64,000 nt of DNA from Thalassia testudinum (Eukaryota; Streptophyta; Magnoliopsida; Alismatales; Hydrocharitaceae): positions 14,266,501 to 14,330,500 of the forward strand of contig JAZHRO010000024.1 in the NCBI GenBank assembly GCA_037157565.1, read 5' to 3'. The translations under genes were made by a program, and so were the position numbers. Shown one piece after another: positions 1 to 64,000 of this stretch (positions are counted from its first letter, which is position 1; each line of letters begins with the position of its first letter). The notes under the pieces were generated by a model. That model was given only the letters and a program-made list of their open reading frames with translations, searched no databases and had not been told where the DNA came from.

Positions 1-92
1 CTCTGTTGCTCTAGTAACTGATCCTGTCGCTGCATCTTGTCAGTGGCTGCTTGCAGTTTGGAGATCATATCCTCCAATCTCTTCTCCCTCTC
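1..92 (-). pseudogene. CACTA transposase gene, coiled-coil tail fragment
   Basis: Read on the minus strand these bases encode a charged heptad-like stretch containing REKRLEDMISKLQ and DKMQRQDQLLEQQ, which looks like the C-terminal coiled coil of plant CACTA (En/Spm) accessory proteins. The frame joins exactly to the last exon at 18,119 once element B and one copy of its 5-bp duplication CTCTC (88-92 and 18,119-18,123) are removed. This is therefore the far end of the gene described at 18,119-21,125, and it runs off the left edge of the window. The join is seen directly; the family name is inferred from the neighbouring exons. Confidence 0.7.
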
Positions 93-2990
93 TGATGAGA
101 GCCTCATCATGGGCCCTAACTAGCTCATTTTGACCTAAGAAAGAGAATAAGAGCTCCTACATAACCAAGAGAAGGGCTTAATTGAAGGAATAAGTGTTCT
201 GAGAAGAAAACATGAAATAAAGGTTAAAACTGTAATTTTACTATTGCAGTACATAAATGGGATTTCTCAGAGGCAAAACATAGGTCAAATGGTCTAAATA
301 AGATAAAAAGGGATTTGGTTCAATCAGAAATAGGTTCATGTGCAATCCAAGAATTAAATGACATCTTGTAACCCTAAGACAAACCTGCTTAATTCAACAA
401 GATTCTGGTCAGAATAAAAATCAAGTAAATCCTCTAAAATTCATGGAAAAATATATCCTAAGGTTTAGAACCTTCAATTTGACCTTTGGAACTGTTTTGA
501 CCTAGATTAGGGCCCTAACTCATTAATTGACCTAATTTGGATTTTTATGCAAAAAGTCTAGTCAAACGTGGTCAAACCTAAAATCCAACTATACCATTGG
601 ATTCCTTAGGTCTAAATTAGGTTTGTACCAAAATTTGGACCTAAGGGGAGGTCATCTTGACCTACTTTGCAAATTAGTACACCTAATTACATCTTGGCCC
701 CTATCTTTTGAAAACCATTACATAAACCCCCCTAACTTCCTCGCCACTCTTACAAACAGATCCCTCCACCATTAATGGGGAGAAATCCTACTCCAGCAAG
801 GAATAGAGAGGGAATACTCCCTGATTCCTCAGAGATCTCCTCCCAGATTTGGAAGGGAGATTCTCTGAGGAATTTCCTTCCATCTGAACTCGATCCTAAT
901 CCCTGATTTGCACCTAATCTCTCGTGCGAACGCACGAGAGATTTGGGTCTCTTAACTAATTCCATCTTCGGTGAGGATTCCCGCAGTTGGAAGCTTATCT
1001 TCCAAGCACAGGAACCCTTGCCAGTGCCCTCAACTCCAACTGCACCTCCTCAGCTCGACTTGGCCAGAATTCCATATCAATTTCTTCTTCTTCTCCTCCG
1101 GCCAAGTGGTCCAGCGAGCTCCGGCGAGCCTTCCTCCTCTTTCTCGTCGTTCTGCCACAATACCAGTGGCAGAGCTGTCCTCCCCATCCTCCTCCGCATC
1201 GCGCAACACTCGCGCGAGCATCCCAAGCCCCGTCGTCACCGCCGTCTCCCTCCACTGGATGCCTTCTTCTCCGGCAACAGCAGGTACTGCCAGCCGCCCT
1301 CTCTCCCCCTTCTTCCACTTAATTTGGTTAGAACCTTTCGTCTCTTTCCCCTCTTCAATTCCCCTCAACCTATTTCACAAAACACCTCTCGACCGCCACT
1401 GTCCACCGCCATCGTTCCCATCTCCGGCCGACCTCTGGCGAGACGCACCCGTCGTTCCACAACTCCACACGTCTCACCACCAACCCCACAACCTCCGCCA
1501 CACTCCACTGAACATCATCCACCCACTCACAGACCACCTACACCACCACAACCGCCCCCCGACCTAACCCATCAATCTGGCCACAAAATGACCTAGGAAT
1601 GCATGCCTAGGCCGCCCCGCGGCCTGCCACCTACCACTCCACCTTCGCCGTGACACGGCGAAGGTCCACCTGTGGTCTAATAGAGCCGCAAGGCCCCTTT
1701 TGTGTCATGCAGGGTCTGAGCACCAGCCGCCATTAGCGACGGCTCGAGGAGGTTAAAAGCTTACTCCAGGCTAAAGCGCTTTAGGGTCCTAGGTCCAGCA
1801 GGCTCGGGAAAGTCTAGCACAGTCAACTGTCCCAGCAATTGGAGCTGTGAGGCCTGCAGCTGCAGCAATTGGATGGAAGATCTCCTGCGGATGCATGAGC
1901 AAAAGAGATGGAACATTAGTCCCACCTCGTGAACCTGTGAGTGAGGTGCGCACAATAAGTTGATTTTGTGTTCTTAGCCCTTTGCCTCGAGACACACATG
2001 GGGCGAGGTCCCTCACCTATACACGCCACGTCCGTGATTTCATCTCGCAGACCTGGCAACCCGACCCGACTATCCTCCTGAGCACTCCTCGTGCACCACA
2101 CCCACGTCAATGCGCCTGGACCCGGGCACGCGACCCTAACCCGATTACCCGGCTCTGGGAGAGCATACTGAAGAGTGATATACAGAGAGAGAGAGATGCG
2201 GGTGTGGGTAGAGGGGTAGGTTTTGCTCTCTTCGATTTGTGCAGGGAAGGAGAAGGAGAAGGAGAAGTGAAGTTGACACTTAGTCGCATAGGAAAAAGAG
2301 AAGGAAAGATAAGGCAGAAGGAAGAGGCGAAGCCAAAAAGAGAAAGGAAGTCAGAGAGCTAAGAAGAAGAAAGAAAGAGAAGGAAAGACAAGCAGAAGTA
2401 GAAGAAGAAGAAAAGCTGAAGCCAAAGAGAAGAAGTCAGAGAGCTAAGGCTGAAGAAGGAAGAAGAAGAAAGAAAGAAAGAGAAGCTGAGCCAAGGAAAG
2501 AAGAAGAAGACCCGTAGGGAAAAAGATGGAGAAAGACACTGTAGAAAAGAGAGACAAGGCAGAAGACAGAGGAAAATAAGAAGGAAGAAGAAAGGCAAGA
2601 GAGCTGCAGATAAGAAAGAAGAAGCACACAGCCAAAGAAGAACAGAAGAAAAAGGGGAAAATCAGAGAAAGAAAGTCAAAAGAAGAGAAAGCAGACAAGA
2701 GAAGAAAGAAAACATCTTTTTAAGACGTCTGAACTCATGATCAGATGTCCAATTTCTCTAATTGTGCCACAATTAACTTTTAAACTCATATATATACATT
2801 CTGAATTAAGTTTTGAGTAATTAAGTGTTCAATTACATTATTAAGATTAGTGAATAAATTCCAATTGCTCCTTGTGTTCGACCTCAGATACTTATGTTTT
2901 CGAGTAATAAATTCTTATTTGTTGACAACGCTTAGTCACCTATACTCTGATGCAACTAACTGTTAAAACACGATCAAGCTGCGTAAAATA
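93..2990 (+). repeat. 5' LTR of element B
   Basis: About 2.9 kb, paired with 7,406-8,882 plus 16,692-18,118. It starts with the palindromic TGATGAGAGCCTCATCA and ends just before the primer site. It contains perfect hairpins at 916-943 and 1,641-1,665 and a near-perfect one at 1,151-1,173. A purine-only (GAA-rich) tract runs about 2,180-2,720, and a U5 segment around 2,868-2,895 carries the words CTCC and GTTCGACCTC shared by all long LTRs here. Compared with the 3' LTR it lacks the TATA box region near 1,029. The proline-rich and lysine-rich ORFs inside it are composition artefacts. Confidence 0.92.
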
Positions 2991-2993
2991 TTT

Positions 2994-3011
2994 TGGCGCC
3001 GTTGCCAGGGA
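2994..3011 (+). other. Primer-binding site of B (tRNA-Asp)
   Basis: TGGCGCCGTTGCCAGGGA lies three bases after the LTR end. It is complementary to the 3' end of plant tRNA-Asp(GUC) with one mismatch (A where the site in A and F has G). Asp-primed initiation is typical of the Athila group of Ty3/gypsy elements. Confidence 0.9.
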
Positions 3012-3687
3012 GCAACGTGCAATTTATCACTAGTCTCTACATTCTGTTTGATCATATTGAACAATAACTTGCCCTACTTTGCTTTGTTGTGATCTTGCAG
3101 GTATTTCACCAGAAGATCCCTCCCGCAAGTCAACTACTCCAGGGCAAGTAATTTCTTTTCTTTCTTAAACCATCTGCTAATCCTTGAAAGACAAAAGGAA
3201 GAAATTAATTTAGGAATCAATTGCCTTCTTTCTATAGTAATCACCATCTTTAGGGCAAATGTTCCCTGATTTTGCGAAAATTTTTCAAATCTTCTTGAAG
3301 TTGGAGCAATTTTTTTTAGATTCTATCCCACAAAATTCATGTACCTAATAGAAATCACACTTAATATTTGCGAACAACACACTTCTTGTTTTTGAGTCCA
3401 AAGAGAATTTTTGTGAAAAGAGGATTGGAAATAGAACCAAATTAGGGTTTCTATAGTAGGGCCTTGGAGTTCTAGTTCACACACACCTGTATAAAAGGAA
3501 ATGAACCCTCCCGCATCAGTGTGCTACCCAAGCCCTTGATTAAAGAGATCTAAACAAGACAAACCCTAAAAATTGAGCTCTAAAATCACTTGAATCTTAA
3601 AATCTTGGACCTAATAAATTGAGAGTCAAATCAGGGTGATCTCTAGATCCCAAGCCTAGAATCATTCTGCCATCTATAGGACAAGTC

Positions 3688-4030
3688 AGGTGAAGTTGAC
3701 CCCTTGGGTCAACCAACCTCCAAATTAGGTCACAACATCAAAACATCTAAAGTTCAAGTGAGAACCCTAAAGCACCTTTGAAATAAAAGTGGTAGACTTA
3801 AGAGGTCAAGGTTCCCATTCTGGTCTACCTGGATTCTCAGTGACAAGAGAGGTCGGGTGAGGGAAACCCTGTAACCCGTGGGGACGCTCTACCGTGTAGG
3901 GGTCTTTGCGGGACCCTCCCTCTCTGGCTGCCCAAGTAATTCTCAGGTGGACGATCTTCTGATCCAGGGGTATCATTCGCCCCGAACCTCCATAGTCATC
4001 CAAACATTTTTGGGTGTCCTGATTAGGTCA
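3688..4030 (+). promoter_or_regulatory. Conserved untranslated leader shared by B and F
   Basis: This segment is nearly the same as 39,122-39,478 in element F, although the coding regions that follow are unrelated. It includes a stem-loop (GTTGACC, short loop, GGTCAAC) near 3,694-3,712 and a strongly conserved block from about 3,820 to 4,025. The position between primer site and ORF fits a packaging or dimerisation signal or a translational leader. That role is inferred; the conservation is seen. Confidence 0.75.
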
Positions 4031-4182
4031 AAAACATCTCCAGTCCCTCATCTTTTCTCTTTAGAGCACACACATACATTTTCAGTGGGACTCGTTATTC
4101 AGATCTAATCGCTTCATAACTTGATTCTACATCTTGATTAAAACTCTGATTCTACATCTTGATTCCACCACCTAATCCAAAT

Positions 4183-5824
4183 ATGTAGCCAAACCACTTA
4201 GGACTACCATTCAAGAAACCTGAATATCGGAGATCCATGAGAGATAAGATGATTGAGGATGCCCTGAAATTCTATGAAAAAGAAGAAACCTCAATACCGG
4301 TAGAAAACATTAAGGTTGATGTCCCAACAACCATAACCTTTATCATAACTTGTGCCCAAGTACTATTGGCAGAAGCCACAAAAGGATCAACCCGTGACTT
4401 GCTCATCATAGGATACATTGAGATAGAAAAACTGCACAATCTTGAATACCTTCAATGCATGACAAATCCTCGACTTTGGAAGCAACACCAAGATGATCTT
4501 GAAAAATGGGAAGAGATAATGAGATTATTAAAACAAATTATCGACCAGAAATACCCGTATATACCACAAACAGAGGATGAACCATCTTGGAACAACATCG
4601 AGGATCAATCCGATCTCGGGTTTAAGGCACAAAATGGTTGTGGATTCCCAACCTAGATGGAGCACAATGTGTTTGATAACGAAGAAGGTTGGGAAACTCC
4701 AATTGCAGGAAAACACCATGTTGAGCCCACTCTAGACCATGAATCACCAAGCTTAGAATCCCAAAACTCCTGCAATCATGAGAGTATAACTGAACCTCTC
4801 GAGGGTGTAAATTCCATCCCTTATTCTGATAAGGTGACCCTCAAAGGTTATTCGGACCTAGATTCTAGTAATTCAACCCACATCCTAAGCCCAGAATCTA
4901 GAGCTGAAACCTACTAGGAAGATTTCAAGGCCCCATATGAGGAGGATCAAATTTTCAATGAATATGATTTTGGGCCTCTATTTAATGAATATCCTTTGCC
5001 AACATCCTCAGAAGAATCAATCGATTTTTCGGAAGTCATGCCAATTTACGATACAGAAACTGAGGAGTTGGACGAGAGGGGTTTCAATTGGATCTGCCCA
5101 ACCAGCTTAGAGCCTGAGCTTCTACCAGATAAGGACACCATTTTAAGCTCAGAATTAACATCTAGGCTAGACCCCAGTCAGGCTACTGAAGCTACAGCAT
5201 ATGATTTATTCTATAGTGGAACTCATGATCTTGAATCTCATTCAGATTTTTGCAAACTCTCCGACGATTTCGAATCTGACTAGAACATCGGAGAAAATCT
5301 GCTTCTTGATTATAACAATCCAATTCTCATTGAAGCCACCTCTTCCATACATACAGAACTGATCAAAACCCATTCTTTACCCCGACCCGCAACCGGACTC
5401 AATTTCTATTCTGATTCACTCTCACTGAGCCGTTTGCAAATGATTCAACGCCACATCTATCCGGGTATCGGATATCGATTAGACTGAAAAATAAGAGCCA
5501 TCATTCTCTGATCACCCCTATAGGATTTCCATACCATGCACTGATTATTTTTTGGAACCCTACTCTGACAAGGCTGATTCGACCCAGCCTAAACCTGAGT
5601 TTTCACTTCCATATCCATCCGAGCCACATTGCATATGGTGGGTTCCGCATTTGTTGATCTACATCTATCAACCCACCAGACTGATTGGGTTTGGGCTGCA
5701 TCATCAGCCTATTGATCTTAACAAGCACCTGGTTGGACCAACCAGGCTCTTAATCAAGGTGCTTGTTTTACAAAACTCCACTGATTTGACCACTCCCTCT
5801 CCACCCCATGTTCTACTTGGCTGA
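4183..5824 (+). pseudogene. Broken ORF of unknown function in element B
   Basis: One long frame from an ATG at 4,183 to a TGA at 5,485 is interrupted by in-frame TAG codons at 4,186, 4,654, 4,915 and 5,281. It then continues in another frame (5,552-5,824). The usable first start is the ATG at 4,237. Predicted character: a helix-rich first 140 residues (including KQHQDDLEKWEEIMRLLKQI), then a long acidic Ser/Glu/Asp-rich middle, then a C-terminal part with RLIGFGLHHQP. That motif and the order of regions match the intact ORF of element A (11,874-13,676). I recognise no domain. It sits where gag begins in the related element F, directly after the shared leader. All four premature stops are TAG, as expected if CAG codons decayed by cytosine deamination. 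Confidence 0.7.
5720..5767 (+). other. Double stem-loop at the end of the B ORF
   Basis: An outer 11-bp perfect stem (AACAAGCACCT with AGGTGCTTGTT) encloses a 9-bp perfect stem (CCTGGTTGG, one A, CCAACCAGG). Element A has different but equally strong stems at the matching place (13,439-13,475). Function unknown; it could be an RNA structure at the ORF end. Confidence 0.6.
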
Positions 5825-7390
5825 AGGCGTTGAATTTAGCGCTTAACAGGAGGCAACCCGTCATTCCAAAAAATAGAGACCCGTCTGATTATTTGTCTAT
5901 ACTCCACGTCAATTGCACCTTGAGTTCAACCTTAGACAGTTGATCCCACCTCTGGTACACGTATCAGTCATTTTTGACTCATTCACCCACCCGATGTATC
6001 ATGTTCTAAGTCCCTGACTTTAACACTATTTCACACCCTCTGTTTACAATGAGGACATAGGAGGGCGATAAAGTGCATACATACAGAACCAAGAAAAACT
6101 CAAAAGGATTCTCACAAAAAAATTCACATATGTCAAAAACACAAAAAATTGAAAAATTATGAAAAAGAACAAAAGACGGAGGAGGAAGGAAATTTTGTGA
6201 GCCACATAATCATAAGGAGGAGAAAAAGAGTAAAAAAATGGCAAAAAGGAGCACAAAATGAAAAAGAAAAAAAGAGATAGTCATTAGTAAGAGATTAAGG
6301 AATTAACCAAAGTTCTAGATCACATCAAGGAAAAGAGAAAAATAAAAGAAAAGTGCTAAGGAGACACAAAAAGAGATTAGCAGGGACGCTGATCTTAGGC
6401 CTCTTAGGCTAGATTCTTTGGCTTAAAAATTCACGTATCCGCTAAGATCTAGATAATCCTCAAGAGGTTGGGGAAAATGTGAAGCTTAAGTATTAGGTCC
6501 AAGGCTTAGGAAGTATTCGGCCTCGTTAACTGACCTTCGATTTGCGAGATTCGGTAACCTAAGCACCCCAATCCACACACAATCTGGTTCAGTGCGCATA
6601 AATATCAAAATCACGCAAAAAGCATTTCAATATTCTGAAAAGGTCACCTAGATTAGGAGCGGCCGATCAACACAAGTTGATTTGGACAAGTTCCCTGTAC
6701 GGAGAGGCGGGAAATTCCCCTTGAAGATGCGTAACACATCATCTCCTTGGTGCTTGTCTCTCAGGATATTTAAATATCCTACCGGGGGCATGTGAGCACT
6801 TTGCTGGTTCAGATACCATGGGTGGCATTATCACGAAATGTCGATTGCCAGGGTCTAAATTCAGCCACGAGACGCCATGGGCGAGATTATCTCAAAATCT
6901 CGAAAGTCCGAGTTCTGGGGGTTGCCATTGGCGGTACTATCTCGAAGCATCGATTGCCAGGGACCCTTGAGGATTGATGATGGGGACGAGGAATCCGATA
7001 CAGGCCATGTTGAGAAGCCAATCTGAAGCTAGAAATAAAAAAAATGAGAGAGAAAACTCTTCAAACAAATAAATCTTTTCTTTCTCTCTTACAAAAACGC
7101 ACTGCAAACTGAACCTAGGCTAAAAATGTCTCAAGCACGGGTGCTTTAACCGTGGAGTCCAACAAACCCTAGGATAGTTTCTGCGGGCCTTAAAAACCTT
7201 TGCGGAAGGCTGAGGCTAAAGTGGGTCAGGTCCGGATTTTGGTTGATACTTGAGTACCTTTAGGCCTACTGCCGCCATTCTGACCTAATCACAAAAGAAA
7301 AAGAAAAGCACTTATTATAACTGATGACAGACACTCAGGGTCTAGAACAGAAGTTAAAACCTTGAAATTTTGCTAAGGGACTAGTAAATG
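5825..7390 (+). other. Non-coding 3' internal region of element B
   Basis: No ORF of note. It holds a segment with ACAGGAGGCAACCC (about 5,845) and an ACAATGAGGAC word near 6,047, both of a kind found after the coding region in Athila-type elements. It also holds an A/G-rich stretch (6,060-6,380) and a short tandem repeat at 6,816-6,962. The stretch just before the polypurine tract (AGGGACTAGTAAA, about 7,377) is shared with element A. Confidence 0.55.
6816..6962 (+). repeat. Three-copy short tandem repeat in element B
   Basis: Three diverged units of about 38 bp start at 6,816, 6,875 and 6,925. Each begins CCAT followed by GGGTGG, GGGCGA or TGGCGG, and contains an ATTATC or ACTATC word and a TCGA core; the first and third end GATTGCCAGGG. 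Element A has a different two-copy repeat in the corresponding region. Confidence 0.6.
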
Positions 7391-7391
7391 C

Positions 7392-7405
7392 TAGGCATGG
7401 GGGCA
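7392..7405 (+). other. Polypurine tract of element B
   Basis: TAGGCATGGGGGCA immediately precedes the 3' LTR start at 7,406. The same sequence type (AGGCATGGGGGTA) precedes the 3' LTR of element A. This is the expected plus-strand priming site. Confidence 0.85.
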
Positions 7406-8882
7406 TGATGAGAGCCTCATCACGAAACCTAACTAGTTCATTTTGACCTAAGAAAGAGAATAAGAGCTCCAACATAATCAAGAGAAGGGCTTAATTGAAG
7501 GAATAAGTGTTCTGAGAAGAAAACATGAAATAAAGGTTAAAACCGTAATTTTACTATTGTAGTACATAAATGGGATTTCTCAGAGGCAAAACATATGTCA
7601 AATGATCTGAATAAGATAAAAAGTGGGTTGGTTCAATCAGAAATGGGTTCATGTGCAATCCAGGAATTAAATGACATCCGGTAACCCTAAAACAAACCCA
7701 CTTAATTCAACAAGTTTCTGGTCAGGATAAAAATCAAGTAAACCCTCTAAAATTCATGAAAAAATATCTCCTAGGATTTAGAACCTTCAATCTGACCTTT
7801 GGAACCTATTTTGACCTAGATTAGAGTCCTAGCTCATTAATTCACCTAATTTGGGTTTTTGTGCAAAAAATCTAGTCAAACGTGGTCAAACCTAAAATCC
7901 AACTTCACCATTGGATTCCTTAGGTCCAAATTAGGTTTGTACCAAAATTTGGACCTAAGGGGAGGTCATCTTGACCTACTTTGCAAATTAGTACACCCAA
8001 TTACATCTTAGCCCCTATCTTTTGAAAACCATTACATAAACCACCCTAACTTCCTCACCACTCTTAAAAACAGATCCCTCTGCCATTAATGGTGAGAAAT
8101 CCTACTCCGGTGAGGAATAGAGAGGGAATACTCCCTGATTCCTCAGAGATCTCCTCCCAGATTTGGAAGGGAGATTCTCTGAGGAATTCCCTTCCATCTG
8201 AACTCGATCCTAATCCCTTATTTGCACCCAATCTCTCGTGCGAATGCACGAGAGATTTGGGTCACTTAATTGATTCCATCTCCGACAAGGATTCCCATGG
8301 TTGGAAGCTTGTCTTCCAATCACAAGAACCCCTGCCAATGCCTATAAATTGACCCTCAACTCCCACCGCACCTCCTCAACTCGACTTGGTCGGAATTCCA
8401 TATCAATTTCTACTTTTTCTCCTTGAGCCAAGTGGTCCAACAAGCTCCGGCGAGCCTTCCTCCTCTCTCGTCACTCTGCCACAATACCAATGGCAGAGCT
8501 GTCCTCCCCATCCTCCTCCGCATCGCACAACACCCGCGCGAGCGCCCCAAGCCCCATCGTCGCCGCCGTCTCCCTCCACTGGATGCCATCTTCTCCGGCA
8601 ACAGCAAGTACTGCCAGCCGCCCTCTCTCCCCCTTCGTCCACTTAATTAGGTTAAAACCGTTCGTCTCTTTCCCCTCTTCAATTCCCCTCAACCTATTTC
8701 ACAAAACACCCCTCGACCGCCACTGTCCACCGCCATCGTCCCCATCTTCGACCAACCTCCTACAAGACGCACCCGTCGTTCCACAACTCCACACGTCTCG
8801 CCACCAACCCCACAACCTCACCACACTCCACTGAACATCATCCACCCACTCACAGACCACCTAAACCACCACAATCGCCCCC
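7406..8882 (+). repeat. 3' LTR of element B, first part
   Basis: Starts TGATGAGAGCCTCATCA like the 5' LTR and runs to the CCCCC (8,878-8,882) that was duplicated by insertion of element A. It carries the hairpin at 8,230-8,257 and a TATA-like box at 8,343-8,349 that is missing from the 5' LTR. The LTR resumes at 16,692. Confidence 0.92.
8343..8349 (+). promoter_or_regulatory. TATA box in the B 3' LTR
   Basis: TATAAAT lies where the related F LTR has TATATAAG (36,760). The matching place in the B 5' LTR (around 1,029) has lost these bases, so only the 3' copy keeps a recognisable core promoter. Confidence 0.6.
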
Positions 8883-9414
8883 GGATGTAAACACATTTAC
8901 ACTACTTAAAATGTCTATTTATGCATGTTCTTAAGCATAGGATTGCATTTCATGATATAAATATTGCATTACATGCATCATCTTGCATTTAGAGTAGTTT
9001 GAATAAAATGGAGGTTAATTGTCTCCTTTTATGTGCTTGGACAGGGCAAATATTTTATCAGGGCCTCGGATCAAAGATCCAACCGTATGGATATGATCAG
9101 GGCGACGATTGGAGTTCAACGACTCCAAGATCGCCCTAATCAGGCATCCGTAGCATCAGATAGAGACCGGGGAACCCTAGAAGATCAAGGGCCAGGATGG
9201 TATAAATCCACACTTCAGATGGAAAATCCGACCACACGGATGAATTCGGATCGACGATCGCAGCCGAACGACACAAAAATCGAGTCAATCCGACATCCGT
9301 GGCACCATCTACAACTTCCAGAAGATGGACGGCCAAGATGGCGCCACGTGGCGCCATCCCAGCCGCCCAATCGGCCGCAGGAGTCTTGTGAAGACCGCGC
9401 ACCGTCTCCTCTCC

Positions 9415-9438
9415 GCCGTTGGATCTCGATCCAACGGC
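9415..9438 (+). other. 11-bp dyad in the A LTR
   Basis: GCCGTTGGATC, two bases, GATCCAACGGC: a perfect inverted repeat, repeated in the 3' LTR near 15,460. Related solo LTRs keep the dyad with paired changes (about 28,100 in C2 and about 52,083 in C3). Confidence 0.8.
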
Positions 9439-9807
9439 TGCGGTCGCTCGCGCTTAAAAGCGTCCGCGCGACCATTTCGCCCGCGTAGCGCAGCGGCGAC
9501 GCAGCTGCGGGCGAAGCGGAGGTCGCGGGTTCGAGCCGCGGTGAGGGGGTGAAAGGCGCGGGCGAGCGGGCGCGCACGAGCGTCAGATGAAGATCCAACG
9601 GCTGCGCGCGCTCAATCAGGACGACGCGCGATTGGACGCCGGGCGTAACGCGCGATCACACGCGGGCGGTGCGCTACGCAGCGGGCGCGGACGCGATCTA
9701 AGCCGTCCGATCTCGCGATCGGACGGCTGAAAATCAAGCGACGTGTGTAGGCATTACGCGCGCGGCCAGCCGAGCGGGCGCGCGTGGGCGCGACGGCGAC
9801 GTCGGGG

Positions 9808-9837
9808 CTTTAGCGACGGTTTTATCCGTCACTAAAG
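9808..9837 (+). other. Dyad upstream of the TATA box in the A LTR
   Basis: CTTTAGCGACGG and CCGTCACTAAAG form a 12-bp inverted repeat with one mismatch, about 57 bp before the TATA box. Solo LTRs C2 (27,618-27,647) and C3 (51,638-51,667) carry the same arms with unrelated loops. C1 has lost one arm. Confidence 0.75.
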
Positions 9838-9894
9838 ACCCCTTATTTATTATTTTGAAGATGTAATGTCCATTTTGCCCCCACTCCTTGCAAC

Positions 9895-9901
9895 TATAAA
9901 A
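9895..9901 (+). promoter_or_regulatory. TATA box of the A 5' LTR
   Basis: CTATAAAAGGAGACC is a canonical plant TATA context, identical at 15,940-15,946 in the 3' LTR. It fits the start of the genomic RNA a few tens of bases downstream. Confidence 0.75.
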
Positions 9902-10645
9902 GGAGACCCCCTCCATACGAAATTTTCATCCCTTCCTTCTCCTCTCTACCTCTCCAAAGCTCAAGAGAAGCTTGTCCCACGCCCGGGATGCTTCTCGCGA
10001 GATAAAGTCCAAATTTTCGTCCCCCTTCGGAAGTGGATCCCGCGACGACGACGGCATGCTGCTTCGTTCCCGTTCTTCTGCTTCGTCCTCCTTCGTCCCG
10101 CTTCGTTCTCCTTCGTCCAGGCGTCGTCCCGTCCGGCTCGTCCTCCAAGCGACCGTCGAGGAGGATTCTCTCTCCCTATTCTTTTTACTGCTTTCTAGTA
10201 TAGATTTACTGCTTTCTAGAGTAGTCTATTCGTCCTCCGAGCGATCGTCGAGGAGGGCATTTCTCCCTCCATTCTTTTAATGCTTTCTAGAGTAATTGTT
10301 CTATTTTTTCTAGTTGTAACGAAAGAACTCTTTTATGATAAATTCCTTGTCTATTCTACATCTCATTTTGATTTCCATGTATAGTATTCTTTCTCTCTCT
10401 CTTACTCCCTCTCTCTCTTTTATTTGTTGTAGATACTTAGATAGTTTAAATTGAATTTCTTCGTGACAAAATAAAAAGAAACGCGAAGTTTTTAAATCAA
10501 ATGTTCGCCTCCCTATGTTCGACCCGGAATTCTTATTTCGATATAAATTTTATTTGTTGAACTCGAATCCTTCGCTTTCGAACTACAACGACGGGTTTTC
10601 CAAAACCAAACACGTTAGCGTAGGTTCGTAATTCGTTCAACATTT

Positions 10646-10663
10646 TGGCGCCGTTGCCGGGGA
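10646..10663 (+). other. Primer-binding site of A (tRNA-Asp)
   Basis: TGGCGCCGTTGCCGGGGA is a perfect complement of the 18 bases at the 3' end of plant tRNA-Asp(GUC), three bases after the LTR. Confidence 0.93.
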
Positions 10664-11873
10664 GGCAACGATCTTTGATTTCTCTTCACGTTTTGTAACT
10701 TACAAATCATTTACCTCACTTTTCTCCTTTCTTATTGTAATTGCAGGTACTCTTTTAAGGCAAGCAAAAGCGGTAGATTGGAGTAAAGTGCTGTGAAAGG
10801 TTTTGTAAGTTATCATCCATTCTTTCCCCCTCCATAGATTTCATTCGCCACATTGAATCCAAATTCCAATTAACCTAGGTGTTTGCATAAATCCTAGGAA
10901 TAGTTTGGTTGTTTGGATTCTCACTCACATTCATTCCACCTTCATTTATATAAAAAAAAAAAGTAAAAAGATAATTTTGTGGGGTAATTTTCAACAAATA
11001 CACAATGTACACCCACATTTAAAGGCACTTAACCAAATTGATTTGTTTCTACTCAACTGGGTTCTAATCTGTGGGACCAGTACACATAAAGCAACACATA
11101 AAAGAGTAGAAATCATTCTAAGTTAACCATCTTTGTGTGCCTAACTTAGTGGTGCATTTGAGGCCAATTGTTTGAGTTGATTGGGCCGCACCACTTCAAA
11201 TAAAATTAACTCATCAAGTAGCTGCCAATTAGGTTCAACTCTTAGGGATCTACCAGGCACTCCACATTCTTTTTAAACTTTAAAGGAAAATATCTTCACC
11301 TGTGCTTGCAAAACCTGATGTGCCAATGAAACTTGATTGAAAACACCTAAAGTTGAATCCTAAAAGCTACTAAGCAAGATTTGAACCTTAAAATTCACCA
11401 CATCAAAAATAATCTTGCTTGAAAACCACTGGTTGTGCACGCACACACAAAGCAATCAATCATTAAGGGCACAACCCATTTAAAGGGCCCATCACATTCC
11501 AAAGCACATTCAAACCTAGCCCTAAATAAAACAGAGTAGACGTTGGCCTTAAGGATTGGACTCGCTCTTCAGAACTCAGAACGAGATTATTTTCGATTAG
11601 TCTGTTTCTACTGTTCAATCTGATGTCTAGCTAGGGGAGCAGAGTCAAACGATCGCGGCTGGGGGGTACACTAGGAACCGGAGGCGCAAGCCGAAGGAAG
11701 AACCTTCTCCCCAGTCCCTCCTTCTAACTGGTTGGATTGAACAGACAGAAGTAGATCAAATCGTTCCTTTATCTCAAGACAGGTTTTGGGAGTCTGTAGG
11801 TCTGTAGGCTAACCCATTTAAGGACAGGTTTGATTGTTTGTATTGCAGGGCACCTTTCTTCCTCCTGTGTCTC
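10664..11873 (+). other. Leader region of element A
   Basis: About 1.2 kb without a convincing ORF. It includes a stretch near 11,550-11,720 with GGGGGGTACACTAGG. This differs from the B/F leader, so the two LTR families have different leaders. A pyrimidine/T-rich tract ending in TATTGCAG at 11,847 resembles a 3' splice site just before the main ORF. Confidence 0.5.
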
Positions 11874-13676
11874 ATGAATCCTTCCACATATTTCACGCAT
11901 TCCCGCTCTTTCCCTCCTGTTGTAAATTATCCTCAACATGACAATTATCCCAACTCGTATTGTAATCGACCATCAGTTAGTTGGGATAATTCGGATTGGG
12001 GATACAATTCCGGACCCCCGTGTTTAGGGTCTAACCCTGAACACTTTGATTCTCAATTCTATCCTTCTCAGAGTTGCATCGATTATAGATCGTCCTCCTT
12101 TCATGAACAACCTAATGCGATCTACAATCAAGAAGGATACACTGATCCTTACCCATCCTCTGATTTCACTGCCTTTAGGTCATCACCATCCTTTGAACAT
12201 TCTGAAATGACCTATTTTCAGGAAGGGTATAACGAATCTCAATTCGTTAATTCCTCTGCTTTGATGTCAAACCCGCCCAATCCTGAACCAACTCATTTGG
12301 TTCAGGTTAATCAGGTTCAAGATAAGGTTCTGGCTAACTTGAGAAATATCATACAATCTTTAGAAGTTCAGCCAATACCTTGCATTGAGAGATTGGAGCC
12401 CTTGATTGAAATGATTGATGATTTAAACAAGTCTTTGTTGGATTGGCTCCAGGACGTTAATGATAAGAACCCGGGTGAGTTTCTACTTGGGAAATTAGCG
12501 AAATTGAGGATGAGGTTCGTGGTTGCTTTGGTTCAATCTTGGGATGATTCCCAGGATGAACCCTCTTCAGGAAAGCCAAAGACAGAACCCGCTCAGGCAC
12601 CTGTTGGGGGGAACACGTATTACGAGGCTGACCAGATTGAATTAAAACAACCAATTAAGGATGATCTGATTTCTTCACCTGAGATCCCTGAGCCAGGTTA
12701 CGAGAAAACGTATGTCTCCTGGGAACACAAAGTGACAACTGATTTTGGGACATACATCGATACGGATCCTGATTTCTTTGATGGTGAAGATTCAAGTTGC
12801 GAAGTCTCACACGAGTTTTCAGAACACGATTTTTGTGAGACGATTGGGCCTGAGGAATCTGATAGATCATTTGATAGCCCAATAACTGAGGAAACTGATC
12901 TTATTAGGGCACACGATACGGATCCAGAATCGCATTTTCTGGAGGAATTAATTCAATGCCCTGATTATCAGTTACACCCTGTTGAGCTTATTGATGATTC
13001 TAATTCTGAGATAATTAGACCCAAGTCAATTTTGATTTTGCCACATCATCTAGACTTGGAGATTTCAGACGGGGGGATGAATATACAAGAGGTCATGGAA
13101 TTTGATATGCCGAATGAGGAGGATAGGAGCTGGGAAATTCTGATTTGGGAAGTCAATTTTGGAGGAAATGGAAGATTGAGTCGAAGGGTTCCTTTTAAGC
13201 TGAAACCATCAAATCAGAACCCTTACGACATTTGTTTCGAGGATGTCAAACTCAAGCACACATTTAACGATTATCCTTTTGAGCTTCAATTCTCTGTAAC
13301 CCGACATTTTGGCCTTGGGTTGCATCCTCACAAATCGCAGGCCCGACCCCGCTTGCATTCTGATTTTAGGTTTTGGGTAATTTTTATCCAGAACCTAAGA
13401 TATTCTCGATTATGGGGTGTGGGTCTGCACCACAATCTGGTCCACATCTGTGGACCTCTGCTGACAGGTCAGAGGATTCTTCTGTTCATTCTAATTCTGA
13501 CCTGCACATGTGAATTCTTCATTTCTTTTCTTTGTATAGTGTGCCTAGTTGAAGGCACTAAACTCAGCACATATACAGTTCTTTTTCATTTTCATCTCGG
13601 AGCGGACCCAATATCCACGCAATTCAGGTGCTTTCTACGCTTTTCCACTCTGTTTTATGTCTTTTTAATACAATGA
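11874..13676 (+). CDS. Intact 600-residue ORF of unknown function in element A
   Basis: I chose the ATG at 11,874; the frame is open 12 codons further upstream but has no earlier ATG there. The stop is TGA at 13,674. Regions by residue: 1-128 rich in Tyr, Phe, Ser, Pro and Asn with two copies of an NQEGY/FQEGY motif; 147-222 probably helical (containing NLRNIIQSLE and DDLNKSLLDWLQDV); 223-428 strongly acidic; 434-460 basic; 505-525 with RLWGVGLHHN; 534-558 very hydrophobic and possibly membrane-spanning. I see no zinc knuckle, DTG/DSG-type protease motif, YxDD motif or integrase motif, so it is not gag or pol. A decayed relative occupies the same slot in element B. The hydrophobic tail could be read as env-like, but the evidence is weak. 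Long intact frame in a young copy alone does not prove function; the relative in B is the stronger argument. Confidence 0.75.
   Translation: MNPSTYFTHSRSFPPVVNYPQHDNYPNSYCNRPSVSWDNSDWGYNSGPPCLGSNPEHFDSQFYPSQSCIDYRSSSFHEQPNAIYNQEGYTDPYPSSDFTAFRSSPSFEHSEMTYFQEGYNESQFVNSSALMSNPPNPEPTHLVQVNQVQDKVLANLRNIIQSLEVQPIPCIERLEPLIEMIDDLNKSLLDWLQDVNDKNPGEFLLGKLAKLRMRFVVALVQSWDDSQDEPSSGKPKTEPAQAPVGGNTYYEADQIELKQPIKDDLISSPEIPEPGYEKTYVSWEHKVTTDFGTYIDTDPDFFDGEDSSCEVSHEFSEHDFCETIGPEESDRSFDSPITEETDLIRAHDTDPESHFLEELIQCPDYQLHPVELIDDSNSEIIRPKSILILPHHLDLEISDGGMNIQEVMEFDMPNEEDRSWEILIWEVNFGGNGRLSRRVPFKLKPSNQNPYDICFEDVKLKHTFNDYPFELQFSVTRHFGLGLHPHKSQARPRLHSDFRFWVIFIQNLRYSRLWGVGLHHNLVHICGPLLTGQRILLFILILTCTCEFFISFLCIVCLVEGTKLSTYTVLFHFHLGADPISTQFRCFLRFSTLFYVFLIQ
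13439..13475 (+). other. Two adjacent stem-loops near the end of the A ORF
   Basis: GGTCCACA, TC, TGTGGACC (8-bp perfect stem) overlaps by two bases a second stem CCTCTG with CAGAGG. They follow the codons for GVGLHHN, the same place as the double stem-loop of element B, though the sequences differ. Confidence 0.55.
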
Positions 13677-14912
13677 GGACATTGCATTAGATAGGCATGG
13701 GGGGATGGATATTTATCTTTGAATTCATTCGTCAGCTCCGTAGATTTGTTTTATTTTATATAAAAAAAAAAAAATCAAAATTAGGAAAGAGAATTTGGGT
13801 TTAAGAAAATTTTCGATCTTAAGAAATACTATATTATGTTCTGAACACAAAGACCCTTCAGGTCTTTGGACTTAATCAGCCCGTATATCCACTAAAATGT
13901 GGATTTGTTTTTCGAATTCTCGCCAACTTGAATTTTATTTTAATTGGAGTAAATAAGTTTGGGTGATAAGTACACGACTTATCAACCCGCCCTCTGATGT
14001 GAGGGAATTTTGAGTCTTAAGCATCTACATACTTTCTTTGCACTGACCCGTTATTTGGCGATTTTAATGGAATTGGGTAGCTAATGAACCTTCTAGGGTG
14101 ATATGGCTGGCAAGTTATCGTGGGTAACAGCCCATAGGTAGGTTGTCCAGAGCCCAGTCACTGACCTTTCTCTTTTTGCTGCCTTTAGGTAAATCTTAGA
14201 CCAGGGAAGCCACCTACTTAAAAAAAAAAAAAAAAAAGAAAAAAAAATCAAAAAGGAGAAAAGAACAAAAAGAAATAAGCCACACTTCGCCGCACGAGTA
14301 TGGCTGGCAAGTTGTCGGTGGTAACAGCTCATCGACCGGTTGTCCAGAACCCAGCTCAGAAAATGCACTAAAAATTCCCAAAACACTTAGGAGGAAGTGG
14401 AGAAGTAGAATAAATCGGGGAGATATACACTGGATTCACCCTTGTGTTGACCCCGTTAAAAAAAATAATAATAAAAGTAGGGAGAAAGCTACCGGTTGTA
14501 AAGATACACCTTTAGGCAGAATTCTTTTTGAGGTCACCTAGAGGCGTAGAAATCCGAAGTCCGTTCTAATTGCCGGTCAACGAGTCTATCACAATCACAA
14601 TAAGATGCTTAAAACTTAGGGTTCTCATCAAATCTTGGGTGAGTTGAATGGCCGTAGAAAGCCACTCTTAAACCCTAAAATTTGAAAATCCAAAAAAAAA
14701 AAGAGAGTAAAAACAGAAAAAGAAATTTTTCTTTGAATAAGGCGAGGCTTGAGGCGGTCTGCATTTTGGCTGATACCCGGGCACTGTTGAGTCTTTGAAA
14801 GTTCAGTTCTTAAGTAGACAATTTCTTAATGATTGAAAATAACTCAGGTCCAAATAATCTAACCTAATTCTTTTATAAATAGCATATAGTTTTTTCTAGG
14901 GACTAGCAAAAG
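13677..14912 (+). other. Non-coding 3' internal region of element A
   Basis: AT-rich with several A-runs and no ORF. ACAATGAGGACATTGCA at 13,670 matches a word found after the coding part of Athila-type elements. A second AGGCATGGGGGG (about 13,695) looks like an extra polypurine tract. A 55-57 bp direct repeat lies at 14,103-14,157 and 14,299-14,355. Confidence 0.55.
14103..14355 (+). repeat. Spaced direct repeat in element A
   Basis: Two copies of about 56 bp (14,103-14,157 and 14,299-14,355), both beginning TATGGCTGGCAAGTT and ending TTGTCCAGA followed by CCCAG, are separated by about 140 bp that include an A-rich run. Confidence 0.7.
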
Positions 14913-14927
14913 ATAGGCATGGGGGTA
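14913..14927 (+). other. Polypurine tract of element A
   Basis: TAGGCATGGGGGTA lies directly before the 3' LTR start TGATGTAAACAC at 14,928, preceded by GGGACTAGCAAAAGA, which element B also has in near-identical form. Confidence 0.85.
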
Positions 14928-16686
14928 TGATGTAAACACATTTACACTACTTAAAATGTCTATTTATGCATGTTCTTAAGCATAGGATTGCATTTCATGA
15001 TATAAATATTGCATTACATGCATCATCTTGCATTTAGAGTAGTTTGAATAAAATGGAGGTTAATTGTCTCCTTTTATGTGCTTGGACAGGGCAAATATTT
15101 TATCGGGGCCTCGGATCAAAGATCCAACCGTATGGATATGATCAGGGTGACGATTGGAGTTCAACGACTCCAAGATCGCCCTAATCAGGCATCCGTAGCA
15201 TCAGATAGAGACCGGGGAACCCTAGAAGATCAAGTGCCAGGATGGTGTAAATCCACACTTCAGATGGAAAATCCGACCACACGGATGAATTCGGATCGAC
15301 GATCGCAGCCGAACGACACAAAAATCGAGTCAATCCGACATCCGTGGCACCATCTACAACTTCCAGAAGATGGACGGCCAAGATGGCGCCACGTGGCGCC
15401 ATCCCAGCCGCCCAATCGGCTGCAGGAGTCTTGTGAAGACCGCGCACCGTCTCCTCTCCGCCGTTGGATCTCGATCCAACGGCTGCGGTCGCTCGCGCTT
15501 AAAAGCGTCCGCGCGACCATTTCGCCCGCGTAGCGCAGCGGCGACGCAGCTGCGGGCGAAGCGGAGGTCGCGGGCTTGAGCCGCGGTGAGGGGGTGAAAG
15601 GCGCGGGCGAGCGGGCGCGCACGAGCGTCAGATGAAGATCCAACAGCTGCGCGCGCTCAATCAGGACGACGCGCGATTGGACGCCGGGCGTAACGCGCGA
15701 TCACACGCGGGCGGTGCGCTACGCAGCGGGCGCGGACGCGATCTAAGCCGTCCGATCTCGCGATCGGACGGCTGAAAATCAAGCGACGTGCGTAGGCGTT
15801 ACGCGCGCGGCCAGCCGAGCGGGCGTGCGTGGGCGCGACGGCGACGTCGGGGCTTTAGCGACGGTTTTATCCGTCACTAAAGACCCCTTATTTATTATTT
15901 TGAAGATGTAATGTCCATTTTGCCCCCACTCCTTGCAACTATAAAAGGAGACCCCCTCCATACGAAATTTTCATCCCTTCCTTCTCCTCTCTACCTCTCC
16001 AAAGCTCAAGAGAAGCTTGTCCCACACCCGGGATGCTTCTCGCGAGATAAAGTCCAAATTTTCGTCCCCCTTTGGAAGTGGATCCCGCGACGACGACGGC
16101 GTGCTGCTTCGTTCCCGTTCTTCTGCTTCGTCCTCCTTCGTCCCGCTTCGTTCTCCTTCGTCCAGGCGTCGTCCCGTCCGACTCGTCCTCCAAGCGACCG
16201 TCGAGGAGGATTCTCTCTCCCTATTCTTTTTACTGCTTTCTAGTATAGATTTACTACTTTCTAGAGTAGTCTATTCGTCCTCCGAGCGATCGTCGAGGAG
16301 GGCATTTCTCCCTCCATTCTTTTAATGCTTTCTAGAGTAATTGTTCTATTTTTTCTAGTTGTAACGAAAGAACTCTTTTATGATAAATTCCTTGTCTATT
16401 CTACATCTCATTTTGATTTCCATGTATAGTATTCTTTCTCTCTCTCTTACTCCCTCTCTCTCTTTTATTTGTTGTAGATACTTAGATAGTTTAAATTGAA
16501 TTTCTTCGTGACAAAATAAAAAGAAATGCGAAGTTTTTAAATCAAACGTTCGCCTCCCTGTGTTCGACCGGAATTCTTATTTCGGTATAAATTTTATTTG
16601 TTGAACTCGAATCCTTCGCTTTCGAACTACAACGACGGGTTTTCCAAAACCAAACACGTTAGCGTAGGTTCGTAATTCGTTCAACA
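14928..16686 (+). repeat. 3' LTR of element A
   Basis: 1,759 bp, from TGATGTAAACAC to GTTCAACA. By eye 21 substitutions and one indel separate it from the 5' LTR, and 19 of the 21 are transitions. TATA box at 15,940-15,946. Confidence 0.95.
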
Positions 16687-18118
16687 CCCCCCGACCTAAC
16701 CCATCAATCCGACCACAAAGCGACCTAGGCACGCACGCCTAGGCCACCCCGTGGCCTGCCACCTACCACCTCACCTTCGCCGTGACACGGTGAAGGTCCT
16801 CCTATGGTCTGATAGAGCCGCAAGGCCCCTTTTGTGTCGTGCAAGATCTGAGCACCAGTCGCCATTAGTGACGGCTCGAGGAGGTCGAAAGCTTGCTCCA
16901 GGCTAAAGCGCTTCAGGGTCCCAAGTCCAGCAGGTTCGGGGAAGTCTCGTGCAGTCAGCTGTCCCAGCAATTGGTGCTGCGAGGCCTGCAGCTGCAGCAA
17001 TTGGACGGAAGATCTCCTGCGGGCGCACGAGCAAAAGCAGTGGAACATTAGTCCCACCTCGTGAATCTGTGAGTGAGGTGCGCACAATAAGTTGATTTTG
17101 TGTTCTTAGCCCTTTGCCTCGAGACACACATGGGGTGAGGTCCCTCACCTATACACGCCACATCCGTGATTTCATCCCGCTAACCTGGCAACCCGACCCG
17201 ACTATCCTCCTGAGCACTCCTCGTGCACCACACCCACGCAGGTGTGCCTGGACCCGGGCACGCGACCCGACCCGATTACCCGGCTCTAGGAGAGCGTACT
17301 GAAGAGTGATATACAGAGAGAGAGATGTGGGTGTGGGTAGAGGGGTAGGTTTTGCTCTCTTTGGTTTGTGCAGGGAAGGAGAAGGAGAAGTGAAGCTGAC
17401 ACTTAGTTGCAGAGGAAAAAGAGAAGGAAAGACAAGGTAGAAGGAAGAGGCGAAGCCAAAAAGAGAAAGGAAGTCAGAGAGCTAAGAAGAAGAAAGAAAG
17501 AGAAGGAAAGACAAGCAGAAGTAGAAGAAGAAGAAAAGCTGAAGCCAAAGAGAAGAAGAAGTCAGAGAGCTAAGGCTGAAGAAGGAAGAAGAAGAAAGAA
17601 AGAAAGTGAAGCTGAGCCAAGGAAAGAAGAAGAAGAAGACCCACAGGGAAAAAGGAGAAAGACACCGTAGAAAAGAGAGACAAGGCAGAAGATAGAGGAA
17701 AATAAGAAGAAGAAGAAAGGCAAGAGAGTTGCAGAGAAGAAAGAAGAAGCACACGGCCAAAGAAGAACAGTAGAAAAAGAGGAAAATCAGAGAAAGAAAG
17801 TCAGAAGAAGAAGGAGAAAGCAGACAAGAGAAGAAAGAAAACATCTTTTTAAGACGTCTGATCTCATGATCAGACGTCTAATTTCTCTATTTTTGCCACA
17901 ATTAACTTTTAAACTCATGTATATACATTCTGAATTAAGTTTTGAGTAATTAAGTGTTCAATTACATTATTAAGATTAGTGAATAAATTCCAATTGCTCC
18001 CTGTGTTCGACCTCGGATACTTATGTTTTCGAGTAATAAATTCTTATTTATTGACAATGCTTGGTCACCTATACTACGATGCAACTAACTGTTAAAACAC
18101 GATCAAGCCGCGTGAACA
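16687..18118 (+). repeat. 3' LTR of element B, second part
   Basis: Continues the LTR interrupted at 8,882; it aligns with 1,554-2,990 of the 5' LTR. It contains the purine tract (about 17,310-17,840), a perfect 12-bp hairpin at 17,852-17,879 and the end GTGAACA at 18,118, followed by the CTCTC duplication. Confidence 0.92.
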
Positions 18119-19945
18119 CTCTCCATCTCTCAGTGTTCCATTGTCTCCATCTTCTGATTAAGATTGTCCACTTGAGATGTGGATGACGCCAATCCTTTCC
18201 TCCCATACCAAGAACAAATAGTCATGCTCCTACCCCGCTACGAGCAAAGCCTCTATGCTCCGAAGGCATCATAGTCCTAAATGCCTCCTTTGGTTTCATC
18301 AAAGGTACCTAGGGAATGGTCGTGGAGTTCTCATCCGTGACATCAGGAGGATGGATAAGTCCATCATACGAGTCTGTAAATATATACATTTGTAATTCTT
18401 CTAATATTTAATAAATTTAGTAAATTAGAAGTGTATAAATTCGTGATACTTACATGTCTATCCTGATATGTCTCATGAATCCATGTATGAGGGCCATCGA
18501 GTGTCTACTTACTATAAGTGTGCTCATAAACTTCCACTCGATCTAACTCAGCGCCCTCATGCGTATCAGCCTAAAGTTATATAAATATTAGGTTACATAT
18601 AATTTTATGAAAATATTGAACATAAATAACTAATTTTACTTACATATTTGACTTGTAAAGTGTCAATACTCATTCGACCCAAACAATGGGTCTGTAGTGG
18701 AGCTTGACTCCTATTGACTTTATTTTTTTTAACTTGCTCCTACAAGAAACTAATAGTAAATAAGAATATAATAATTTCAACTAAGAGATATAAAGAAATA
18801 ACTATTTACTTCTATAGTAGGAGCACTCCAATGCTTGCACACCTCCCTCCAAATGTCAGGCATAACCATTGGAGGCACATTCCTCAATGCCTTAAATGGC
18901 CTATGCCTAAAGTGCTGAAATATTTATATAAATCGTTACTAAACTTTTAAAGAAATATTGTAAATGTTGTAAAATTAAATTGTTAAATATATCTTACCGT
19001 ACTCTTGAGCTCCTTTCTCCAACTGCGGTGGATCATACCCGCATGCTTCAAAATATATTTATAGACATTCGGATCGATCCCCCAATCAAATATCCCCTAC
19101 AATTATGAAATAAATGTAATTCTTATATAAAAGAAATTAATATTTATATATTATGATATTGGAGATGCATTTACCTTCAGCTTGCAAATTAGTGTTGCCT
19201 TAATGTCCTTCGACACTTTCCTCTAGTCGAAGGATGAAAGGGGCACTACTAACTTGGTAATGGTCGCTAGTCGACTAGTGAACTTTGGGTAATTCTTCGC
19301 TTCCCCCGAAGGATTAATCACAATCGGGATCCTAGTGCCTGCTGACAGTCTATCTAGGTCCAAATTCCAAGAAAGACCCCTTAGTTTCTTACCTAAAAAC
19401 AAATTATCTCATATTATAATAAAATAAATTACAAGATAAATAAATTATAAATTCAAGAAATGCAAATTTATATTAAAAGATGACAGAATTATTTACCAGT
19501 ACTAATGCATATCTTTGTCGTAGCAGGCACCTCGCCTTGTACCTCCTCCTATACCCCCTCCACCTATACATCCTCCCCCTGTACGTACTCCCCACCAACC
19601 TCCTCATCATAGTCCTCATCGTCAGGCTCCTCAACGAAAGTAAGCAGTAGAAGGAACTTGATAAGAAAGCGGGGCCTTACCCTTCCCCTCGAGATGAAGC
19701 CCCTAAGAAAGAACATGCGATGCTATGAACTGAGATCTAGGATGAGGAGGTCTATGTGGCCTAGGGTGGGGTGGGGTGAGTATATATACTGGGAAGGTAA
19801 TGTGGAGGTCTGGGGCTGTGCTGGAGGCTAAGAAAAAATAGGAGGCTGCGAGACAGGAGGTCGACTATAAGCTTCCTCCTCCCTGATCGCTACCTCCTAA
19901 TTCTCCCTAGAGGACTTCTTCTTAACCTTCATCTGCACATGAAAT
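18119..19945 (-). pseudogene. CACTA accessory gene (Transposase_24-like), multi-exon, decayed
   Basis: Minus-strand exons bounded by plausible GT-AG sites. About 19,860-19,945 encodes a Lys/Pro-rich start (MKVKKKSSREN). About 19,180-19,392 encodes RGLSWNLDLDRLSAGTRIPI. 18,999-19,099 encodes DPNVYKYILKHAG. About 18,815-18,919 contains VPPMVMPDIWREVCKHWSAP. About 18,640-18,740 contains NKVNRSQAPLQ, and about 18,465-18,572 contains GAELDRVEVYEHTYS. The last exon (18,119-18,365) runs into the coiled coil at 1-92. The order 'LDLDRL...GKRIPI, block of W..VC..W, NR..R, VEMY' is that of the plant transposase PF03004 proteins of En/Spm elements. Several in-frame TAG stops make it a pseudogene. The splice pattern is inferred by eye. 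Confidence 0.65.
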
Positions 19946-20539
19946 TACCATTAATTAGTGATAAATATTAAAAGATCCATAAAAATTTCGATAGAGTTTC
20001 CTTTATATTATTGAATTTCCAAAAATCCTGTATAAAAGAGAAGATATACAAGAACGGAATTATAAACACGTAATGCAGAAACAAAATTTGAGGGCACACC
20101 CCCATTCAATCTCACATGTAATAATATAGAAGAGAAGATATACATCATGTTATAGCATCAAACAAGTAAAATTTCCATAACAAAGGAAAAATAGTCATAA
20201 CATAAGTGAGACATTGTGTTACATAAATTCACAAAATCCACAACCATAACAAATATCATCCAATTTAAAGGTGTGATTTTGTATACTAACCTTATAAGGA
20301 TGAATTTTGAGTCCTTATAAGAAGGCCTAGGATAGTTGAAATTGTTGCAAGGGAATAATATTGGTTTATTACATCACATCCAAAAAACAATGTCATATAG
20401 GATGTGCTGTTAACCATTTATGTGGGTCGAAGTTATTCAATCTAGTAGGTTCCAAATCTTATATTAAGATGCAGTAGGAAATAATGAACTACTGACTCAA
20501 ATAAAAGCATCTTGAAATAAATAATATACCTTATATGTC

Positions 20540-20870
20540 GTTGTCTAACGCTCTGACTACTTGTTATCCTTCTTCTGGAATTTCTTGATAAGCTTTAGAT
20601 TCAAAATCATGATCAATGTCCTTGTCTGCATCAAAGTATTCACGCGGCACGGTTCTGATAGGTATTACCCATCCATTCGTGCTATTATCAGACACGTAAA
20701 ACACTTGTGACATGCTAAGGTGAATGGGTGAATGGTTATGCTATCTGAAGAATACGTTGGTTCATATTTAAACTTAAGAAACCATGTTTAGCATCTTTCT
20801 TAAAACCAATGCCATTCTTAAAAACATCAAACCACCAACCATTGCATTCCTTGTGACCTCCTCAGTTTTT
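20540..20870 (-). pseudogene. DUF4216-like remnant of a CACTA transposase
   Basis: Minus-strand codons give WWFDVFKNGIGFKKDAKHGF and, after a frame change, QVFYVSDNSTNGWVIPIRT. These fit the DUF4216 module at the C-terminus of CACTA transposases (W/F-FDV, then QVFYV...W.V....PR). It follows the transposase-associated remnant almost directly, so the catalytic Transposase_21 and DUF4218 parts normally between them are absent. Confidence 0.6.
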
Positions 20871-21125
20871 TCCTCTCCATGTGTTATCCACTTCGTGTAA
20901 TGCTACTACCTACCATTGCAGATCACGTGCTCAAACACAATGTTTCTATCCTGAATGAATCCATTCAAACACTTCCTACACGGGCAAAATATCTTCTCCA
21001 AACGTTCTCCTAGTCTATACTGTTTCCTATCCTCATGGAAGGCTCAATCTAAAAATAAAAGGACTCCACTCTTATATTGAGTGTAATTCAGGGTCCTCAA
21101 ACCAATCCATGACTTCTCCATGGTA
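20871..21125 (-). pseudogene. Transposase-associated domain remnant (CACTA N-terminus)
   Basis: Minus-strand reading gives EKSWIGLRTLNYTQYKSGV, then FCPCRKCLNGFIQDRNIVFE and a tail HYTKWITHGE. This is the conserved plan of PF13963: W..... Y..GV..F, CPC..C.N, V..H....G....Y..W..HGE. Three in-frame stops are present. It is the normal N-terminal module of En/Spm transposases. Confidence 0.75.
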
Positions 21126-22228
21126 ACCTACAATTTATAGTAAACCACGACCAATTTAAAAATGAATGCAGGGATGATGTGTGTTAATTTTAATGAAGGT
21201 TTTCACTTGATAGTCCATTCTTGAGGATTTGATCACAACATTACTTGTTACATGTAACCGGTGTCTAGAGAAATTTCGACAACATCTCCTCGCACTTCTC
21301 CAATATACCCCCCAAAACTAACCCTAACTACATTCCCAATAACTCCCATTTAAGGGTGCTTTAGGAATGTAGTTAAGATCAATTGATATAGCAGAGAAGA
21401 GCGAAAAGATACTACCAAAATTTATTCAGACATCGATTCCCGATAAAAAAATAACCCTAGGTTGTAATCAAATCTTCAAGGGCCCCCCTTAGTTCAGAAC
21501 TTCTCTGAACTAAAGACGACGACTTTTATGGCATGCTATAAAGATCAAATGTTGTGCATGTAAGTGAGATATACGCACACTCTGCATTGTCCATACAACA
21601 TGATCATAATTCTCGACAGGCTAGAATTTTGACACAATTTGACTCCATAACTTTTACCCTCGAGGTTAGAATACTTAATGTTTAGCCTCATGTGCATCTA
21701 AATTTGTGCAAGTATGTGTATCTAACTATTATAATAAATTCCCAACCAACTATGTATTAAACATTAATGAATTTAAAAGAAAAATTCGACAGAGTTTCCC
21801 TTAAATATTCAATTTTTTCCCATAAACTTGCATTTCAAAATATCATACCACAAAACTTATAAAAGTGGCCACACCTCACATAAAATTTGTAACAAACAAA
21901 ATTACTAAATGCAATAAAAATCCATAAGTGTGGCCACACCCCACCATTCATTCAATTAAAAACCAATATGTGGGCACAACCCACATCTAATACAATCCTA
22001 AAATTATTTTCAGAAGACATAAAAGTGGGCACACCCCACATCAATTCAACAAAATAAAATATGTGGGCACACCCCACATTTAACATTGTCCTAAAATGGT
22101 ACAAAAATAAATAAGAAAATTTTCAATTACACCCCGAAAGCCTCCGAGAGTGAAAATTGCAAACCTGCAATTTCAAAAGCACAAAATACATTAAATAACT
22201 AATTAAACCCTAACTCTTAAAGAATTAA
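21126..22228. other. Upstream region of the CACTA gene with palindromic repeats
   Basis: AT-rich, with no ORF. It contains the five-copy repeat at 21,865-22,080. I did not find a CACTA terminus before the C1 LTR begins. Confidence 0.4.
21865..22080. repeat. Five copies of a short palindromic repeat
   Basis: Copies at about 21,865-21,881, 21,928-21,945, 21,968-21,987, 22,025-22,041 and 22,061-22,080 are variants of GTGGGCACACCCCACAT, in which GTGGG and CCCAC form a dyad. The spacing is irregular (roughly 40-60 bp). Such clusters near an end of a CACTA element commonly serve as transposase-binding subterminal repeats; that role is inferred. Confidence 0.6.
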
Positions 22229-23950
22229 TGTTGGAGCAGGAAATCTGCGCAAACGTAAGTTGAGTTTTGAAAACCTATCGTTGTAGTGCGATTTGCGAGA
22301 AAAATCGTCAACAGATAAATTTTACCGAAACTCTAAAGGAATTTCGAGTCGAACACAGGGAGGTAGACGTTTGATTAAAAATCACGTTTTATTTGTCACG
22401 AAGTAAATTAGCTAGTCGAATTGAATCTAAACTAGCTATCTACTTAAAGAATAAATAATAGAAGAAAGAGAGAGAATATTACAAATAAAGAGAAAACAGA
22501 GATAGAATAAACATGGATCTCATAACCACAAGCTAATATTCATTACAATTACAACTACACACTACACTAGAAAGCAGAAAACCTACACTAGAAAGCAGGA
22601 AATCTACACTAGAAAGCGGTAAAAGAGAAGGTAGAGAGAAGTTATCCTCCTCGACAGCTGCTTGGAGGACGAGCTGCGATGACCGATCGCCTAGACGAAG
22701 GTGGTGAGATGCGAGACAAAGGAGAACGAAGACTGATGATGAAGAACGGGGTAGGACGACGTCGCAACGGGATTCGCTTCCCGAATGGTGGTGAGAGGAC
22801 CATCGCAGAATGCTCCACGAAGGGGGTGAGAAGGTGGAAAAAATCTACTTTTAACTCTAGAGGAGCATCCTGGGTTTGGGACAAGCTCTTAGAGCTTTGG
22901 AAGGGGTGAGAGAAGAGAGGAAGAAACGAAGAAAGTGTGGGGGCTGTAAGGCCTTTTATAGGTGAAGATTTTAGGGGCAGTTAGGTCTTTTATCATCAAA
23001 ACACTAATGTCAGGGTCTTTAGTGGCTCGAACGTGGGCGACATGCAAGCGCAGCCACCGTCTCCTACTCTCCCGGGCGCCTAATGCCTCACACACAGTCT
23101 CAGATCCTTAGATGTTCGATCGCAAGATCAGACGGCTTAGGATGCGTGCCCCCGCATCTTGATGGCACCTCCCGCGTGCAATCACACGTTTGCATGCGTG
23201 TCTGATCGCACATGCAGCGCTCCTCGCATCTGGGCGCGCCACGTGACCACTCCATCACCATCCATCGCTCATCGCATGGCTCAATTTAACCGCACCCGCT
23301 TCTTACTCTGATTTTGAGCGTGCAGGGTCTCGAACCCACGACCTCCGTGTCACCCACGAGCTTGAGACCAACAGGCCAAGCTGCCCTTTGAGGCGAGTTT
23401 TGAATTTGGGCGTAATCTCTCTCAACCGTTGGATCTTGATCCAATGGTTGAGATCGTCCACACGGTTGAGGAGAGAGAGGGCAGCGGCAGTTCCTTGGGC
23501 CGCTTGGGCGACTGGGATGGCACCACGTGGCACCATCTTGGCCGTCCATCTTCTATATCTTGTAGATGGTGCCACGGATGTTGGATTGGACCGATTTTTG
23601 CACTGTTGGACTGCGATCATCGATCTGAACCCATCCGTGCAGTCGGATTTGTCATCTGATGTATGGATTTACACCATCTTGGCCCCCTGACCTCTGATCT
23701 TTCTCAGACTGCATCTGATGCTACGGAAGTCCGATCAGGGCGATCTTGGAGTCATTGATCTCTAATCATCCCTCTGATCAGATCCGTACGGTTGGATCTT
23801 CAATCCGAGGCCCCAATTGAATACAACCTAACCTAAATACAAGATGATGCATGTTATGCAATATTTATAATATATGATGCAACTCTATGTCTAAGAGCAC
23901 GCAAAAATAGACAGTTTATTTAATATAAATGAGTTAAGTTTTTTACATGT
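22229..23950 (-). repeat. Solo LTR C1, A-type family
   Basis: The reverse complement of an A-family LTR: it starts TGTTGGAGCAGG (complement of the A LTR end) and ends in the AT-rich block with ATGCATGTTATGCAATATTT (complement of the A LTR start). No tRNA-Asp primer site or internal sequence adjoins it. The right end is altered and I find no target duplication, so a rearranged end is possible. Confidence 0.7.
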
Positions 23951-23984
23951 TTCTTTAGGTTTGTTAGTAACTCGACTAAATCCT

Positions 23985-24250
23985 AAGGACTAGTTTAGAT
24001 GAAGGGATAGATTTTATGGGATAACTTTTTTACAGCTGGGATATCCTCCATTTTTTCTTAGAAGTCATAAAGGTTATCCTAGTGGGTTAACCTGTGACTA
24101 TTTGGAAAGTTTCTGGGTTAACCTGTGAAAACACATGGGATATCCTACAAAAAAAACTTATCCCACTTCAACCCCAGAATAACTTATCCCGGGTTAAGTC
24201 CTCTTAACCTGGGTCAAAATAACCTTCCCACCAAACAAGGTTAACCCCTA
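23985..24250. mobile_element. Possible fold-back (MITE-like) element
   Basis: Left-arm words (GGGATAACTTTTTT near 24,018) recur as reverse complement on the right (AAAAAACTTATCCCAC near 24,147). Paired GGGATATCC and GGTTAACC words occur on both halves. This is the fold-back layout of a MITE, but terminal repeats and a target duplication are not clear. Confidence 0.3.
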
Positions 24251-24264
24251 TTTTTATGAATTAT

Positions 24265-27200
24265 TGTTGAAGCGGAAAAATATGCGCAAATGGATTTGAG
24301 TTTGGAAAACACATCGTTGTAGTGTGATTTAAGAGAAAAACTGTTAATAGATAAATTTAACTGAAACTCAAAAAGAATTCCAGGTCGAACACAGGGAGGA
24401 AGACGTTTGATTAAAAACCATGTTTGTTTTATTTTTCATGAAGCAGATTAGCCAATTAAATTAAATCTAAACTAGCTATCTACTTAAAGAATAAATAATA
24501 GAAGAAAGAGATAATATTACAAATAAAGAGAAAACAGAGATAGAATAAACATGGATTTCATTACTGATGGGAACACCATCATAAGCCATAAATAGCTCAA
24601 TTTGATCTGATTAAGTCATTAAATGCTCCTACATGATCACCAAAAGGCCATAATTCATTGTAAATCCTTTCAGAGAGAAATACAAGAAACCAGGGTTAAA
24701 ACTGTAATTCTACCATCATATCTTGAATGTAGAACAACCACAGGTTTTCTCAAGGGTTAATTAAGGGTCAAATTATCTTAAAAGTCTAACAAGTGGGTTA
24801 ATACAGATAGAAATGGGTGTTCGCGCATTTCAGGAATTAAATGACTTCTGAAACCTAAAAAAGTGACCCTCTTAATCAAATGAGGTTTTGGTCAGGATAA
24901 AATTCACCTAAATCCTCTAAAATTCATATAAAAATATCCTCTAGGATTTGGTATGCTTGATTTGACCATCAGGACCTGCCTTGACCTAAAATAGAGCCAT
25001 AGGCAGACTTTTGCCCTAATTTGGGTTTTTGCATAAATTACCAGATCAAAGTAGGTCAAAACCAAAATCCAATTTCACCATTAAATATTTTAGGTCCAAA
25101 TTAGGTTTGTACCAAAATTTGGACCCAATTTAAGATCATCTCAACATAGTTTGCAATTTGGTCATGTCTGACTCTTTTATCTCACACATATGCCCCTAAC
25201 TTTTGAATCATTTACATTTAGGTCCATAAATTTATCAACATATTCACAAAAAGGTCCCTACCTCCATGAAATCCTAATCCTACAAACTCCGATGACCTTA
25301 AGATGGCAAGATCTTTATGATTTCTTGACAAATCCCTCTCAAAATTGAAAGGGAAACTCGTCAAGTAATTGCCTTCCAAATGGACCTAAATGTAAATCCC
25401 TCTAGAATCCTCATGCAAACATTTTGATTGAATGGGTATCTATCGCTAGCGAAGAGCTCGGAGTTTCTAAGCTTGTTTCCAATCTTGGAACTCCACCTAG
25501 AGCCTTATAAAAGAACCTCTGTGGCCTTGCACATCCCCTCAGCAAGTTTTGGTGAGTCAACCACCTCTGATTCTCCTCCTCCTCCTGCAGTCCAACTACC
25601 AAATTGGTTGGCTCCCTCGACTCCTCTCTTCGTCGCAACCCTCCCCAGCCAAAGAGAGGGAGTATCTCCGCCTACTTCATCATTGCCGTCTCACCATATT
25701 CTCCTCCTTCTCCAGCGTCAATCCACCACCACCGACCGTCTCCACCTCCCAATATCTCCCTAAGTTCCCTAAACTCTCTCTCCCTCTCCCGCGATCATTT
25801 CTACACCTTCAGGACTTCATTTTGACCGCCGATACGCCTCTGACCCAATCGTCATCCTCCACTCCAGCCACATCTCCGACGAAGTGTCTTCGCCACTCCG
25901 CAACTCCATCTGCTTCGCCAACCTATCCAAAACCTCCACTACAACACACCCTCCAAAATCCCTAAAGAAATTTAGGGTTTAACACCCTCTACCTCCCTAT
26001 CGAACACCACCACTCACGCACCACCTTCTCGAGGTCATCAGCCCTCCACTGACCTCTACACACCCTTGGACCACCATCGTTGCACTTGCCATGGTCCGAC
26101 GAACCTTCTGAGCTGCTCTAATGTGGCCATCAGGCTGTATTCCTTATTTCAAGTATCGCCCGTGCCACCACCATTAACGGAGCTCCATGCACACCTTGAC
26201 GAAGTTGTTCTTGCATCTTCCACCACAGGCATCACCTCCAGGTGGTGCGGAACTACGTGCTCCAGGTCTCCAAGCCTTCAATTGCCATCAATGTATGCAG
26301 CTGCTGCTCCAATTCAACAAGGGAAGCCAACCTACCTACTGCGCAAAGAAGCCTTATGGGATTAGTCCCACCAAATAAAAGACTGAAGCCACCGCAGAGC
26401 ATAAATTGAAAAAGTTCTAGTGGCTTATCGCCTCAGCACACACAAGGGGTGAGGTCCCCATACGCATGCCCTCGCCCGCGCTCATCCCTCTAGGGTCTGG
26501 GCTCGATCCATTTACCTGGATACCTGGGTCTATTCTGGTTTTCCCGGTTCTGAGAGAGGAAGAAGAGAAAAAAGAGAGGGGAGGGTTTTGCTCTGCTGCC
26601 CTCCTCTCAACACTTGTGATCTTTAAGGGAGGCCTTTGCCTCTGCTGGCATTACTGAGCCCTGTGTTGTGCCTTCTCTGAAGCCTAAGGAGGCAAAAGAA
26701 GAGAGAAAGAGAAGGAAGAAGAAGAGAAGAGGAAGAGTGCCCTCTTGGCACTTAGAGTTCCATTGGCTGATCTCTGAAGGGAGTGCACTGTGCACTTATC
26801 CTACGTGGAATTTAGATTGATTAGTACTATTGAGATATTTGATATAATTGTGAGGGGTAATTGGTGATTCAAATCACCATTTTACACCATTCTTTTTGCA
26901 TTATTGACATCTGCTTTCATTTATATATCATTCTTATTTGGAGTTCTATTATACATTGCTTATATTGCAATCTTGAGAACTATTTTGCCAATTGCTCCCT
27001 GTGTTCGACCTCGGACTTCATTTCTGATATTCGAGTATAAATTTTATTTGTTTTTCGCACTGATTCGAACTATACTACAATGCATTGATTTTAAAATTCA
27101 ATTCAGAGCGACTAACAATTACCATAGAGAAATGTTCATTACAACTACTTTCTACAACTACTCGCTACACTAAAAAGCAGGAAACCTACACTATAAAGCG

Positions 27201-28748
27201 GAAAATCTACATTATAAAGCAGTAAAAGAAGGTGGAGAGAAGTTATCCTCCTCAACAACTGCTTAGAGGATGAGCTGCAACAACAGAGCGCCCGGACAAA
27301 GGTGGTGAGATGCGGGACGAAGGAGAACAATAGGGACGAGGGAGAATGGGGCAGGACGACATCGCAGCAGGATCCGCTTCCCGAATGGTGGTGTGAGGAC
27401 CACCGCGGGATGCTCCACGAAGGGGGTGAGAAGGTAGAAAATTTGTATTTTTAACTCTAATAGAGCATCCTGGGTTTGGGACAAGCTCTTAGAGCTTTGG
27501 AGGGGGTAAGAGAAGAGAGGAAAGGATGAAGAAAGTGTACGGATCGTAGGGCAATATACAAGTATAGATTGGAGGGATCAAATAGGTCATAACACTTTAA
27601 AACATTAAATCAGGGGTCTTTAGTGACGGGTAAAACCGTCACTAAAGCCCAGATCGTGGGCGACGTGCGCGTGCGCCCGCGCCTTCTCTCCTTCTGCACG
27701 CCTCAACGCCATCGCACGTCAGCGTGCTCTCGACCGTCCAATCGCTTGATCAAACAGCTTAAAAGCCATCCACACCACTTCTGCTTCGAGCGTTAAGTGC
27801 ACCCGCTCTTCACCGTCAGATGAAGGATCAACAACCCAGAACGCACGCTCGCAAGCCCTTCACATTCGCGCCTCCAGCATCATATGTTCACGATCCACGC
27901 CCATTCGTGCAGCCACGTAGCCATCATCCCAGCCACACGTGCCGCATCCAACGGCTGAAATCGGCCACTCCACGCCCGCGCCTTGATTTGAGGCCCAGCA
28001 GGAATCAAACGCGCATCCTCCACGTTGCCCACAACTACTTCACCTCTGCGCCATCCTCGCGGATGGTTGTGGTCTTGATTCAAGGAAACCGCCCCTCAGT
28101 CGTTGGATGAGAATCCAACGACTCTGATCGAGCGATGAGGACTCCTTTAGAAAGTTGAGGGCACGGTCTTAGCCTGATCTCAACCGTTGGATGAGAATCT
28201 AACAGTCAAGATTTGATGATTGGCTGAGAATAGAAAGGCAGTGGTGGGTCCTTGGGCTGATTAGGCAGCTGAGATGGTGCCACGTGGCCCCATCTTGACC
28301 GTCCATCTTCTATGTGTTGTAGACAGTGCCATGGATGTCTGATTGAATCGATTTTCACACCATTGGGCTGCGATCATCGATCTGAACCCATCCATGCAGT
28401 TGGATTTTTCATCTGAAGTGTGGATTTACACCATCTCGATCCCTTGACCTCTGATCTTTCTTGGACTGCATCTGATGTTACCGAAGTCTGATCGGGGCGA
28501 TCTTGGAGTCATTGAACTCCAATCGTCACCCTGATCAGATCTGTACGGTTGGATCTTCAATCCGAGACCCCAATTGAATATCGCCCTGTTACCTGACCAC
28601 AAAAAGGAAAAATTAACCTAAACTTTATACAACCTAACCTAAATGCAAGATAATGCATGTTATGCAATATTTATAATATATGATGCAACTCTATGTCTAA
28701 GAATGCGCAAAAATAGATGGTTTATGAGAAATAAATGTGTTTACATTA
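24265..28748 (-). repeat. Solo LTR C2, A-type family, split by solo LTR D
   Basis: Reverse-oriented A-type LTR in two pieces (24,265-24,564 and 27,123-28,748). It starts TGTTGAAGCGG and ends GTGTTTACATTA (complement of TGATGTAAACAC with one change). Flanks ATTAT (24,260-24,264) and GTTAT (28,749-28,753) are a 4-of-5 target duplication. It keeps the CTTTAGTGACGG dyad (27,618-27,647). There is no internal sequence, so it probably arose by LTR-LTR recombination. Confidence 0.8.
24565..27117 (+). repeat. Solo LTR D, nested in C2
   Basis: 2,553 bp, starting with the palindrome TGATGGGAACACCATCA and ending GACTAACA, flanked by a perfect ATTAC duplication (24,560-24,564, 27,118-27,122). The body aligns loosely with the B/F and E LTRs (shared blocks near 24,605, 25,090 and 26,990). 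A TATA box is present (TATAAAA at about 25,507). No primer site follows, so it is a solo LTR. Confidence 0.88.
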
Positions 28749-29735
28749 GTTATCCTCCTTACCAAACTAGGCCTAACTCTTAAATCCTAATTTAATCATT
28801 AATGTTAAACCTAACCCTAACCATGTAAATATTATAATTAAACTATGGATGAAGAATTCCTTTCTTTAGAAGTTTCATTGTGATAATATAATTACATTCA
28901 TGATTGCTTTGGAATCCAAATATTTTGTACAAGTGTGATGATCAAATTAATGATTGTTTGATATAACTTCCTACAATCAAATTACATTCATAGCGTTATT
29001 CGAGGGTCAAATTAGGGTCAAATCTAGAGTCAATTCTAGAAAGAACGTCAGGTTGAGCATTTTTTCAACCTTGAAAAGCTCAAAGGGCTCTCTTCTTCCA
29101 GATATCCCATGTCATATTGATTTGAAAAGATAATGAAGGTGCCATCACCTAAGGATCAAACTTGCAATTTGTAAAAAGAAGGCCTAGTTGATGCCACCTT
29201 TACGTATTTAAGCATCATCATAGAAAACTTTGTTGCATTTTATTGTAATCACTAAAGATGTATAAATAAACATTCCTTAGTAGTAACTGTAGCATAAATA
29301 AGCTTGTATTCTATTCTATTGTAATGTAAAAGATGTTATCAGCTCTCCTAAGGACATAGCACTTTTTAATAGCATGAACTTGATAAAAAATTTTTGTGTG
29401 ATTTTCTTCTGTCTTATAATTCAATTTCACTAGAAATCAACTCTACATCCTAGAAGCGTATGTGTTCTGGGACATATGAGGGGTCAAATGTAACACAATC
29501 TAATTTCATGTCTCTCTATCTCATTTAATGCCCAAACATAGGGACTCTTGTCTCTCTATTCATTTGCATGCAACTAGAGCTTACTTAGGAACTCTAGGTT
29601 ATTTAAATAAAACCTTCAACATTTGTCATTATTATGATAAACTAAAGTCATAATGTGAAGTAAATATATATAGATGGAAGTGACAATATCAACAAGTATA
29701 ACTAACATAATTTAACAAAAAAATTATCAAAAAAA
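28749..29735. other. Intergenic, AT-rich
   Basis: No ORF, repeat or RNA gene that I can support. It is probably low-copy intergenic DNA or very old repeats. Confidence 0.4.
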
Positions 29736-30260
29736 AATGACAAGAGGGGAGGGGGTTGTGGGTGGTTGGAGGAGAAAGGGGCAAGGGGGTCGATTGAGAG
29801 AGAGGTAGAGGAGGAGAGGTCGGGTTGGGGGGGTAGGGGGTTTGGCCAGAGGAAGGGGAGGGGGAGGACAACAAGAGGGCGAGGGCAAAGGAGGGTTCCG
29901 ACTGTGGGGGAGGGTAAGGAGGGTTGCCAGTGGAGGGGGAGGTGGAGGAGGAGAGGGCAAAGGAGAAGGGTGGACAAGAGGAGGAGGTCAATACCTCGTC
30001 AAAAGGGGTTGTGGGGAGGAGGAGAGGGTGGGTGGAGGGGGATCGTAGGAAGGCGGAGAGGGCGAGCAGAGGGGGGTTGTGGGGAGGAGGAGGAGAGGGG
30101 GGTAGAGGGGGTTAGTGGGGAAGAGGTGAGCGAAGGTCGAAGGGGGAGGTGGAGGAGGAAAGGGTGGTACCTCTAGGACGATAAAAGTTGCAGCGGTGAA
30201 GAGGACGAGGTCGTCGAGCGAGCGGCAAGGAGGAGGAGAGGACCATGCGACAATGAGGGG
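29736..30260. repeat. G-rich low-complexity tract
   Basis: About 520 bp dominated by GGAGG/GGGG words on the plus strand with imprecise internal repetition (for example GGGGTTGTGGGGAGGAGGAG twice). The long ORFs in all frames are composition artefacts. It continues after solo LTR E (33,019 onward), so it belongs with the element ending at 33,400. Confidence 0.5.
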
Positions 30261-33013
30261 TAATGATAACGTCATGATCAGTCATAACTAGCTTTATTTA
30301 TTCACAATCAATTAATAAATGCTCCTACATAGCCGCCAAAAAGCCATAATTCACTTAATATCCTTTCTAAGAAGAGTGCATTAAATCAGGGTTAAATCTG
30401 CAGTCTTAACAGCATATCATGAATGCAGAACAATAACGGGATTTCCCAGGAGTTAATTAAAGGTAAAATGTTGATAAATGTCTAATAAAAGGGTCCGTAC
30501 AGACAGAAATGAGTTTTCACACATTTCGAGAATTAACGGACACCTAAAACCCTAATTTCAGACCTACTTAATTAACAGAGGTTCTGGTCAAGATAAAATT
30601 TACCTAAACCTTCTATAAAATATAGAAAAATATTCTATAAGATTTGGTATCCTTGATTTGACCATCTGAACCTATTTTGACCTAAAACAGAGTCTTAGAC
30701 AGAAAGTTACCCTAATTTGGGTTTCTACGTAAATTGCCTAGTCAAACTTGGTCAAAATCAAAATCTGACTTCACCATCAGATTCCTTGGATCCAAATTAA
30801 GTTTGTACGAAAATTTAGGCCCAATCAGAAATCATCTTAACCTAGTTTGCATTTTAGTCTGGTCTGATTCTTTTTCTCTCAAATAACTCAGCTTTTGAAA
30901 TATTCGCAAAGAGGCCCCCAACTTTGTCATCACCTTCACCAAGAGGTCCCTGTCACCATTGCCATGTGAACACACCTACAACCGAGTTTCAATCAAGGAG
31001 TTCTCCCTGATTTCACGCCCAATCTCTTCCAAAATTGGCAGGGGAACTCCTGAAGAAATCCTCTACAATCTAAACCGCATCTTGGGCTCTGTTTCTTAGC
31101 CAAAAGTTGATGTGAACCATTTGAAATCAAGGGTTTCCTTTTGTGTGAAAGCTCCAAGCCTCCAAGCTTGGAACAACCCCCTAAACCCTATAAAAGATCC
31201 ACTAATGGAAACCTCACCTCCTTAGCTTAGTTTTGGCCAGAATCTACCCTTCTTCCCTCCTCTCCAGCTGAATACTCCATGAGCTCTGGCAACCTTCTCC
31301 GTATGACCTCTTCACCTGCCGCCACAGACAATAGTTGGTGGGAGCATCTTCCTCAAGTTCCTCCGTGCGTCGCAATACCAGCGATCACCACCCATACCCC
31401 TTCGTCATCGCCTCTTCTCCCATCGGAGATGTCACCTTCTACGGGGTTGGCCAATCAGAGTCAACATTGCCTTGCCCCTTTCATCCAATTAGGTTAGCTT
31501 AGTTAGGTTTCCCTCTCCCCCTACTTTCTTTTCATCCCCTTAAACCCTCCATTTGACCCACGATCACCGGCCTCCCTCTTCGTCTTCCCTCGCTTCGGCC
31601 AAGCTCCAGTGAGGCCGCAAGCACGCTACACACCTCTGTTCGCTACGCTATCACCTCCACAAGCTTCACCACTCATCCCAGCACAAAACCCTTCAACCGA
31701 TTTCACAATTCGTCCACTCACGACCTCCCTCGAACACCTCCTTCATTGTCCACCCTCTCCGACTCTGACACACCACCACATGCATCCTTACACCACGAAA
31801 CACCCACCACCACCTTCGTTGTGCTTTGGCGAAGCTCCTAAAGTATTTTAATGTGGCCGTGAGGCCGTTCTTGTGATTTCAGGTGTTCGCTATTCGTCGC
31901 CACCGCCACCTTCATCTCCACCTTCGTTCACAATCCTCCCACTATCAAACCTTCTGCCTCCAGCATTAGGAGATGCGGTTTTGCCTCACGACACCAACCG
32001 CGTCTCGAATTGGCTTCCCAGCAGCAGCAACATCCACAATTAAAAGGCTTAACCTCTGTTGTAGCTATGCGCAAAGAAGCCAGGCACTTTAGTCCCACAT
32101 CGTGGGATCTCAGACTCAACGCTACACTTAATTATTTTTGTGATTAGGCCTATTCACCCAAGCACATGGGGGTCGAGTCCCCATACATCCATTCACCTAC
32201 TAACCCGCCTATAGCACACCTCAGTCATCACCCACGCCGATGACCCCAATCCATGCACTCGACCCGAATACCCAGATCCGACTATACACTTGCTAGGGTC
32301 TGAGAGAGAAGAAGAGGAGGAACACTTGTGAGAGAGCAAGGGAGGGTTTTGGTCTCTGTGGTTCTACTCCAGGTGCGTGCCTTATGCTGAAAAGCCTAAC
32401 ACTTAGGCTCTGTGAAGGAAGGAAAGAAGGCTTGGAGAAAGCCTTAGAGAAAAGGAGAAGCTCTAAAGAAGAGAAGAAAGGAAGGCTCGTGCAGAAGGTC
32501 TAAAGAAGAAGAGAAGAGAAGCTGAACAAAAGAAGGAAAGAAGAAGAAGAGAAATAAAGAACAAGTCTTTGAGAAGCCTTGTGCCTGATACATTTAAGTC
32601 GTCTGATTGATACATCTGTCGTCTGATTAAGCATTATTTGAAATACTGTTACATTATTTAAGTACTATGGTTAAGAATTGAAATAATGAGATGCATGCTT
32701 AATTAGAGGATTAAATGGGTGATTCAAATCATCACTTTTTAGATTATCTCCATTCTTTTTGTCTCTAGATACATTGGATTTCATTAAATAACTAATGTGA
32801 CAAGTTATCATTCATTGAATATCTATTTGAATGCTCAATTGATTGTGCTTATTTATTCTGAATGTGATTAATGTTGTGAATTCCACATTTGCTCCCTGTA
32901 TTCGTCCTCGGACTCCTTTAGAATTTGAGTTTATAAATTTTATATGTTTTAGAGTGATTTTGACTTGCTACGACGATTACATCCTTTAAAGCATCGATCT
33001 CGCTTGTTAAACA
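30261..33013 (+). repeat. Solo LTR E
   Basis: 2,753 bp, related to D (they align base for base over the first 27 positions). It begins TAATGATAACGTCATGATCA (TG changed to TA), ends GTTAAACA and is flanked by AGGGG on both sides (30,256-30,260, 33,014-33,018). TATA box CTATAAAAG at about 31,188. No primer site follows, so it is a solo LTR. Confidence 0.85.
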
Positions 33014-33018
33014 AGGGG

Positions 33019-33400
33019 CGTGTGCTCGCAGGGAAGGGGAGATTGAGGAAGGAGATGAGTGGCTGTAGCGGGTGCGGGGCACCCTAATACTACACAATTG
33101 GCGGCAGTTTCGTGAAAATCGTCGCTAATGTCATTAAAAAACTTTCACTTGCACGCGAACCAAAATTTCGAGACATTAATCCGTGACAGAAATCTCAAAA
33201 CCATCATCAATTGTATATAGGAACGGTTTCATAATTGTCGTCGATTTCATGATATTTCACTCTTGGCACCAATGCGAGTGCGGTTTCCATGCCACTTTAA
33301 AAAACGATTACATGAAAACCCATCGCATTTGACCACATTTGGCGATGGTTACAGAATTGTCGCAACAATTGTATCACAAAATGCACCTATTCTAGTAGTG
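33019..33400. mobile_element. Right end of a CACTA-like element
   Basis: The segment ends TTCTAGTAGTG, i.e. it begins CACTACTAGAA when read from the minus strand, the usual CACTA-family terminus. Interior words such as CGACGATT/GCGACAATT repeat near this end, as in subterminal regions. With the G-rich tract before LTR E it may form one non-autonomous element. I could not find the opposite terminus. Confidence 0.4.
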
Positions 33401-34550
33401 CATGGATCTATCTTTGTCGAAATATCAAAAGAGCCATTAAGAGCTTATTCTTGTACAAGGTGACAGTACTCCACTTAATGAGAAAAAATGATAGTGTCCC
33501 TTTGTGCACCATCATCCAATTCTACTCTTTGATCCGACTGCATCAAATCTAACTAGAAGTACTCTTGGTTTAGATCTACTTGCTACAGGCTACTATTCTT
33601 CGAGAAGATTTGATGAGAATTAGCCTTTTGACATATTTGGATCAACAATATCCTTGCATAAGTGTTGGTCTTGGTGACCTTTCCCTTGTCTAAATCCTTA
33701 TTTTATAAGTTCTATTAATTGAACAGGGACCTAGAGCTTGATTCTTACCAATGCCCATGTCTTATATTGGATCTACAAATAAAGGAATAAAGCCTCCAAA
33801 CTCTCATGCCAAGTCATTAGAAGAGGTTGAGATCAAGAGACCATGTATTTCTCATTTTCAATTAATGGAGTTCTCTTCTAAATAGTTATGAGCAATGTTT
33901 GGCCACCCCCATATCATAGGTCATACCATACTTCCATATGCATTATGCATGATTTGTGTCCAACGGTAGTTCTTGCAATGGCATACATGTGAAAGGAAAA
34001 CCTTACGAATTAAAAATGGTATTACCATCTAGAGTCAGGCTGGTGCTTGGAATGGAAAAACGTGATAAATATGTGGTGCTGAAGGGCAAGAATCAAAGAC
34101 CTCAACTAAAGATATGTACTATAAGCAGCAATAGACATAAAGATTTATGCGTAATGCATTTTTCCAGGATTTCTTTTTATTATTTCTTTTTTTGACTAGA
34201 CAATTTTCTAGGGTGTTGAGACACGAAGATGGGGTAATTATGAAGAGATAAGAGACAATACAAATGCAATCTAGATCCCTTCCTAAAAGTGTAGACTCCA
34301 AAAATAATATGATTTAGATTCAACTTTTATGTGCAAATAGATTGACGTGCAAACTAAAGGCACATTTGACAAGCACATTAGTCATCATAAATCTTTCACA
34401 AGGCCTAAATCAAATTATTTTAATAAGTACCCATACTACCGATGGCAATCAAAAGATCAAACAAGAAGATTCCTTTCTAACTCTTGTAGTACGCACCAGT
34501 AAAGTTGACAAAATAGATTGGCATCAGACACTACTTTCTCTCCCATTAAG
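33401..34550. other. Intergenic DNA left of the LINE
   Basis: No gene or repeat I can support. The last 20 bases (34,531-34,550) are the left copy of the target duplication of the LINE that follows. Confidence 0.4.
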
Positions 34551-34844
34551 GTTTTTTTTTTTTTAAAGAAACAGGAGTAATTTTATTCATCCCCCTCTCC
34601 CTGAAGGCTAAAAAGAGAGGGGTAAGGAGACTAGAGCAAAACCTGTTCCATACAAAAAAAAGATGACCACAACTCATGGCCTAGTACATTAAGCAAATGA
34701 GAGCAAACGAATTATAAGGGCACAATATAAGGTATTTGGATACGGTCCAACTTGATAGTTCCAGCAATCTTAAGAGGGAGCTAATCCAGATGGTAGAAAC
34801 ATTGCCAATTGCCGTCCCTGAGGTCTGCAATCTTGGAAGCAGCT

Positions 34845-35821
34845 TCATTGACAAGCAGATGGTCCCCTCACCTCTTTTTTGACTTCCAGAGAGTAGGGGA
34901 TGAATAGAAATACTCCCGATTTTGGTTTAAAAAAAAAAAAATGGATGGACGTAGGAGTGCATTTTGGAGGAGCGCTCATGAAGAGAAGCAAAGAGCTTTT
35001 TAACCTACCAAGCAACCTGAAGCTTTCTAGACCACCAATAGCAAAGTAAAATTGAGTCCATTTCCACCTGGAAAGAATCACCAGAAAAACAAGAGATAGC
35101 ATGGATGATGGCTTGAATGAGAGTAGCCTCAGAGGGAACACCAGAAAGATTTGCAGCAGCAGCCATAATGAAATTCCCCATGTAGTTCCAAACAATCCAA
35201 CCAGAAACACAATGACCCCCCACAATAGAAGAGGCAACGTTGATTTTGAATCCCTGAGAAGAGCAAACCCAACTAAGGGTGAGGCGAGAGGGATGAGAGG
35301 ACTTAAGCCAATTTGCCATAAGAAGGTTCCTCCAATGTTTCTCAAGAAAGAGGTGAAGTTTGGCAAGATTAAAACCATCATGTTTAATAGAGTTTCGGAC
35401 CCACCAAACGTTATACCAGATAAAGCAAATCAAACCTTTAACAGCCTTGAGTCGAGGAGAATGAGAAGGATTCATGATGATATCAAGAGAGAGGGAAGGG
35501 TCCTTAAAGCTTTAGTAATTCTGATTAAAAGTCCAAATGGAGAGATCATGAACCAAGTGACTATCCAAGAAAACATGAGAAAGAGTTTCAAGAATAGGAT
35601 TGAAAGGACAGCAGAGACATTTGGAGGCAATGGGAATCCCTAATCTCATGAAATTTTCATCGGTGGGGAGATTGCACTTAAGAAGCTTCCAAACAAATAG
35701 AGAGATTCGAAGAGGAAGATTGAGATTCCAAAGAGCCTTAGCAAGGGAATCCTTGGGACAGCCACGGAACATCAGCTGATAAGTCGAAGAAATAGAGAAG
35801 ATTCTGAAAGAGGTAGGGGTC
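34845..35821 (-). pseudogene. LINE-1 3' coding part: zinc-binding RT tail and RNase H-like domain
   Basis: On the minus strand, 35,821-35,512 reads LWNLNLPLRISLFVWKLL and CLCCPFNPILETLSHVFLDS, the zf-RVT region that follows LINE reverse transcriptase. 35,475-34,980 reads an RNase H-like domain with SEATLIQAIIHAI and VEMDSILL (Glu and Asp in the expected VE.DS place). The frame shifts between the parts, so the copy is dead. 3' UTR and poly-A follow at 34,840-34,552. Element F begins at 35,822. Confidence 0.75.
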
Positions 35822-38549
35822 TGATGAGAGCCTCATCATGAGCCATAACTAGCTCATTTTGACCCAATAAAGAAGATAAAAGCTCCTACATAACCTAGAA
35901 GAAGGCCTAACTGAAGGAACAAGTGCTCTGAGAAGAAAACATGAAATAAAGGTTAAAACTGCAATTTTACCATTGCAGTAGATAAACAGGATTTCTTAGA
36001 GGCAAAACATAGGTCAAATGGTCTAAATGAGATAAAAAGTGGGTTGAGTCAATCAGAAATGGGTTCATGTGCAATCTAAGAACTAAAAGACACTTGGTAA
36101 CCCTAAAACAGACCCGCTTAAATTAACAAGGTTTCGGTCAAAACAAAAAGCAAGTAAACCCTCTACAAATCATGGAAAAACATACTCTAGGGTTTAGAAC
36201 ACTTAATTTGGCCTTTGGAACCTAGTTTGACCTAGATTAGGGTCCTAGCTCTTCAATTAACCTAATTTGGGTTTTTACGCAAAATATCCAGTCAAACGAG
36301 GTCAAACCTGAAATCTAACTTCTCCATTGAATTCCTTAGGTCCAAATTAGGTTTGTACCAAAATTTGGACCTAAGGAGGGGTCATCTTGACCTACTTTGC
36401 AATTTAGTACACCCAAATCACAAATTGGTCCCTATCTTTTGAATACCGTTGCAGAGAACCCCCTAGGTTCTTCGCCTCCTTTGCAAACCGGTCCTGCCGC
36501 CATTGCTAGGGCAGAACCGAGCTCCGGCGAGGTTCGGAGAGGGATTGCTCTCTAATCCCTCAGAGATTCCCTCCCAGAAATGGAAGGAGGATTCTCTGAG
36601 GAATTCCCTTCCTTATAAAGTCAATTACAATCGTTGGTGTGAACCCAATCTCTCGTGCGAACGCACGAGAGATTTGGGTATCCTAACTCCTTTCCATCTC
36701 CGGCGACCAACCTCAGGCAATTACGTGCCCTTCACGCCCTGCACACCAAGTCCAGCGCCTATATAAGAACCCACAACTCCGGCCGAAGGGTCTGAGCTTG
36801 ATTTGGCCGAGTTTCCCCCTTCAATTCCTCTCCTCCTGCTCGGCCAAATGCCCCAGCTAGCTCCGACGAGCCCCCCTCCCCTCCCTCTTCGCTCTGCCAC
36901 AAAACCAGTGGCAGAGTTAGCTTCCTGACCTCCCTCCGCGTCGCGCAGTACCAGCGCACGCCGCCTCAGCCCTGTCGTCGCCGCCGTTCTCCCCCACTGG
37001 GCGTCATCTTCTCCGGCGACAGCAAGTACTGCTGTCCGCCTTCTGTCCCCTTTCTTCCTTACAATTAGGTTAGAACTCCTCTCCATCCTATCCTCTCTCT
37101 TTTCCCCCTGTTATCTCATCTGATTACCCCTCGACCGACGCTGACCACCCTCATCTTCCACATCACCGACCGAACTCCGGCGAGCCGCCCACACCACTCC
37201 GCCACTCCACACGGCTCGCCAACCACCTCGTGAGCTCCGCCTCACCACCAGGAACTCGCTCCACCCCACAACTGCCACTCTAGACCTCCATAACCACCCC
37301 CCGAACAACCCACCATCTCCGGCCACAGGTTGACCTAGGCGGGCACGCCTAGGCCGACCGGCAACCTGCCGCATCACCCACCGCCTTCGCCGTGCTACGG
37401 CGAAGGTTTCCAGCTATTCTAATTGGGCCAATAGGCCGTTCTGTGGAAGCTCAGGTGAACGCCCTGGCCGCCATTAACAGCCGAAGCAGCAGGAAGCTGG
37501 GAGCAGCAGCAGGTGTCAGGCTTCCCAGGCGGCAGGTGCAGCAGACTCTCGCAAGTGTTGTGAGGTGACTGAGTTCAGCAAGGAGCAGCAGCAGGGCCTT
37601 CAGCGTGGGCAATTGCACACGAGAGTCTGCGGGCGCACGCAAAGGAAGGGCGGAACGTTTAGTCCCACATCGTGGAATCTCAAGGCACAGGTATGGTATA
37701 AAGAGTTTTTGTGATATACGTTTACTGCCTCGAAAGCACAGGGGTGAGGTCCCTCACTGACCCCACCCGCCTCGTCCGCGGCCTGACCACGCGGACCTGG
37801 CGGATCCGACCCGACCTAGACCTACGCACTCCTCGCGCATCACACACCTGCAGGTGCGCCTGGTCCCGGGTACGATCCGACCCGATTGAGACTGTGGCTC
37901 TGGTAGAGCGGTTAGAGTGAATTGCTTGAGAGAGAGACACGCGCGGGTAGAGGGAGAAGGGTTAGGTTTTGTTCCCTGTGCAGGCAGGCTGATTGCAGGA
38001 GAAGGACATGGCCGCTGCAGAAGAAAGGAGAAGCAAGACAAAGAAGAAGAAGAAAGCAGGACAAAGAAGAAGAAGAAAGCAAGACAAAGAAGGAGAAGCA
38101 AGACAAAGAAGAAGAAGAAGGCAACGAAGAAAGGAGAAGCAAGACAGAAGAAGAAGAAAGAAAGAAGTCTTCGCAGGAGAAGGAGGAAAACAGAAAGGTT
38201 AGAAGTCTTCGCAGGAGAAGAAGAAGAAGGACAAGGGAAGATTGCAAAGAGATCCGAAAGGCAAAGCAGAAGAAGAAAAAGAGAAAGAAAGATCACATTT
38301 AAGACGTCTGATACATAAATCAGACGTCTAATTCTATTTTTTTACATCTTTCTTAAAAAAAACTCTTTGAATCAATTATATTTGCATTTAACAGTTGTAT
38401 TCTTGGGTTTTACAAAGTACTGAGTTTGCTCCCTGTGTTCGACCTCGGATACTCTAGTTGTTCGAGTAATAAAATTATTTGTTTAAACGTTTTGTCGGTT
38501 CTACTGCAACGTAATACGCCTTTAAATCCGCACGAAACGTCCGTGAACA
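35822..38549 (+). repeat. 5' LTR of element F (B-type family)
   Basis: 2,728 bp, beginning TGATGAGAGCCTCATCA and ending GTGAACA. It has hairpins at 36,647-36,674 (13-bp arms AATCTCTCGTGCG), 36,892-36,916 (CTCTGCCAC arms), 37,384-37,406 (CCTTCGCCGT arms) and 38,302-38,329 (AGACGTCTGAT arms), and a TATA box TATATAAG at 36,760. A purine-rich tract spans about 37,990-38,295. Confidence 0.92.
36760..36767 (+). promoter_or_regulatory. TATA box of the F LTR
   Basis: CCTATATAAGAACC matches the plant core promoter form and sits at the same place as TATAAAT in the 3' LTR of B. Confidence 0.65.
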
Positions 38550-38552
38550 TTT

Positions 38553-38570
38553 TGGCGCCGTTGCCGGGGA
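38553..38570 (+). other. Primer-binding site of F (tRNA-Asp)
   Basis: TGGCGCCGTTGCCGGGGA, a perfect tRNA-Asp(GUC) 3'-end complement three bases after the LTR. Confidence 0.93.
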
Positions 38571-39121
38571 GCAACGGGCACTTGTAAAGCTTTTGAGTAC
38601 AACTTTTCTATTTAATATCTGACTTAACTTCTCTTTTGTTGTGTTCAAACAGGGAAAGCAAAACAAAAAGGAAAGAATAGCAACTGCACAACAGACTGGA
38701 GCAGGTAATCTCCATAAGCCCTCCCCCTTAACCCTCTCACAATCTAAAAAACAAAAAAAAGGGAGAAGTCAACTTAGGGCTACCTGTCTTATATTTAGTA
38801 ACTCATCAAGTTGCCTGATTTTCATTTCAACATATTTTTGTCTGTCATCCAACTAAGGCAACTAGGGCTAAAACTTTCTTGATTGAGCCCTAGGTGCTAA
38901 ATTCTAAGGCAACTAAATTGGACCCATTAGATCCAAGTTAGGATTGCAAAGCTAGGGTTTTTAGAGACACATCTTCTCTAAAACAAAGAAACAAACTTTC
39001 CAAAAAGAAGTGTCCCTAAACCGTGTTTGAAAATATTTATACAAGAGGAACCCTAAGCAAATCAGGCTGATAATCAATTTGAATCATAAAAGGAAGGACC
39101 TAAAAGCTCTCAAAGGAACAA

Positions 39122-39478
39122 GAGGTGAAGTTGATCCCTCGGGTCAACCAACCTTAATATTAGGTCACTTTTTGCACTCAAAATACTTAAAAGTTCAAGT
39201 GGAACATTAAGCACCTTGATCTTAAAATAAAAAAAAAGGTAGACTTAAGAGGTCAAGATCCCCATTCTGGTCTACCTGGAACCGCAGTGACAAGAGAGGT
39301 CGGGTGGGGGAAACCCTGTAACCCGTGGGGACGCTCTACCGTGTAGGGGTCTTTGCGGGACTCTCCCTCTCTGGCTGCCCAGGTATTTCTCAGGTGGACG
39401 ATCTTCTGATCCAGGGGTCCATCTGCCCCGAACCTCTATAGTCACCCAACAATTCTTGGGTGTCTTGATTGGGTCCAG
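39122..39478 (+). promoter_or_regulatory. Conserved untranslated leader of F (same as B)
   Basis: Near-identical to 3,688-4,030 in B, ending about 30 bp before the gag ATG. The stem at about 39,128-39,146 is GTTGATCC, CTC, GGGTCAAC. Compared with B, changes keep pairing through G-U. A packaging or translation role is inferred. Confidence 0.75.
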
Positions 39479-39509
39479 CACCTTCTAATCTCATCACATC
39501 TTCCGGTGC

Positions 39510-42461
39510 ATGTTTGGTAGGAGGTCCTTAAGACCACCTTTAAGACCTCCTCTAGAAATTCATTCTCGCCGAGGCCAAGCCTCGACGCCCTTGTTTGTGC
39601 AGCAACCCCACCACATAAATCTTTCATCTGATTCAGACCCTGATTCTCCTTCTTCTCCCATCATGGCACAACCCATTGAAGAGGAGAATAACCTTGAACA
39701 CCAACTTCAACGCTTGAACGATCTCTTTCAGAACTTTGTAAACCCACCACAGCGACCTATGATGCGAGATCACTATAATCCCGCTGCGGTGGCAATTGAA
39801 CCCCGAGTACGAATCCCAATTGGAGGACCCGATTCTGATCTAAAGCCCAATATGATTCATGCCATACCAAAGTTCCATGGGCTTAACTCTAAGGATCCAT
39901 TCCAACACATTAAACAACTCAAGCATCTGGCCCAGACTTTCGGGTCAGATGTACAAAACCGGGATATCCTACTCATGAAAATATTTTCGTTCTCCCTCTT
40001 GGACAAGGCCGCGCACTGGTATCAGACTCAGACCCGCCCGATCAACACTTGGGAGGAATTACAGTCCGAATTTTTGAAAAAATTCTTCCCTGTTGGCCGG
40101 ACGAATGCCTTGCGCCACCAGATCACTCATTTCACTCAACAACAGGGAGAACCTCTTCACGAAGCTTGGGATCGATTCCTAGATCTCATGCGAAAATGTC
40201 CCCATCACGGAGTTCCTAAGTGGGAACAAGTCCAGTCTTTTTACCAGGGACTCCGTGAGGATATTCGTCTAATCGTCAATGCAACATGTGGAGGAAACAT
40301 CATGGGCCAACACGAGGACACGGTGTGGGAGATTCTCGAAAATATGTGCGAGAACTCCATAAACAATGACTCCTTGGGCTTATTCGACAGGACGAATGCC
40401 CGCGCATCGACGAATCTAAGAGGGACACATGAGACGCAGGACCTGTCCACTTCTGTTGACCTGGAATTGATGGCCAGTCGGTTGGACAAGGTCTCTATCA
40501 TAGAAAAGAAGGTGGACGAGCTAACTCGACATTTGCAGCAAGCCACCTCTGCACAAAACTCTTTTGCACGACCTCCTCTGGCAAGGGAAACAGTGCAAAA
40601 CATCTATCACCAACCTGCCAAGGGGATGAGCCCCTATCCACCCCCGTCTACCTCCCAGACCGGAGTGACCTCCGATCCCGTCTACTCGAGTTGGGGGAAC
40701 TCTGAACCCTCGTATTCTGACTTTCCTGAGGTTTCTCAGAACTGCGAGGACCTCAACGCCATCCAGAACGACCCATACTCCAATACCTACAACCCTGGAT
40801 GGCGAAATCATCCTAACTTTCAGTGGGCGGGAAACTCTCAAAAACCACCATATCAACCCCGCCCACAAGCTCCTCGTCCATATCAGCCGCCTCAGCCTCG
40901 GCCCAATCCCACCTACCAATCTGGGCAAAATCAGGATCAATTGACTCTTATCCTTCAAACTCTGGCTGACATTCAAAAAACGAATGCGGCAATGCAACAA
41001 CAGCACAAGGACGAGATCACAGAGGTTCGCAACCAACTGGCCCAGATGGCAAATTCTCGCCAACCTGGCACCCTTCCTTCGCAACCTCTGCCCAACCCAA
41101 ATAATGTGCCGACCCAGAGGCGCATTATGAATCCAAATTCAGGCCACGCACATTTGATTTATCAGGCCCCTGCTACTCCATCACCAGACAGGATGGAGGC
41201 TTCTACATCTTATGCAGAATTTCAGCAGCAGCCACCTCTCCTACCTAACCCAAACCAAAGTCAGGCTGGATTAAACTCTGTAACAACACGTAGTGGTAAA
41301 ACAACACAAGACCCACATTATCTGAACCACTCCAAGCCTGATAATCGCCAAGACCCTAGGGTAGTCATCCAAGATACTACTGTCCCAGATCAAGAACCTG
41401 GACCTATCCTAGAGGAACCAGCTAGGATCCCATTTCCTGAGGCCTTGACCAAAGGAAAAAGGACAACCAAACCTGTGGCTCCTGAGGAGGATCTGGTCAA
41501 GCTCTTTGAACAGGTCCAGATAAACATCCCGTTGATGGATGCAATCCGCCACATACCGGCTTACGCAAGATTCTTGAAAGACATATGTACACCTAAACGT
41601 AAGCCGCGAACCAAGGATGGGAATCCGATTGTACTGTCAGAGCAAGCCAGCTCTGTCATCCTGAGCAAACTCCCACCCAAGGCTAAAGACCCAGGAACCC
41701 CCTTGATTTCTTGTAAAATTGGTGAAACCCAACTTGATAGAGCCCTACTAGACCTAGGTGCCTCCATAAATTTAATACCTACATCCCTCCTTGACCACCT
41801 TGAAGAATCTGAACTTAAACCCACTGAGGTGACATTGCAGTTAGCTGATCGATCCATCAAGTCACCCAAAGGAATACTCGAGGATGTCATTGTTAGGGTA
41901 CGAGATTTTTATTTCCCAGTGGACTTCATAGTACTGGACATGGATGCACCTAAGAACCCAAGGGACACACCAATCATATTAGGGAGACCCTTTCTGGCCA
42001 CTGCTAGGGCCAATATAAACTGCGAAGAGGGCCAGATAGAATTAAAATTTGGGAATCAAAATCTGAAGATCGACATTTTCAAAGCCCAACAAGGGATTAA
42101 TTGCGGGGTTATAGAGGAAATTTGTGATGTCAAAATCGTGGTTGATGAACTGCACATAGAGGACAACCTGATTATTTCTGATCAACCACTAGAAAATCAA
42201 AAACCGCTAACAGAGGAGTGCGAACACAATCTAGACACACCTATGACTCCTACCATTGCTCCCGATACAAACCCTGAACCACCCGCTGCTGCTGACAATC
42301 CTGTCATGGAACTCAAGCCCCTTCCTGAACATCTAAAATATGTCTTTTTGGATTCAAATCAAACGTTTCCTGTGATTATCAATTCTCGACTCACACCTGA
42401 CCAGGAACTCCGTTTGATTTCTGTTCTCCAGCAACATCGTAGAGCATTGGATGGACTCTAG
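39510..42461 (+). CDS. gag-protease polyprotein of element F (Athila-type)
   Basis: 983 codons without a stop; the ATG at 39,510 lies just after the conserved leader. Residues about 112-260 form a Ty3/gypsy capsid domain (Retrotrans_gag), with IPKFHGLNSKDPFQHIKQL, DKAAHWYQT, W..L..EFLKKFFP and the ITHFTQQQGEPLHEAWDRF motif. Residues about 320-350 look coiled; 360-580 are Pro/Gln-rich. There is no visible CCHC zinc knuckle. The aspartic protease core is DLGASINL with the catalytic Asp at about residue 748, and ILGRPFLA follows near 822. The ORF stops shortly before reverse transcriptase because of a one-base frame change near 42,447. The protein would assemble the particle and cut itself. As written the protein lacks polymerase and integrase. 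Confidence 0.9.
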   Translation: MFGRRSLRPPLRPPLEIHSRRGQASTPLFVQQPHHINLSSDSDPDSPSSPIMAQPIEEENNLEHQLQRLNDLFQNFVNPPQRPMMRDHYNPAAVAIEPRVRIPIGGPDSDLKPNMIHAIPKFHGLNSKDPFQHIKQLKHLAQTFGSDVQNRDILLMKIFSFSLLDKAAHWYQTQTRPINTWEELQSEFLKKFFPVGRTNALRHQITHFTQQQGEPLHEAWDRFLDLMRKCPHHGVPKWEQVQSFYQGLREDIRLIVNATCGGNIMGQHEDTVWEILENMCENSINNDSLGLFDRTNARASTNLRGTHETQDLSTSVDLELMASRLDKVSIIEKKVDELTRHLQQATSAQNSFARPPLARETVQNIYHQPAKGMSPYPPPSTSQTGVTSDPVYSSWGNSEPSYSDFPEVSQNCEDLNAIQNDPYSNTYNPGWRNHPNFQWAGNSQKPPYQPRPQAPRPYQPPQPRPNPTYQSGQNQDQLTLILQTLADIQKTNAAMQQQHKDEITEVRNQLAQMANSRQPGTLPSQPLPNPNNVPTQRRIMNPNSGHAHLIYQAPATPSPDRMEASTSYAEFQQQPPLLPNPNQSQAGLNSVTTRSGKTTQDPHYLNHSKPDNRQDPRVVIQDTTVPDQEPGPILEEPARIPFPEALTKGKRTTKPVAPEEDLVKLFEQVQINIPLMDAIRHIPAYARFLKDICTPKRKPRTKDGNPIVLSEQASSVILSKLPPKAKDPGTPLISCKIGETQLDRALLDLGASINLIPTSLLDHLEESELKPTEVTLQLADRSIKSPKGILEDVIVRVRDFYFPVDFIVLDMDAPKNPRDTPIILGRPFLATARANINCEEGQIELKFGNQNLKIDIFKAQQGINCGVIEEICDVKIVVDELHIEDNLIISDQPLENQKPLTEECEHNLDTPMTPTIAPDTNPEPPAAADNPVMELKPLPEHLKYVFLDSNQTFPVIINSRLTPDQELRLISVLQQHRRALDGL

Positions 42462-42671
42462 ATGATTTGACTGGTATAAGCCCTTCATACTGCACGCATC
42501 GAATCTATACAGAAGAAGGCTCACGACCTTCAAGAGAAATGCAAAGGCGACTAAACCCTAACCTACAGGAGGTCGTGAAAAAGGAGATCATTAAGTGGTT
42601 AGATGCAGGGATCATCTACCCGATCTCCGACAGTCGTTGGGTGAGTCCAACACAAGTGGTACCTAAGCCGC
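42449..42671 (+). pseudogene. N-terminal fragment of F reverse transcriptase
   Basis: After the frame change the pol frame continues (GISPSYCTHRI, RRLNPNLQEVVKKEI, DAGIIYPISDSRWVSPTQVV) and ends at the LINE junction near 42,671. These are the first blocks of Athila-type reverse transcriptase; the catalytic YxDD region is absent. The rest was lost in the deletion that also removed LINE-1 sequence. Confidence 0.85.
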
Positions 42672-43408
42672 CCATCCCTCAACCACATATTCTCAAGCTT
42701 GAAAGGTCTAGGACGGACCACCGAGGAAGAAGCAGAGGAAAGAACATGGGAGCATGGTCAGAGTTGTGACGGGTAAGGTAACGGCTAGTAGGGGCTAGAA
42801 CCATTGCAATGGGGTTGAGAAGGATACAGTCTAATTTCTGGTAGATCCTAGAATGGCCCTGCCTACCATTACACCAAGACATTTGGTTACTACCCAAGGG
42901 TAAGCCAATAAGAGCAGAGTTGTTGGTGAAACGTTGGTAAGGAAGGGCTTGGGAGGTAGAGAAAGGACGATTTCCTCTCTTCTCAGTAGCAGAGAGAATG
43001 GAGTTAAAGTCCCCTCCAACAGTCCAAGGGGAAAAGAGGGACATGGACATAATCATAGAGAAATGTTCCAGAAATTGAGCCTTGTATCAAGGTCATAAGA
43101 AGCATAGATAGCTGAGATGATGTAGACATGTCCCAGGTGTCTACACTCAACTGATAAGGCTTAGGAATAGGAGAATAAGGAAGTAATGGAGGTTGGATCT
43201 TGCCAAAGGCACCACATATTGGAACACTCGGGGGGGTTAAATCATGGTCAAAACGAATATCCTTCAGAGTTTGATCAATTTCCAAGGTGGTAGCAAAAGG
43301 CTCCAACAGAAAGATGAGTTGGAGATGGTAATTTGAGATCATTAACTTCAAGAGATTTAAAGTGGGGGTATTCATAATACCCCTACAGCTCCAAAAAAGG
43401 CAGTTCAT
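42672..43408 (-). pseudogene. LINE-1 endonuclease region
   Basis: Minus-strand ORFs read the start NCLFWSCRGI, then a WTVGGDFNSIL motif, DCILLNP, and SDHAP with a following PFKLENMWLRDGRL. This is the usual order of the apurinic-like endonuclease of plant LINEs (N..CRG, GDFN, D..L, SDH). A frame change lies near 43,010, so it is not functional. The region 43,409-43,573 is probably the 5' UTR, ending at the target duplication. Confidence 0.8.
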
Positions 43409-43592
43409 TGGGAAACAGAACAGGATTGGGGTTTCAATCGACTCTTGGTAATCCTACTTGAACCCATCAAGGAATGACTCCTACGGACTCCTCTAAGCCT
43501 AGACAGAGAGTGTGCCTCATGTGCCAAATCAAGATGGGTAACGTCAAGAGTGGTTATGGTTACAGTGGATTTTCTACTTCTCTCCCATTAAG

Positions 43593-43897
43593 TTGATTTT
43601 ATCCTCTCCCTTCTCTCCCATCCATATCTTATGCATGTTATCCATAATCACAATCTTAACATACCTTTAATTTTCTGAAAGCTAAACAACATTGTTGACA
43701 TTGTTGGCATTAAAAGATGACAAAAGTTGAGGTATCTCTAAATTAGATCCATGGGCTATGATATAACATTTGACATTTATGAGACAAATTCAATGTTTCC
43801 TAAACGTACTCGGCTATAGATTTTATAAACATCGAGAGTGATTCTATTTTTTGCAGTGATAATTTTGCTGCTCAGTTGCTTTCTATGCTTTCAATGG
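43593..43897. other. Intergenic DNA right of LINE-1
   Basis: AT-rich, no ORF. It ends with ATGCTTTCAATGG (43,885-43,897), the left target duplication of the next LINE fragment. Confidence 0.45.
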
Positions 43898-44366
43898 CTT
43901 TTCTAAAAGAAGAAAAAGAAAAAAGAGAGAGTCTATCTTATACATCCCCTACTCTTTAGAGGCTAAGAAAAAGGAAGGTAGGAGAACCAAATCAAAACCG
44001 TCCTAGTACAATAAAAAGTAGGACCACAACTCGTGACCTAATACAATAAAACCAAAACAAACAATAAATGGGTCAGAGAATACAAAAACCAGCAGACACA
44101 AAAAGCCACGATCAGCAGACGATATAAGGCATTTGGATCCTGTCCAATTTGATGATGCGTAAGAGACAATGGGGTAGCTGGAAGGGAGAATCAAAAGTTT
44201 GCCATTCATTCCTTCCCAAGTAAGCAATTCTTCTAGCCAAAAGGTTCGCAGAGGGATGGATAAATGAAAGAGACTCAATCCGTGACCTCCAGGATTGGAT
44301 CGAAGCTTCTTATTTCACCAATAGCAGAGCAAGGTTGAGTCCACTTCCACCTGTAAAACAAATGCC
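43898..44366 (-). mobile_element. LINE-2, 5'-truncated copy
   Basis: About 470 bp resembling the 3' end of LINE-1 on the minus strand (words complementary to AGAGTAGGGGATG and to the segment with GGCATTTGGATCC). It is flanked by a 13-bp duplication ATGCTTTCAATGG at 43,885-43,897 and 44,367-44,379. Only the end of the RNase H region and the 3' UTR remain. Confidence 0.75.
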
Positions 44367-44379
44367 ATGCTTTCAATGG

Positions 44380-46600
44380 TTGGCAATGAATTGAACCATG
44401 CACACAAACGCACATGCACTCATATATTTACACATACAAAAGAAAAAAGAGAGGAAACATTTGTTGCTTCGTAAAAGTAGACAACAATGCCCATCTGAGC
44501 ATGGTCGGATGGAGGTAGACCCACATTCCCTGACTTCATATGCAGGAGGGGTGTCCATTCAAACCCAACCTTGCGATTACCCGAGCAAAGGGGTATATGG
44601 GAGCCCCTTCACTCTGAGTTGGCTACTACGAAAGTGCAATCTGAGTTGTCAACAAAAAAAAAAAAGAAAAGGGTCGACAATAACAGGTAGAAACTAAATA
44701 AGGATCACAGGCAAACTAGCTAGGTCTTAATTAATGCTTAGTCCTTGCTATCTTAAGCTTATATTCCACATAAAGCACTCACCTTCTCGTAGATTCGTGT
44801 TTCTGTTGGATACGGTCGGAACATTAATTAATGTCCCTTGCCATTAGGATATTCTATGCAAGTTAATGTGTTGGAATAGATATATATGCGTCTCCCTTGA
44901 AGTCTCATGAAGCTTTAATTCCCCTGTCCACTTGCTAACTAAAACTGCTTCAGCAATGAATAGTTGCGACTTTACTGAAAAATAGTAAGAGTAATAAAGT
45001 AATGAAAGAATGGTACTTCGTTGGGTTCAACTACATACCCGTCGAAGTACACGCTTTCATATAATAAGCGCTACCTTATTGGATCACGAACAAGAATTTA
45101 AGTACTGACCGATCGATGATCGATGCTTCTCGCTGAGATCGCTAAGAGAAATTTATATAAAGAGGGATAAATGTACTGCAAACTTGAAGATATTACAAGG
45201 GAACTGAATTATATGACGTGTCAACAATGGATAAATGTACTCTAAATTAGAAGTTGTCATCCCATTAATCTTTATAATGAAACACATGTGGGCTGTTGGA
45301 AGAAGAATATTTTTCACTTAGGAAAAGAAGGGTTAAAAATCAAAACTTGATTTACGAGGAAGGGCTCCAGTTGCGTGCAAACTTTAATCTTCGACGCAAT
45401 TAATGAGATGTACTCTCGGTTATTGAGCTTGGATGCATTTAGAGATTCTCCAAATTTCGGGAATGTGCTCCACAAATGTTAGGTTTTAATTAGCATGCGA
45501 TATTGAATGTGACACATAAATAAGCTTGGACTTCCTTGGCAGGTTTTGCCTATCCTCATATCATTTGTTTACAGGCCAAAATATTAAATGCCCTATAAAA
45601 AAAAAAGTTAAATGCCAGTTAAAGAGAAGAGGTCTCCCCACTTTTTCTTCTCAAGTTGGTATCGCCGTCTTTAAGCATATCTTCCATCGAAGAGCCATTA
45701 GTGGAGTCCCTCCTGATCAAGTTGCCATTGTCCTATTCGTCTCGATAAAATAAAATTACATTACCTACACATTTATATATGTTTCGTTTGCTTCCTTTTT
45801 CTTGTGATCTTAATTAGTGGTGTAAATGCTTTGATTTGGATGGAACTTCATCAGAAAAACAGATGCATATTTTGGCCGAAGTGTGCTAATGCAAACAAAA
45901 ATCTCATCTTTAAGGACACCACAAAACAGAATCAGAAGTACACAAAAGCAACATTTCAATTTCCTTGAGACACACCGTTTAGAAGGGCAAGAGGTGCGAA
46001 CGCAACCATGAATACCCTTGATCGGTTCCCAAGGTCAACATAAACTAGGGTTCAAGACAGAGAGATGCACACAAATGTATGAAACAAACCCCAAGGAGCC
46101 AAACATATGCCTCACGTCCTATTAAAACCGCCTATGAATCCTCAGCTCTTTGATCTGATTAGCATATCTATTTTACTGAGGTTATTAATGCCGAGGCCCA
46201 ATAACACAGGTCTAGGGAATGGAAACCCAACATACCAAAAATTCCAATTCCAATTCTAATTCCATTTCCAATTAATTCTTATTCTTTCTTGTGACGCGTG
46301 ATCATGTCTAATTATAACAGTTGCAACATCTTAGCCTTCTGGGTCTTTTCTAGGGTTTCTTTCATGTAGGCATCGCATGTACGTGAGGAGAACAGTGTTT
46401 TTATCACAGGTCACACATACGATCAACTGCTGTGCTATACACGAGGAATAGAAGCGAGATACTTCCTATTAATCTCCAGTAGAGAAAGTACGAAGACGAG
46501 ATTACAAGAGGGCAAATAGCTAAAACGTGAAAGGAACATCAAAATTCTACAGTTTAGGGTCTCTGCATGTCTTCTAGTAGTAACTATGCTATTCTCTGAT
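44380..46600. other. Intergenic DNA downstream of the bHLH gene
   Basis: No supported gene. It includes the probable 3' UTR and downstream region of the bHLH gene (which ends at 46,660 on the minus strand) and a CTC microsatellite near 46,605-46,626. No TE that I recognise. Confidence 0.4.
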
Positions 46601-46659
46601 CCACTCCTCCTCCTCCTCCTCCTCCTTCTAGGGTTTGTGTCAACGTCTTGCAGCTTTGT

Positions 46660-48168
46660 TTACTTGGTGCAAGAGGTCCTCTCTCTATGGGAAGATAAGA
46701 TCGAGTCGATGACCTCCCTCACCTGACCAATCTCAGGTGCCTTCCCCCCTTGCGATGGCCAGAGCTCGTCTGTGGACAACACCTGGAACAACCATTTAAA
46801 GAACTCGATTAACTTGAGCACATCATATATATGTGTGTGTGTGTGTGTGGTTTAACCAACAACTGCTGTGTTCTTCTTGAAGCGAACCAATTAATTAATT
46901 ACCTTCACTTGCAACTGCAGGAACTTGACGTAGCTAATCGCCTTCTCTAGCATGGTAACCAGATCAACCTGAAACACGATGTATGTATATAGTTAAGAAT
47001 AAGGTATGTTAACTTCTTGGTTTTGAGGATATATATGCTATTAAAAAAAAACTTCAAATATTTATGTTATTTAAACACACACTACATGCGCTCATTACTA
47101 CAAAACCTACCTTTGTTCCATTGGGGACAAGATCTTGAAGTATCTTGAGCCTTTCGCTGATCCTCTCCCTCCGGTTCTACGAAAAGCAAAATCAAAACCA
47201 TCAAGAAGAATTAGACATAAGATCACAAAATTGTAAAAACGCATATACACACATATATATCTCGGCCATACCTAATCTATCGACCATATAATTCATGTAT
47301 ATGTACGGAGGAAATTAACTAGGGTTTCACACACCTTTGCTGCTATGCTTTGAGGATCTTTAGAAGCTGAGGAGGGTTTCGTTGTCTTGGGCTTTTTCTG
47401 AGTCCCACCACTGTGCTTCTTCGATGGTTGCACCTCCCCTCCCTATTCATATCAATACATAACAAAAGAACAAGATCTTAGTCGACGAAGTCTTTATATA
47501 TATATATATATCCCAAGAACCGACCCTAATGACCAGAAGTTACAAAGTACCAAGTAAGGGCGCTTGTTGGAAGGCCCCTCAAGGCCATGGTGATCGCTAC
47601 GTTGGATTCCGTGCTTCACCGTCGCCGAATTATCCGAGTAGATCCACCCGAACTGCTCGTCTCGATCGCCCTCCCTCGATCCGCAGGCCACGGATCTGCT
47701 CCCAGACTCGAAGCCGCTCACCGCGAAGGCGCCGGAGGACTTGAGGCCGTTGTAGTCAGCGTGTTCGAAGGCGTCGGCGAAGGCCGCGTAGTCCTCAAAC
47801 TGAGGGATGGACATGGACGGCGACGACGACTGATCGAAGCTGAGGATGGAGGAGCTCGCGAGGATCGGGTTGCCGCATCCGTACCGGAAGTTGAGGATGC
47901 TGGAGTAGCTGTTGTGGGTGGTAGTGTCAGGTGGGGATGGGGACCCGTCGGCGCCGAAGGCGAAGCTCCCGCTGCTGGAGCTGCTTGGGTCCGAGATGGC
48001 GGCGGCAGAAGAGAGGTGGGAGAGGGATGGGTAGAGGGGGTCCTTGATGGGCATCGCGAAGCCGAGGAGGTCGGTGGAGGGGGGGTCTTGGTCCAGTAGG
48101 TGAGGTGTGGAGGGGCCACTGTCGACGTAGAAGGAATCCAAGGGATTACGAGCCCTTGAGAGCTGCAT
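46660..48168 (-). CDS. RHD6/RSL1-like: Class I RSL bHLH transcription factor (RHD6/RSL1-like), five exons
   Basis: Exons on the minus strand: 48,168-47,551, 47,442-47,335, 47,176-47,111, 46,968-46,903 and 46,782-46,660. All introns are GT-AG in phase 0, and together they encode 326 residues. Exon 1 is Ser/Pro-rich and variable. The bHLH starts near residue 233: KDPQSIAAK, then basic NRRERISERLKILQDL, VPNGTK loop, and helix 2 VDLVTMLEKAISYVKFLQL, followed by LWPSQGGKAPEIGQV. The RERISERL basic region and the QGGKAP tail mark subgroup VIIIc class I (RHD6/RSL1), nuclear DNA-binding regulators of root hair and other tip-growing cell fate in land plants. It is the only host gene I can support here. 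The start ATG has an open, in-frame exon of 206 codons. Function is inferred from family; class I rather than class II rests on the basic region and tail. Confidence 0.93.
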
Positions 48169-48183
48169 GGTGTTGTGTTTGTA

Positions 48184-48187
<4 letters not shown>

Positions 48188-48242
<55 letters not shown>
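48188..48242. repeat. GT/CA microsatellite in the bHLH 5' UTR
   Basis: 55 bases of uninterrupted GT on the plus strand (about 27 units; CA on the sense strand), 20 bases upstream of the bHLH start codon and downstream of the TATA box, so probably transcribed. Long perfect dinucleotide runs change length readily. Confidence 0.95.
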
Positions 48243-48244
<2 letters not shown>

Positions 48245-48303
48245 GAGGGTGATGGCTTAGTTCTTGCCTGTGAGAGAAGTACAGAGGGGTGGAGTGGGTG
48301 GTG

Positions 48304-48310
48304 TTATATA
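48304..48310 (-). promoter_or_regulatory. TATA box of the bHLH gene
   Basis: On the minus strand, CCTATATAACACC lies about 136 bp upstream of the ATG. A start about 30 bp further on would give a 5' UTR of around 100 bases, including the CA run. Confidence 0.65.
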
Positions 48311-48373
48311 GGAGTAGGAAAGAGAGATGGAGAGGGAAGGGGGTGGAGGTTGCCCTTGTGGTTGTTTTTTTAA

Positions 48374-50465
48374 TGAAAGAGGGGGAAGGGTAGATGGCAG
48401 GAAGGAAGGGATGAAGCGTGGATTAGGGTTAGGGTCTGTCTGGGGAAATTTGTTAGGAGGAAAGGTCTGTCTCCTTTAATTAGGAGGTTTGTGTCTAAAC
48501 TTCTAAATTAATATCGTCTCTGTGTATTTGTTCTTCTCTCTCTTTTGAGGATAGAAGAGGTCTCCATTAAGCAACCTCAGAGATTACATGGGTTCTGACT
48601 TTTTTATCCTTTTTTTTTTTTTTGTCGGGGGATATCCAGACTGCTCCAAATTTCTCTATGACATTAATGAGGAAAAAAATCTTTAAAATCTCCGTCGAAA
48701 TGGATTTAGCTAAAGAAAAATCTTTCTTCCAACGATATCGTCTAAGTAATTTGAACTGTGAAGTAGGGTTTCTTAAGATTATTTATTTGAAAAGTAATGA
48801 AAATTGAGCTTTAAAGTTGCAATTTCTTCTTCTTTGTTTTTTTTTGTTTTGGTTCACTCTGACAATTGAAGTTGCAATTTCTAAAAGGTGGCATGGATTG
48901 GAGCTGAACTTGATAAGAGAATGGAATTGCTCTTCTTGCTAACTACTCCATGAACACTTAGTAAAAGCCCTTCTTGAATTTTTTTTTCTTTCGTTAGCAA
49001 GTTAGAACGCAAGGGTCCAAACCATGTGTGTGATCGGAGGGCTCACATAGATTGATAAGAGATAAATCCCACATACCAACAATCTAAAAATGACAAAACT
49101 CCTCTAGTTGGTATGTCAATTCTCAAGGCAACAGTTTCGAGTTCCCCCTTCTCTATGAATTTGATAGATGGCTCCTAACTCAAGATCACTCCTACAATTT
49201 GTCATGCCCATTATCTAGAATCGTTCTTGCAAACTTCCTAGACACCTCCTTGCCTAAGATTCCAATTGAAGACCTTCCACTTTCTAGAAAATCATCGTAC
49301 CATCTAGGATACACCTAAATGATGGGAAGTTGATAGCTTTTCTTGTATCTTTTTTAAATGCTATTAAGATTAGCCAAGGGGCTCAAGCCACTAAGTGGTC
49401 ACAGATGGATGAGTTAGCAAGTTAAGTTAGGTTTGAGTAGGATGAGTGTAAAGTCAAGCCTAATCTTAGAATTAAGGAAAATTAATAACAAGGCAAGCAT
49501 TTAAAAAATGGACCATTTCTCAATTTGTGCGTCTCATCCTCAATGGTGGAGCTAGAGATTTTTCCTTAAGTAGGCACACAAAAAATAGTAACTCATATTA
49601 TTAACCTTCTAAAAAAATGACAGTGAGAATGTAAAACGTATTTTATAATTTACTTGATTTGAAGTTTTGAGATCAATTCGTAACTACTTTATTATTGATG
49701 ATATTAAAAATCTTTTTTGATGTTTGTGATGAAAGCATCATCATCTCCGTTTGATTTTGCAAGCTAGTCTTCATAATAGTCACAGCTGAAAAAATCTCTT
49801 CTTATACTTGTTATAACGACTAGAAGGACAATATTGTTTATTTAAATTGAAGGTACATTCAATTCCACTACATTTGGTACCAAAATACACATAGACAGAC
49901 TTCCATGTATATGTGTTGATAGAGCAAACAAAAAAAACAGAAAAAATTCAAACCCATTACTTAAAAAAAAAATCAATTGTGTGGAGACAAACTATATGTG
50001 GCACCTAATAACGTGAAAGAAAATCCATTGCTTTGGAAAATAAAAGAACTTATAGTGTTGAGATTAGGTTACATATTCACATGACCACGCAAGTGAGGGA
50101 GAAGAGTAAAATAAGAGTATCTGTAGATGGAAAGGTCAAAGAGGATATTGAGAGGGGAGATCGATGGGAAAAGTCTATATCTATTCATGGAAAGGCATGA
50201 TTAATTCTTTGTGGGTACTGGAAGGAGAGAAGCTCCCTTCTTACTTTGAGCAAGTCGAAGGACATAAGTTTGTCTCAGTCGATAAATGTAATGAGATTTT
50301 GGAATTGAGGGTGGGCAAGTGCCCACACATCATAATCTCCTTCCACCACACTGCTCATCCTTGTATAGGGTGTACTAATATCGGTATCAATATATCTACT
50401 GCATCAATATGCATATTGGTGGTATGCAAATGACTAGAACAATGTCCACTCCAAAAGCCAATGTT
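48374..50465. other. Intergenic region upstream of the bHLH gene
   Basis: AT-rich with T-runs; the part next to 48,374-48,560 is presumably promoter. No ORF above background and no TE that I recognise. A minus-strand regulatory role for the proximal part is likely but no specific motif was identified. Confidence 0.4.
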
Positions 50466-53400
50466 ACATTAGCAAGCATTTCCCCTCTGGTAGAATTTTC
50501 CGTATTCTTCGCTCCCTTAATATTCAACTTGGCTCCCTCCCCTTCTAGTACTTGGGTTGCCTCATCTTTACTGGTAGAGCCAAAACAGCTTATTTCAACC
50601 AGATCATCGACAAAATTCAATCCAAATTAGTTGGTTGGAAAGCATCTATGCTCTCCTTCACCTCCAGGCTTCTTCTCATCAAACATGTGCTGTCCTCCAT
50701 ACTCGTTCACATTCTATCCATCCTTGATGTCCCCAAATCCACCATTACCAAGCTCGAATCTATTTTCGCTTCCTTCTTTTGGGGCAATGAGGACCAAGAC
50801 AAGCGTCACCACTGGATCTCCTAGAAGTCTATTGCCAAACCTACTAATTATGGGCGTCTGGGGATTCATGACCTGAATCTCTTTGTTTCCTCTCTCCGGA
50901 TGAAGAGGGTCTGGCATATTCTGTTCACGAACTCCTACTCTACTCTTATGAAATAGTGTTGACTGCGGAAAACAACGCGTTCGCAGTTGGATTCGAAAAC
51001 CCATCGTAGTTCGAGTCGCGAAGAAATCCGTTCAACAGATAAAATTTATATTGAAAAATCCGTAAAGAAGTTCCAAGTCGAACAAAGGGAGGCTACGTCG
51101 ATCTCAAAATCCGCAATTATATTTTTTTGTATTTTTGTTTAAAAGGCGAAATAATCATAATGGAATCGCTATAGACAATAAGAGAGAGATAAAGAACAAT
51201 CACTTGGTATTAAATAATATTTTTACAACTAAGAAAGAGGAAAATGATTACACTAAAAAGCGAAAAATTATTACAACTAGAAAGCGATAAAAGAAAGGAA
51301 AGAAATGTTATCCTCCTTGACGAATACTTAAAGGACGAGCCGAACGGAGGCAACACCTGGAAGACAGAGGATGAGGAGGGAAGGAGGACGAAGTCGGAAG
51401 AATGAGAACGAGGCAGCACGTCGTCGTCGTCGCAGGATCCACTTCCGGAATGGGGGAGAAAACTTGGTTTTAGCTCTTGAGGAGCATCTCGGGTGTGAGA
51501 CAAACTTCTCTTAAGCTTTGGAGAGGGAGAGAGGAGAAGGAAGGGATGAGAAATTCTTAGGATAGGGGTCTCTTTTTATAGTTGCAAGGATTGGGGGCAT
51601 TTTGGTCATTATAATATTAAAAACATTAATATGGGACCTTTAGTGACGGACTTAAACGTCACTAAAGGTCCGTCGTAGACTATGTGTGTGCGCGCTGCAC
51701 GCACCCGCTCCTCTTCCACGCCTAAACGCACCCACGCACGTTTGGGTGATCTCAGCCGTTTAATCGTGAGATCGAACAGTCGAGATCGATCCTCGCAACG
51801 CCCATTCCAAAAGCCTCCGTCGCGCGCTCGCGTGCAATGAGGCATGCAGACGCGCGTCATCGCACGCATACGCAATCGAAGAATCCTCCGCGTGCCACGT
51901 CTCCTCCCATTGGCCGCCCGATCTTCATCGACGGCCCAATCGCGCCCACGCCCACACCTGTCTAAATTGAGGTGCTCAGCGCAGCTTGATCGCGCGACCC
52001 CTCGCTCACCCATAAGGGCATGACTGCTGTGTTGAGGCCTCCACTTTGTCGCGTGGAGGGATTAGGCGCGCATGATCTGCGACCGTTGGATGGGCATCCA
52101 ACGGTGGAGATTCGTCGAGCAGGTGAAGAAGAAAAGTAGAGGTAGGTCCTTCGGGTCTGTTGACCGGCTGAGATGGCGCCACGTGACGTCATCTTAGCTG
52201 TCCATCTTCTGTGTGTTGTAAACCGTGCCATAGGTGTCGGATTGGACCGATTTTCACGCTGTTAAGCTACAATCATCGATCCGAATCCATCTGTGTGGTC
52301 GGATTTGTTGTCTGACGTGCAGATTGGCACCATCTTGGCCCTTGATCTTTAGGATTCCTCGATCTCTATCCGGTGCTATGGATGTCCAATCAAGGCGATC
52401 TTGGAGTCGTTGAACTCCAATCGTTGCCCTGATCAGATCCGTATGGTTTGATCTTCAATCCGAGGCCCCGATTAACAAGTTTCCTTATCCCTGGTCATAA
52501 AAGGAGACAATTACTATACAATTTATACAACTTGACCTAAATGCATGATTATGCATGTTATGCAATATTTACAATATATGATGCTAATATGGTACTAAGA
52601 GCATGCATTAAGAGGCATTTTAGGTTAATCAGATGTATGCACATCAAACAGCTCTATGGCAACCTCTCCTCCAATACTTCCAATCTTTCATCCAGAATCA
52701 AGAGTCTCTGTGACACACTATTATGAAACCTTTTATCAAATAGGAAGTACATGAGAAGCATATTGACTTATGGGTTGATCTTTGGATTGGTGACTCCCTT
52801 CTCCGGGACTTCCTCCCCCCCTCGTGCCTCCCTAATCCCATCCCGGTCAACTCTGCCATTGAGAACCTTCGTACCAACCCTTATTTCACTCTTCTTCCAC
52901 CCCACATCATCTCCAATATCACACCTGTCTCCCTTGATAGTAGTTGTGATGTTTCTATCTGGATCCCCAACCGATCTGCCCTTTTACTATGGCCTCGGCT
53001 TACTCCAACTTCTTCAAAAATCGTCCCTCCTCTCTTCCTCTCAAAAAACTCTGGTCTCTCAATCTCCCCCTTAAGCTCCCTTTTCTCTCCTAGAGAGTCC
53101 TTCTCTGCAAGCTGCCCACTGACGATAATATTGCCAAGCTTGGGATCCCCCTTCCTTCCGCTTGTTCTTTCTACCCTAATCATCCTTCAATAGAGACAAA
53201 CTCTCACCTTTTCTCCAACAGCCATCTCACTCGCCTCGTCTCTTATTGGGTCTTTTCCAAGGCTCATCTCCGTCCTTTGCATCCGTCCACTTTCTTCCCT
53301 CTTATGCAATCCTCTACCAAAATTCGCAATGAGCATACATATAAGGGCCTCATCTGTTTTATCTGGGCTAATGTTTGGATGGCTAGAAACAATATTAGAC

Positions 53401-54150
53401 ACGACTAGCTCTCCTATTCTAATATTCACACTCTTCTACTTAAGAACTAGCTTAATTTTGAATTTGATTTGTGGCTTAGGAAATGCCGCCCATCCACCTT
53501 CACAGCCAATTGGATCCAGCCCACCTCTGGTCTTAAAGTCAATGCTCCAGTTCTCTCCTCTAGATCGCACTCTATGATGGGTTGGATTTTGAGAAACGAC
53601 TGTGAAGATTTTGTCAAAGCCGCTTCTTGTAGAACTCTTGCGTTGGACCCGGATATAGCTCACCTATGCACTTTTGCCCACGCTTTCCAAAACATCGGCG
53701 ACACTTGCACCCTCCTTTTAGAATCAGATTCTACACTCTTGCAGTTCTGGTGGAATAATAAAATTCCCATACCTTGGGCCCTCAAAGCCCATATCAAACC
53801 TCTCCTGCATTACAAGACTCGCATCTCGTCCATTCAGTACATTGGTCCAACCACCAACGCCCTCGCCTCCTTCCTGGCCTCCAAAGCCAATGATGGTTGA
53901 GAAATTTTCCATGACCCTTCCCTGCTTTCCCCCAAGGCCAAGGATCTTCTCAAGCTCGACAGGATCTAGCCTCCTTACATTTTCTCCTCTAGGTAGTTTT
54001 TGTTGTTTTGCTCATGTTTCCTTTCTTTTTCTTTTTATGTACTAGACCACGAGTCATGATCCCCTTTTCTTGTACTCGGCAAATTTTGATTTGATCCCCC
54101 TACCTGTTTTGCCCCTTGAGAGTAGGGGATGAATAAAATCCACTCTTGTC
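50466..54150 (+). mobile_element. LINE-3, 5'-truncated, split by solo LTR C3
   Basis: Plus-strand pieces 50,466-50,956 and 52,652-54,150. The first reads the C-terminal part of LINE reverse transcriptase (IQLGSLPF, YLGCLIFTGRAKTAYFNQII, SKLVGWKASMLSFTSRLLLI, IFASFFWGNEDQDKRHHWIS, NYGRLGIHDLNLF). The second holds the zf-RVT region and an RNase H-like domain (53,469-53,900; GWILRNDCEDFVKAA, LLLESDSTLL, NALASFLASKAN). The 3' UTR ends AGAGTAGGGGATGAATAAAA, shared with LINE-1 and LINE-2. The frame resumes across the LTR insertion (ATG AAA followed by CAG CTC), and several stops kill the ORF. No clear outer target duplication was found. Confidence 0.82.
50957..52646 (-). repeat. Solo LTR C3, A-type family, inside LINE-3
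   Basis: Reverse-oriented A-type LTR, from TGTTGACTGCGG to ATGCACATCA, flanked by AATAG (50,952-50,956) and AACAG (52,647-52,651). This is a 5-bp duplication with one change that turned a CAG codon into TAG in the left copy. It keeps the CTTTAGTGACG dyad (51,638-51,667) and the CCGTTGGATG dyad (about 52,083). No internal region is present. Confidence 0.85.
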
Positions 54151-55385
54151 TCAATGATGCTTCTGGTTAATGTTTCTTCCTGGCAGGAAAAGAAAGAATT
54201 ATTGAACTACGTGACAGGTCTCCTTTGTTTACTTACTAGCTTAAATGTCAGCATGCATGTTTTCCTTTTTAAAGAAGTTGTAGTTAATGTTACGCCTGTC
54301 TCTTCATGAAGGCAATAAATAAAGAATAAAAAAAAAATCAAAAGTACAAGGTAAAGACCTGCTGGACACATTGTTGAAGACAAAATTGGACTATTATTTG
54401 TGGTATTTATATGAAAAAAAGTCAACACTGAGCATCTAATCAAATTATAACACTTAGCCTTGTAATAGAAATTACAGATAGCCAATAAATATGAATATTG
54501 TTAGTGAATTCCGCAAAGAACCGTTACTCAACCTTGTTTCACCGCAGGAGATTTGAGCCCACCAAGTTTACGCAAGTACTAAGTGGGCCCATCTCGAAAG
54601 TTATCCCTCTCCAAAATAGACGAGAACGGAATTTTTTATCGATATTTGTTTCCAATGACACGAAAAATCATCAGAGAACAACTTTAGCATGTGGATTTTT
54701 TCTAATATCATCAAGATCACTTCGTCAAAACGACCTGCTACTTGCCTACATCTATATATATTTTCCCATGCATGGGAACTCCAGCAGTGCTCCCACCACT
54801 ATAATCACCGTGCCTTATTATACTATACATATATAACTAAGATAATTTGGATGTACATTGATAACGAATAAAGAATTGTCTAAATTAATTAGAGTTGAAA
54901 ATCTTTTTTTGCTTTTTGTTTTCAATGACTGCTACAAGGGTAGCCACATGCACCATTTCTCCAACATGAAATATTTTAAACGATTTACAATTTGCATCAT
55001 ACGGACGATACACATGCAGCTGTCCTTGCTGTTTCAAATATTGAAGAAGATTGGCTCTATCATTCCAAACCTTTGAGCCAAGCGCTCCGGTCACCGCACA
55101 AAATTACAGGTTTTTTAATTTGTAGATTTTTTTAATTTGTAGAAACTAGAAGGTAAAGTTTTTTTTATATATATATTTATCAAAGGTAAAAGGAAGGATG
55201 GAAAAAAAGTATGGTCACATGAGAGAGAGAGCGGATCTGCCGCGAAGGCAACGTATGGAGGGAGATCGGTGCATGAAGGCACATGGACTAAATTAAGCAA
55301 ACCAATGGAGTACTGTAGTTATTAGTAATAAATTTGAGGGGAGCATGTAACAAGTAAGACGTGAGTGCAATGCGCAATTAAATGA
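54151..55385. other. Intergenic, AT-rich
   Basis: No supported gene or repeat; short ORFs here look like background. Confidence 0.35.
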
Positions 55386-56085
55386 GGATTATTGTGGATA
55401 CTTTTTGGGGCTCTTTCTTGGGGGTGGAATAGCTCAATTCCCGCTTCTTGTGGGGGGAGTGGGGGTGACCCTGAATGTGGGCCCTCTCTCTTGATCATTG
55501 GATTTCCTGGAAATTCATCTCCCTTCCAAAGAACCTTGGTGGCCTTAGATATTCACGACCTTTACTTTTTTGTCGAAGCTCTTAATTTGTATGAAACACG
55601 CTTGGAATATCCTCGTAGAAGACTCTCCTCACGTCCTTCTCATCGAGAGTCTTTATGGGGAGAAAGTCTTTGGATTTCATTCCCTTCCAATCAGATGCCA
55701 CTTGCTCTAGGAAGCCTTCCATGTCATGGTCCCCCACATTTGGTGGGAAATACATGAGGGATATGTTGATTTTTGATCTGATCTTTGGTTTAGAGACTCC
55801 CCCCTTAGCCTGCTCTTGGGTGAGACCCTTGTCTACCTTCACATCTTCGCGAGGGAGGCATTCCTTTCTCCTATCCCCCACCCCTCTCTATGGATTCTAC
55901 CTCTCAAATTCCACAACCTCGTTCTTGCAACCAAACTTCATGACAACCATGATGTTCCTATTTGGACACCTTCTAGATGGCTAGTGCTTACTCCTCACCA
56001 CTCTTCTAAAATGGGCCCTCCCCTCCCTCAGCCTTTAATCTTTGGTCTACTAAACTTTCTCCTTGCATCTCTCTTTTCATGTGGA
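55386..56085 (+). mobile_element. LINE-4 fragment
   Basis: Plus-strand readings in shifting frames resemble LINE sequence downstream of reverse transcriptase: FWGSFLGGG near 55,400, an ISWKFISLPKNLGGL-like GGL(G)I block near 55,510-55,560, then MKHAWNILVEDSP near 55,590. The later part matches the LINE-3 stretch with DLWVDLWIGDSL (55,766-55,800 against 52,768-52,805). Truncated at both ends and frame-shifted. Confidence 0.6.
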
Positions 56086-56119
56086 AACTCCTTCGTGAGA
56101 GAATCCCCACATATGACAG

Positions 56120-57130
56120 GATTAATGCCTAACATTATTACAAATGTTACTGGCCAATGTCCGCTGACATTTGGTTACCTTACAAATGTTATACTACATT
56201 TTTACAAGCTAAATGTGATTTAAAAATTCATTTAACTTTCACATACCAATATTTTTATAACTTTTCCTTTGACATTGAAATAGCAAGAATTCTGGCATGG
56301 ACCTTTATGATCAAGAAAAGTATCTAAACCATTATAGGCACTTCTCTTATATATTACAAGACTAATAAAATGACTTTTTACGAAAGTTATATAGTCATCA
56401 CAAACTATATATGTGCTTATAAATGACATTTGAATTGTTATAAAATGATATTATTATAGCTTTCCTCTAAGATGGACATCTTCAATATTTGCTTGTTCGA
56501 TGAACTTCATATGCAATCATTTAAGTAGTAGACTTTTAACCTATATGATCAGATTTCATGAATAAGGTTGTAAATTAACTTGGGTCTAATGACATAATTA
56601 CTAAAGCTTTAAAGCTCATGATATAGGCCCCCTATACAATATGGTCCTCTATATATGGTTGAAAATAAATTAATTGAGCCATTACAAGCATTTCTTTTAT
56701 ATTTTACAAAACTTGTAATGATGTTGTAATACTTGTTACATATTAACCATGTTTACAAAATGTCATTTAACTTTTACAAACTATTATCTTTGTAATTATT
56801 GTTTTAAGATGCAATAAAATCTTGTGTAACCTATCTCAATGGTAAATTCTCAATATGTGCTGGATTTCTCCTCAATACGTATGGTTGGATTTTTATAAGG
56901 TTATGAAGTAGTTTGGCTGAAGTAGCTTTGCTTAAGCGTTAAAGCTCATAAGATAGGTTGTTTAAAGTATTAGGCATGCTTCTCTGATATTTTACAGGAG
57001 TTGATATTGAGAACGTACTACATTATAAGAAACTAAATATGTCTGCAAAATGTCATTTAAACCTTTGGAAACTACTATTTATAATTTTTCTCTTTAGAAG
57101 TCCAATTAAAGTATGTTTTGTTTTTGACAA
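56120..57130. repeat. Diverged tandem repeats of roughly 300-350 bp
   Basis: Words such as AAATGTCATTTAA, TATTTTACA and TTAAAGCTCAT recur at intervals of about 290-350 bp (for example 56,602 and 56,935; 56,335, 56,685 and 56,970; 56,755 and 57,040). This suggests three or so old units, too diverged for me to fix the borders. Confidence 0.4.
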
Positions 57131-57990
57131 TATTTCATATGCAGTATATCTAAAAACTAAAGTTTCAATCTGCACACGCCACCAAGATGGGCATATGCTT
57201 CCCTGTTTCTTTGCCTGTAGAAATTTGCAAAGGCCAACAATGCAACGGAATTCTTTTGCAATTATCCAGTTATAATGGAATCGGCAATTAATATTACTTC
57301 AACAGAATCTGTTTAATTTTCGAGGATTTATCTTCAATACTCTATACAGTAACTTTGCAATTCCACACACATACACAATTTTGCCACTACACATATACAA
57401 CAGAAGAAGAAGAAGAAGAAATAACTTCTAGCTGCCAATCAGAAACATACTCATTGGAAGATTAATTTCGAGCCATAGTTTCTTTCTTTAATGTTATTGG
57501 CTTAGTTGAGAAGGATTACAAATATACTCTAAGAGGACCTTTTCTCCAAACATTTTCAGCCCGGTAATATAACGAATCAATGGAGAGGCTCATTCTGAGA
57601 TCTTGAATTCCTGTTTTACATCTGAATCCTAGCTATCAAATATTCTTCGCAGCAACTAAATGGAGCATATAATTCCTTCTATGTCCATCATAATTTTCCT
57701 CCAGTTCTCCCATGCTGCAGAAAGCATTTGATTGACAAATACCAAAATGGTCATCAGACCATTGAGGCCTCATCAGGTCAGATCCATCAATTTACTTTTC
57801 TTTCTATCGTCTAGTACCCTCTAATCCCTCATTCCTCTACCTATAGAAATCAGCATCAATTTTTTCATGAGGTTTAGGAACTTCCTCCTCGCAGAAAACC
57901 TTTTTATTTCACATACTTGATGAGTGGTGTTTTTCATATTTTCTTCAAAGAATATACCATCACTTTCTTTAGGCATACTTAAAATATCTG
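57131..57990. other. Intergenic, AT-rich
   Basis: Contains a GAA microsatellite near 57,402-57,420. Nothing else that I can support. Confidence 0.35.
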
Positions 57991-59890
57991 AATCCTCAAC
58001 CTTCATCTGTGTCTGAAATTGCTTCTGATTTATTGTTGGTAACTTCAATAGCCAATTCACTTTCCAATTTCAGATGCATTTGTTCCTCAGTCATTTGTTC
58101 AACATAATTGCTAGTACAGAAGTAGTGCCCGGCTATTCGGCTTTTTTGAAATATTCTCCGTTGATTCTGCAATCTCTGGCTATGATTCTTCATCCAATTG
58201 TCTTTTGTATTCTTTCCTCACTATCTATCAGCTCTTCGGATTGAATTTCCATCAGCATCTTTCCTTAGGTGTCCATCTACGAACTCACTTGCTACCTTCC
58301 CCATCAAGCCTCTTGTTAGGTAATTATTCAACTTTCTTCTTAAAGCTTCCCTGCTCTGCAAGTGTACCACAGAAATCCACTTCTCACCAAACATCCAATA
58401 GTTCTTACAAAAATAAGGACAAAAGCCCATATCAACCCCCGACTTATGAGTCGAGATCCATTTTTCATCCAAACAGAATCAAAAGCAGGCTTGGTAAATC
58501 AATTTCCACACAAGGCCTAGGATAACCTGGTCTGATCAATTTGACCAAATTCTTATCAGCCATTAAAAATCCACAATAGGTCTAATAAGCTACTGCAAAG
58601 CCCCTTTGCTAAACATATGAATCCCCAAACCAGATAAGCAAAGCAACACGGTAATTTTTGAGGATAACAAACTATTTTGTAATCTGGATCCAATGCATGA
58701 ATCTCATTTTATTTTTTTCCTATTAGCATAACAAGCCATATCTTATGAGTAAGCATCAACAAATCCTCCAAGCATTGATTAATTAAAACATTAGAATCTG
58801 ACGTTCCAACCTGGAATGGTTCTTGAAGCTTATGTTTCTGCATTGGTGTCAATCAATTTCCTCCAGCTTCAGGCTTTGTTCATCAAATTGACCTACTAGG
58901 CATGTTTTTCTCAGTTCTTAAAATGAACATAACACGAGGACTTCCAAGAGGTGACCTACCGACATGCTTGACTTTAGAGTTCTGATCGGATTAGTCGTTT
59001 CATATCAATGCTGGTGTCTCCCAACCCCAATCAGGCAACCATTGAAAAGGCATCCTTAATATATTGAACTCCTCAATAACAACCACCACTTTCTCCTCAT
59101 CTATAAATCTTCATTACCTCATCAACAAGAGTTCTCCAAATTCAAGAGGCTTTGCTAAATCCCCGGTCAACCCAGCATACAGTTTAATTCTTATCCACTG
59201 ATTTGGTTTCTTTACTTAGTCGTCCATTTCGGTTCCAACCCTGGAGCTAAATCACCAGCTGTCAGTCCATCAATGACCATTGCAAATACCTCCTAATAAA
59301 CTTAAACCTCGTTCCACCAAGTAATTATAGCTTAAACAAAAGATTTGGAGGCTGTTGACAACCAGCAACTATGTGTTCATTCAGGAACGGCACCCAAAAG
59401 GTGCATGGATCACAAACGATTTTTTACTTGTAAAGCCAATCTCCAACCAATTAAACAGCCTAAATTTCTAACAGACTCCATAAGGACTTTCGAGAACACT
59501 GAAGAACAGATAATAAGAATATCAAATGATGGGATATTCCAGCTTAACATTTTAATTTTTGCAAAACCCTAGATCAAAGAAAAATAAGGAGAGAAAATTG
59601 ATGATAACCAGAAAAATCCAATAAGTCACCAATCCTGTTGAAGTCACCAGACTTGCAAATCAAGAGGACAAGCTGTTACCTCCCAGATCTTTGAATCTAA
59701 GCATGATGATGTACTGATTAGGAGAATCAACGTCGCTGATTGCAAATCTGCACTTATTTTTGATATTTAACTTCTTTTCCCCATTTCTGATAGCCCCCTT
59801 GATTGCAAGCTTCATACTCCCAAAATCACATCTCCCAATACCTGGCACGCAGACACACAAATGGCCTTTCACCTTCCCACCTAACTCCAT
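57991..59890 (-). pseudogene. Possible decayed DUF4283/zinc-knuckle ORF (LINE ORF1-like)
   Basis: Minus-strand fragments in several frames suggest the plan of plant DUF4283 proteins. CRFAISDVDSPNQYIIMLRF near 59,720 fits the 'LDSRHVLI.L' strand. FQWLPDWGWETP near 59,050 fits the 'KWTPDF' block. RPGYPRPCVEIDLPSL near 58,510 fits 'SVARVCVEIDL', followed by VWM and WISTHKSG...MGFCPYFCKNY near 58,440, where a C..C knuckle would be expected. Many stops and frame changes separate them. Such ORFs are the first ORF of plant LINEs. The match is by eye and weak, and the interval may contain unrelated DNA. Confidence 0.35.
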
Positions 59891-62800
59891 ACAAACTTAC
59901 CAAACACATCACATCATAAGACGGCCATTCCACAAAAGTTAAAACAGAAACTGCAGTTAGTATAAGTCAGTTCCCAAATCAAGCCTTGAAGTCCCTGAAA
60001 ATTGACACCAAGATTCGAATGCCACCTGTCTTTCTTTCCCTGTATTTACTTGGAAGAGGAAAGAGAGCCAATTCAGGTGTATCTATTGCACTCCCAACCT
60101 GTGAGGAAGTTCAAGGTAGGAAGCTTGGGTTCAAGACCTTGTAAATTGAAAATAAAAAACACTTTCTTCAAAAAGAATAAGGAAACATATTGACCTCGGT
60201 GCGTATCTATTTACAAACTCAACTTTTTTTGAGAGGTAATTTTAGTTTCAGAAATATGCAGCAATACAGCGCAGTATTAATGATTAAAAGAAAAGAGCAA
60301 CTGCAATGACTCCAATTAATCCATGAGAAAGAGAGCGGGAAAGAATTGGCAGTGACCTGACCAAGCTTCTTTAAATTAGCGAAACTTACCGTTACAAATT
60401 CACATCTAACCACAATAAACCACAAGGTATTTATTGCTCCCATGTAGTCCCTCAACAAAAGCTGCTGAAACTATGCTCCTCCAAGGTCATGTGATCTCCC
60501 TCTTTACACTTCAAATACAAATCACTTCTATAACCAACTTCAGATCTGTGGAGAGCTGTGCTTGTCACAGATTGAGTATATAAGTTCTGAACCTCTTCAG
60601 CTTGATTTAATTGTACATCTAAAGAATAGTGCTATTATCCACTACCATCAAGTTGTCCATGGGAAAGCAGGTGTGCCATGTATTTCTGAAAAAAATTAAT
60701 AGAGATAAAGGACCAAGAAGCTACAGCATTTGTTTTAAATCAACACAGATAAGTAAACAGGGTTGTGGAAACTCAAGAAAAACATGCCATAACTAATACT
60801 TTTTGAGAAAATTACTGGTCCAGAACCAGTAATCTTGAGCAATGGCTAAAGATCACAGAATGTTATTATTGCTCCGAAACTACAAATAATCAAAGAAAAA
60901 TTCTAAACACAAATCAAGAGATACACAAAGTTCACAAACTTCCAATTGACCTCTTATCATGAAGTAACTTTTGAAATAACCCAAAGGATGAGTGAAGTTC
61001 ACCAATAACATAACTATCGGGATTTTGTAACCAAACTATTTACACTTATCAAGCAATTTGCAAATTTCCATGTCGACAGAAATTTTGACTAGAAACTTCA
61101 GCAACAAATAAGAACCTCAGTCAAAACAGGAGGGTGTGTGTGTTGTGGGATGGGGCACTGAGAGTCCCAGTGGATTGGGCACAGAGGCCGGAGCGTGGGG
61201 TGCTGGGGCACATGCAAAAGCATTGATGGATGAAAATTGCCAATTCGAAAATGAAGCTCATCAAGCAAACTTGCCACACTGGCACTTTTGTTTGCCATTT
61301 CAAGGTCCCTATACTGTTTAACCTAACGAAATATTCAACCTCTCTTGTGACTTCAATACAGATAAATAATGTAAAGCCAGATTGTGTATAATGTGCAATA
61401 GGTAGGTATATAATATAAGCTTTTGGATGAGATATGGTTTACATAGATTATCATATATGACAGGTTCACTTACATCTATTGTTGCATCTTATAGATGGCT
61501 TTGAATTTGGGCTAAAAAGTTAGGTTTGGTTCTCCTGTCCTCCGTAAGATTTCTAAAATGTGCAAGGTAATATCCCTTTCACAATGTTGAGATAGGACTT
61601 ATTTTATGCTTTATTTTTGCTCCCAATTCGACTAGCCAATCTAAATCACATATATCAATAGTTCGGAATAGTCACAAACTGTAGAACTGTTGCTTCATTC
61701 CAATAGGCCTTCTAATGTTCACAAGTGCAAATCAGCTGATAGGCATTGTACTTCTCAACCAGCACCTTAAGAGTAGAGAAATACTACGAAAGTGACTTGC
61801 CCTCTTTTTGTAAATGAGTCATCTCACTGTAAATCTGGAACACTCTACTCAAGTTCTCAGGCTGTCCAACATCTCCATGGTAATTTTGTAATACATGATA
61901 CCATCCCTAATCCATGGGATGATAGAATTCACAATCCATTTACAAACCATTTTATTATCCTTCCATGTAGCATAGTTGTCAGTATTGTGCGAGGGCTCCA
62001 GCTTGGGTAAGAACTTCTCCATATCATGACCCTATACGATCATCAAGAACATCTATGGCCATCGTGCATAGTTAGATTCATTCAACTTCACCATAGGACT
62101 GAAAAGGGGGCTCTTGCAGACTCCTACTCTGTTTTTTGCTCTGATGTCCCTTGAAATGACATTCTGAAGCCATCATCACTCCAACCAAAGCTCAACAGAC
62201 CAATAACAGTGAAACATGGCAACTGGAGCATCAGATCAGAGTCAATCAGGCCCCTTGATGACAACTGGCAGCCCAACAGTGGCAAGCAACCGCTACTAGT
62301 GGCAGTTAGCAGTGATAGCAGCAGATGGCACGACACTTCTGGAAGGAGTAGCGGTGCTAACTGTCACTGCTGCTTGCAGCACCTATAGGTGTAGACGGCA
62401 GCGAAGCAGCATCTCCAGTCACCTGCGCAAGGTGGTGGCAAGTGGAGGCAGACACACAAGGGATAGGCTGGCGGCAACCAGCAGCCATCGCCGAAGACGT
62501 CGACAGAAAATCGGACACCTGGTGGCAACAGCAGTGCTGTCCTCTGGTGAAGGTTCTCAGCAAGACTTGAGCTAGGGTTCCTATTCTTGCCTTCTGTTTT
62601 TTTTTTTTTTTTTTTTGTTGGAGAAAGATGAGAAATGGGGATGAAGAAGGGCATTGATCACCAACCTAGGACCACTATTAGAGAGAAATGAAGAGTCTCA
62701 ACTTCATTAAGAACCTTAACCTTCTTGTATAGAGAATTAGGAATAACTATAAGTAGGCCTTCATATAACTAAAAAATAATAAAGAGCAAAGTAGCACATC

Positions 62801-63133
62801 AACCATAAAAAATCAGCATAAATGCTGTCACAGAAATGTGATTGATGTGAGAGGTGAAAAACCTCATGCAGAAATCACATAATTAGATAAATGCACATGT
62901 TGAAGTCTTCAAGAATGTCTTTTTAATTAACTTGGCATAACTAGTGTGTAGTTACTCTAGCAAAAGAATATACTGCTTGTAAAAAAAAATGACAAGCTGC
63001 TAATTTCAACGAGATGTAAAATCACCTCTCATTAAAAACAAGGGATAAAATCAACAAGCAAAACCACTATCCTCTAACTTAAAGCATCTTAACCCTCTCA
63101 TAAGATAAATTCCAAGAAACTATGCTTCTTGAG
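59891..63133. other. Intergenic region with scattered low-complexity DNA
   Basis: No gene I can support. A GC-richer stretch (62,260-62,575) has CAG/GCA-type trinucleotide character, and a T-run of about 20 bases follows near 62,597. A short open stretch at 61,098-61,298 (minus) has no recognisable domain. Confidence 0.35.
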
Positions 63134-63299
63134 TGTTAGAGTATTAAGATTGGGATTGAGTCTATTTTTATTAGGTTTAAGAATCTTAGTCAATTTTATA
63201 ATCCTAGTTGAATTTCTTATATAATTCTGACGTCTCTACTCTGTATATAAGAGAGATCAGGGTTCTTGTTTTCAATAACAGCCATTATTTTCTCCAACA
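63134..63299 (+). repeat. Small Ty1/copia LTR
   Basis: 166 bp, from TGTTAGAGTATTAAG to TTCTCCAACA, with TGTATATAAGAG as a TATA-like box about 60 bp before the end. A primer-site-like sequence follows directly. Size and ends fit short-LTR copia lineages. The partner LTR is absent, presumably beyond the right edge if the element is complete. Confidence 0.65.
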
Positions 63300-63314
63300 T
63301 AGTACCAAAGCAAG
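63300..63314 (+). other. Degenerate initiator-Met primer-binding site
   Basis: TAGTACCAAAGCAAG compares with the usual copia site TGGTATCAGAGC at 9 of 12 positions. It directly follows the small LTR, which supports a copia 5' LTR. Confidence 0.6.
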
Positions 63315-64000
63315 TTTAGGGTTAGAAAACTAAAAATCCATAATCCTTATTTTCCCTTTTTTATTTCCCCCTTTCCTTTTTCGGTGGCCAACAACCTTAG
63401 CCAACCCTAGAGAAGGTCTCCACCACCAACCTCCAACCAATAGAAGGGCCCCAATGACCAGCCTCTAGAGTCACTCAACCCCAACGACCCTCCTTGTCGA
63501 CATCACTGCCCTCTAGCAACCCCTAGCTGTTGCGGCTATTGTTGCCGCTGCTACTGTTGTTGCGGCTACAACTGTTGTTGTTGCTACTGCGACTGTTGTC
63601 ATCGCCGCTGCTGCTGTTGTTGCCACCGTCACTGTTGCTACCGCTGATACTGCTGCTCCCCTTGAAGATGCTCTAGGCACCTAGGCTAACATCTAGCCGC
63701 CACAGGGCTTGATCCAGTGCCACCCAGACTTGCTGAGTATCGCTTGGCCCTGATCTCGCTGAAACTACGCCTTCCTAGCTTCCACCTAAGGGTATTCTTC
63801 TCCCCTCTCATCTGAGCACCACCCAAGTTGTTCCTCATCGCCTCGATCTGCTGTTATTAATCCAAACCTTTGATTGGGTTGTAATCTTCTCTCTAATCGG
63901 ATTTGATTCACAAGAGTTTTGACCCTCTTGAGTGTTGTCATTGACCAGCTGCTTCTCGGTTATCTCATCTTGCATGCCTACTACGCATTCATGTGAACCA
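63315..64000 (+). other. Region after the copia LTR with trinucleotide-rich DNA
   Basis: No gag ORF is readable. A GTT/GCT trinucleotide-rich stretch spans about 63,528-63,660. This may be decayed copia internal sequence or DNA joined after a deletion; I cannot decide. Confidence 0.35.

What the first reader, a model, noticed from the sequence alone, without database searches (positions are those of the whole stretch)
11874..13676. Young Athila-like element carrying an intact 600-codon ORF instead of gag-pol
Element A has near-identical LTRs, a perfect primer site and a clean target duplication, yet its only long ORF matches no retroelement protein I know. The protein has a Tyr/Ser/Asn-rich start with repeated QEGY motifs, a helical block, a long acidic middle, a GVGLHH motif and a hydrophobic tail. 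It may be an accessory or parasitic-element protein not previously described.
Basis: partly seen in the sequence, partly recalled or inferred. Interest (0 to 1): 0.75.

Follow-up and report, generated by a model that had tools for sequence, protein, structure and literature searches.

The report
Conserved ORF replacing retrotransposon gag-pol genes
A plant jumping element that has lost its usual genes carries one intact, undescribed protein gene in their place, and related copies suggest that this gene is kept by selection, so such "parasite" elements may supply a protein of their own.

Summary
Element A (8883-16686) is a young LTR element: LTRs differ at 21 of 1759 sites, with an 18-nt tRNA-Asp-type primer site and a 5-bp duplication. 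Its one long internal ORF has 622 codons stop to stop; the longest in 500 shuffles was 227. Copies chosen without regard to the ORF carry it in 20 of 20 cases; 13 of 20 are open to at least residue 575. Sister families C (78-83% protein identity) and B (45-58%) carry it too. dN/dS between families is 0.37-0.41, against 0.59-0.92 in shifted frames. Element H, which A interrupts, is built like the autonomous Athila family G of this genome but has another ORF, 550-590 codons in relatives, where gag-pol should be, with a similar C-terminal GxGLHH module. No significant match in Pfam, NCBIfam or PDB, nor to G gag or pol. Best reading: pol-less Athila elements, moved by other Athilas' enzymes, that keep a fast-evolving helper protein. 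Its biochemical role is inferred, not shown.

The parts
8883..10642 (+). 5' LTR of element A (terminal T changed to G)
8878..8882 (.). target duplication, left copy CCCCC
   Evidence: empty-site paralogue window 1535-1585
10646..10663 (+). primer binding site TGGCGCCGTTGCCGGGGA; the stretch around it is 97% identical over 32 bp in autonomous Athila G
10643..11873 (+). leader; predicted donor GTAAGT at 10805 and acceptor TTGCAG ending 11848 would leave a 184-nt leader without ATG instead of 4 ATGs in 1228 nt (prediction only)
11874..13676 (+). 600-codon ORF in the place of gag-pol
11874..12278 (+). residues 1-135, 54% Y/N/S/Q/P, QEGY at 86 and 116
12294..12548 (+). residues 141-225, three helices in a low-confidence model; conserved in families B and C
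12579..13193 (+). residues 236-440, acidic (net -37)
13368..13538 (+). residues 499-555, C-terminal module with GVGLHH (515-520) and hydrophobic stretch (535-553); similar module in element H
13669..13704 (+). motif TACAATGAGGACATTGCA...AGGCATGGGGGG, overlapping the stop codon; found after pol in autonomous Athila G
14914..14927 (+). polypurine tract region; 43 nt across it 93% identical to G
14928..16686 (+). 3' LTR of element A
16687..16691 (.). target duplication, right copy CCCCC
2994..3011 (+). primer binding site of element H (5' LTR from about 93; 3' LTR from about 7406 to 8882, continued at 16687 to about 18100, split by element A)
   Evidence: ends read by eye
4189..5487 (+). element H: broken ORF, one frame with stops, in the place of gag-pol; related copies have open frames of up to 603 codons
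5495..5824 (+). element H: C-terminal part of the ORF with GFGLHH
39489..42461 (+). gag-protease part of an autonomous Athila family (G); other copies have frames of up to 1905 codons
   Evidence: pol of another copy

Best explanation
Element A belongs to a lineage of pol-less Athila-type LTR retrotransposons in which the whole gag-pol block is replaced by one gene. Shown here: the ORF is present in every ORF-blind copy read and open in most of them, it is conserved under purifying selection in families A, C and B, and a diverged ORF with a similar C-terminal module sits exactly where gag-pol sits in family H. Inferred: the element RNA is copied and integrated by Gag, RT and integrase of autonomous Athilas such as G, through the shared PBS, PPT and 3' motif; the leader is spliced so that the ORF is the first reading frame; the protein, with its low-complexity Tyr-rich start, helical block and hydrophobic end, favours its own RNA, most likely as an assembly or packaging partner in the particles of the autonomous element.
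For: 20 of 20 ORF-blind copies carry the ORF, 13 of 20 open to residue 575. dN/dS A-B 0.37 and 0.385, A-C 0.41 and 0.37, within H 0.44. A/B gaps in the ORF are multiples of three in 10 of 15 and 11 of 15 cases, in the last 634 nt of the leader in 0 of 11 and 1 of 11; the only gap shared by several of 21 copies in the ORF is 9 nt. H shares leader (85%, 363 bp), 3' region (86%, 1290 bp) and LTR stretches with G but has the ORF instead of gag-pol. PBS region (32 bp, 97%), PPT (43 bp, 93%) and post-ORF motif (36 bp, 83%) shared by A and G. G has frames of 1905 codons and RT, RNase H and integrase domains. Very young copies exist: 0 to 2 LTR differences in 3 of 20.
Against: No autonomous element with A's own LTR was found; A and G LTRs are not alike beyond a weak match near the 3' end (E 0.013). 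Among copies the spectrum-corrected N/S is only 0.59-0.61 of neutral, weaker than between families. At DNA level the ORF is less conserved than the leader (65-73% against 79%). Some control frames come as low as 0.54-0.60, so part of the low dN/dS is method bias. The last 45 codons are less constrained (0.50-0.60). The acceptor AG is not at the same place in the two family-B copies. The assembly role has no direct evidence. Outside the C-terminal module A and H do not align beyond composition. No transcript or peptide data.
Confidence: 0.5

Rival explanations
1. The ORF is a diverged Athila env-like (third) gene that stayed behind when gag and pol were lost, still made from a spliced RNA.
For: A splice-acceptor-like pattern ends 25 nt before the ATG in 25 of 28 copies and a donor-like site is kept in 23 of 28; the ORF touches the post-pol motif. 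Hydrophobic C-terminus in A. Arabidopsis pol-less Athila families keep env under selection (PMC2410132), and env-like proteins share little sequence (PMC1142308, passages).
Against: The hydrophobic stretch is not conserved in H, whose best hydropathy is lower and near the N-terminus. In the one G copy read, the longest ORF between pol and 3' LTR is 137 codons. The pol-less Arabidopsis families in that paper have gag (they were defined by it); here no gag is detectable.
Confidence: 0.25
2. The ORF is a gag gene diverged beyond recognition.
For: It sits where gag starts; the Tyr/Asn-rich region resembles a stretch of G gag in composition (best local match there); known non-autonomous partners often keep gag (PMC5738225, passages; PMC11302176, passages).
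Against: No Pfam gag family for A or H at E up to 10, while G's gag hits Retrotrans_gag at 3.8e-21; hhalign against G gag-protease 0.12 for A and 0.56 for H; 20 of 300 and 60 of 300 shuffles do as well.
Confidence: 0.1
3. A host gene captured by an Athila element.
For: Replacement of gag-pol by an unrelated coding block could be transduction.
Against: No significant Pfam or PDB relative. The 20 ORF-blind copies all lie in elements, but a single host copy would be hidden by element copies in these searches, so this is weak.
Confidence: 0.08
4. A passenger ORF without function that happens to be open because copies are young.
For: 7 of 20 copies are broken before residue 575 or out of frame, and singletons include the neutral number of stops (6 against 6.1 expected).
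Against: dN/dS and gap pattern over family-level divergence (dS about 0.8 for A-B); families C and H have copies with frames of 500-603 codons.
Confidence: 0.05

Closest known systems
Pol-less Athila families of Arabidopsis (Marco and Marin 2008, PMC2410132)
   Same: Athila-type elements without pol, long-lived, with ORFs under purifying selection (omega about 0.2-0.4 in the pol-less families), presumably moved in trans
   Different: those have gag or gag+env; here neither gag nor pol is detectable and the remaining ORF matches nothing in the libraries searched
Sabrina/WHAM/Derami with BAGY2 in barley (PMC5738225, passages)
   Same: non-autonomous Athila-clade elements whose DNA likeness to the presumed partner is limited to LTR 3' end and PBS
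   Different: those carry gag or gag remnants, or nothing (Sabrina_B); no novel ORF in the passages read
Quinta with Cereba in Einkorn wheat (PMC11302176, passages)
   Same: non-autonomous partner that supplies a protein, including a domain of unknown function (DUF1)
   Different: centromere-specific elements of another kind; Quinta has a clear GAG
Additional ORFs (env-like, antisense) of plant LTR retrotransposons (Vicient and Casacuberta 2020, PMC7264820, part 1 of 3)
   Same: conserved extra ORF of unknown role
   Different: described as added to gag-pol, mostly between pol and 3' LTR; here it replaces gag-pol
LARD-type elements (recalled)
   Same: large pol-less LTR element moved in trans (recalled)
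   Different: LARDs are non-coding inside (recalled); this one has a conserved ORF

Membership tests
Athila lineage (Ty3/gypsy) | RT/integrase phylogeny | not testable with these tools
   element A has no pol
Athila lineage (Ty3/gypsy) | tRNA-Asp primer site close to the LTR | tested here: met
   TGGCGCCGTTGCCGGGGA, 3 nt after the LTR; same stretch in G; Diaspora and Calypso use tRNA-Asp (PMC1142308, passages). That these letters fit tRNA-Asp is recalled; no tRNA gene was compared
Athila lineage (Ty3/gypsy) | 3' signals shared with a gag-pol element of the same genome (G; called Athila from its overall likeness, recalled, no RT tree made) | tested here: met
   PPT 93% over 43 nt, post-ORF motif 83% over 36 nt
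non-autonomous Athila with gag or gag+env (Arabidopsis type) | gag present | tested here: not met
non-autonomous Athila with gag or gag+env (Arabidopsis type) | env homologue present | tested here: inconclusive
   no env sequence to compare; the G copy read has no long ORF after pol
autonomous/non-autonomous pair (criteria as in PMC11302176) | identical PBS and LTR termini, similar second LTR half | tested here: inconclusive
   A-G: PBS and TGATG start shared, LTR body not. H-G: PBS region, leader, 3' region and LTR stretches alike
LARD | non-coding internal region | tested here: not met
   ORF under selection
env-like third ORF | transmembrane segment conserved | tested here: inconclusive
   hydropathy 2.5 in A at 535-553; H best 1.64 at 46-64
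env-like third ORF | made from a spliced RNA | not testable with these tools
   splice-like sites only

The most novel reading that the evidence does not exclude
A class of retrotransposon gene not described before: a fast-evolving helper gene that has replaced gag-pol in at least two separately built pol-less Athila lineages (A/B/C and H) and lets them prosper on the enzymes of autonomous Athilas, so that two-component retrotransposition here uses a protein that is neither Gag, Pol nor Env.
Probability: 0.35. Interest if true: 0.75.

Novelty: new variant of a known kind. Interest (0 to 1): 0.55.

Why it matters
Non-autonomous LTR elements are abundant in large plant genomes and are usually seen as passive or as suppliers of Gag. 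A gene kept by selection in gag-less, pol-less elements would mean that such parasites act on their own behalf, and it makes testable how they win packaging or transport over their helpers.

Tried and rejected
Structure prediction from nine sequences gave mean pLDDT 27.5; no fold search was made with it. Pfam, NCBIfam and PDB gave no significant match for A or H; the best lines were 0.073 for A in Pfam, 0.16 for H in NCBIfam and 1.7-2 for A in PDB. The gag-like fragment beside copy L027 led to an old, decayed gag family (150 scored matches, longest open frame 512), not to a partner of A. A partner with A's LTR could not be sought well, because genome searches score only the best matches, which are A copies. 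The pol C-terminus of G as source of the ORF was rejected (170 of 300 shuffles as good for A and 156 of 300 for H; hhalign 0.15 for A). The script stopped with an error after the first B-B row (residues 1-275: 0.744, 95% 0.47-1.23), so the other B-B rows were not computed. Full-length A/H local alignment is explained by composition (16 of 1000 shuffles as good); only the C-terminal module counts, and its window was chosen after the motif was seen. Of twelve C-terminal A/C/P0003 versus H tests, eleven have 0-4 of 1000 shuffles as good and one 30 of 1000. Copy choice: 20 stretches covering ranks 2, 3 and 5-23 of the 40 places were fetched, so they are the best matches to the leader and lean to young copies. 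The 73 copies (61 without stops) were chosen by the ORF protein and are not used for intactness. One search counts 9 of 20 open to the very end; one search counts 13 of 20 open to residue 575. The pN/pS used 151 of 190 pairs of 20 open copies, 7 of them (the window copy included) from the ORF-based search. Window pieces of H against L043 and L044 gave 0.36-0.64 (six comparisons).

Full report
The thing itself. Element A lies at 8883-16686 with two LTRs that differ at 21 of 1759 aligned sites plus one gap (K 0.0121), a 5-bp duplication CCCCC, an 18-nt primer site of the tRNA-Asp type and a purine tract before the 3' LTR. With 1.5e-8 changes per site and year (the rate used in PMC2410132) it inserted about 0.40 million years ago. 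The site is inside the 3' LTR of another element, H; the matching undisturbed stretch at 1535-1585 shows the empty site. Between the LTRs there is one long ORF, 11874-13676, 622 codons stop to stop; 500 shuffles gave at most 227.

Copies. A search with 601 bases of the leader, blind to the ORF, listed 40 scored places (of 3427 unverified first-look candidates). Twenty stretches were fetched, the best-ranked ones; all 20 hold leader, full-length ORF and 3' region in the same order with LTR sequence around. Of the 20, 9 are open to the last codon and 13 are in frame and open to at least residue 575; 7 are not. LTR pairs of these 20 differ by K 0 to 0.0191, median 0.0069. Open copies tend to be younger, but not significantly (p 0.095). 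Among 21 aligned copies the only ORF gap shared by several is 9 nt long; five of six single-copy gaps break the frame. So copies seem to be born with an open frame and to decay afterwards. Five of the 20 share a stop at reference codon 583, so the extreme C-terminus is not needed.

Selection. Among the 20 copies, variants corrected for the mutation spectrum give N/S 0.59 of neutral for singletons and 0.61 for shared ones, with six stops against 6.1 expected among singletons: weak constraint at this depth. Uncorrected pN/pS among open copies is 0.34 (151 pairs). The stronger test is between families. Family B (L040, L041; 55% and 58% protein identity in the first ~280 residues, 45% and 48% in the rest that aligns) is old and broken; dN/dS A-B over residues 1-555 is 0.368 (0.285-0.464) and 0.385 (0.295-0.505), against 0.585-0.887 in the two shifted frames and 0.54-0.90 in the leader read as codons. 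B against B, which is decay, gives 0.744 (0.47-1.23; residues 1-275 only). Residues 556-600 give 0.50 and 0.60. Gaps between A and B in the ORF are multiples of three in 10 of 15 and 11 of 15 cases, in the last 634 nt of the leader in 0 of 11 and 1 of 11, in the 3' region in 1 of 13 and 0 of 6. Family C was met through metagenome protein P0003 (150 scored genome matches at 78-86%). Two copies were read: L046, open for 563 codons after a stop at residue 37, 82.8% identical over residues 1-600; L047, open for 500 codons, 77-78%. They give dN/dS 0.409 (0.29-0.59) and 0.373 (0.28-0.52), controls 0.60-0.92. At DNA level the ORF (65-73%) is less conserved between A and B than the leader (79%), so this is a fast-evolving protein.

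Element H. From about 93 to 18100 lies another pol-less element, split by A. G is a gag-pol family of this genome: gag-protease at 39489-42461 in the window (Pfam Retrotrans_gag 3.8e-21), RT, RNase H and integrase in another copy (L045), frames of 1905 codons among 88 scored copies. H shares with G the leader (85% over 363 bp, ending 14 nt before the gag frame opens), the 3' region (86% over 1290 bp) and stretches of LTR. Where G has gag-pol, H has a broken ORF; relatives have frames of 603 and 561 codons (L043, L044; 150 scored matches) with dN/dS 0.44 (0.32-0.63). H is thus a G-type element with gag-pol exchanged for another ORF. Its C-terminal part aligns with A's (BLASTP 4e-4 for the single comparison; hhalign E 0.0011 and 0.0019 but probability only 21% and 14%; 0 of 2000 shuffles as good; twelve further tests), at the same place in the protein. 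The rest of the two proteins does not align beyond composition.

What it is not. No significant Pfam, NCBIfam or PDB relative for A or H. Against G gag-protease 20 of 300 shuffles score as well for A and 60 of 300 for H, hhalign 0.12 and 0.56; against G pol 170 and 156 of 300, hhalign 0.15 for A. In a library of 5.8 billion proteins the listed relatives are without a functional name: P0002 (99% to some A copies), P0003-P0007 and H-like P0008-P0015, probably plant DNA in metagenome samples (inference).

How it probably works. The common primer site, purine tract and 3' motif suggest that Athila enzymes can copy A. The leader carries a donor-like site at 10805 (exact in 23 of 28 copies) and an acceptor-like site ending at 11848 (25 of 28); removing the piece would leave a 184-nt leader without ATG instead of four ATGs. 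In the two B copies the AG is not at this place. Splicing is a prediction. That a gene survives in an element that needs foreign enzymes implies that its product favours the RNA that encodes it, or is wanted by the pair. I hold an assembly or packaging partner most likely, an env-like remnant next. The AlphaFold model is too poor to decide.

What is known. PMC2410132 (four of six parts read) describes pol-less Athila families under selection, all with gag. PMC5738225 (passages) and PMC11302176 (passages) describe non-autonomous partners that keep gag or have no genes; Quinta adds a domain of unknown function to its GAG. PMC7264820 (first of three parts) reviews additional ORFs beside gag-pol; PMC1142308 (passages) describes an env-less Athila relative; PMC11963269 (passages) treats Retand, another lineage. 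The listings of seven full-text searches and the six papers opened showed no report of an ORF replacing gag-pol in Athila elements; subscription journals are mostly not held. I therefore call it a new variant of a known kind.

Noticed in passing
window 93-18100: Element H, a second pol-less Athila-type element split by A, with a broken ORF in place of gag-pol and a leader stretch 85% identical to the autonomous family G.
   Followed up: yes
window 22230-23935, about 24262-28742 and 50990-52640, minus strand: LTRs related to A's (about 73-78% identical) that look like solo LTRs by eye; the second is interrupted by a G-type LTR (about 24564-27053).
   Followed up: partly
L019: Copies of A in tandem sharing LTRs; one search lists three leaders about 6 kb apart on the same contig.
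   Followed up: no
window 10720-10830, 3070-3165, 38640-38760: A, H and G leaders seem to have a short stretch between an AG and a GTAA some 100-190 nt after the primer site, perhaps a small leader exon (by eye).
   Followed up: no
L021, L022, L025, L026 (and older L023): Copies share a stop at reference codon 583, four of them very young, so a slightly shortened protein is being amplified.
   Followed up: partly
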